Origin: Deltaproteobacteria bacterium
GTDB lineage: Bacteria; Desulfobacterota; Desulfuromonadia; Desulfuromonadales; Geopsychrobacteraceae
NCBI GenBank assembly: GCA_024276905.1
Contig: JAJRWF010000012.1
Coordinates: forward strand, 1-32,935
Reading direction: 5' to 3'
DNA: 32,935 bases
Both the position numbers and the translations under genes were made by a program. Below the pieces are notes generated by a model. The model was not told the origin of the DNA. It ran no database searches and saw only the letters and a program-made list of their open reading frames with translations. This document shows positions 1-32,935 of this stretch, piece by piece. Position 1 is the first letter of the stretch; each line of letters begins with the position of its first letter.

Positions 1-1
1 C

Positions 2-589
2 GGTTACGGCCGTAACAACGTGGCCTTTGTCACCGAAAAAAATAAAACCGAAATCGGTTGTCATGCCCGAGGCTGTCATCAGTATTTCGCCGGGGCGATT
101 ACCATCATCGATATCGGTGGGCAGGACAACAAGCTGATCAAGCTTGACGAACAGGGACGACGCAGCAGTTTCAAGATGAATCGCAAGTGCGCTGCCGGAA
201 CCGGGGCTTTTCTGGAGGAGATGTCGAGCCGGCTCGATATTCCCCTCGAAGAGATGAACAATCTGGCCCGGCAGGCGACCGAGGTGATCAAGCTCGGCAG
301 TTACTGTACGGTGTTTTCGGCCACCGAGGTTCTGGAGAATATCCGCCACGGCAAACCGGTCGCCGACATCATCAAGGGGATCTTCTACTCGATGATCCAG
401 CGCGTGCTGGAGATGGATTCTTTAAGCGACAGGGTGGTTTTGAGCGGTGGAGTGGTGGCCCATAACCCTTATCTGGTGGAGATGACCGAGGAGCTGATCG
501 GTCGGCCGGTGCTGCTGCCGGAGTTTCCCCAGCTGACCGGCGCCTACGGCGCGGCACTTTATGCGCTGGATGCAGCCGTCAAGGCATAG
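2..589 (+). CDS. 2-hydroxyacyl-CoA dehydratase activator ATPase (BadF/HgdC family), 5' truncated by window
   Basis: This is the C-terminal part of an ASKHA-fold ATPase of the BadF/BadG/BcrA/HgdC family. The reading frame is open from base 2 and the protein continues upstream of the window. In the family, this [4Fe-4S] homodimer hydrolyses ATP to push a single electron into the dehydratase or benzoyl-CoA reductase. Visible signatures are the GYGRNN segment at the left edge, the HARG motif, the phosphate-binding DIGGQDNK segment, and the two cluster-ligand cysteine contexts (KCAAGTG with FLEEM after it, and CTVFSATEV). A C-terminal LSGGVVAHNP adenosine motif is also present. The second Cys motif departs slightly from the usual CTVFAESEV. 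It is followed after 126 bp by a dehydratase subunit, its expected partner. An HgdC-type role is more likely than a benzoyl-CoA reductase ATPase because only one such ATPase is seen, but the upstream context is missing. Confidence 0.9.
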   Translation, partial: GYGRNNVAFVTEKNKTEIGCHARGCHQYFAGAITIIDIGGQDNKLIKLDEQGRRSSFKMNRKCAAGTGAFLEEMSSRLDIPLEEMNNLARQATEVIKLGSYCTVFSATEVLENIRHGKPVADIIKGIFYSMIQRVLEMDSLSDRVVLSGGVVAHNPYLVEMTEELIGRPVLLPEFPQLTGAYGAALYALDAAVKA

Positions 590-634
590 CAAGAAGGCAC
601 AACCTCTTTTGATTTACGCAGAGCTTCAGCTGAA

Positions 635-655
635 CCCTCTCCCTCAGGGAGAGGG
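635..655. repeat. REP-like perfect hairpin, CCCTCTCCC arms
   Basis: A 9-bp perfect inverted repeat (CCCTCTCCC at 635-643, GGGAGAGGG at 647-655) has a 3-base loop and lies in the 126-bp gap between the activator and dehydratase genes. No T-run follows, so it does not look like a rho-independent terminator. Such CCCTCTCCC/GGGAGAGGG palindromes recur between genes in many proteobacterial genomes as REP-like elements. An imperfect relative lies at 5426-5467. The rest of the 590-715 gap shows nothing recognisable apart from the ribosome binding site AGGAG at 706-710. Confidence 0.6.
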
Positions 656-715
656 GATTGTTACTATCGGGGGCTGAATGAATTTGCTGTAAGTCTCAGA
701 TTTTTAGGAGTGATC

Positions 716-1960
716 ATGGCACCAGAGAAGCAACCGCAACGCAAGAAGATCGAATCGACCGGGCAGATGATGAAGATCATGTCCGACTACTTCTATGATC
801 TGAATGACGCCGCGAAGTCGGACCGGCGCAAGGTCGCCTGGTGTACCAGCGTCGGACCGGCCGAGCTGCTGCGGGCGATGGGTTTTGCGGTTCATTTCCC
901 GGAAAATCACGCCGCGATGCTCGGTGCCACACGCATGGCGACCGAACTGATCCCCGAAGCCAACACCATCGGCTATTCCCCTGATATCTGCTCCTATCTG
1001 ACCGCCGATATCGGTGCCTACCTGAAAGGCAGCTCGCCGCTGGCTAAAGCTTATCCGGGCATCGAGGGTCCGCCAAAGCCCGACGTGCTGGTCTACAACA
1101 CCAATCAGTGCCGTGACGTCCAGGACTGGTTTTCCTGGTACGCCAGAGAGCTGGATGTGCCCTGTATCGGCATCACCTCGCCTAAAAACCATACCGATGT
1201 CAGCGATACCCTGATCGAGGATGTGACTTGCCAGATCGAAGCGTTGATCCCGACCCTTGAAGAAATTACCGGTGAGAAACTGGATCCGCAGAAGTTGCGT
1301 GAGACTGTGGCCCTGTCGCGTGAATGCACCGAACTCTGGCGTCAGGTGCTGGAAACCGCTGCTGCGACTCCGGCGCCGCTGACCTTTTTTGACGGCACCA
1401 TCCACATGGGTCCGGCAGTGGTACTACGTGGTACGCAGCAGGCCGTTGATTACTATCAACAGCTGCTCGCAGAGCTCAAGCAGCGGATTAGTGATCAGGT
1501 GGCGGCGGTCGAGGGCGAGAGACACCGCATCTACTGGGAAGGGATGCCGGTCTGGGGGCGCTTGCGTCAGCATTCCGAACTCTTCTCCGAACTCCAGGCC
1601 AGTGTGCTGGTTTCGACCTACTGCAGCAGCTGGGTCTTTCCCGACTTCGACGCCGAACAGCCAATTCGCAGCATGGCCAAAGCCTATCTTGGCCTGTTTA
1701 TTGTTCGATCCGATGCCTACAAGGAAGAGTACATCAAGCAGATGCTGGAGAAGTTCCATATCGACGGCATTATCTATCATGACGCTAAAACCTGCCCCTG
1801 CAACTCCAACAGTCGCTACGGCATGCCCCAGCGTCTGGAGCAGGAAACCGGAATCCCGAGCTTGGTGATCTCCGGAGACCTCAATGATCTGCGTTGTGTT
1901 TCCGACGAACAGACCCGGACCAACGTTGAAGCCTTTATCGAACAACTGGAGGAGAGATAA
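716..1960 (+). CDS. 2-hydroxyacyl-CoA dehydratase subunit (HgdB/BcrB-BcrC family)
   Basis: This 414-residue protein belongs to the FldB/FldC-HgdA/HgdB-BcrB/BcrC family. Its members bind a [4Fe-4S] cluster per subunit and, once reduced by the activator, dehydrate (R)-2-hydroxyacyl-CoA to enoyl-CoA by ketyl-radical chemistry. Candidate cluster cysteines are C43 (AWCTS), C92 (DICSYL) and C360/C362 (KTCPCNS). The C-terminal segment with the RYGMPQRLEQETGIPSLVI stretch is typical of the family. ATG 716 is preferred over the in-frame GTG at 710 because AGGAG at 706-710 is correctly spaced to it. The family normally works as a heterodimer. Only one such subunit is present here, so the partner should lie upstream of the window or elsewhere. 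Four bases separate it from the next gene, so the two are co-transcribed. The substrate cannot be read from sequence; aryl- or alkyl-lactyl-CoA is an inference from the neighbours. Confidence 0.88.
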   Translation: MAPEKQPQRKKIESTGQMMKIMSDYFYDLNDAAKSDRRKVAWCTSVGPAELLRAMGFAVHFPENHAAMLGATRMATELIPEANTIGYSPDICSYLTADIGAYLKGSSPLAKAYPGIEGPPKPDVLVYNTNQCRDVQDWFSWYARELDVPCIGITSPKNHTDVSDTLIEDVTCQIEALIPTLEEITGEKLDPQKLRETVALSRECTELWRQVLETAAATPAPLTFFDGTIHMGPAVVLRGTQQAVDYYQQLLAELKQRISDQVAAVEGERHRIYWEGMPVWGRLRQHSELFSELQASVLVSTYCSSWVFPDFDAEQPIRSMAKAYLGLFIVRSDAYKEEYIKQMLEKFHIDGIIYHDAKTCPCNSNSRYGMPQRLEQETGIPSLVISGDLNDLRCVSDEQTRTNVEAFIEQLEER

Positions 1961-1963
1961 AAG

Positions 1964-4051
1964 ATGTTGGATGCCCTGTTCAAGCCGAAAGCGGTGGCGC
2001 TGATCGGTGCCTCGACCAAGGAACTGTCGATCGGCAACGTCATTATCCGTAACCTGCAGAAGTACGGGTACAAGGGAGAAATCTATCCGGTCAACGCCAA
2101 GGCCGATGAGGTCTGCGGAATCAAAGCCTATCCGACCCTGAGCGACATCCCCGGTGAAGTTGATCTGGCGCACATCATTATCCCCAGCAAGTTCGTGCCC
2201 GACGCGATTGAAGAATGCGGGCGCAAAGGGGTCAAGGCGGTTATCATCAACTCGGCCGGTTTCAGCGAGATGGGCGAAGAAGGGGCACGGCTGCAGGAAG
2301 AATTCCTGGCCAATGCACGCAAATACGGCATCCGCCTCTTCGGGCCCAACTGTCAGGGGATCATCAACTCGGATCCCGAGCTGAACGCCTACTGTAATTT
2401 CACCTTCACCTTTCCCAAGCCGGGCAGCATCTCGGTGGTTGCCCTCTCCGGCGGCGTCGGCGCGCTGATCATGCAGGTGCTGGATGACCTGGACATCGGC
2501 CAGCGCCTCTATGCCAGCAACGGCAACGCCTGTGATGTGTCGATTCCGGAAATAATCGAGTATTACGGTGAGGATGAAGGGACCAAGGCGATCATTCTCT
2601 ACACTGAAGGCTTTGACAAACCGCGCGAATTCCTGGAAGTCACCCGTAAGGTTACGGCCAAAAAGCCGGTCCTGGCGATGAAGGCCGGGCGCACCGAAGA
2701 AGGCGCCAAGGCCGCCTCCTCCCATACCGGCTCACTGGCCGGGGTCGATATCGCCACCGAGCTGATTTTTGAGAAGATCGGTGTGCTGCCCTTCCATGAT
2801 GAGGGTGAGATCGTGCGTGCGGCGATGGCCTTTTCGAGCCAGCCGATTCCCAGCGGCAACCGGGTCGGTATTATTACCAACACCGGCGGACCGGCAGTGA
2901 TCGCCACTGACGTACTGGTCGGTTTCGGTATCGAAGTGCCGAAGTTGGGTGAGGCCTCGATCGCCAGTCTGCGCGAGACCCAGTTTCCCCAGGCTGCGCT
3001 CGAGAACCCGATTGACGTGGTTGCCACGGCCGGTGGCCCGCAGTTTCGCGCCGCCCTTGACGTGCTGATGGATGATGAGCAGATCGACTGCGTCTACATC
3101 AACTTCGTCACCGCGCCCTTTACCGATACTGATGAGGTGGCGCGTGAAATCGTCGCCGTCAGTCGTCAGCGCCGCAAGCCGCTGGTGTGTAACTTCATGA
3201 CCAACCTCAAACTGGAACGCTACCAGAAGACGATGGCGATCCTCAAAGAGGGCGAGGTGCCCTATTACGCCAATCCTGGTGATGCGGCTCGCGCGCTCGG
3301 CGCTCTGGTGCAGTACGGCCAGATCCAGCAGCGTGATATCGGTCAGCCGCAGATCTTCAGCGGCGTTGATCCGGCCAAAGCCAGAGAGATCATCGAACAG
3401 GCGCAGCAGGACGGACAGGCAGTTCTTTCCGCCTTTGACGTCTACCGGATCTTTGAGGCCTACGGAATTCCGGTCGCACCCTGGCAGGTGGTGAAGGATG
3501 CCGCGGCGGCGGTTGCCGCAGCGGATCAGATCGGCTACCCGGTAGTGGTCAAGGTCGACTGCGCGGCGATCGATCACAAGAGTGATATGGGCGGCGTTGC
3601 GATCAACCTCAAGGACGCCGCCGCGGTGCGCTCGACGGTTGAGGAGATGCAGCAGCGTCTCGGCGAGTACGGTGAACTCGGCTTCCTGGTGCAGAAATTT
3701 CTGCCCGGCGGTCGGGAACTGATCATCGGCGCCAGCGCCGAACGGGAGCTGGGACACCTGGTGATGTTCGGTCTCGGCGGTATCTATGTCGAAGTGCTCA
3801 AGGACGTGGTCTTCAAGGTCGCTCCGGTGACCTGCGTCGAAGCGGAAGAGATGCTGGCCGGGATCAAAACCGCGGCCCTGCTCGACGGTGTACGCGGCGA
3901 GGACGGCATCGACAAGCAGGCGGTGATCGAATTGATTCAGCGCGTCTCGCAACTGCTTGGCGATCTGCCGATGATTCAGGAGATGGATCTGAACCCGATT
4001 ATGGCCTTTGCCGACAAAATTTTTGCTGTTGACGGCAGAATCCGTATTTAA
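1964..4051 (+). CDS. acyl-CoA synthetase (ADP-forming), fused alpha-beta
   Basis: This 695-residue single-chain NDP-forming acyl-CoA synthetase belongs to the superfamily of ACD and succinyl-CoA synthetase. It interconverts acyl-CoA + ADP + Pi and acid + CoA + ATP, and so can give substrate-level ATP. Order of domains: an N-terminal CoA-binding Rossmann domain (ALIGAS near residue 12), two succinyl-CoA-ligase-like domains, and a C-terminal ATP-grasp domain (from about residue 480). The ATP-grasp part includes YPVVVKVD and GGRELIIGAS. H254 in SSHTGSLAG matches the phosphorylated histidine of the alpha subunit. The length fits fused ACDs, which run near 700 residues. The start is set by GGAGAG just upstream at 1951-1956. 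The gene sits between the dehydratase and a CoA-transferase, so it probably harvests the CoA thioesters made by IorAB or by the dehydratase route. Confidence 0.93.
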   Translation: MLDALFKPKAVALIGASTKELSIGNVIIRNLQKYGYKGEIYPVNAKADEVCGIKAYPTLSDIPGEVDLAHIIIPSKFVPDAIEECGRKGVKAVIINSAGFSEMGEEGARLQEEFLANARKYGIRLFGPNCQGIINSDPELNAYCNFTFTFPKPGSISVVALSGGVGALIMQVLDDLDIGQRLYASNGNACDVSIPEIIEYYGEDEGTKAIILYTEGFDKPREFLEVTRKVTAKKPVLAMKAGRTEEGAKAASSHTGSLAGVDIATELIFEKIGVLPFHDEGEIVRAAMAFSSQPIPSGNRVGIITNTGGPAVIATDVLVGFGIEVPKLGEASIASLRETQFPQAALENPIDVVATAGGPQFRAALDVLMDDEQIDCVYINFVTAPFTDTDEVAREIVAVSRQRRKPLVCNFMTNLKLERYQKTMAILKEGEVPYYANPGDAARALGALVQYGQIQQRDIGQPQIFSGVDPAKAREIIEQAQQDGQAVLSAFDVYRIFEAYGIPVAPWQVVKDAAAAVAAADQIGYPVVVKVDCAAIDHKSDMGGVAINLKDAAAVRSTVEEMQQRLGEYGELGFLVQKFLPGGRELIIGASAERELGHLVMFGLGGIYVEVLKDVVFKVAPVTCVEAEEMLAGIKTAALLDGVRGEDGIDKQAVIELIQRVSQLLGDLPMIQEMDLNPIMAFADKIFAVDGRIRI

Positions 4052-4069
4052 GCCTGGAGGTCTAAGGGA

Positions 4070-5416
4070 ATGGAAACGACGCTGTTGGAAAGAAACGAAG
4101 TCGAGTCAAACTGGCAGGAGACCTGTCGCGCGCGTATCGCAACCGCCGAAGAAGCGATTCGGGTTGTCAAGTCGGGCGATCGGGTTTTTCTGACCGGCAA
4201 CGCGTCGGTGCCCTTGCCGTTGCTCGATGCCCTGGTCAAACGCGCTCCCGAGCTGCGCGATGTCGAAGTCTGTCATCCGCTGACCATCTGCCCGGCCGAT
4301 TACGTCGCGCCGGAGATGGAAGGGCACCTGCGCATCAATTCGATGTTCATCAGCGCCAACGTGCGCAAGGCGGTTAATGAGGGTCGGGCTGATTTCACCC
4401 CGGTGATGCTCTCCGAGTTCCCGTTGTTATTCAAGAATGGTCACCTGCCGGTCGACGTTGCCCTGATTCATGTTTCGCCACCGGACGAGAACGGTTTCTG
4501 TTCGATGGGCGCGGAATCGGGCCTCACTATTTCGGCCGCCGAAGTCTCAAAAATTGTCATTGCCATGGTCAATGAGCAGATGCCGCGCACTCTGGGTGAT
4601 ACGGCTATCCACCTCGACAAGATGGACTATATCGTTGTCAGCGATACGCCGCTGTTCGAAATGCCGATGGGCGATAATGCTGACCAGGAGGTGGTGGAAA
4701 ATATTGCCGCCCATATTTCCAAACTGATCCCCGACGGGGCAACCATGCAGCTGGGGATTGGTGACATTCCCAACGCAGTGCTGAAGTTTCTGTTCGAGAA
4801 GAAGGATCTCGGGGTGCATTCAGAGCTGATCTCCGACGGGGTGATCGATCTGGTCGAAGCGGGGGTGGTCAACGGTGTACGCAAGACCCTGCATCCGGGC
4901 AAGATTATCTGCGGCTTCCTGCTCGGGACCAAGCGTCTTTACGACTGGGTGGACAATAACCCGCTGGTCGAACTGCACCGCACCGAATATGTCAATGACC
5001 CCTTCGTAGTGGCGCAGAACGAGCGGATGGTCGCGATCAACTCGGCGATCGAAGTCGATCTGACCGGTCAGGTCTGCGCCGACAGCATCGGCACCCGGTT
5101 TCATTCGGCAGTCGGCGGCCAACTCGATTTTATCTACGGCGCCGCCCGTTCTCAAGGAGGGGTGCCGATTATCGCCCTGCCGAGTATTTCCACCCAGCGC
5201 GACGGCACCGTTCTCAGTCGGATCGTGCCCTTGCTGAAGCATGGCGCCGGGGTGGTCACCAGTCGTAATCATGTCCATTTTGTGGTGACTGAGTATGGCG
5301 TGGCCGAGCTCTATGGCAAAACGGTTCGTCAGCGGACTGCGGCACTGATCAAGATTGCTCATCCGCAGTTTCGTGCAGAAATGACCGAGAAGGCACAGGA
5401 ACTCAACTACCTGTAA
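4070..5416 (+). CDS. acetyl-CoA hydrolase/transferase family protein, 4-hydroxybutyrate CoA-transferase type
   Basis: This 448-residue family I CoA-transferase resembles AbfT/Cat2 (4-hydroxybutyrate or butyryl-CoA:acetate CoA-transferase). These enzymes move CoA between a donor acyl-CoA and an acid through a glutamyl-CoA thioester. Diagnostic segments are LGIGDIPNAVL, HSELISDGVIDLVEAG, KTLHPGKI, YVNDPFVVAQN, AINSAIEVDLTGQ and VTEYGVAELYGK. E252 in HSELISDG is the probable catalytic glutamate by analogy with AbfT. The start has the ribosome site GGAGG 13 bases upstream and AAGGG closer. The gap from the previous gene is 18 bp. In context it could activate 2-hydroxy acids for the dehydratase using acetyl-CoA or another acyl-CoA. 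It is not of the FldA (family III) type used for aryl-lactates in Clostridium, so the substrate remains open. Confidence 0.92.
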   Translation: METTLLERNEVESNWQETCRARIATAEEAIRVVKSGDRVFLTGNASVPLPLLDALVKRAPELRDVEVCHPLTICPADYVAPEMEGHLRINSMFISANVRKAVNEGRADFTPVMLSEFPLLFKNGHLPVDVALIHVSPPDENGFCSMGAESGLTISAAEVSKIVIAMVNEQMPRTLGDTAIHLDKMDYIVVSDTPLFEMPMGDNADQEVVENIAAHISKLIPDGATMQLGIGDIPNAVLKFLFEKKDLGVHSELISDGVIDLVEAGVVNGVRKTLHPGKIICGFLLGTKRLYDWVDNNPLVELHRTEYVNDPFVVAQNERMVAINSAIEVDLTGQVCADSIGTRFHSAVGGQLDFIYGAARSQGGVPIIALPSISTQRDGTVLSRIVPLLKHGAGVVTSRNHVHFVVTEYGVAELYGKTVRQRTAALIKIAHPQFRAEMTEKAQELNYL

Positions 5417-5425
5417 TTTGTCCCC

Positions 5426-5467
5426 CCTCTCTCCCTTTTGGGCATTGCGCTCGAAAGGGCAGAGAGG
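5426..5467. repeat. imperfect REP-like hairpin
   Basis: Arms CCTCTCT+CCCTTT (5426-5438) and AAAGGG+C+AGAGAGG (5454-5467) pair over 13 bp with one bulged C and a 15-base loop, in the 94-bp gap before the CoA-ligase gene. The CCTCTC/GAGAGG core resembles the hairpin at 635-655. No T-run follows on the + strand, so termination is unlikely. On sequence alone it may be an intergenic repeat or an mRNA-stabilising stem. Confidence 0.5.
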
Positions 5468-5510
5468 ATTGGCTGAAATTTGATCAAAATCTGCAAAGGG
5501 GTAAGGAACC

Positions 5511-6851
5511 ATGGCCTGGAGTCAGGAAGAAACCATCAGTCGTGATGAGATGCAAGCCCTGCAGCTGAAAAGATTGCAGGACACCCTCAGCTATGTTTAC
5601 GAGGGCAACAGCTACTACCGACAGAAGCTTGACGCTCTGGGGGTGAAACCGGGTGATATCAGATCACTCGCAGACATCAAGCTGCTGCCCTTTACCACCA
5701 AGCAGGATCTGCGTGACAATTACCCCTTCAAACTCTTCACCGCTTCGCCGCAGGAGATCGTCGAGTATCATGCGACCTCGGGTACCACCGGCAAACCGAT
5801 TGCGGTCGGCTACACCAGAAAAGATCTCGATATCTGGTCCGAGTCGATGGCCCGCACCTGTGCCGGGGCCGGCATTACCAGCGAGGATGTGGTGCAGAAC
5901 ATCTTCGGCTACGGCCTCTTTACCGGCGGCCTGGGAGCTCATTACGGAGCCTTGCGGATCGGCGCGGGGGTGATTCCGATTTCCGGCGGGAATACCCAGA
6001 AGCAGATCATGCTGATGCAGGATTTCGGTTCCACGGCACTGACCTCGACCCCGTCTTTTCTGGTCCATATCCACGAAGTCGGCGAGCAGATGGGGGTCGA
6101 TTTCAAGAAGCTCAATCTCAAAACAGCCATCTGCGGCGCAGAACCCTGGAGCGAATCGATGCGCCAGTCGATTCAGGACAAGTTCGGCATCAAGGTCTGT
6201 GATATCTACGGGCTGTCGGAAATTACCGGACCCGGAGTTTCATTCGAATGTCATGAAGAGCAGAGCGGTCTGCACATCAATGAGGACTTCTTCTATCCGG
6301 AGATTATTGACCCTGACAGCGGCGAGGTTCTTCCGGCCGGTGCCGAAGGCGAACTGGTTTTCACCACGATCCTCAAGTACGGGCAGCCCTTGTTGCGTTA
6401 CCGGACGCGGGATATTTCCAGTCTTTCTTACGAAACCTGTTCCTGCGGCCGCACCCTGGTAAAAATGGCGCGAGTCACCGGGCGCAGTGATGACATGCTG
6501 ATTATCCGCGGGGTCAATGTTTATCCCTCGCAGATCGAGGCGGTGATCCTCAAGCGTGAAGGCGTTTCACCCCACTACATGGTGATTGTCGAACGCAAGG
6601 GGGCGATGGATTCGTTGCGGGTCAAGGTCGAAGTCACCGAGGAGTTCATGGTCAAGGCGGCGGCCGATATACTGAAAGGCGCCGAATTCGATATTCTCGA
6701 AGATGTGGCTCGGGTGCGCAGCAAAAAGCAGAATCTGCAGCAGGATATCAAGGATGTTATCGGTATCAGTGTCGAAGTCCACCTGGTGCCGCCCAACAGT
6801 ATTCCGCGCAGTGAAGGCAAGGCCAAGCGGATTGAAGATCGACGTAAATAA
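5511..6851 (+). CDS. phenylacetate-CoA ligase family protein (AMP-forming)
   Basis: This 446-residue member of the ANL adenylate-forming superfamily is closest in pattern to PaaK phenylacetate-CoA ligase. It would adenylate an aromatic or other carboxylic acid and transfer it to CoA, giving AMP and PPi. Visible motifs are the P-loop SGTTGKP beginning near residue 90, DIYGLSEITGPG (A5-like), LRYRTRDIS (A7), RSDDMLIIRGVNVYP (A8 hinge) and a C-terminal GKAKR with the expected lysine. A CSCGRT pair of cysteines before the hinge is typical of PaaK-type proteins and may bind zinc. GTAAGGA at 5501-5507 precedes the ATG. PaaK-like genes next to iorAB are a recurrent arrangement in anaerobic bacteria and archaea. 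Here it may re-activate aryl-acetates or equivalent acids released by IorAB and the ADP-forming synthetase. Confidence 0.92.
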   Translation: MAWSQEETISRDEMQALQLKRLQDTLSYVYEGNSYYRQKLDALGVKPGDIRSLADIKLLPFTTKQDLRDNYPFKLFTASPQEIVEYHATSGTTGKPIAVGYTRKDLDIWSESMARTCAGAGITSEDVVQNIFGYGLFTGGLGAHYGALRIGAGVIPISGGNTQKQIMLMQDFGSTALTSTPSFLVHIHEVGEQMGVDFKKLNLKTAICGAEPWSESMRQSIQDKFGIKVCDIYGLSEITGPGVSFECHEEQSGLHINEDFFYPEIIDPDSGEVLPAGAEGELVFTTILKYGQPLLRYRTRDISSLSYETCSCGRTLVKMARVTGRSDDMLIIRGVNVYPSQIEAVILKREGVSPHYMVIVERKGAMDSLRVKVEVTEEFMVKAAADILKGAEFDILEDVARVRSKKQNLQQDIKDVIGISVEVHLVPPNSIPRSEGKAKRIEDRRK

Positions 6852-6868
6852 AATAGGAACAAGCAACA

Positions 6869-6944
6869 AGTGACGAGTAACACAATATTAACGATTACTT
6901 CTTGTCACTCGTTACGTGTCATCCGTCACTTACCATTCGTCACT
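6869..6944. repeat. cluster of short GTCACTCGT-type repeats in the paaK-like/iorA gap
   Basis: The 110-bp gap before iorA carries several variants of one short word on both strands. AGTGACGAGTAAC is at 6869-6881, GTCACTCGTTAC at 6904-6915, GTCATCCGTCACT at 6918-6930 and ATTCGTCACT at 6935-6944. The first and last form an inverted pair (AGTGACGA/TCGTCACT). The patch is AT-richer than the flanking genes. It looks like a degenerate intergenic repeat rather than a designed operator, but either is possible. Confidence 0.5.
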
Positions 6945-6961
6945 AAAAAAGGAAGGTTTTG

Positions 6962-8728
6962 ATGAAAAAAATAATTTCCGGCAATGAAGCCATAGCTCTG
7001 GGGTTCGGGGATTCAGGCGGGGTTTTTGCCTCCGGCTATCCCGGCACCCCCAGTACCGAAACCCTCGAAGAAGTTGCTCGTCTGGGTGATGTCTACTGCG
7101 AGTGGGCCGCCAATGAAAAAGTCGCCCTAGAAGCGGCAATCGGGGGCTCAATCGCCGGAGGACGTTCCCTTTCGACCATGAAGCATGTCGGGGTCAATGT
7201 TGCCGCCGACGCGCTGATGACCCTGACCTATACCGGAGTCAACGCCGGATTGATTTTGATGGTGTCCGATGATCCGGGGATGCACTCCTCGCAGAACGAA
7301 CAGGACAGTCGCAACTACGCCAAGTTCGCCAAGGTGCCGATGCTCGACCCGGCCAATTCTCAGGAAGCCTACGATATGGTGCGGGCCGGCTTCGAGATTT
7401 CCGAACAGTTCGATACCCCGTTGATGCTGCGTACTACCACCCGGATTGCCCATGCCAAGGGGGTGGTGGTTCCGGGGGAGAAAATCGCGCCGCAGATCGG
7501 GGAATGGGTCAAGGATGTTCCAAAGTATGTGATGCTGCCCAACTTCGGCAAGATCAAGCATGTCGAGGTCGAGGCACGGCTGTTGAAACTGCAGGAATTC
7601 GCTGAAACCACACCTCTCAACCGGGTTGAGATGGGCGATACCGAAGTCGGTATCATTACCTCCGGGGTTTCCTACCAGCATGTCCGCGAAGCCTGCCCCG
7701 ATGCCTCGGTTCTGAAACTGGGACTGGTTCATCCGCTGCCGGAGCGTAAAATTCGCGAGTTCGCCGCCAGCGTCAAGCGCCTGGTCATTGTTGAAGAGAT
7801 GGATGCAATCTTTGAAGAGCAGATTCGCGCCATGGGGATCGAGGTCGAAATCGGCAAAAACAAGCTGCCGCTCTGCGGTGAAATTAATGCCGATCTGATT
7901 CGCGTCGCCCTTGACGACACCAAGGCCGAAGTTGTCGCTCCGGTCGAGGGCTTGCCGCAACGGCCGCCGGTTTTCTGCCCCAGCTGCGCCCACCGCGGAC
8001 TGTTCACCATCCTCAGCAAGCTCAAGACTTTCGTCTCCGGCGACATCGGCTGCTATACCCTGGGCGCCCTGCCGCCGATGGGAGCCATGCATTCGGTGAT
8101 CGACATGGGCGCCAGTATCAGCGCCGCCCACGGCATGGCCAAGGTCAATGCGATTGCCGGTCGTGACGAGAAACCGGTGGCGGTCATCGGCGATTCAACC
8201 TTCTTCCATTCCGGCATCACCGGCCTGCTGAGTATGGCCTACAACGGCGGCAACGCGCTGGTGATTATCATGGATAACCGCACCACCGGCATGACCGGCG
8301 GTCAGGAGAATCCCGGCAGTGGCAATACCCTGCAAGGAATCCCGGCCAAGCAGGTTGAAATCGCGCCGCTGGTCAAGGCGCTGGGAATCGAAAATGTCGC
8401 GGAGCTGGATGCCTATGATCTCAAGGCGACCGAAGCAGCGATCAAGAAAGGGCTTGAGACCCCCGGGCCTTATGTCCTGATCGACAAGAATCCCTGTATT
8501 CTGCGCTACAAGATCCGCAAACCGGCGATCCATGTTGATCAGGAAAAATGTACCGGTTGCCGGGCCTGTCTCAAGGTGGCCTGTATGGCTCTGGGTCTGA
8601 CCGCTTCCGGCGAAAAGCAGAAGGTACGGGTCGATCCCAACGTCTGCAACGGCTGCGGTGTCTGTACCCAGATGTGTAAATTCGACGCGATGCACGAGCT
8701 TGAGGGAGAAAACAATGCAAATCTTTAA
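6962..8728 (+). CDS. iorA: indolepyruvate ferredoxin oxidoreductase, alpha subunit
   Basis: This 588-residue IorA catalyses, with IorB, the oxidative decarboxylation of aryl-pyruvates (or related 2-oxo acids) to acyl-CoA, CO2 and reduced ferredoxin. The N-terminal half is the pyrimidine-binding domain (FASGYPGTPSTE). The middle domain includes GVSYQH and the FCPSCAHRGLF segment. The thiamine diphosphate motif begins GDS at residue 410 and closes with IIMDNRTTGMTGGQ. The C-terminus is a two-cluster ferredoxin domain with C530-C533-C536-C541 and C562-C565-C568-C572, the standard IOR arrangement. ATG 6962 is chosen over TTG 6959 because GGAAGG (6951-6956) is better spaced. The gene overlaps iorB by 14 bases. 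The 2-oxo acid specificity is not readable; the PaaK-like neighbour suggests aromatic substrates. Confidence 0.96.
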   Translation: MKKIISGNEAIALGFGDSGGVFASGYPGTPSTETLEEVARLGDVYCEWAANEKVALEAAIGGSIAGGRSLSTMKHVGVNVAADALMTLTYTGVNAGLILMVSDDPGMHSSQNEQDSRNYAKFAKVPMLDPANSQEAYDMVRAGFEISEQFDTPLMLRTTTRIAHAKGVVVPGEKIAPQIGEWVKDVPKYVMLPNFGKIKHVEVEARLLKLQEFAETTPLNRVEMGDTEVGIITSGVSYQHVREACPDASVLKLGLVHPLPERKIREFAASVKRLVIVEEMDAIFEEQIRAMGIEVEIGKNKLPLCGEINADLIRVALDDTKAEVVAPVEGLPQRPPVFCPSCAHRGLFTILSKLKTFVSGDIGCYTLGALPPMGAMHSVIDMGASISAAHGMAKVNAIAGRDEKPVAVIGDSTFFHSGITGLLSMAYNGGNALVIIMDNRTTGMTGGQENPGSGNTLQGIPAKQVEIAPLVKALGIENVAELDAYDLKATEAAIKKGLETPGPYVLIDKNPCILRYKIRKPAIHVDQEKCTGCRACLKVACMALGLTASGEKQKVRVDPNVCNGCGVCTQMCKFDAMHELEGENNANL

Positions 8729-9287
8729 TATCGTTATTGCCGGCGTCGGTGGTCAGGGAGTCCTGATGGCCTCTAAAGTGCTGGCCGAAAGTGCCCTGGC
8801 CAGCGGCCTGGATGTCAAACAGAATGAAGTTCACGGCATGGCGCAGCGCGGCGGCAGCGTGATCAGCTTCGTGCGTATCGGTGACCAGGTCTGCTCGCCG
8901 GTGGTGATGCCCGGAACTGCTGACCTGCTGATCTCCTTCGAGCCGCTCGAAGCCCTGCGTTATATCCACTATCTCAAGCCGGGCGGCCGACTGGTCTACA
9001 ACAAGGTCTCGATCAACCCGAGTACCGTAGCCGCCGGACTGGCGATCTATCCGGATGATGTCGAAGAACAGATCGCTGCGGCCTGCGCTGCGGCCAAAGG
9101 GATTGAAGCGCTCTCCATCGCCCGTGAAGCCGGTAACGGCAAGGCGGTCAATATGGTGATGGTCGGAACGGTGATGAAAGACCTGCCGCTCAAGGAGGAG
9201 ATCATTACCGAAGTCGTGAAACAGATCTCGCAGAACAAAGGAGTCGAGGTCAACATGAAGGCGCTGGCGGGTGGTGCTGCCGCTTGA
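8715..9287 (+). CDS. iorB: indolepyruvate ferredoxin oxidoreductase, beta subunit
   Basis: This 190-residue protein matches the gamma/beta-type 2-oxoacid:acceptor oxidoreductase domain that pairs with IorA. Family landmarks are the N-terminal GVGGQGVL loop near residue 10, the QNEVHGMAQRGGSV segment, the EPLEALR helix and a C-terminal helix-rich region ending in a Gly/Ala tail. The length agrees with the usual IorB of about 190-200 residues. The start is ATG 8715, preceded by GAGGGAG, and lies inside the end of iorA. The 14-base overlap indicates translational coupling for equimolar subunits. A longer in-frame extension to 8658 exists, but it would run through the iorA ferredoxin domain and lacks a ribosome site. 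Confidence 0.95.
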   Translation: MQIFNIVIAGVGGQGVLMASKVLAESALASGLDVKQNEVHGMAQRGGSVISFVRIGDQVCSPVVMPGTADLLISFEPLEALRYIHYLKPGGRLVYNKVSINPSTVAAGLAIYPDDVEEQIAAACAAAKGIEALSIAREAGNGKAVNMVMVGTVMKDLPLKEEIITEVVKQISQNKGVEVNMKALAGGAAA

Positions 9288-9310
9288 TGATCAGCGGACA
9301 AGGAGAAGCC

Positions 9311-9754
9311 ATGAAACTGAAGCAGATATCGATCTTTCTTGAGAATTCGCCGGGCCGTCTCTACGAGGCGACCCAGGCACTCGGCGAAGCGGGCCTCAAT
9401 CTGCGCTCGCTGTCAATTTCCGATATCTCCGGTTTCGGGGTGCTGCGGATACTGGTCTCCGATGTCGCTACCGCGCGGCGGGTGATCATGGAAAAACAGC
9501 TCCCGGCACGGGTCGATGAGGTGGTGGCGGCCGAGATTGTTGATACGCCCGGCAGTCTGGCAAAAACCCTCAAGCTGCTGATGGAAAACAAGGTCAACGT
9601 CGATTACATGTATGCGCTGGCGGGGACCTCTTCGGGGAAAGCAGTGATGGTCTTCAGCTTCAGTGACAATGATCTGGCGATCACGCTGCTGCAGGAAAAC
9701 AAAATCAAGATCCTTGATGCCGAGTCTTTCGGAATCCTCGAAAGCCCCGCTTAA
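9311..9754 (+). CDS. tandem ACT-domain protein, copy 1
   Basis: This 147-residue protein is built from two ACT domains (about residues 2-68 and 70-142) and has no catalytic domain. ACT pairs bind amino acids or similar small ligands and act as sensors. The first begins KLKQISIFLENSPGRLYE, the second IVDTPGSLAKTLKLL; both show the classic N-P/T-G-x-L turn. The start is ATG 9311 with AAGGAG upstream; the upstream in-frame start has no such site. It follows iorB after 23 bp and precedes a reductase by 26 bp. ACT proteins are frequent beside iorAB and PaaK-like genes, where they presumably report amino-acid availability. A close paralogue is at 10888-11334. A direct allosteric or transcriptional target is not evident. 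Confidence 0.88.
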   Translation: MKLKQISIFLENSPGRLYEATQALGEAGLNLRSLSISDISGFGVLRILVSDVATARRVIMEKQLPARVDEVVAAEIVDTPGSLAKTLKLLMENKVNVDYMYALAGTSSGKAVMVFSFSDNDLAITLLQENKIKILDAESFGILESPA

Positions 9755-9780
9755 TCCGGCCGTCTCCAAGGAGAGAACAG

Positions 9781-10722
9781 ATGCGTGAAACCAGCTATCG
9801 TCCGAAAAAGTTTGCCGTCATCGGCGCCGGCCCTGTCGGCGGAATAGTCGCCGCATTTCTGGCTAAAGGCGGCTACGATGTCACGCTTTGCGATATTGTC
9901 CCTGAACTATTGGCCCCGGCTCTGGAGCCCGGCATTCAGTTGGAGGGGGTCGATAATTTTCAGGCCAAAGTGACGCGCACCACCACCCGGATTGATGATC
10001 TGCTCGAAGATCCTCCCGATGTCATTTTTATCACTGTCAAAGCAACGGCCTTGCCGTTGATCGCTTCGGCCCTGGAAGCTTTTGTCGCCGAGGACCGCTA
10101 TGTGATCAGCTGGCAGAACGGTATCGATACCGAACTGGAGCTGGCGCAGATTCTGGGGAACAAGACGGTGATGCGCGGGGTGGTTAATTTCGGTTGTGTG
10201 CCTTTAAGCCCGGGTCATATCCGGCTGGCCTTTCACCATCGGCCCCATTTTCTGCAGGAACTGGATCCTGAATCCAGGGAGGCCGCCATCGGGATCTGTC
10301 AGGTCTTGACCGAATGTGGTCTCGATACCGGTCATACCGACCAGATTACCGATATGGTCTGGCGCAAGTCGGTGATGAATGCCTGCATGAATCCAATGTG
10401 CGCGGTCACCGGCATGACGATGGTCGAAATCATCAATGATCCGATTACTTTCAACCTGGTCGATGCCCTGATCAAGGAAGGGATTGCGGTCGCCCGCGCC
10501 AACGAGTTTTCCCTCGGCTCAGGCTATTATCCCTATGCGATCAATTACATCAAGAATGCCGGTAATCACAAACCCTCGATGCTGCAGGATGTTGAGGCCA
10601 AGCGGCGTACCGAGGTTGATTACATCAACGGCAAGATTGTCGAGTACGGGCTGCAGGCCGGAATTGCAACCCCGTACAACAGTATGATCCGGGGGCTGGT
10701 CAAGGCACTGGAGCCGAAGTAG
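9781..10722 (+). CDS. ketopantoate reductase-family 2-oxoacid reductase, copy 1
   Basis: This 313-residue NAD(P)H-dependent reductase belongs to the PanE/ApbA family. An N-terminal Rossmann domain with VIGAGPVGG (about residues 13-21) binds the cofactor. A helical C-terminal domain carries the catalytic lysine K196 in MVWRKSVMNACMNP, and the signature PSMLQDVEAKRRTEVDYINGK forms the substrate site. The family reduces 2-oxo acids to (R)-2-hydroxy acids. Besides ketopantoate, some members act on branched or aromatic 2-oxo acids. Because it sits in a 2-oxo-acid catabolic operon and is duplicated, a true pantothenate role is less likely than supply of 2-hydroxy acid for the dehydratase, or oxidation of such an acid to feed IorAB. 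AAGGAGAG precedes the ATG. Confidence 0.88.
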   Translation: MRETSYRPKKFAVIGAGPVGGIVAAFLAKGGYDVTLCDIVPELLAPALEPGIQLEGVDNFQAKVTRTTTRIDDLLEDPPDVIFITVKATALPLIASALEAFVAEDRYVISWQNGIDTELELAQILGNKTVMRGVVNFGCVPLSPGHIRLAFHHRPHFLQELDPESREAAIGICQVLTECGLDTGHTDQITDMVWRKSVMNACMNPMCAVTGMTMVEIINDPITFNLVDALIKEGIAVARANEFSLGSGYYPYAINYIKNAGNHKPSMLQDVEAKRRTEVDYINGKIVEYGLQAGIATPYNSMIRGLVKALEPK

Positions 10723-10727
10723 ATCTT

Positions 10728-10843
10728 GGGTCGGTGTGTATGGGACTCATGCGACCCCCATCAAGGTCGTATGAACCCATCCCTGGGGCTTGACTGTCGC
10801 CATCCGGGCGCCAGACACCCTTGCTGGGAATCACCTGAGTCCC
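10728..10843 (+). other. multi-hairpin element between the two ACT-reductase modules
   Basis: Within the 165-bp gap, GGGACTCA (10742-10749) and TGAGTCCC (10836-10843) form a perfect 8-bp closing pair. Inside lie further stems. ATGCGACC (10749-10756) pairs with GGTCGTAT (10765-10772) over 8 bp with one G-T wobble. CCC/GGG lies around ACCCATCCCTGGGG, and TGTC/GACA around CGCCATCCGGGCGCCA. Three of the loops share a CCATC word. An alternative stem GGGTCG (10728-10733)/CGACCC (10752-10757) competes with the first hairpin. No protein is encoded. It may be a structured 5' leader of the second ACT gene or a branched interspersed repeat; no known riboswitch was recognised. Confidence 0.4.
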
Positions 10844-10887
10844 TCCGAAGTCATTGGTTACGAACAATTTATGTAAGGAATTTGGTC

Positions 10888-11334
10888 ATGAAATTGAAAC
10901 AGCTGTCGATTCCCCTGGAAAATTCACCCGGCCGTCTGCATGACGTAACCAAGGCGCTGGGGGATGCCGGTATCAACCTGCGCGCCCACTGTATCTGTGA
11001 CTCGACCCACGATTTCGGAGTTTTGCGAATTCTGGTTTCCGACCTGGCTGCGGCCCGTGTGGTGGTGATGGAAAGACTGATTCCGGCCCGGGTTGATGAT
11101 GTGATTGCAGTCGAGATCGAAGATACGGCCGGAAGTCTGTCAAAACTCCTCAGCCTCTTTCTGGGGACCAAAGTCAATGTCGAGTACATGTATGCTGTCG
11201 CCGGGGCCAATCTGCAAAAGGCAGTGATGGTTTTTCATTTCAGCGCCATCGATCAGGCGATAGAGATTCTGGAAAAAAATGGCGCAAAGTTGCTCGATGC
11301 AGAATCATTCGGCATTCTGGTTGGCCAGGATTGA
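10888..11334 (+). CDS. tandem ACT-domain protein, copy 2
   Basis: This 148-residue two-ACT-domain protein is clearly paralogous to the product of 9311-9754. The two share nearly the same start (KLKQxSIxLENSPGRL), the GVLRILVSD block, KVNVxYMYAxAG and the ending LDAESFGIL. The main differences lie in the loop after the first strand-helix unit (HCICDSTHDFG against LSISDISGFG) and in the second-domain helix. These may change ligand choice. ATG 10888 is the start because the conserved N-terminus begins there and TAAGGA lies upstream. An in-frame extension to 10726 runs through the hairpin-rich gap and has no homologous counterpart in copy 1. It is followed after 24 bp by the second reductase. Confidence 0.88.
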   Translation: MKLKQLSIPLENSPGRLHDVTKALGDAGINLRAHCICDSTHDFGVLRILVSDLAAARVVVMERLIPARVDDVIAVEIEDTAGSLSKLLSLFLGTKVNVEYMYAVAGANLQKAVMVFHFSAIDQAIEILEKNGAKLLDAESFGILVGQD

Positions 11335-11358
11335 ACAGCTTGAGATCAGGGAGTCAAC

Positions 11359-12300
11359 ATGCAGGAAAAAAGTAATTTCAGCCCAAAGAAATTTGCTGTT
11401 ATCGGTGCCGGACCGGTCGGCTGTATCGTGGCGGCCTTCCTTGCCCGGGGCGGTTACGAGGTCAGGCTCTGTGATGTGCAGACCGCCTTGCTTGAACCGG
11501 CACTGGCGCCGGGAATCATTCTTTCAGGAGTCGAAGATTTTCAGGCCGGGGTGAGCAAAATTACAACCCGGATTGATCAACTGGCGGAAGATCCTCCCGA
11601 TGTGGTGATTGTCACGGTCAAGGCAACGGCGCTGCCGATTATTACTTCGGCGCTGGAAGGCTTTATTACCGAAGGACGCTATGTGGTCAGCTGGCAGAAC
11701 GGCATCGATACCGAACTGGTGCTGGCTGAGCGCCTGGGGAAAAAACAGGTCATGCGGGCCGTGGTCAATTACGGTTGCAGCCTTGAAGGCCCGGCAAAGG
11801 TGCGGATGGTTTTTCATCATCGTCCCCATTATCTGCAGGAACTGGACCCTGCCTCCAGGGATGCGGCCCGCGGTGTTTGTCAGGCGTTGACCGAGTGCGG
11901 CCTCGATACGCACCACACCGATCAGATTCGCAACATGGTCTGGACCAAGACCGTCAACAATTCCAGCATGAATCCAGTCTGTGCCGTCACCGGAAAAACC
12001 ATGTTCGAAGTTATTAACGATCCGATTGTGTTCGGCCTGGTTGACTCTTTATTGAAAGAGGGTGTCAAGGTGGCACGAGCCAATGAGCTCTTGCTGGGAC
12101 CGGATTTTTATCTCGAGTGTCTCGACTACATCAAAAATGCCGGGCCACATAAGCCCTCGATGTTACAGGATATTGAGGCAAATCGACAAACCGAGATCGA
12201 TTATATCAACGGTAAAATCATCGAATATGGTGAACGCGCCGGTGTGCCCACGCCCTACAATACGACCTTGCGTAGCCTGGTCAAAGCGCTGGAAGCCTGA
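11359..12300 (+). CDS. ketopantoate reductase-family 2-oxoacid reductase, copy 2
   Basis: This second PanE/ApbA-family reductase has 313 residues, like its upstream paralogue, and aligns with it along the whole length. The cofactor motif is VIGAGPVGC, the catalytic lysine is K197 in MVWTKTVNNSSMNP, and the KPSMLQDIEANRQTEIDYINGK signature is intact, so both copies look active. Differences cluster in the region GCVPLSPGHIR against GCSLEGPAKVR and in the C-terminal substrate-side helices (SLGSGYYPYAINY against LLGPDFYLECLDY). This points to divergence in substrate rather than decay. GGGAG lies 9 bases before the ATG. It closes the catabolic cluster; a separate promoter follows downstream. Confidence 0.88.
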   Translation: MQEKSNFSPKKFAVIGAGPVGCIVAAFLARGGYEVRLCDVQTALLEPALAPGIILSGVEDFQAGVSKITTRIDQLAEDPPDVVIVTVKATALPIITSALEGFITEGRYVVSWQNGIDTELVLAERLGKKQVMRAVVNYGCSLEGPAKVRMVFHHRPHYLQELDPASRDAARGVCQALTECGLDTHHTDQIRNMVWTKTVNNSSMNPVCAVTGKTMFEVINDPIVFGLVDSLLKEGVKVARANELLLGPDFYLECLDYIKNAGPHKPSMLQDIEANRQTEIDYINGKIIEYGERAGVPTPYNTTLRSLVKALEA

Positions 12301-12451
12301 TGGGGGCGCCGCTTCTGCTTGGCCGCCGATAAACCAGAAGAATGGCATCGTCCGAAATGGATGGTCGCCAAAGATCAAGATCAATGGAAAGCGTATGTTT
12401 TAACTGACTAAATCTAAATAGAACGTTGTTAGTTTTTAAGGACAGCATTTC

Positions 12452-12480
12452 TTGACTGGAAGGATTTGTAACGCTATTCT
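12452..12480 (+). promoter_or_regulatory. sigma-70-type promoter for the TRAP transporter operon
   Basis: TTGACT (12452-12457) and TATTCT (12475-12480) are separated by 17 bases, close to the consensus -35/-10 pair, in the 284-bp gap upstream of the binding-protein gene. Transcription would begin near 12487, giving a leader of about 100 bases. The -10 overlaps the palindrome CTGGCCAG (12479-12486). An imperfect inverted repeat around GATTTAATC follows at once (12483-12498), a plausible operator position. The rest of the gap (12301-12450) shows no gene and no convincing terminator. Confidence 0.6.
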
Positions 12481-12584
12481 GGCCAGGATTTAATCTGGTT
12501 CGTGTTCGTCTCGTTGAGGATTAAACATGGCCTTTCGCCAAACCTAGAAGGTGTAGGTCCATTCCCCCCCGAAGGAGGTGCCCG

Positions 12585-13631
12585 ATGAAAAGAACATTCG
12601 TCCTGTCCCTGTTCATTGTGCTGGCTGTCAGTCTGCTGTGCAGCCCGGCTTTTGCAGGGAAAAAAGATCCATTGGCAAACTGGAAGACAAAATTTGATTA
12701 TTCGAAGGCTGAATATACCTATATTTTGTCGAACATCTCGCATCCGGTCATTGAAGGGGTTGCGGTCGGTTACAATATCCGTGATGCCTTATGGAAAAAA
12801 TCCAATGGCCGCATCTATGTGGATTACCGTCCCCTGGCACAACTTGGCGGTGAAAAAGATGTTATCTCCAAGCTGAAAATCGGCGCTGTCCAGGGAATGC
12901 TGGCGTCTTCGGTCGCTTCGGCCAATATTGCCGACCGTCTCGGCCTGGTCAACCTGCCCTACGTCATCGATACCTTTGACAAGCTGGATCAGTTCCGTAA
13001 CGACCCTGAGCTCTGGGGTCCCTACAGCAACAGCGCCCAGGCTGCCGGCCTGCTGGTTCCCGACATCACCGGCTACGGCCTTTACGGCTGGGCAACCACC
13101 ACACCGGTTCGCACTCTCGCCGATGCAAAATCGGTCAACTTCCGCATCGCTCAGGCTCCGGTTAACGCGGACTTCTACAAGGCCTGGGGCTACAAATTTA
13201 CCGTTCTGCCCTGGCCGGATGTTCCGCAGGCCCTGCAGACCGGCGTTATCAATGGTCTCGACCACACGGCAATTGTTTGTAACATCACCAAGAAATTTAC
13301 CATTGCCAAGTACTTCACCGAGGTCAACTATGCCCAGGGACTCTTCCTCCACCTGGTCAACAAGCGCTGGTTCAACAAGCTGCCGAAAGACCTGCAGAAG
13401 ATCTTCCTTGAGGTCATCGCAGAGGAAAGTGCCAAGACCCGTGATCTGACCAGAAAACAGCATGATGCTCAAGTCGCCAAAGCCAAGGCTGCCGGTGTCG
13501 AGTTCTTCACGCTCTCCGCTGCCGACAGGGCAACCCTGGTCAAGGAAGCCGGACCTGTCTATGCCAAGTGGGGCAAAAAGATTGGTGCCGATTATCTGGA
13601 GAAAGTCCGGACCAAGCTCGGAAGCAAGTAA
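12585..13631 (+). CDS. TRAP transporter solute-binding protein (DctP family)
   Basis: This 348-residue periplasmic receptor of a tripartite ATP-independent transporter has a signal peptide (about residues 1-24, ending in AFA) followed by the mature domain. DctP-family features are the AQLGGEKDVISKLKIG block, LVNLPYVIDTF and NFRIAQAPVNADFYKAWG. The arginine of the last motif normally salt-bridges a substrate carboxylate. LPWPDVPQALQTGVINGLDH matches the conserved region before the hinge. The start is set by a near-perfect ribosome site (AAGGAGGTG, 12572-12580), stronger than that of the following genes. A terminator stands between it and the permease genes, in keeping with the excess of receptor over membrane subunits such systems need. 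The ligand is probably an organic acid used by the neighbouring CoA pathway, which is an inference. Confidence 0.93.
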   Translation: MKRTFVLSLFIVLAVSLLCSPAFAGKKDPLANWKTKFDYSKAEYTYILSNISHPVIEGVAVGYNIRDALWKKSNGRIYVDYRPLAQLGGEKDVISKLKIGAVQGMLASSVASANIADRLGLVNLPYVIDTFDKLDQFRNDPELWGPYSNSAQAAGLLVPDITGYGLYGWATTTPVRTLADAKSVNFRIAQAPVNADFYKAWGYKFTVLPWPDVPQALQTGVINGLDHTAIVCNITKKFTIAKYFTEVNYAQGLFLHLVNKRWFNKLPKDLQKIFLEVIAEESAKTRDLTRKQHDAQVAKAKAAGVEFFTLSAADRATLVKEAGPVYAKWGKKIGADYLEKVRTKLGSK

Positions 13632-13661
13632 GCAACTGAACCCTTTGATTCTTTGACCTGA

Positions 13662-13691
13662 GCCGGGGAGCCCAGCTCCCCGGCTTTTTTT
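13662..13691 (+). terminator. rho-independent terminator between receptor and permease genes
   Basis: A perfect 10-bp stem (GCCGGGGAGC at 13662-13671, GCTCCCCGGC at 13675-13684) with a 3-base loop is followed by seven T residues. It lies between two genes of one transporter, so it probably acts as a partial terminator or 3'-end stabiliser that raises the level of the binding-protein mRNA. Confidence 0.9.
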
Positions 13692-13706
13692 CTTCAGGGC
13701 AATAAA

Positions 13707-14204
13707 ATGCTGAAAAAAATAATTCAGAAGGTTGATCGTCTCTTCATTTTCTTTGAAGACTGGTCGCTGATGCTTTCAGTCTGTATCGCCCTGACTGTTG
13801 CTATGGCCAATGTTTTGCTGCGTAAATTGACCAATGAGGTCAATCTCTACTGGTCAGACGAAGTGGTACGTAAAACGATCTATTTTTCGACCTATGTCGG
13901 TTGTATTGTCGCAGTTCGCGGTCGTTCATTGATCCGGATTGACGCCCTGCCGCAACTGGTTCCGGGGCTGAAAAAACCGTTGACCATGTTTGCTCACCTG
14001 GCGACCCTGGTGTTTTCCGGTGCCATGGTTTATCTGGGCTGGTCCATGACGGTGATGATGTACGAAGACGAATACGCCCGGACCGCCAGCCTGCAGATCC
14101 CCGAATGGATATTTTATGCTGTTCTGCCGATGATGGGAGTGATGATGTTTTTCCGCACCCTGCTTGTTATGGTCGAAGACTGGAAGGAGGGGGCTGTCAA
14201 TTAA
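13707..14204 (+). CDS. TRAP transporter small permease (DctQ family)
   Basis: This 165-residue inner-membrane protein has four predicted hydrophobic segments (about residues 19-36, 52-68, 90-112 and 128-152), the usual DctQ layout. The segment NEVNLYWSDEVVRKTIYFSTYVGCIVAVR resembles the conserved W-x-E/D-E region and the following G-x-x-x-A-x-R motif of the family. It associates with the large permease and receives the receptor. ATG 13707 has only a weak ribosome site (CAGGGC), which fits lower expression than the receptor. It is 16 bp past the terminator and 39 bp before the large permease. Confidence 0.88.
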   Translation: MLKKIIQKVDRLFIFFEDWSLMLSVCIALTVAMANVLLRKLTNEVNLYWSDEVVRKTIYFSTYVGCIVAVRGRSLIRIDALPQLVPGLKKPLTMFAHLATLVFSGAMVYLGWSMTVMMYEDEYARTASLQIPEWIFYAVLPMMGVMMFFRTLLVMVEDWKEGAVN

Positions 14205-14243
14205 GGATCGCCCCAGCGATTCTGTGAAATGCCCGTATAAATT

Positions 14244-15530
14244 ATGGACTCCAGTTACCTGATCATTCTGTTTCTGCTGCTCGGCCTGCTTGGCTCGACA
14301 GTTCCGGTCTTCATGTCCTTGTTCTTTACCGGTTTCGTCGGGCTGGTCTTCATGCTCGGCATTGACCCGCAGATTGTCATCGAAGTGCTTTATCGCAGTA
14401 TGGATAAATTTGCCCTGGTGGTGGTGCTGTTCTTTATCCTCTGCGGCAATATCATGACCACCGGTTCAATCGTGCAAAAGTTGATCAAGACTGCCAACGT
14501 CATGGTCGGTTTTTTGCCGGGCGGATTGGCCATGGCCGGCATTCTGGCGTGCGGTTTTTTTGGCGCGATCTCCGGCTCAACGGTCGCGACCGTGGTCGCC
14601 ATAGGCGGTTTCATGATTCCGGCCCTGATCGAAAACGGTTATGACGAAAAGTTTTCGGTCGGGATTATGACAACCGCGCCCAATCTGGGCATCATCATTC
14701 CACAGTCAATTTCAATGATTCTCTACTCAATGGTCAGTAACGACCCGATTGAAGCCCTGTTTTTAACCGGCTTTATCCCGGGAATCATGATCATGTTGGC
14801 AATGAGTCTGTACGCCTACTTCTACTGTAAAAAGAGAAATTACAAAACCCAACCGCGGCCGAGCTTAAAGGAACTGATCGCTGTCTTCAAGGAGAGTGTC
14901 TGGGCTCTGTGTTTGCCGGTGCTGATCTTCGGCGGGATATATTCCGGCCTGTTCACGGCCAATGAAGCAGCGGTTGTTGCCTGTTTTTACGCTTTTTTTG
15001 TCGAGGTCTTCATCCACAAGGATATGAAGTTTCAGGACATCAAAAGGGTTATCGTGGCCTCATCGGTCACCTCGGCAACCCTGCTGGTGATTGTCGCCGG
15101 GGCCTCGGTTTTCGGTGAGTACCTGACCTTTGAACAGATTCCGAACAAGATTGCCGAGGCGGTGGTCAGTCAGATTTCGTCAACTTGGGTTTTCCTGCTG
15201 GCAGTCAACATCATGCTGTTGGTGGTCGGCATGTTCATGGATATTATTTCGGCAACCCTGATTCTGACGCCGATCTTCCTGCCGCTGCTGGCTTCTTTTG
15301 GTATCGATACCATGCATTTCGGTCTGCTGATGACGATAAATCTGGGTATCGGCTACTGCACACCGCCACTGGGTGTCAGTCTCTATATCTCCGGTGCTGC
15401 GGTTGACCGCAACCTGATTTATGTTTCGAAAGCGGTGTTACCGTTTCTGGTGATTCAGATCGGAATCCTGCTGATTCTGACCTACTGGGCAGACCTGGTG
15501 CTCTTCTTGCCGCGTCTGGTCTACGGCTGA
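14244..15530 (+). CDS. TRAP transporter large permease (DctM family)
   Basis: This 428-residue integral membrane protein of the DctM family (ion transporter superfamily) forms the sodium-coupled transport channel. Hydrophobic segments occur along the whole length, about 11-12. Family motifs include the GGLAMAGILACGFFGAISGSTVATVVAIGG block (about residues 92-121), EAAVVACFYAFFVE, VGMFMDIISATLILTPIFLP near residue 330 and NLGIGYCTPPLGVSLY near residue 370. The length matches the typical 425-430. The ribosome site upstream of ATG 14244 is poor, so translation may depend on the upstream gene. With the receptor and the small permease it makes a complete three-component system. Confidence 0.93.
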   Translation: MDSSYLIILFLLLGLLGSTVPVFMSLFFTGFVGLVFMLGIDPQIVIEVLYRSMDKFALVVVLFFILCGNIMTTGSIVQKLIKTANVMVGFLPGGLAMAGILACGFFGAISGSTVATVVAIGGFMIPALIENGYDEKFSVGIMTTAPNLGIIIPQSISMILYSMVSNDPIEALFLTGFIPGIMIMLAMSLYAYFYCKKRNYKTQPRPSLKELIAVFKESVWALCLPVLIFGGIYSGLFTANEAAVVACFYAFFVEVFIHKDMKFQDIKRVIVASSVTSATLLVIVAGASVFGEYLTFEQIPNKIAEAVVSQISSTWVFLLAVNIMLLVVGMFMDIISATLILTPIFLPLLASFGIDTMHFGLLMTINLGIGYCTPPLGVSLYISGAAVDRNLIYVSKAVLPFLVIQIGILLILTYWADLVLFLPRLVYG

Positions 15531-15594
15531 TGGCTTGCCATGGTGGTACCTGAGGGCAGGGTTGAAAACCTACTGATTGCACAAGGAGCTTGGA

Positions 15595-16020
15595 ATGACT
15601 GCAGGGATACTGATTCCAGTTGATGAATCGGTCACGACACAGCAAACGATTGAGGCCATCATCAAGGACCGGGAACTGTTGCCGGAAGAGTTGCTTCTGC
15701 TGCATGTTGTTGATGTTCATCTGGCCCATCGTCTGGTGCCCGACATCCAGAAAAATATGGTTCATGAAGCGGCCGAGAAATCGGGCCGACGGATCCTGGA
15801 AAAACTGGCCGCGCCTTTTCGGGACGCAGGTTTTGAACCGAAATTACTGCTTGAGCTGGGAACTCCCGGCGAAGTGATTCCGAAAGTTGTCGAACAACAG
15901 AACGTTGAGCTGGTGATTATCGGTCGCCACCCTGGCGGTGGCGGTTTGCGCGATGTCATGTTCGGTTCGGTGGCAAACCAGATTATCCGTGCAGTCAAGT
16001 GCCCGGTTCTGCTCTTCTGA
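15595..16020 (+). CDS. universal stress protein, UspA family
   Basis: This 141-residue single-domain Usp has an N-terminal ILIPVDES strand and the C-terminal nucleotide motif GRHPGGGGLRDVMFGSVAN, which follows the G-x2-G-x9-G-S/T pattern of ATP-binding members. It lies 64 bp after the large TRAP permease and 22 bp before the oxidoreductase gene. In Halomonas, the UspA-like TeaD is encoded with the TeaABC TRAP transporter and tunes its activity; the same placement here suggests a similar regulator. ATG 15595 is preferred over the in-frame TTG at 15577 because AAGGAG (15582-15587) lies just upstream of it. Confidence 0.9.
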   Translation: MTAGILIPVDESVTTQQTIEAIIKDRELLPEELLLLHVVDVHLAHRLVPDIQKNMVHEAAEKSGRRILEKLAAPFRDAGFEPKLLLELGTPGEVIPKVVEQQNVELVIIGRHPGGGGLRDVMFGSVANQIIRAVKCPVLLF

Positions 16021-16042
16021 CAGCATTCAGGGAGAGGATAGG

Positions 16043-18367
16043 ATGGATACCAGACAGCGTATCACACAGATTTTAGGCCGGATGCATGACGTCCCCCAGT
16101 ACCCGAGTCAGGGTGCGGTGCTTTTTGTCGATCTTGAACAACAAAACTGCCGACGGGCCTATCTGCCGCTCGATGCGGTGCAGAATTTTCTCGCCGGGCG
16201 CGGCGGCAACATGTATCTACTCTACAACCTGCTGCAGGAAGATAAGGATGCGCTCGATCCCGAAGTCCCCCTGATCTTCGGTGCCGGAGTCCTGACCAGC
16301 AATATGCCGGGTGCCACGCGCGGCAACGTCAGTAGTCGTTCGCCGGAGAGCTGCGCGATCCTCGATAGCAATGCCGGGGATTATTTCCCCACCTATCTGA
16401 AACGTCACGGCTACGACCATCTGGTGCTTTACGGCCGAAATCCGCAGTGGACCCTGCTTAAAATCACGCAGCAAGAGGTCAGTTTTATCGATGCCGGTCC
16501 CTATACAGGCATGGACAATATTGAATTTACTGCTGCAATCGAGCGCGATTTCGATTGTACGGAACGAAAAGACATGGCGATGGCGCGGATCAGCAGCGCC
16601 GGTGAAAATCAGGTGCTGTGCAGCGGGATCATGGCGGGCGAAAAGGCGATCTGGGCGCGTGGCGGCGGCGGCGCCAAGATGGGCGCCCTGCAACTGAAGG
16701 CAATCCTGATTCAAGGTCAGCTGCCGGACTTTGAACTTTCCGCAGTCTACAAAAAGACCAATCGTGAGCTGGGTAAAAAAATCCTCAGCGCCAGTGTGGT
16801 CCAGAATGCACTGAAAAAGGTCGGTACGCCCTTTCTTTACAAACCGAGTCGGGTGCTGGGCGCCATGGGCACCAAGAACAATCAGGAAACCACCTGGCAC
16901 GACAGTCTTGATGCCGACAACTTCGACCCCTACCGGCCGGGAATGAGCGGGTGCTACAAGTGCCCGGTCTGTTGCCGGGCCAACAATGACATGCTGCCCG
17001 GCGGCAAGGGCGGTTGGGGTGCCAGTGCGTTGAAGGGGCTCAACGGCAACGCCAGTTACGACAAGGAGCAGAGTGGCCTCGAACATCACAAGGGTCGTAC
17101 CTACAACGGCATCAACAACGATGGTCAGTTCGACCAGTACGACAAGGGCGAAGGCCCCGAATATATCATCGTTGGCAAGTTCGGCCCCAATATCGGCATC
17201 AAGGAACCGGAGCAGGTCCTGCGCCTGAACAACATCATCAATGATCTGGCGCTCGATGCCTCCAGCACCGGCAGTGCGATTGCCTGGGCGATGGAACTTT
17301 ACCAGCGCGGCATCATTGATCAGCAGACCACCGGTGGGCTCGATCTGAGCTGGGGGAATTACCCGGTGATCGAGCAACTGTTGTTCATTACCGCCAGGCG
17401 CGAAGGCTTCGGCGAAACGATCGCACTTTCCAGCCGGGCAGTGGAAGCGGGGAAGTATCCCGCCGAAGCGCTGCAATACTGCATGGCCTCCAAGGGCCTG
17501 TTTCAATCGGACCCCCACGACGCTCGGATTCTCAAGGCTTTTGCCCTGGGCCTGGCGGTCGCGACCCGCGGCATGGATCATCTGCGTAACCGCGCCACCC
17601 TGGAGATCAACGCCCGCATCAATGATGATGCCGACTTCAAGACCGCGCTCTACGGCGGTGTGGTTTCGCCCGAACCGACCGCGTATGCAGGCAAGGAACA
17701 CGCGGTGCGGCGCTGCGAAAATACCTTTGCCGTCGGCGACGCGCTCGGCGTCTGTCGTTTCAACACCAAACTGTTCAACTCGCCATCAACCCTCGATCTG
17801 GATGATTTTGCCACCCAGGTCGGCGAGCTGACCGGCCTGCCTTTGAGCGGGACCGAGCTGGATGAGATCGGGCGTAACATCACCGGGCTGGAGCGGATGC
17901 TCAACTTCCGTTTTGGTCTGCGTGCTGCTGATGACAGCTTGCCGCCGCGCTGGTTTGATGAACCGATCAAGGTCGGGCCCTTCCAGGGCGAAAAGATTGA
18001 TCGCGAGCAATTCGAGGCGCTCAAGCAGCGTTTCTACCGGATGACAGGCCTTAACAGTGAAGGGCTACCCGCACTCGACTGGCATACCCGGTTGTCGAAA
18101 ATTGTCACCGGCTACAGCATCAGGGTCAAGTTCCCCTGTGAATTGCCCGGTATTCCAGAACAGGGCATCGTTGTCGATGAACAGGTTGCGCACCTGGGCG
18201 AACTGCGTCGGTTGCTGCAGCGCAAACTGCCCGCGGCGCATGAGGTGCTGAACGACCCGAATCTCAATATTGTTCTTAATGGCAAGATGATCCTTGCCGG
18301 TGAGGAGCAGATTGAAATTCCCGATGGCAGCGAGCTGTGTTTGATCTCTATTGTTTCGGGGGGCTAA
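16043..18367 (+). CDS. aldehyde ferredoxin oxidoreductase fused to a C-terminal MoaD/ThiS-like domain
   Basis: This 774-residue protein is a tungsten-type aldehyde:ferredoxin oxidoreductase. The family oxidises aldehydes to acids (or reduces acids) with a bis-pterin tungsten site and one [4Fe-4S] cluster. The cluster ligands are C304-C307-C311 (CX2CX3C, in GCYKCPVCC) and C571 in DALGVCRF. The N-terminal domain has the GRGGNMYLLYNLL and FGAGVLTSNMPGATRGN blocks. AORs are usually near 600-700 residues. Here the last 80 or so residues (from about SIRVKF) look like a ubiquitin-fold sulfur-carrier domain: LNIVLNGK, a hydrophobic strand, IPDGSELCLISIVSGG and a terminal Gly-Gly. ATG 16043 has GGAGAGGATAGG before it. 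In other organisms separate moaD- and moeB-like genes accompany aor, which supports the reading. The partner electron-transfer subunit is not seen here. Confidence 0.9.
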   Translation: MDTRQRITQILGRMHDVPQYPSQGAVLFVDLEQQNCRRAYLPLDAVQNFLAGRGGNMYLLYNLLQEDKDALDPEVPLIFGAGVLTSNMPGATRGNVSSRSPESCAILDSNAGDYFPTYLKRHGYDHLVLYGRNPQWTLLKITQQEVSFIDAGPYTGMDNIEFTAAIERDFDCTERKDMAMARISSAGENQVLCSGIMAGEKAIWARGGGGAKMGALQLKAILIQGQLPDFELSAVYKKTNRELGKKILSASVVQNALKKVGTPFLYKPSRVLGAMGTKNNQETTWHDSLDADNFDPYRPGMSGCYKCPVCCRANNDMLPGGKGGWGASALKGLNGNASYDKEQSGLEHHKGRTYNGINNDGQFDQYDKGEGPEYIIVGKFGPNIGIKEPEQVLRLNNIINDLALDASSTGSAIAWAMELYQRGIIDQQTTGGLDLSWGNYPVIEQLLFITARREGFGETIALSSRAVEAGKYPAEALQYCMASKGLFQSDPHDARILKAFALGLAVATRGMDHLRNRATLEINARINDDADFKTALYGGVVSPEPTAYAGKEHAVRRCENTFAVGDALGVCRFNTKLFNSPSTLDLDDFATQVGELTGLPLSGTELDEIGRNITGLERMLNFRFGLRAADDSLPPRWFDEPIKVGPFQGEKIDREQFEALKQRFYRMTGLNSEGLPALDWHTRLSKIVTGYSIRVKFPCELPGIPEQGIVVDEQVAHLGELRRLLQRKLPAAHEVLNDPNLNIVLNGKMILAGEEQIEIPDGSELCLISIVSGG

Positions 18368-18401
18368 CCTGCGGAGAAGCGGGGGATATGGAGGTCGTTT
18401 C

Positions 18402-19208
18402 TTGCTGGAAACACAGGGCTTCTTCAATATTGATGGTGTCAATCTCGAATATCAGCTGCTGACTCCGCACCGCAGTGCTGCCCTGACACTGGTTTTGCTG
18501 CATGAAGGGCTGGGCTGTGTTGCGATGTGGAAGAATTTTCCACGTCAATTGGCCGAGCTGACCGGTTGTCCGGTTCTGGCTTACAGTCGGAGTGGCTACG
18601 GTGGCTCGAGCCCCTGTCCACTGCCCCGCTCACCCGGATTTATGCACGACGAAGCGCTGAAGGTGCTGCCGAAGGTTCTGGATGCTGCGGAAGTTCAAAA
18701 GGCCGTGCTGGTTGGGCACAGTGACGGTGCCTCCATTGCCCTGATCAACGTCGGCGGCCTTGTCGACGGCCGCATCCTGGGGCTGATCCTGATGGCTCCG
18801 CATGTCTTTGTCGAAGAACTCACCATAACAAGTATTGCTGCCGTGCAGAGTGCCTACCGGAAAGCCGGTTTGCGTAAGCAGTTGGCCCGCTATCATGGCG
18901 ACAGAGTCGATTACACCTTTCTCGGCTGGAGTCAGATCTGGCTCCAGCCTGAGTTTCGGGACTGGAATATTGAAGCCTACCTGCCCCAAATCAAGCTGCC
19001 GGTTCTGCTGATCCAGGGTCGGGACGACAACTACGGAACACTTCTGCAACTGGAAAAGATCACCGCGAAACTTCCCGGTGATACCGAGGTCATCATTCTG
19101 TCCGACTGTGACCATGCCCCGTTTCGTGACCGCCCGGCTGAGACACTGCAGGCAATAGAGGCTTTTTTGTCCCACAATTTAAAGGAACAATTCTTGACGC
19201 CTGGATGA
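18402..19208 (+). CDS. alpha/beta-fold hydrolase
   Basis: This 268-residue alpha/beta hydrolase has a visible catalytic triad: S107 in the nucleophile elbow VGHSDGAS, D208 or D209 in LLIQGRDDNYGT, and H238 in DCDHAPFRD. The oxyanion segment LLHEGLG stands near residue 35. No signal peptide is seen, so it is cytoplasmic. The most likely start is TTG 18402, because GGAGG at 18390-18394 is spaced 7 bases from it and no in-frame ATG lies nearby. A longer start at 18351 would overlap the oxidoreductase gene. Placement directly after AOR suggests an ester or thioester substrate linked to that pathway. The family is too broad to name one. Confidence 0.85.
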   Translation: MLETQGFFNIDGVNLEYQLLTPHRSAALTLVLLHEGLGCVAMWKNFPRQLAELTGCPVLAYSRSGYGGSSPCPLPRSPGFMHDEALKVLPKVLDAAEVQKAVLVGHSDGASIALINVGGLVDGRILGLILMAPHVFVEELTITSIAAVQSAYRKAGLRKQLARYHGDRVDYTFLGWSQIWLQPEFRDWNIEAYLPQIKLPVLLIQGRDDNYGTLLQLEKITAKLPGDTEVIILSDCDHAPFRDRPAETLQAIEAFLSHNLKEQFLTPG

Positions 19209-19313
19209 ATATTTCTGTCTCTGAGCAAAGCCTCCGGCTCTTGACATCAACCCGCCTTCTGATAGCGTTTCTTCACTCACAGGGCTGTTGACTGAAATGG
19301 CAGGAGAAGAACC

Positions 19314-20060
19314 ATGCGCTACCGCTCAACCCTTACCCTGTTCTATCTGCTGCTCTTCCCACAGGTTGCCATCTGTGCCCCTCTGACCCTGTCATATTTT
19401 GAGCGACCGCCTTATTACTACACCGAGGCAGGACAGGCTACGGGGTTCCTGCTGGAATTAACCCGAAGTATTTTTCAGGATGCCGGTCTGGAAACCGAAT
19501 TTAAATCACTGCCGCCAAACCGGATCATGCGGGAAATCAAGCAGCACCATAATGCTCATTGTTCGATCGGCTGGTTTAAAAACCCGGAGCGTGAAACATA
19601 TGCAAAATTCAGCCTGCCGATATATCAGAACAAGCCTGTTGTCCTCCTGACGACGAAAAAACAACGAGCTTTGTTTGCGTCATATAAAACCCTGCGCCAG
19701 GTGTTCGCAGACAAAGCGCTGACCATGGCAACCCTGAAGGCCTTTTCTTACGGCGCGGTTATTGACCGCTTGATCGAAGAAGGTGCTCCGAGAACTCGTG
19801 TCATTTCCGGCCAGCAGAATTTATTGCCGAAGCTGCTTATGAAGGGTCGAGCCTCCTATATGCTGACCGCGCCGGAGGAAATCGACATGCTGATTCGTTC
19901 CGCGGAATTGCAAACCGATGCGTTTATTGTTGTCACGATGGAGGATATTCCCACCGGCAATAAACGCTATCTGATGTGCAACCAGGCCGTCGGAAATTCC
20001 GTCATTGAAAAAATCAATCGCTCAATTCTGAAACTGACACGGCAGAATTCCGCCGAATAG
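19314..20060 (+). CDS. periplasmic solute-binding protein, family 3 (orphan)
   Basis: This 248-residue protein has a signal peptide (about residues 1-22, ending ICA) and a family-3 extracellular solute-binding fold. LTLSYFERPPYYYTEAGQATGFLLEL resembles the N-terminal strand and Y-x-x-G-x-x-x-E/D-L region, followed by a CSIGWFKNPERE segment and a hinge-like second lobe. The family binds polar amino acids or acts as a sensor input. No permease, ATPase or histidine kinase gene lies next to it, so it is an orphan that could serve a distant transporter or a regulatory role. GGAGAAG precedes ATG 19314. The gap before it (105 bp) has no clear promoter or terminator. Confidence 0.78.
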   Translation: MRYRSTLTLFYLLLFPQVAICAPLTLSYFERPPYYYTEAGQATGFLLELTRSIFQDAGLETEFKSLPPNRIMREIKQHHNAHCSIGWFKNPERETYAKFSLPIYQNKPVVLLTTKKQRALFASYKTLRQVFADKALTMATLKAFSYGAVIDRLIEEGAPRTRVISGQQNLLPKLLMKGRASYMLTAPEEIDMLIRSAELQTDAFIVVTMEDIPTGNKRYLMCNQAVGNSVIEKINRSILKLTRQNSAE

Positions 20061-20157
20061 CTTCCCCTGAAACAGTTATATTTATTGGATCCGCCCTTGC
20101 TGTGAGCGTCGATGCCCAGGGCCTTCACGCGGAAAATTTCCAAGACGGGGATAGGCC

Positions 20158-20194
20158 TTGACATAAACCATAAAACAATATATATGTCTTTATG
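20158..20194 (+). promoter_or_regulatory. sigma-70-like promoter with overlapping palindrome upstream of the RND trio
   Basis: TTGACA (20158-20163) is followed after 17 bases by TATATG (20181-20186), a good -35 and a fair -10. An inverted repeat with CATAAA (20169-20174) and TTTATG (20189-20194) as outer arms, and ACA/TGT inside, spans the -10. A bound regulator there would block transcription. The start site would be about 25 bases before the ATG. The remaining gap 20061-20157 shows only a short GGAAAATTTCC palindrome. Confidence 0.55.
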
Positions 20195-20216
20195 AATGTT
20201 AAGGAGGAATACCACA

Positions 20217-23177
20217 ATGAAACTCTGGCTGACAAATTTCAGTATCCGTCTTCCCTGGCTGGTGGCCGGGTTGACCCTTCTGGCGGTGGTGCTGTTCGGC
20301 GCCCAGTTCCCCAAGGTTCACTTTGATAACGACCCGGAAAATATGCTCTCGGCCGATGAACCGGTGCGTATCTACCACCACCAGATCAAGGAACTCTACG
20401 ATCTGTATGATTTCGTTATCGTCGGCATCAGCAACGAAACCGACCCTGACGGCATCTTCAACCCCGGAACCCTGGGCCGGATCTATGATCTGACCGGGGC
20501 GCTGCTCAGTCTGCAACCGACGGAAAAAGGGTTGGTTAAAGTCCACTTCCCGGGCGTCGATGGCCAGACACCACGTGACGAAGTTCTGGATTTGACCCCA
20601 CAGGGCGCCTGGCAGCGCGGACTTAACAAGGCGTTCATGGTCGATCCCAACCGGCTGTTCACCGAAGACGGTCAGAGCGCGATCATCGGCCGTGAGCTGA
20701 TCGGTCCGAGTGTCGTCGATAATCTCAAGCAGGCCGAGCTTGGCGCCCTTAAGCTTGAGTATCTGATGGAACAGCCACCGAAGAACCGTGAAGAAGCCTT
20801 GCAGATTCGCGATGACGCCCTGGGCAATCCACTCTATTATGGCACCCTGGTGGCGGAAGATGGTAAGGCGATAAGTCTCTATATCCCGATCAGGGAGAAG
20901 ACGTTCAGCTACAATGTTGCCAATCTGGTGCGCCATCTGACCGCTGAGTGGGATGGTGAGGACGAAGTCCACATTACCGGGCTGCCGGTCGCTGAAGATA
21001 CCTTCGGGATTGAAATGCTGGTACAGATGGCGACCTCGGCACCATTGGCGATGCTGGTTATTTTTATCCTGCTGCTGTTTTTTTTCCGTCGCATCAGTAT
21101 TGTTATCGCCCCGATGCTGGTAGCGATAACCAGCGTGATCTGCACCATGGGCCTGCTGATCGGGCTCGGTTATGACGTGCATATCATGAGTTCGATGATC
21201 GCGATCTTCCTGATGCCGATCGCGGTGGCTGACTCAGTGCATGTGATCAGCGAATTCTATGACCGCTACCACCTTTACAACAATAAACGGGACGCCTTGC
21301 GGCATGTGATCGGCCATCTGTTCAAGCCGATGCTCTTCACCAGTTTGACCACCATGGCCGGTTTCGGCTCCCTGATCTTCACCCCGATTCCGCCGGTGCG
21401 GATTTTCGGTGCACATATCGCTTTCGGCGTCGGTCTGGCCTGGTTGCTGACCATGACCCTGGTGCCGGCCTATATCATGTTGGCCATTTCCGAAAAATCC
21501 TTGCAGAAGCTGCAGCATAGCGATCAGGAGCAGGTGCGTCCGCAGAGTTGGCTGACCCGCTTCCTCGAAGGGCTCGGAGGCTTCAGTTTTGAGCGTCGCC
21601 GCCTGATTATGCTGGTGACTCTCGTGCTGGTGGCAATTTCGGCTGTCGGTATCAGCAAGATCGAGGTGAACGACAATCCGGTCAAGTGGTTTGCTGCCGA
21701 CCACGAGATCCGTAAGGCCGACGCCGTACTGAATAAACATTTCGGCGGCACCTATACCGCCTACCTGACCCTTGAAGGAGAGGGTCGGTCCGCTTTCGAC
21801 CCGGCTCGCGCAACGACCTTACTCAAGTCCCGCGCTCGTGAGGAACTCGGGACGCTCTGGCCACAGAGGAGCAGCAAGTTTCTGACAGCTCTGGACTCGC
21901 TCGGAAAAGCGCCTGATGCCGGGAGCTTCAATCAACAGCTGCAGCAAATCGCCGCCAGATTCGACGCTCAGGTTCTGGGAGGCTGGCAGTGGCTTGGAGA
22001 TGAGGTTTCCTATCTCGACCCACAGGGGCTGACACGTGCAACCCTTGAATCACAACTGCAATCTCTGGCCGCTGCGCCGCAGGCAGAGATTGGTCAGCTG
22101 GTTGGTGAGCTCAAGGAGCAGGGTGCAGGTGAACAGTTACTTGATGCGGCCCTGGCCCGGATAGATAAACGACTGGCCAATGGTTTTGGCGCCTTTGCCG
22201 GACGTCAACTGGCGGCGTTTGATGCCCCATTGTTCAAGCAACCGGAAGTGTTGCGCTATGTTGAAAAATTACAGCAGTTTCTGGCCGAGGACGAAACGGT
22301 CGGCAAATCAACCTCAGCGGTTGATGCCCTTAAGAAGGCGTCTTATGAGCTGCAGTATCGCAGCGACCAGAATGACGAACGAAATAGAGAACGTTATGCT
22401 GTGCCCGGCTCTGTTCCGGCGGTTGCCCAGGTTTTCACCCAGCTTGAAGGGATGAAAAAGAAAGATGCTCTTTTCCATCTGGTGACCCGTGACTACCAGA
22501 AAGCAAATTTGTGGGTACAACTCAAAAGTGGTGACAACAAGGACATGGAAAAGGTGGTCGCGGATGTCGAGCGGTTCTTTATTGCCAATCCGCCGCCCGT
22601 ACCGATGAAGCACGCCTGGGCCGGTCTGACCTACCTCAACGTCGTCTGGCAGGACAAGATGGTCACCGGAATGCTTGCCTCTCTGGGCAGCTCCTTTGTC
22701 GTGGTGCTGGTGATGATGATCGTCCTCTTCCGCTCGCTGCTGTTCGGGTTGCTGGCGATGATCCCCCTGTCGGTCACGATTACACTGATCTACGGGATGA
22801 TCGGCCTGGCGGGCAAGGACTATGATATGCCGGTTGCCATTCTGTCAGCCATGACCCTGGGATTGTCGGTCGATTTTGCCATTCACTTTCTAGAACGTGC
22901 GCGCCAGTTGCAACAACAGCTCGGCAGCTGGCAACGGGCAGCCACCGAGATGTTCAAGGAACCGGCCACGGCGATCAGCCGCAACGCGATTATTATCTCG
23001 ATCGGCTTCACCCCCCTGCTGGTGGCTCCGCTGGTTCCTTACAATACGGTCGGGTTCTTTATTGCCGCCATCATGGCTGTCAGCTGGCTGGCAACGCTCT
23101 TTCTCCTACCAGCCTTGTTGACCAGTTTGCAAAAGTGGGCCTTCCCGAATGATCGTTCAGGAAAAGGAGATGCATGA
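20217..23177 (+). CDS. RND/MMPL-family exporter
   Basis: This 986-residue inner-membrane exporter of the RND superfamily, MMPL type (COG1033-like), has two repeated halves. Each half has one N-terminal transmembrane segment, a large periplasmic loop and a five- to six-helix bundle (about residues 275-425 and 815-970). The conserved acidic positions of the RND proton relay appear in MPIAVADSVHVISEF and in TLGLSVDFAIHFLERA. The second periplasmic domain (about 470-810) is rich in Gln and Leu and probably helical. ATG 20217 has AAGGAGG upstream. It overlaps the next gene by 4 bases (ATGA). MMPL proteins of this kind, such as HpnN, move lipids or other hydrophobic compounds to the outer membrane. 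The partner genes here fit such a route. Confidence 0.9.
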   Translation: MKLWLTNFSIRLPWLVAGLTLLAVVLFGAQFPKVHFDNDPENMLSADEPVRIYHHQIKELYDLYDFVIVGISNETDPDGIFNPGTLGRIYDLTGALLSLQPTEKGLVKVHFPGVDGQTPRDEVLDLTPQGAWQRGLNKAFMVDPNRLFTEDGQSAIIGRELIGPSVVDNLKQAELGALKLEYLMEQPPKNREEALQIRDDALGNPLYYGTLVAEDGKAISLYIPIREKTFSYNVANLVRHLTAEWDGEDEVHITGLPVAEDTFGIEMLVQMATSAPLAMLVIFILLLFFFRRISIVIAPMLVAITSVICTMGLLIGLGYDVHIMSSMIAIFLMPIAVADSVHVISEFYDRYHLYNNKRDALRHVIGHLFKPMLFTSLTTMAGFGSLIFTPIPPVRIFGAHIAFGVGLAWLLTMTLVPAYIMLAISEKSLQKLQHSDQEQVRPQSWLTRFLEGLGGFSFERRRLIMLVTLVLVAISAVGISKIEVNDNPVKWFAADHEIRKADAVLNKHFGGTYTAYLTLEGEGRSAFDPARATTLLKSRAREELGTLWPQRSSKFLTALDSLGKAPDAGSFNQQLQQIAARFDAQVLGGWQWLGDEVSYLDPQGLTRATLESQLQSLAAAPQAEIGQLVGELKEQGAGEQLLDAALARIDKRLANGFGAFAGRQLAAFDAPLFKQPEVLRYVEKLQQFLAEDETVGKSTSAVDALKKASYELQYRSDQNDERNRERYAVPGSVPAVAQVFTQLEGMKKKDALFHLVTRDYQKANLWVQLKSGDNKDMEKVVADVERFFIANPPPVPMKHAWAGLTYLNVVWQDKMVTGMLASLGSSFVVVLVMMIVLFRSLLFGLLAMIPLSVTITLIYGMIGLAGKDYDMPVAILSAMTLGLSVDFAIHFLERARQLQQQLGSWQRAATEMFKEPATAISRNAIIISIGFTPLLVAPLVPYNTVGFFIAAIMAVSWLATLFLLPALLTSLQKWAFPNDRSGKGDA

Positions 23178-23947
23178 TGAAAACAATCCTGTTGATTTTG
23201 ACTCTTTTTTTGCCGTTTGCCGCTCAGGCGACGGATGTTGAACAGATTATCGAAAAAGCCAATCTGGCCTCCTACTATGCGGGTAACGATGGTCGGGCCG
23301 ATGTCCGCATGACCATTTATGATGCCAAGGGTGGAACACGTGAACGGCAATTTACGGTTTTACGCCTCAACAGCCGTAATGCGAATCAGAAATTTTACGT
23401 CTATTTTCGCGAACCGGCCGATGTGCGCAAGATGGCGTATCTGGTCTGGAAGAAAGTCGGTGGCGACGATGACCGCTGGCTCTGGTTGCCGGCTCTCAAT
23501 CTGAAAAAAAGGATTGCACCGGGTGACAAACGGACCAGTTTTGTCGGTTCGGACTTCCTTTATGAGGATATCTCGGGACGCGGTCCCGACGAAGACAACC
23601 ATCAGCTGGTCAGTGAAAATAATGACAGCTGGATGATTAAAAACAGTCCAAAAGATCCAGACAGTGTCGAATTTTCATATTACATGGTCTGGATCGACAA
23701 GCAGACCTATCTGCCCTTGAAAGCCGAGTACTACGACAAGAGCGACAAGCTTTACCGGCGCGTCAGCGCAGTGAAAATTGAAACGATCGATGGCTACCCG
23801 ACAGTCCTTGAGGCGGTCGCCGAAGATCTGAATAGTGGCAGCAAAACCGTCAACAGCTTCAGTCGGGTCAAGTACGATATCGGTTTGAAGAAGCGGATTT
23901 TCACCGAACGTTTTTTACGCCGGCCACCACGTGAGGTCCGGCAATGA
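23174..23947 (+). CDS. outer membrane lipoprotein-sorting (LolA-like) periplasmic protein
   Basis: This 257-residue secreted protein has a short signal peptide (about residues 1-19, ending AQA). Its body resembles the LolA-like 'outer membrane lipoprotein-sorting protein' family (COG2834), an open half-barrel that carries lipids across the periplasm. Recognisable blocks are KFYVYFREPADVRKMAYLVWKK, DDRWLWLPAL, KRTSFVGSDFLYEDISGR and YYDKSDKLYRRV. It is not LolA itself: the block order matches the RND-associated group. The start could be ATG 23174 or 23177; AAGGAG (23164-23169) serves both. Overlap with both neighbours through ATGA junctions shows translational coupling of all three genes. Confidence 0.87.
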   Translation: MMKTILLILTLFLPFAAQATDVEQIIEKANLASYYAGNDGRADVRMTIYDAKGGTRERQFTVLRLNSRNANQKFYVYFREPADVRKMAYLVWKKVGGDDDRWLWLPALNLKKRIAPGDKRTSFVGSDFLYEDISGRGPDEDNHQLVSENNDSWMIKNSPKDPDSVEFSYYMVWIDKQTYLPLKAEYYDKSDKLYRRVSAVKIETIDGYPTVLEAVAEDLNSGSKTVNSFSRVKYDIGLKKRIFTERFLRRPPREVRQ

Positions 23948-25227
23948 AATTTCTTAACCGGGCGCTGCTGCTGATACTGCTGCTCATAGCGAGTCGCGGT
24001 AGCGGCCAGGCCTTCGACCTGGGCGGATTCGAGCTGCATGGGTTTTCCGAACTGCGCGGCGGGATTCGCTTGCAGAATGATGCCCATCAGGATTCGATCA
24101 GCCTGTTTGAGGGCCGATTGCAACTGGAAGCGGCACAGCAACAGGACCTCTACAGCTGGACCCTGCGGGGTGATCTGCTCGCCGACGGAGTTCTCGACAA
24201 TCAGAATCAGAACCTCAATCGCGGCAGTGGGCTGTTCGATCTGCGCGAAGCCAATCTGCTCTTTTCACCGCTCGACACGGTCGATATCAAGCTTGGCCGC
24301 CAGATTCTGACCTGGGGTACCGGCGACCTGATTTTTCTGAATGATCTGTTCCCCAAGGACTGGCAATCGTTTTTCATCGGCCGTGATACGGAATATCTCA
24401 AGGCACCCTCTGATGCCCTGATGCTGAGTTGGTTCCCCGACTGGGGTACAGTCGATGTCGTCTACACGCCGCAGTTCGATCCTGATCGCTATATCAGCGG
24501 TGAGCGAATCTCCTACTTTAACCCTCTGCTCGGCCGTCTGGCCGGTGAAAATGACTCCTCGCGGGTCACACGACCCGACACCTGGCTGAGTGACGACGAA
24601 CTGGCTCTGCGGCTGTCGCACAATTTCGGCAGTACTGAGTCGGCCATTTATATTTATCGTGGCTTCTGGAAAAGCCCTACGGGTTTTGATGTCGCCAGTG
24701 GAACCAATATTTTTAACGAATTAAACGTCTATGGTGCCAGCTTGCGGGCACCGCTCTTCGGCGGGGTCGGGAACGTCGAGTTCTCCTGGTATGATTCGGC
24801 CGACGATCGCAGCTGTGACGACCCGCTGGTCCCGAACTCCGAGCTGCGGTTTCTGGGCGGGTTTGAGCGTGAACTGCTCCCCGAGCTGACTGCCGGATTC
24901 CAGTATTACCTGGAGTATCTGCAGGATTACACTGCCTACAGGCAGACCCTGCCGTCCGGCACGCCACAGCGCGATGAATTTCGTCATCTGCTGACCCTGC
25001 GGCTGACACGCCTGTTGCTGAACCAGAACCTGACCCTTTCGCTGTTCACCTTCTGGTCGCCCAGCGATGCCGATTTTTACCTGCGGCCGAACCTCAGCTA
25101 CAAGCTGACCGACGCCTGGCTGCTGACGGCTGGTGCAAATCTGTTCGGTGGAGAGAATCTTGACACATTTTTCGGTCAGTTTGAAAAGAACACCAATGCC
25201 TATGTCGGCATAAGATACAGTTTTTAA
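23944..25227 (+). CDS. outer-membrane beta-barrel protein (DUF1302-like) of the RND trio
   Basis: This 427-residue protein has a signal peptide (about residues 1-23, ending GQA), many alternating amphipathic strands and a C-terminal VGIRYSF ending in Phe, as expected of a Bam-inserted outer-membrane barrel. Segments such as DLREANLLFSPLDTVDIKLGRQILTWG resemble DUF1302/porin-like proteins that are encoded beside RND exporters. No TonB box or plug is visible. The first codon overlaps the stop of the LolA-like gene. The family name is inferred from pattern and context rather than from strong motifs. It would give the outer-membrane end of a three-part envelope pathway. Confidence 0.75.
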   Translation: MKFLNRALLLILLLIASRGSGQAFDLGGFELHGFSELRGGIRLQNDAHQDSISLFEGRLQLEAAQQQDLYSWTLRGDLLADGVLDNQNQNLNRGSGLFDLREANLLFSPLDTVDIKLGRQILTWGTGDLIFLNDLFPKDWQSFFIGRDTEYLKAPSDALMLSWFPDWGTVDVVYTPQFDPDRYISGERISYFNPLLGRLAGENDSSRVTRPDTWLSDDELALRLSHNFGSTESAIYIYRGFWKSPTGFDVASGTNIFNELNVYGASLRAPLFGGVGNVEFSWYDSADDRSCDDPLVPNSELRFLGGFERELLPELTAGFQYYLEYLQDYTAYRQTLPSGTPQRDEFRHLLTLRLTRLLLNQNLTLSLFTFWSPSDADFYLRPNLSYKLTDAWLLTAGANLFGGENLDTFFGQFEKNTNAYVGIRYSF

Positions 25228-25275
25228 ACAACCGCTACCAGGCCCCGCACCGGGGTAAAAAAGAGGAGAAAAGAA

Positions 25276-25467
25276 ATGACTGTAAATCGCTATCTGCGCC
25301 TGATTGCCGGATTCTTCATTATGCTGAGCGTTGTCCTGTCTCAGGTTCATTCCCCCAACTGGCTCTATTTCACCGGCTTTGTCGGGCTGAACCTGTTCCA
25401 GAGTGCGTTTACCAACTGGTGTCCGATGATCACCATTCTGCGCAAGTTGGGGGTGGCCGACGGCTGA
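25276..25467 (+). CDS. DUF2892 small membrane protein
   Basis: This 63-residue protein has two hydrophobic segments (about residues 6-22 and 28-44) and the ending FTNWCPMITILRKLGV, which is the hallmark of DUF2892, the membrane domain also found at the end of YgaP-type rhodaneses. The single conserved cysteine sits in NWCP. Function is not established. GAGGAG at 25263-25268 precedes ATG 25276. It is the last gene before a terminator, 48 bp after the barrel gene, so it may belong to the same transcript. Confidence 0.88.
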   Translation: MTVNRYLRLIAGFFIMLSVVLSQVHSPNWLYFTGFVGLNLFQSAFTNWCPMITILRKLGVADG

Positions 25468-25497
25468 TTTCGGCAGCAGGCAGAATCAGGGATAAGA

Positions 25498-25533
25498 AAC
25501 GGGCTGTCTTCTGCTGGAGCAGCCCGTTCTTTT
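25498..25533. terminator. bidirectional rho-independent terminator
   Basis: A 9-bp perfect stem (AACGGGCTG at 25498-25506, CAGCCCGTT at 25520-25528) with a 13-base loop is followed by a TTCTTTT run on the + strand. On the - strand a T-rich stretch (reverse of GATAAGAAAC) also follows the stem. It separates the convergent + strand cluster from the - strand chemoreceptor gene and probably ends both transcripts. Confidence 0.85.
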
Positions 25534-25575
25534 GCCGTGAGAAAGATGCAGTTTCTGTTTTTGATATTTATTGAA

Positions 25576-27300
25576 TCAGGGGCTGTTTTTTTCTGCCGGG
25601 AATGGGGTCACCGCTTCAATTTTAAGCCTGAAGGTTCCGCCCAGTTCATGCAGCTTCGAGGTCAGCTGTTCAAGCTCGGCGATTTCTTCGGCGATTGAGA
25701 CCGCGCGCAACACATTTTTGTTCAGCCGGTCCTCGGCGGTGGAAAAATGGGTGATCAGGCGCTGTGAGGCTTCCTGCTGGAACTGGTTGGCTTCGTTCAT
25801 CACTCTGACCTGTTCTTCGCGTTCAGCGAGGCCGCGATCAAGTTCGCGGGTCGCCCGGACCTGTTCTTCCATGCCGCGTGCAACCTGATCGGCAGCAGAT
25901 TTCATCTCGGTAACACCATCCTGGATGCGGTTGATTCCGGTGCGTTGTTCCTTCATTGCCCGTGCGACCGCACGCACCGACCGCAGGCTGGTTCCGGCAT
26001 CCTTCAGCAGATTCTGCGCCTCGCTGCCCTGACTGATCGTCAAACGGTTGATTTCATCGGCAGCCGATGAGGCCAGCGTCACGGAACGGACGATTTTCTG
26101 CAATGCATCATCAGTGTTCAGAGCAAGTTCCCGGCCTTGAGCAATGCGTTCAGCCGTTGTTTCAACGGCCTGAAGGGCCTCATCGGTATCCTGGCGGATG
26201 GCCTGGATAATACGCTGGATGTCCTGGGCGCTGGAGGTGGTGCGGTCGGCCAGATCCTTGATCTCTTCGACGACCACGGCAAAACTTTTCCCTTCATCTC
26301 CCGCTTTGGCAGCAATAATCGCCGCATTAAAGGCCAGCAGTTCGGTATCGCTGACCAGATCCTTGATGACACCGATGATCTTGCTGACCTGCTGGGCCTG
26401 TCTGGCCAACCGCTCCATAGCGGTTGTGGCCTGGGTACTGTTGGCAACGACCTGCTCGGTCTCCTCAAGGGACTGCTGCATCATCCGCAGTCCTTCCTGG
26501 GCGTCGGTCTTGACCTGCTGCACCGAATCGTTGCTCAATGCCGCGCCCTTGCGGATCTGTTCGAAAGATTCGCCGATAGTGTCGAGACTCTGGGCCGTCC
26601 CTTCTACCGAGCGCGCAATTTCGTCGGCCTGATTGGACACTTCGCTGACACTGGCGGTCATTTCTTCAACCGCAGTGGTGGTTTCGATGAACTTCATGGT
26701 CGAGTGATCTATCGCCATTGCCATCTCTTCGAGCGAAGCGGCCAGCTCCCGCGAAAGAGCGGCTTCATCCTGAGAGCGGTGTGAAAACTGGTGCATCAGG
26801 GTCTGGACATCGGCCTGTTTCGACTCCATGACCTCAACATCTTTGCGGGTAATTTTTGCGGCGGCCAGGCCATCGTTGGCGCGGTCGCTCAGATAGAGGC
26901 TGGCCTGGGCCAGACTGCGGTAATGGGGGATCAGCTGGCTGGCGGTTTTGAGCATTTTCTCAACCAGGTTCTGAACCTGTCCGACCCCTTTTTCGAGAGC
27001 CCTGGAGAGACTTTCGAGGGTTTCGCCACTGGTCTGGATTTCTCCGGTCAACGGTAACAGCAGCAGCAATTGCTGGCGCAGTTGTTTTTTGAGAGAACTG
27101 CGAACAAAAAGAAAAGAAGAGACCGACAGCCCGTAGCTGAAAAGGATACAAAGGAGGATAAAGGGTGCGTAAAAAGCCGCCTCACCGACGATCAGTTGGG
27201 CCATGAAGGGGAAAAAAATTGCGGACAGCAGGCCCATCAGATGGGTGAAGAAGAAAATTTTCTTCAGATAGCTGATCTCGGTAACGGTGCCGAACCCCAT
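25576..27300 (-). CDS. methyl-accepting chemotaxis protein without periplasmic sensor domain
   Basis: This 574-residue chemoreceptor has two adjacent hydrophobic segments (about residues 12-35 and 40-64) joined by a few residues only, so there is no periplasmic ligand-binding domain. A long cytoplasmic coiled coil follows. The signalling tip is around SDTELLAFNAAIIAAKAGDEGKSF, about residues 325-350, in the reverse-oriented gene. It keeps the LLAxNAA and GxxFAVVxxEI pattern that contacts CheA/CheW. The usual Glu of NAAIEAAR is replaced by Ile, a variant I recall from other deltaproteobacterial receptors. Input is therefore likely cytoplasmic or membrane-borne. AGGAG lies 6 bases before the ATG on the - strand. 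It is the only - strand gene of the window. Confidence 0.9.
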   Translation of the reverse strand: MGFGTVTEISYLKKIFFFTHLMGLLSAIFFPFMAQLIVGEAAFYAPFILLCILFSYGLSVSSFLFVRSSLKKQLRQQLLLLLPLTGEIQTSGETLESLSRALEKGVGQVQNLVEKMLKTASQLIPHYRSLAQASLYLSDRANDGLAAAKITRKDVEVMESKQADVQTLMHQFSHRSQDEAALSRELAASLEEMAMAIDHSTMKFIETTTAVEEMTASVSEVSNQADEIARSVEGTAQSLDTIGESFEQIRKGAALSNDSVQQVKTDAQEGLRMMQQSLEETEQVVANSTQATTAMERLARQAQQVSKIIGVIKDLVSDTELLAFNAAIIAAKAGDEGKSFAVVVEEIKDLADRTTSSAQDIQRIIQAIRQDTDEALQAVETTAERIAQGRELALNTDDALQKIVRSVTLASSAADEINRLTISQGSEAQNLLKDAGTSLRSVRAVARAMKEQRTGINRIQDGVTEMKSAADQVARGMEEQVRATRELDRGLAEREEQVRVMNEANQFQQEASQRLITHFSTAEDRLNKNVLRAVSIAEEIAELEQLTSKLHELGGTFRLKIEAVTPFPAEKNSP

Positions 27301-27342
27301 AGCAGCTCCTGTCGCTGAGGAAGGTGTGTTCCATTTCCGCAG

Positions 27343-27356
27343 GCTGCCCGGGCAGC
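27343..27356. promoter_or_regulatory. 14-bp perfect palindrome upstream of the chemoreceptor
   Basis: GCTGCCCGGGCAGC is a perfect 14-base palindrome 43 bases upstream of the chemoreceptor start, within the 214-bp divergent gap to the DsbC-like gene. It could be a regulator site or a stem in the leader. The same gap has a TATGAT (27451-27456) that could be the -10 for the DsbC-like gene, but no good -35 is seen. Confidence 0.3.
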
Positions 27357-27514
27357 AAAAGGAGGCGATACAGAAAAAGAACTTCCATTAACTAGCACAA
27401 ATGACCGCGCTCAGCAAGCGCTTCCCCTTTCGTCGCGCCGCCTGCTGAGCTATGATACTGCAGAAGTTGCTGTCTGTGGTCCCTTCTTTTCTTGTTGGAG
27501 AAATCGAGAAGCCT

Positions 27515-28216
27515 ATGTTTAAAGTCTTTATTGTTCTTGCCGCCCTGTTCCTTGTCCCCCTGTCCGCAGTGGCTGCTACCGAAGATGTGACCCGGTCGTT
27601 GCTGCGGGACTATCCGAATATCAACTATCAGCAGGTTTCGCCCACTCCGATTGACGGCGTCTACCAGGTGGTGGTCGACCAGAGTGAAATTGTCTACTAC
27701 GTCCCGGCAACTGGACACCTGCTGACTGGCGAGATCTGGACCCGAGATGCGCAGAACCTGACCCAGCAGGCCAAGGTCTATCTGATGACCCAGAAAGCCG
27801 GTCTGTTTCCGCTCGACAAGGCAATCGTTATCGGCAAGGGACCCCATCAGGTGATAGAGGTTGCTGACCCGGACTGTCCCTACTGTCGTGAGGGATCGGC
27901 TTTTTTTGCCGGTCGCACCGATGTGACCCGCTACATTTTTCTCTTTCCGCTCAATATCCATCCTGAGGCCGAAGCCAAGGCCGCCTACATCCTGTCTGCT
28001 GCCGAGCCGGAAATCGCCTATGAAGAAGTGATGGGCGGTGCCTTTGACGGACAACCGTTACCGAAATTCAAGGACAATGGTCTGCTGCAGGAACATCAGC
28101 GCCTGGGCCAACAGCTCGGGATTCACGGCACGCCGAAATACTGGGTTGATGGTCGTTTTGTTGCCGGCTCCAGTCTGCAGCTGATCGAGAAGATGCTGAC
28201 GGGCAAGAAGAACTGA
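27515..28216 (+). CDS. DsbC/DsbG-like thiol:disulfide isomerase
   Basis: This 233-residue exported protein has a signal peptide (about residues 1-21, ending AVAA). The N-terminal domain (YQQVSPTPIDGVYQVVVDQSEIVYYVPATGHLLTG) resembles the DsbC dimerisation domain. The C-terminal thioredoxin fold has the active site C121-P-Y-C124 in DPDCPYCRE and a cis-proline in GTPKYW. Classical DsbC has CGYC, so the CPYC site departs from it, and the redox potential may differ. It would act in the periplasm on misbridged proteins. ATG 27515 is chosen because it begins a proper signal peptide. The stop overlaps the next start (TGATG), so it is co-translated with the U32 gene, although the functional link is unclear. 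Confidence 0.87.
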   Translation: MFKVFIVLAALFLVPLSAVAATEDVTRSLLRDYPNINYQQVSPTPIDGVYQVVVDQSEIVYYVPATGHLLTGEIWTRDAQNLTQQAKVYLMTQKAGLFPLDKAIVIGKGPHQVIEVADPDCPYCREGSAFFAGRTDVTRYIFLFPLNIHPEAEAKAAYILSAAEPEIAYEEVMGGAFDGQPLPKFKDNGLLQEHQRLGQQLGIHGTPKYWVDGRFVAGSSLQLIEKMLTGKKN

Positions 28217-30579
28217 TGACGCAACGGATCTCTGCAGAGAATGCGGAACTGCTAGCTCCGGCCGGCAGCCTGGAGTCTTTCTTTGCCGCGATGGCCGCCG
28301 GTGCCGACGCGGTCTATGTCGGCCTCAAGGAGTTCTCGGCCCGGGCCAAGGCGAAGAACTTTTCGCTGCGCGAAATCGAATTGCTCTGTCGTTATGTCCG
28401 CCGCGAGGGGTGCCGTCTTTATGTCACCCTCAATACCCTGGTTAAAGAGCAGGAATTGCCGCAACTGGTCGAAACCCTGGGTGCGCTGCAGCAGCTCGGA
28501 GTCGATGGCCTTATTATTCAGGATCTGGGCATCTGGCAGCTGGCCAGAACCCATTTCCCCGGCCTGGAACTGCACGCTTCAACCCAGATGACGGTCCATA
28601 ATGCCGCCGGGGTCAAAATGCTTGAACAGATGGGTTTTACCCGCGCAGTTCTGGCGCGGGAATTGACCCTGGAAGAAATTGCAGAGATCCGGCGGCAAAC
28701 GCAAATCGAGCTGGAACACTTTATTCATGGGGCGCTGTGCTTCTCTTTTTCCGGCCAATGTTATTTCTCTTCCTTCCTGGGTGGGATGAGCGGCAACCGC
28801 GGACGTTGCGCCCAGCCTTGTCGTCGTCAGCATCGTCAGCGTCAGCAACAGGGGTACTATTTTTCGACCAACGATCTGTCGGCGATTGATCTGCTGCCGC
28901 AACTCCTTGAAGCCGGGGTAATGAGTCTCAAGATCGAAGGCCGGATGAAGAGCGCCGAGTATGTGCATAATGTGGTCGCCGCCTACCGGATGGTGCTTGA
29001 TGCACCACCCCAGCAACGCAAGGAGCTGGTCAGCGAGGCCAAACAGCTGCTCAAGGCCAGTTTCGGCCGTAAACCGACCAAGGGTTTTCTTGGCGGGAGC
29101 CACCCTCAGGATATCGCCATTCCCTCGGTCAAGGGCGCAACCGGGCAGTACCTGGGTGAGATCGAACGGGTTCGCGGCCGAGAAATCAGTTTTCGCAGCA
29201 GCGCTCCCCTGCAGGTCGGGGATCGTCTGCGGGTTCAACCATGCAGCGACCGGGCCGGGACCGCATTTACCCTGCGCAGTCTGCAACAGGGAAAACGTCA
29301 GGTTCCTCGTCTCAACAAGGGGTTTGTCAGTGTGGCAACCCCGTTTACTGATCGTTTCGGCAGCGGCGATTCGGTGTTCAAGGTTTCATCAAGTGCGGCG
29401 TTCAGTATGAGTGATCAGGCCTGTCGCAAAAAATTGCAGCAGTTGCCGGTTCCGCGGACTCCGCTTGATCTTGACCTGCAACTCAACCCGACAGGAATCA
29501 GACTCAGAGCCGCGGGCCGTGGGCGAACCTGGGAGGCTGACTACCCGCTCGAAACATTTACCGCCAGCGAGCGCGGGCTTGATCGGCGGTTGTTACACAA
29601 GGTTTTTGCCGCGACCGACAAGGCTCCCTTCAGTTTGCGCCATCTGCAGGTTGAGGTGGCAGCCGATCTCTTTGTACCCCCCAAGCGACTTAAGGAAGTC
29701 CGGCGGCAGTTCTATGCCGAGGTTGCACAGACTTGGCCCGAACCGCCGGAAGGCCCCGCGGATGGAGTTGCAACGGCCCTGGCCGCCTTATTGCCGCCAC
29801 AAACAGCACGGAAGTCGAACCCTCAGCTACGGGTTCAGTTGCGTGATGCCGGGGAACAACGCCTGTTGCAGGAGGATAAGGTCGATCAATTGGTTGTCGC
29901 GCTCTCCGCCGCCAACCTGCATGCCGCGACAACCTTGCGCAAACGCAATGACCAGGTGATCTGGGATGTCCCTTTTGTGCTGATCGGCGATGACTGGCGT
30001 GCTGTGCGACAGATGGTCACGCAGCTTCATCAGCAGGGGTTCCGGCGTTTTCGGCTCAATAACCTGGGTGATTTCCTGCTCTTCGAAAAACTGGAGGGCG
30101 TGATTCTTTACAGCAGCTTCAGGCTTTTTTCGCTCAACCATCAGGCCCTGCTGGCCTGGCGCGAGCTGGGGATCTGTGAGGCAGAACTCTATATCGAGGA
30201 TGATCGTGACAATCTGGCCGCGTTGCTGCAACGAGATCCGGGGATTGATCTGGCCTTGACGATCTATGCCAGTGTGCCGTTGCTGCGTTCACGGATTGAA
30301 ATCCGGCAGCTGAAAGGGGGGGCGCCGGTGGTCAGTGATCGCGGTGATGCCTACCGGGTTCAGCAGCGGCGGGGGGTCACCAGCCTCGACAGCTTAACCG
30401 ATTTTTCCTTTATTGCCGAACAGACCGAACTGGAAAGTTTCGGCTGTCGGCATTTTGTGGTCGATCTTTCGCACCTGGGGGCGTTCTCGGCCCGTGGCAA
30501 AGAGGTCCTGGAGGCGGTTAGGCGCCGTAATGACCCCCCCAATTGCAGCAAGTTTAACTATCGACAGGGGCTGGAATAA
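28216..30579 (+). CDS. peptidase U32 family protein (RlhA/YrrO-like, long form)
   Basis: This 787-residue U32-family protein has an N-terminal TIM-barrel-like catalytic region beginning with LLAPAGSLESFFAAMAAGADAVYVGL. It carries the family signature around GNRGRCAQPC with C198 and C202, preceded by C175 and C182. In E. coli relatives (RlhA, UbiU/UbiV) cysteines in this pattern bind a [4Fe-4S] cluster used for tRNA/rRNA or quinone hydroxylation, so a hydroxylase role is as likely as a protease role. The C-terminal half (about 330-787) resembles the U32 collagenase-type extension (DUF3656). RlhA has about 650 residues, so this copy is longer. It overlaps both neighbours by one base. Confidence 0.88.
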   Translation: MTQRISAENAELLAPAGSLESFFAAMAAGADAVYVGLKEFSARAKAKNFSLREIELLCRYVRREGCRLYVTLNTLVKEQELPQLVETLGALQQLGVDGLIIQDLGIWQLARTHFPGLELHASTQMTVHNAAGVKMLEQMGFTRAVLARELTLEEIAEIRRQTQIELEHFIHGALCFSFSGQCYFSSFLGGMSGNRGRCAQPCRRQHRQRQQQGYYFSTNDLSAIDLLPQLLEAGVMSLKIEGRMKSAEYVHNVVAAYRMVLDAPPQQRKELVSEAKQLLKASFGRKPTKGFLGGSHPQDIAIPSVKGATGQYLGEIERVRGREISFRSSAPLQVGDRLRVQPCSDRAGTAFTLRSLQQGKRQVPRLNKGFVSVATPFTDRFGSGDSVFKVSSSAAFSMSDQACRKKLQQLPVPRTPLDLDLQLNPTGIRLRAAGRGRTWEADYPLETFTASERGLDRRLLHKVFAATDKAPFSLRHLQVEVAADLFVPPKRLKEVRRQFYAEVAQTWPEPPEGPADGVATALAALLPPQTARKSNPQLRVQLRDAGEQRLLQEDKVDQLVVALSAANLHAATTLRKRNDQVIWDVPFVLIGDDWRAVRQMVTQLHQQGFRRFRLNNLGDFLLFEKLEGVILYSSFRLFSLNHQALLAWRELGICEAELYIEDDRDNLAALLQRDPGIDLALTIYASVPLLRSRIEIRQLKGGAPVVSDRGDAYRVQQRRGVTSLDSLTDFSFIAEQTELESFGCRHFVVDLSHLGAFSARGKEVLEAVRRRNDPPNCSKFNYRQGLE

Positions 30580-31538
30580 TGAAAATCGTGATTCTCGACG
30601 GTCATGGAGCCAATCCCGGCGACCTGAGCTGGGACGGATTCCATGCTTATGGTGAGCTGGAAGTTTATCCCCGGACCACCGCGACCGAGCTCCTCGAACG
30701 GGCTTGTGACGCCGAGGTGCTTTTGACCAACAAGGTCTTGTTGTTGCAACCCGAACTTGAACGGTTGTCAGATCTGCGCTACATCGGGGTACTGGCAACC
30801 GGCTATAATGTTGTTGATCTCGGGGTCTGCCGGGAGCGAAATATCGCCGTGACCAATATCCCCGGATACAGTTCACATTCGGTCTGCCAGCTGACTTTTG
30901 GCCTGATCCTGGGGCTGACCCATCAGTTGCTGCACCATAATCAACTGGTGACAGATCGCAGCTGGAGCCGCAGTGCCGAGCCCTGCCTGATCGACCGGCC
31001 GTTGATAGAGCTGGCCGGGCTGACTCTCGGGCTGGTCGGCTTCGGTCAGATTGCGCAGGAAGTCGCCCGGGTTGCACAGGCGTTCGGAATGAGAGTCCAG
31101 GTTTTTACGGCTCATCCCGAGAATTATCGTGGGGGCTGGCCGCAAGTCAGCTTTGTTGCATTACAACGGCTGGTGGCCGACAGCGACATCATTTCACTCC
31201 ACTGTCCCCTCAATGACCGGACACAGGGTCTGGTCGATGGTCATTTTATCGCGCAGATGAAAGCCGGTGCTCTGCTGATCAATACTGGCCGCGGTCTGCT
31301 GGTTGATGAAACTAGGGTTGCCGAAGCCCTGCACGAAGGTCGCCTGGCCGGGTATGCGGCCGATGTTCTCGGCGTTGAGCCCCCGCCGGAGGATCACCCT
31401 CTGCTCGATGCACCCAGGACCCTGCTGACGCCGCATATTGCCTGGGGAACAAGGGCAGCACGACAACGATTGATCAATATTGCCCTGGAGAATCTGGACG
31501 CTTTTATCGCCGGTGAGCAGAAAAACCGGATTATCTGA
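30579..31538 (+). CDS. D-2-hydroxyacid dehydrogenase (glycerate/hydroxypyruvate reductase type)
   Basis: This 319-residue NAD(P)-dependent D-isomer-specific 2-hydroxyacid dehydrogenase has the cofactor motif LVGFGQIAQEVA near residues 151-162. The catalytic trio is R238 in NTGRGLLVDE, E267 in GVEPPPEDHPLL and H286 in LTPHIAWG. The N-terminal LDGHGANPGDLSWDGF segment and the LATGYNVVDLG segment are typical of the HprA/glycerate dehydrogenase group. It would interconvert hydroxypyruvate or glyoxylate with the D-hydroxyacid in the cytoplasm. The start overlaps the stop of the U32 gene (TAATG), which indicates coupling. A link to the 2-oxo-acid genes at the left end is possible but not required. 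Confidence 0.93.
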   Translation: MKIVILDGHGANPGDLSWDGFHAYGELEVYPRTTATELLERACDAEVLLTNKVLLLQPELERLSDLRYIGVLATGYNVVDLGVCRERNIAVTNIPGYSSHSVCQLTFGLILGLTHQLLHHNQLVTDRSWSRSAEPCLIDRPLIELAGLTLGLVGFGQIAQEVARVAQAFGMRVQVFTAHPENYRGGWPQVSFVALQRLVADSDIISLHCPLNDRTQGLVDGHFIAQMKAGALLINTGRGLLVDETRVAEALHEGRLAGYAADVLGVEPPPEDHPLLDAPRTLLTPHIAWGTRAARQRLINIALENLDAFIAGEQKNRII

Positions 31539-31623
31539 CCGGATCAGACAGCTTTATCCTTGCTGCAACTGCCGGTGCGCGGTACCCTGTCTACTCAAGT
31601 TGTTTTCTAATGACCCGGAATCT

Positions 31624-32391
31624 ATGGACCGATTTTTTTTCAGCCTGTTGCTGTTTACCTGCCTGCTCGGGGGCTGTATTTCGCGCAGCCAACCGGATGC
31701 TGTCAGTCCCGGATCAGAAACCGGAATCAGCGGGCAGGCCAGAGATCGGGACGGTAGAGCGGTTGCCAACGCCTGGGTCTACGCCTACCGCAACACCAGT
31801 ACCAGCCTGCGTGGCCCGGCAGATTTCGGTGCCCGGACCGATCCTGAGGGCCACTATTTTATCGATCTGGTTGAAGGGCGCTACTATCTGGTCGCTCGTT
31901 GGCGGCATGACGGGGGCGAGGCCGGTCCGCCACAGGTTGGTGATGCTTGGGCTTTGCCACAGGACAACCCGGTCAGGGTTGAGACAGGCCGGATCAGTCA
32001 AGCCGACTTTATCCTTCAGGGAGTCAGGGCCGGACAGCCGGTCATCTTACGCAGCGGTAGTCTTGGTTGGGGGAAAACCGGTTTTACCGGCCGCCTGGTT
32101 GATTCTGCAGAAAAGCCTCTGCCCGGAGCATTTGCTCTGGCATATAGCGATGCTGATTTTCGCCGCATGCCGGATTACACCTCGGCCGTGGTCGGTTCCG
32201 ACGGACGTTTTCAGCTTTACGTCCCTGCCGGTGGACGCTACTGCCTGGCGGCGCGGACCCGCACCCGTGGGCAACCGGTGGCGGGGGAACCTTACGGGTC
32301 GCTCGGCGACGGAGACACCGGCTGCCCGACTGCGGTTGAAAATCGACTGATTGATGTCGGCATCATCCGCTTGAAACCTTATCAGCGTTAA
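31624..32391 (+). CDS. lipoprotein with two carboxypeptidase-regulatory-like domains
   Basis: This 255-residue protein has a lipoprotein signal peptide with lipobox LGGC and lipidated C18. Two similar domains follow: about residues 37-92 (GISGQARDRDGRAVANAWVYAY) and 155-210 (GFTGRLVDSAEKPLPGAFALAY). Each ends with G-x-Y-x-L-x-A-R, the pattern of the carboxypeptidase regulatory-like/CnaB transthyretin fold, used for protein-protein or surface contacts. Function is unknown. The start is ATG 31624 because the lipobox follows it. A longer in-frame extension to 31480 overlaps the dehydrogenase gene and has no signal. The ribosome site is weak. Confidence 0.8.
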   Translation: MDRFFFSLLLFTCLLGGCISRSQPDAVSPGSETGISGQARDRDGRAVANAWVYAYRNTSTSLRGPADFGARTDPEGHYFIDLVEGRYYLVARWRHDGGEAGPPQVGDAWALPQDNPVRVETGRISQADFILQGVRAGQPVILRSGSLGWGKTGFTGRLVDSAEKPLPGAFALAYSDADFRRMPDYTSAVVGSDGRFQLYVPAGGRYCLAARTRTRGQPVAGEPYGSLGDGDTGCPTAVENRLIDVGIIRLKPYQR

Positions 32392-32429
32392 ACCGATTCT
32401 ATATCGTCATCAGAAGGATTGCATCGATC

Positions 32430-32935
32430 ATGCAGAATCTCAAAAGTCTTAAAGTTCGGGTTTCAGTTGTTGTCCTGCTGCTGTTGCTGGTGGGTTTTGC
32501 TCAGGCGGCAACTGAGCGCAGCTTTAATACCAACCGGGCGCGCCTGCTCGGGCATATGCTGCAACAGCAGCTGAGCCGGCACCACTACAGCCACAAGGAA
32601 CTGGACGATAATCTTTCCGATGCTGCTTACGCGCTTTATCTCAAGCAACTGGATGGCCAAAAGCGGTTTTTGCTGAAGTCTGATGTCGCAGAACTTTCTG
32701 CCCATGAGCGGCGAATTGATGAAGCGATTCGCGGCGGGCGCCTTGATCTGCCGCAGCTGGGGCGAAAACTGCTCGCTCAGCGCATAGGACAGGTAAAAAC
32801 ACTGGCAACGGAAATCCTGGCCAATCGTTTCGATTTTGAACGTGAAGATGATTTCGAAACCGACCCTGAAAAGATCGATTATGCCGCCGATATTACGGAG
32901 TTGCGTGAACGCTGGCGGCAGATTCTCAAGTACCA
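32430..32935 (+). CDS. prc: tail-specific (C-terminal processing) protease, N-terminal part, runs off window
   Basis: The first 168 residues of a Prc/Tsp-type periplasmic protease are present; the gene continues beyond the window. A signal peptide or anchor (about residues 1-26, ending AQA) is followed by a region with HYSHKELDDNLSDAAYALYLKQLDGQKRFLLKSDV. This is the characteristic N-terminal helical domain of Prc, which captures substrates, with the PDZ and Ser-Lys catalytic domains expected downstream. The ATG has GAAGGA 12 bases upstream. The protease normally trims or degrades periplasmic proteins after their C-termini. Confidence 0.85.
   Translation, partial: MQNLKSLKVRVSVVVLLLLLVGFAQAATERSFNTNRARLLGHMLQQQLSRHHYSHKELDDNLSDAAYALYLKQLDGQKRFLLKSDVAELSAHERRIDEAIRGGRLDLPQLGRKLLAQRIGQVKTLATEILANRFDFEREDDFETDPEKIDYAADITELRERWRQILKY

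Follow-up and report, generated by a model that had tools for sequence, protein, structure and literature searches.

The window analysed here, a stretch of 32,935 nucleotides, carries at 16043..18367 (+) a gene in which an aldehyde ferredoxin oxidoreductase (AOR) and a MoaD/ThiS-like domain are fused. By translation it encodes 774 residues; its ATG start at 16043 is preceded by gggagaggatagg, and a TAA stop closes the frame at 18367. The AOR core consists of an AFOR_N domain at residues 25-225 (16115..16717, +; PF02730, E 1.1e-45) and an AFOR_C domain at residues 239-684 (16757..18094, +; PF01314, E 1.4e-83). As the original prediction had it, the core keeps four cluster cysteines: C304, C307 and C311 (16952..16975, +) align with C288, C291 and C295 of PfAOR, and C571 (17753..17755, +) aligns with C494. 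The full-length structural model (pLDDT 76.5, pTM 0.86) matches 1aor_A over 561 aligned residues (Z 37.2, rmsd 2.6). Its weak stretches, at pLDDT below 50, include residues 250-272, 295-313, 371-377 and 504-528, and active-site residues lie there. With both AFOR domains, the 1aor_A fold and the four cysteines, the protein is a member of the AOR/WOR family. The pterin-binding motifs of this family we take to lie near PfAOR positions 338-343 and 489-494; in that region, by alignment, D405, D566, G569 and C571 are retained and N400 replaces PfAOR D338. The metal is presumably tungsten. Opposite the AOR gene runs an antisense ORF of 494 aa, 16217-17701 (-); long antisense ORFs also occur at some beta-proteobacterial loci, and this one is probably an effect of codon bias.

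A scan of genome contigs returned 174 relatives, of which the best 80, representing 78 distinct loci, were kept. Alignments were made on a set of 57 sequences, the window and 56 of the 78 loci, after two truncated and the near-identical (>= 93%) sequences had been dropped. Throughout this set, drawn from the best 80 of 174 relatives, C304, C307, C311 and C571 are invariant (57/57, window included). The relatives share the start and end of the window protein, and 69 of the 77 stop-bearing genes among the best 80 of 174 encode exactly 774 residues. Among the hosts identified by name in the best 80 of 174 relatives are Geothermobacter, Motiliproteus, Amphritea, Aromatoleum, Azoarcus and Polaromonas, along with MAGs of Desulfuromonadales, Geobacteraceae, Rhodocyclales and Sulfuritalea. 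The fused enzyme is patchy, occurring in Desulfuromonadia, in Rhodocyclales and their relatives, and in Motiliproteus/Amphritea. Under strict thresholds (1e-100, 1e-45), the fused gene was present in 4 of 297 genomes of the phylum, its own included, and in 3 of 300 genomes of the order of Aromatoleum buckelii; all 4 + 3 matches extend to residue 774, and no tail-less close relative was found in either genome set. ORF clusters and frame lengths point to a second fused AOR copy nearby in some beta-proteobacteria (L058, L069, L072, L094; G082, G084).

The tail, residues 690-774 (18110..18364, +), stands right behind the last AOR helix and reads DGSELCLISIVSGG-stop, with Gly-Gly as residues 773-774 (18359..18364, +). 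PF02597 (ThiS) matches residues 708-774 of the whole protein at 21.3 bits, just below the cut-off of 22.5, and the isolated window tail at 26.7 bits; it matches all 57 isolated tails of the set from the best 80 of 174 relatives at E <= 0.01. The same E threshold and the same selection, the best 80 of 174, gave NCBIfam matches to 45/57 tails for TIGR01687, 44/57 for TIGR01682 and 7/57 for thiS. Taken individually, sequence matches are weak, and this counts against a MoaD-type carrier: the window tail scores 16.4 of the 49.5 bits of the curated NCBIfam MoaD cut-off, far under it, and the tail profile finds solved SAMP2, MoaD and ThiS chains at E 0.015 at best. Modelled alone (mean pLDDT 83.4), the tail is predicted to fold as strand-strand-helix-helix-strand-strand-strand, a ubiquitin-like beta-grasp. 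Foldseek placed this model near 1nvi_D (E 3.6e-4), and VIA-align matched it to the MoaD chains 6jbz_B (Z 11.2, rmsd 2.1, 81 aligned) and 1fm0_D (Z 10.2, rmsd 2.8, 80 aligned); among solved structures it comes closest to MoaD subunits of molybdopterin synthase and their relatives. In the full-length model, residues 692-774 align with 1fm0_D (Z 10.8, rmsd 2.5, 78 aligned) with the final residues paired. The match to MoaD/ThiS is not a chance one, and the tail combines the predicted beta-grasp fold with the terminal Gly-Gly of ubiquitin-like sulfur carriers.

SAMP1 and Urm1 are also among the near fold matches (Z about 9-10), and the SAMP1 model matches 33 of the 57 tails from the best 80 of 174 relatives. 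Such similarity could mean that the Gly-Gly serves for conjugation in the manner of ubiquitin or SAMP, tying the enzyme to another protein or regulating it. We regard this as highly improbable: the two MoaD models, TIGR01687 and TIGR01682, match more tails of that selection, a modifier of 774 residues would be unusual, and a partial annotation of the neighbours showed no conspicuous conjugation genes.

Every gene with an available 3′ end among the best 80 of 174 relatives (77/77, from 78 distinct loci) terminates in Gly-Gly-stop; the 78th locus, L043, is outside this count since its gene is cut off by a contig end. As background, a Gly-Gly terminus occurs in 4 of 618 clustered neighbouring ORFs, which were called by a simple longest-ORF rule and fall into homologous groups, so that they are not independent. 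The codons for the two glycines vary, with 11 codon pairs in the 69 genes compared from the best 80 of 174 relatives. In 21 of 22 sequence pairs dN/dS could be estimated, at 0.035-0.308 for the tail and 0.043-0.158 for the core; the remaining pair was saturated. The tail is under purifying selection. Its divergence outpaces that of the core (mean p-distance 0.451 versus 0.255), as might that of a relic retained by chance, but dN/dS well below 1 in all 21 estimated pairs and the invariant terminus leave this reading strongly disfavoured, with a probability close to nil. Core and tail distances agree (r 0.81, a value reached in 0 of 2000 permutations), as expected for one old fusion.

The linker from core to tail is nearly absent, the last AOR helix of the model ending at residue 689 and the first MoaD strand starting from 693, and T689 and G690 are each conserved in 56 of 57 sequences (from the best 80 of 174 relatives). 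A domain held so closely, with its fold kept, might no longer carry sulfur and serve instead as a structural element or as a docking site for MoeA, MoaE or a partner AOR. We think this improbable, as an exact Gly-Gly end, kept in all 77 genes from the best 80 of 174 relatives despite free synonymous change, has no obvious use in docking. The suggestion that the tail protects the apo-site also fails to gain from the full-length model, in which the last four residues have a pLDDT of 48 and hence no docking is predicted. The resemblance to a MoaD/ThiS sulfur carrier with a Gly-Gly end, as claimed in the original prediction, is upheld by PF02597 in 57/57 tails, by the MoaD-like fold predicted for residues 690-774 (MoaD chains at Z about 10-11) and by the Gly-Gly in 77/77 genes. 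A tail that is normal throughout the clade and has no link to sulfur transfer had been named as the contrary outcome; the first part holds, every close relative seen having the tail, and the second found no support. Because of the exact terminus, the fold and the selection, loss of carrier function is unlikely, and we read the tail as a live, E1-activated, MoaD-type carrier.

The genes around the fusion bear on what the enzyme does. A universal stress protein (15577..16020, +; PF00582) lies 22 bp upstream, preceded by the TRAP transporter components DctP, DctQ and DctM (12585..15530, +; PF03480, PF04290, PF06808). Downstream is an alpha/beta hydrolase (18351..19208, +; PF00561/PF12697); its listed start overlaps the AOR stop, and the real start is probably further in. 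Named by their domains, the other upstream genes are a two-subunit indolepyruvate-type 2-oxoacid:ferredoxin oxidoreductase (6959..9287, +; PF01855, PF02775, PF01558), a phenylacetate-CoA-ligase-like AMP-binding enzyme (5511..6851, +; PF14535/PF00501) and an ADP-forming-type acyl-CoA synthetase (1964..4051, +; PF13607, PF13549, PF13380), itself preceded by a homologue of the 2-hydroxyglutaryl-CoA dehydratase D-component (710-1960). The stretch 20196-25227 encodes an MMPL-family transporter and, after it, a LolA-like and an unassigned protein. Among the 78 loci from the best 80 of 174 relatives, neighbours of the 2-oxoacid:ferredoxin oxidoreductase type were matched in 42, TRAP components in 26 and the CoA ligase in 59. 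At least one of the three was present at 69 of the 78, and at 37 of the 38 loci with 8 kb on either side (best 80 of 174); these counts have no random background, and genes of the TRAP and ligase kinds are frequent in any case. On the strength of the recurring neighbours, we infer a role of the fused AOR with aryl aldehydes or acids. An aorA-like match lies near only 2 of the 78 fused loci and an aorC-like match near 1 (best 80 of 174 relatives), and the fused enzyme therefore resembles a WOR of Class I type with a single subunit.

Active-site residues qualify this picture. For most aldehyde-oxidising WORs, Thr243, Glu313, Tyr427 and His448 of PfAOR are listed in the accessible part of a recent classification (PMC13328260). 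The counterparts of Thr243 and His448, T262 and H513, are kept in 57/57 sequences of the set from the best 80 of 174 relatives. At the Glu313 position (residue 375), the same 57 sequences from the best 80 of 174 have V, I, T or S (41/13/2/1), and at the Tyr427 position (residue 492) all 57 have His. Two of the four residues are thus replaced in every sequence compared, and because these are the Glu313 and Tyr427 counterparts, plain aldehyde oxidation by the fused AOR is not certain.

We examined which other carriers and activating enzymes accompany the fusion. Its own genome (G000, 92% complete) has three ThiF-family (PF00899) matches, one of them adjoining thiS on contig C36, in keeping with the expectation that E1-like enzymes would be available. 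On contig C121 of the same genome, a cluster contains a ferredoxin-like subunit, an unfused AOR, a flavoprotein, a stand-alone MoaD-like gene with a Gly-Gly end and an E1, so that the classical and the fused arrangements exist within one genome. The E1s on contigs C121 and C170 are candidates for activating the fused tail. The loss of stand-alone carriers that had been anticipated did not materialise. Besides the fused gene, this genome retains one ThiS and one MoaD-like carrier, at least two other ThiS/MoaD matches were found in each of 10 fusion-bearing genomes, and all 26 further fusion-bearing genomes have at least three, the fused one counted. Carrier loss as a signature of fusion is ruled out (10/10 and 26/26 genomes retain others), and the retention of other carriers in every fusion-bearing genome examined weighs against the account preferred below. 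Among the matches listed, what is missing at fused genes is only the neighbouring carrier gene: none of 10 fused AORs has one within 5 kb, versus 31 of 93 unfused AORs (Fisher p 0.03 among these matches, on non-independent data). A BLAST search of the 78 loci with one stand-alone MoaD and one E1 gave no match, the short MoaD query being insensitive. In two beta-proteobacterial genomes that also have the AOR fusion (L164, L165), a MoaD-like domain with an internal Gly-Gly is followed in frame by stretches that, read by eye, are rhodanese-like and E1-like. Also by eye, L001:458-1495 encodes a ThiF-like protein that begins with a ThiS-like stretch and adjoins a stand-alone ThiS (GGG end) and a ThiG-like gene; fusions of a ThiS-like stretch to a ThiF-like protein are described in the accessible text of PMC1779556.

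The tail profile scored six MoaE-linked MoaDs at 13.4-19.2 bits and 14 AOR-linked carriers at 1.7-10.3 bits; both sets are small and hand-chosen, and two kinds of carrier are pooled in the AOR-linked one. On these scores the tail is nearer to MoaE-linked MoaD, and it is not simply a neighbouring gene that was fused, a complication for a carrier serving its own AOR. The idea that a neighbouring WorX gene (the stand-alone ThiS-like protein considered below) became fused is accordingly not favoured.

What speaks most against a simple MoaD-MoaE scheme for the window's lineage is the MoaE gap. MoaC is present in the fusion's own genome, and MoaE, the partner in a canonical MoaD-MoaE synthase, was not found there. 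Of 60 genomes (its own and 59 relatives), 55 have MoaC matches and 14 have MoaE matches. The fused gene with its tail is present in 11 of the 60 (G000, G001, G003, G005-G008, G013, G027 in two pieces, G040 and G046); G002 shows part of it at a contig end. Neither Pfam nor a profile that includes short divergent MoaE gave a convincing match in these 11 genomes, all of the window's order, or in G002, and the undetected canonical acceptor counts against a working carrier tail. One of the 11, G003, is a single contig; G008 is also without a MoaC match; the lone MoaE match in G040 (E 0.09, inside a 1389-residue frame) was not counted. Relatives do encode a MoaE family that is divergent and short (about 118 aa; L118, L122-L124); in some genomes its gene shares a contig with moaC or an AOR and lies near it, and by alignment the family has a His and two C-terminal lysines in common with classical MoaE. 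Many of the bacteria in the 60 genomes may use a MoaE substitute. In the accessible part of a 2009 report, Geobacter metallireducens is described as without moaE, and its cofactor route with an apparently incomplete molybdopterin synthase is called unknown (PMC2700814).

Outside this group the situation differs. Among 26 further fusion-bearing genomes, hand-chosen from the 78 loci (best 80 of 174 relatives), 20 have MoaE, including Geobacteraceae bacterium G079 (L108), and fusion as a cause of MoaE loss is thereby ruled out. Since G079 and 19 others hold both fusion and MoaE, the MoaE pattern mostly follows lineage. No MoaE was found in the remaining six, Geothermobacter G060 and the MAGs G077 and G078 (Desulfuromonadales, Geobacteraceae), G081 (Deltaproteobacteria), G080 (Gammaproteobacteria) and G083 (Rhodocyclales), five MAGs that may be incomplete. 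MoaE in 20 of 26 genomes, and a tail closest to canonical MoaE-linked MoaD, are what one would see if the tail were a general-purpose MoaD that is attached to the AOR and feeds the whole-cell molybdopterin pool with no advantage in cis. There is no obvious need for such a carrier, however, as other ThiS/MoaD genes occur in these genomes too, some adjoining MoaE or other AORs, and no unfused close relative was seen in the best 80 of 174 relatives or in the 297 + 300 genomes scanned; we consider it unlikely.

The account we prefer, and hold to be somewhat better than an even bet, is that of a single-subunit AOR/WOR with a working MoaD-type carrier tail that provides sulfur for its own enzyme's dithiolene. 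A MoeB/ThiF-family E1 would adenylate the terminal glycine of the tail, and the adenylate would presumably be converted to a thiocarboxylate. The carrier would then donate sulfur to the molybdopterin dithiolene, via MoaE where present and, in MoaE-less genomes, putatively through another partner. With a very short tether to the apo-enzyme, the cofactor might be made or handed over beside its user, which would be the benefit of acting in cis. Delivery of sulfur in cis and a tail targeted by MoeB, both raised in the original prediction, are plausible, and the fused enzyme probably helps to make its own metal cofactor. That the tail would serve mainly its own enzyme is suggested by the fusion itself, by the lack of a carrier-gene neighbour and by the specificity of ubiquitin-like proteins (Ubls) in Thermococcus, where, in the accessible text, only a particular one of the three Ubls activates one tungsten enzyme, and any of them will do for others (PMC11323500). 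The same source reports, on the other side, that Ubl deletion had no effect on tungsten enzymes when elemental sulfur was present.

For the MoaE-less lineage, a bolder and distinctly improbable proposal is that a pterin precursor already sitting in the apo-enzyme receives its sulfur from the carrier tethered to that enzyme, or that the carrier recruits a MoaE replacement for this step. If true, the AOR polypeptide would share in building its own dithiolene, and the fused protein could be used as bait for a MoaE-free molybdopterin route. The missing partner (cf. Geobacter metallireducens) could be approached through this enzyme, whose MoaD tail ends in Gly-Gly in relatives that have no MoaE as well, and with carrier and enzyme in one polypeptide a single construct would suffice for an experiment.

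The architecture has been known since 2006, when Iyer, Burroughs and Aravind noted that in an 'Azoarcus' AOR a MoaD domain 'might be fused' at the carboxyl terminus (PMC1779556); the window protein likewise has MoaD carboxyl-terminal to AOR in one frame. Our loci from Aromatoleum and Azoarcus (L050, L051, L055-L057, L060, L061, L065, L068, L107) probably belong to the same family as the 2006 fusion. What the present analysis adds is the breadth, the Gly-Gly conservation, the selection, the fold and the gene context: the accessible part of the 2006 account names one organism, and we find 78 loci (best 80 of 174 relatives) in several proteobacterial lineages. A text search of the open-licence literature for AOR with a MoaD domain turned up that paper alone, and no experimental study of an AOR-MoaD fusion was found in the open-licence papers searched.

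Other systems tie carriers to these enzymes by separate genes. AOR-linked moaD genes were proposed to act in W-cofactor synthesis (PMC1779556, accessible text), and in Desulfovibrio vulgaris a chlorate phenotype is reported in common for moaE, moeB and aor (PMC10102598, in part); both points count in favour of a working carrier tail. WorX, a stand-alone ThiS-like protein near many WORs, is predicted by its authors to have a role in pterin synthesis; the accessible part of their 2026 WOR classification names this separate WorX with no mention of a fused form (PMC13328260). Like WorX as described there, the tail is a small ubiquitin-like unit tied to a tungsten enzyme; unlike it, the tail is fused rather than encoded by a separate small gene, and its sequence resembles the six canonical MoaDs scored above more closely than the 14 AOR-linked carriers. 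The tungsten AOR of Aromatoleum aromaticum, AorABC, has an operon with MoaD-like aorD/aorE (PMC6365974, accessible part). It too links AOR to a MoaD-like function, but through separate MoaD-like genes and with three subunits. The fused protein would be a built-in version of the pairing between cognate carrier and apo-enzyme that the Thermococcus work suggests. As in MoaX of Mycobacterium tuberculosis, a MoaD-MoaE fusion in which Gly-Gly is needed and which must be cut after it (PMC4326299, accessible part), the MoaD domain is found within a larger polypeptide. In the AOR fusion, unlike MoaX as reported there, the Gly-Gly is already terminal, so cleavage would be unnecessary.
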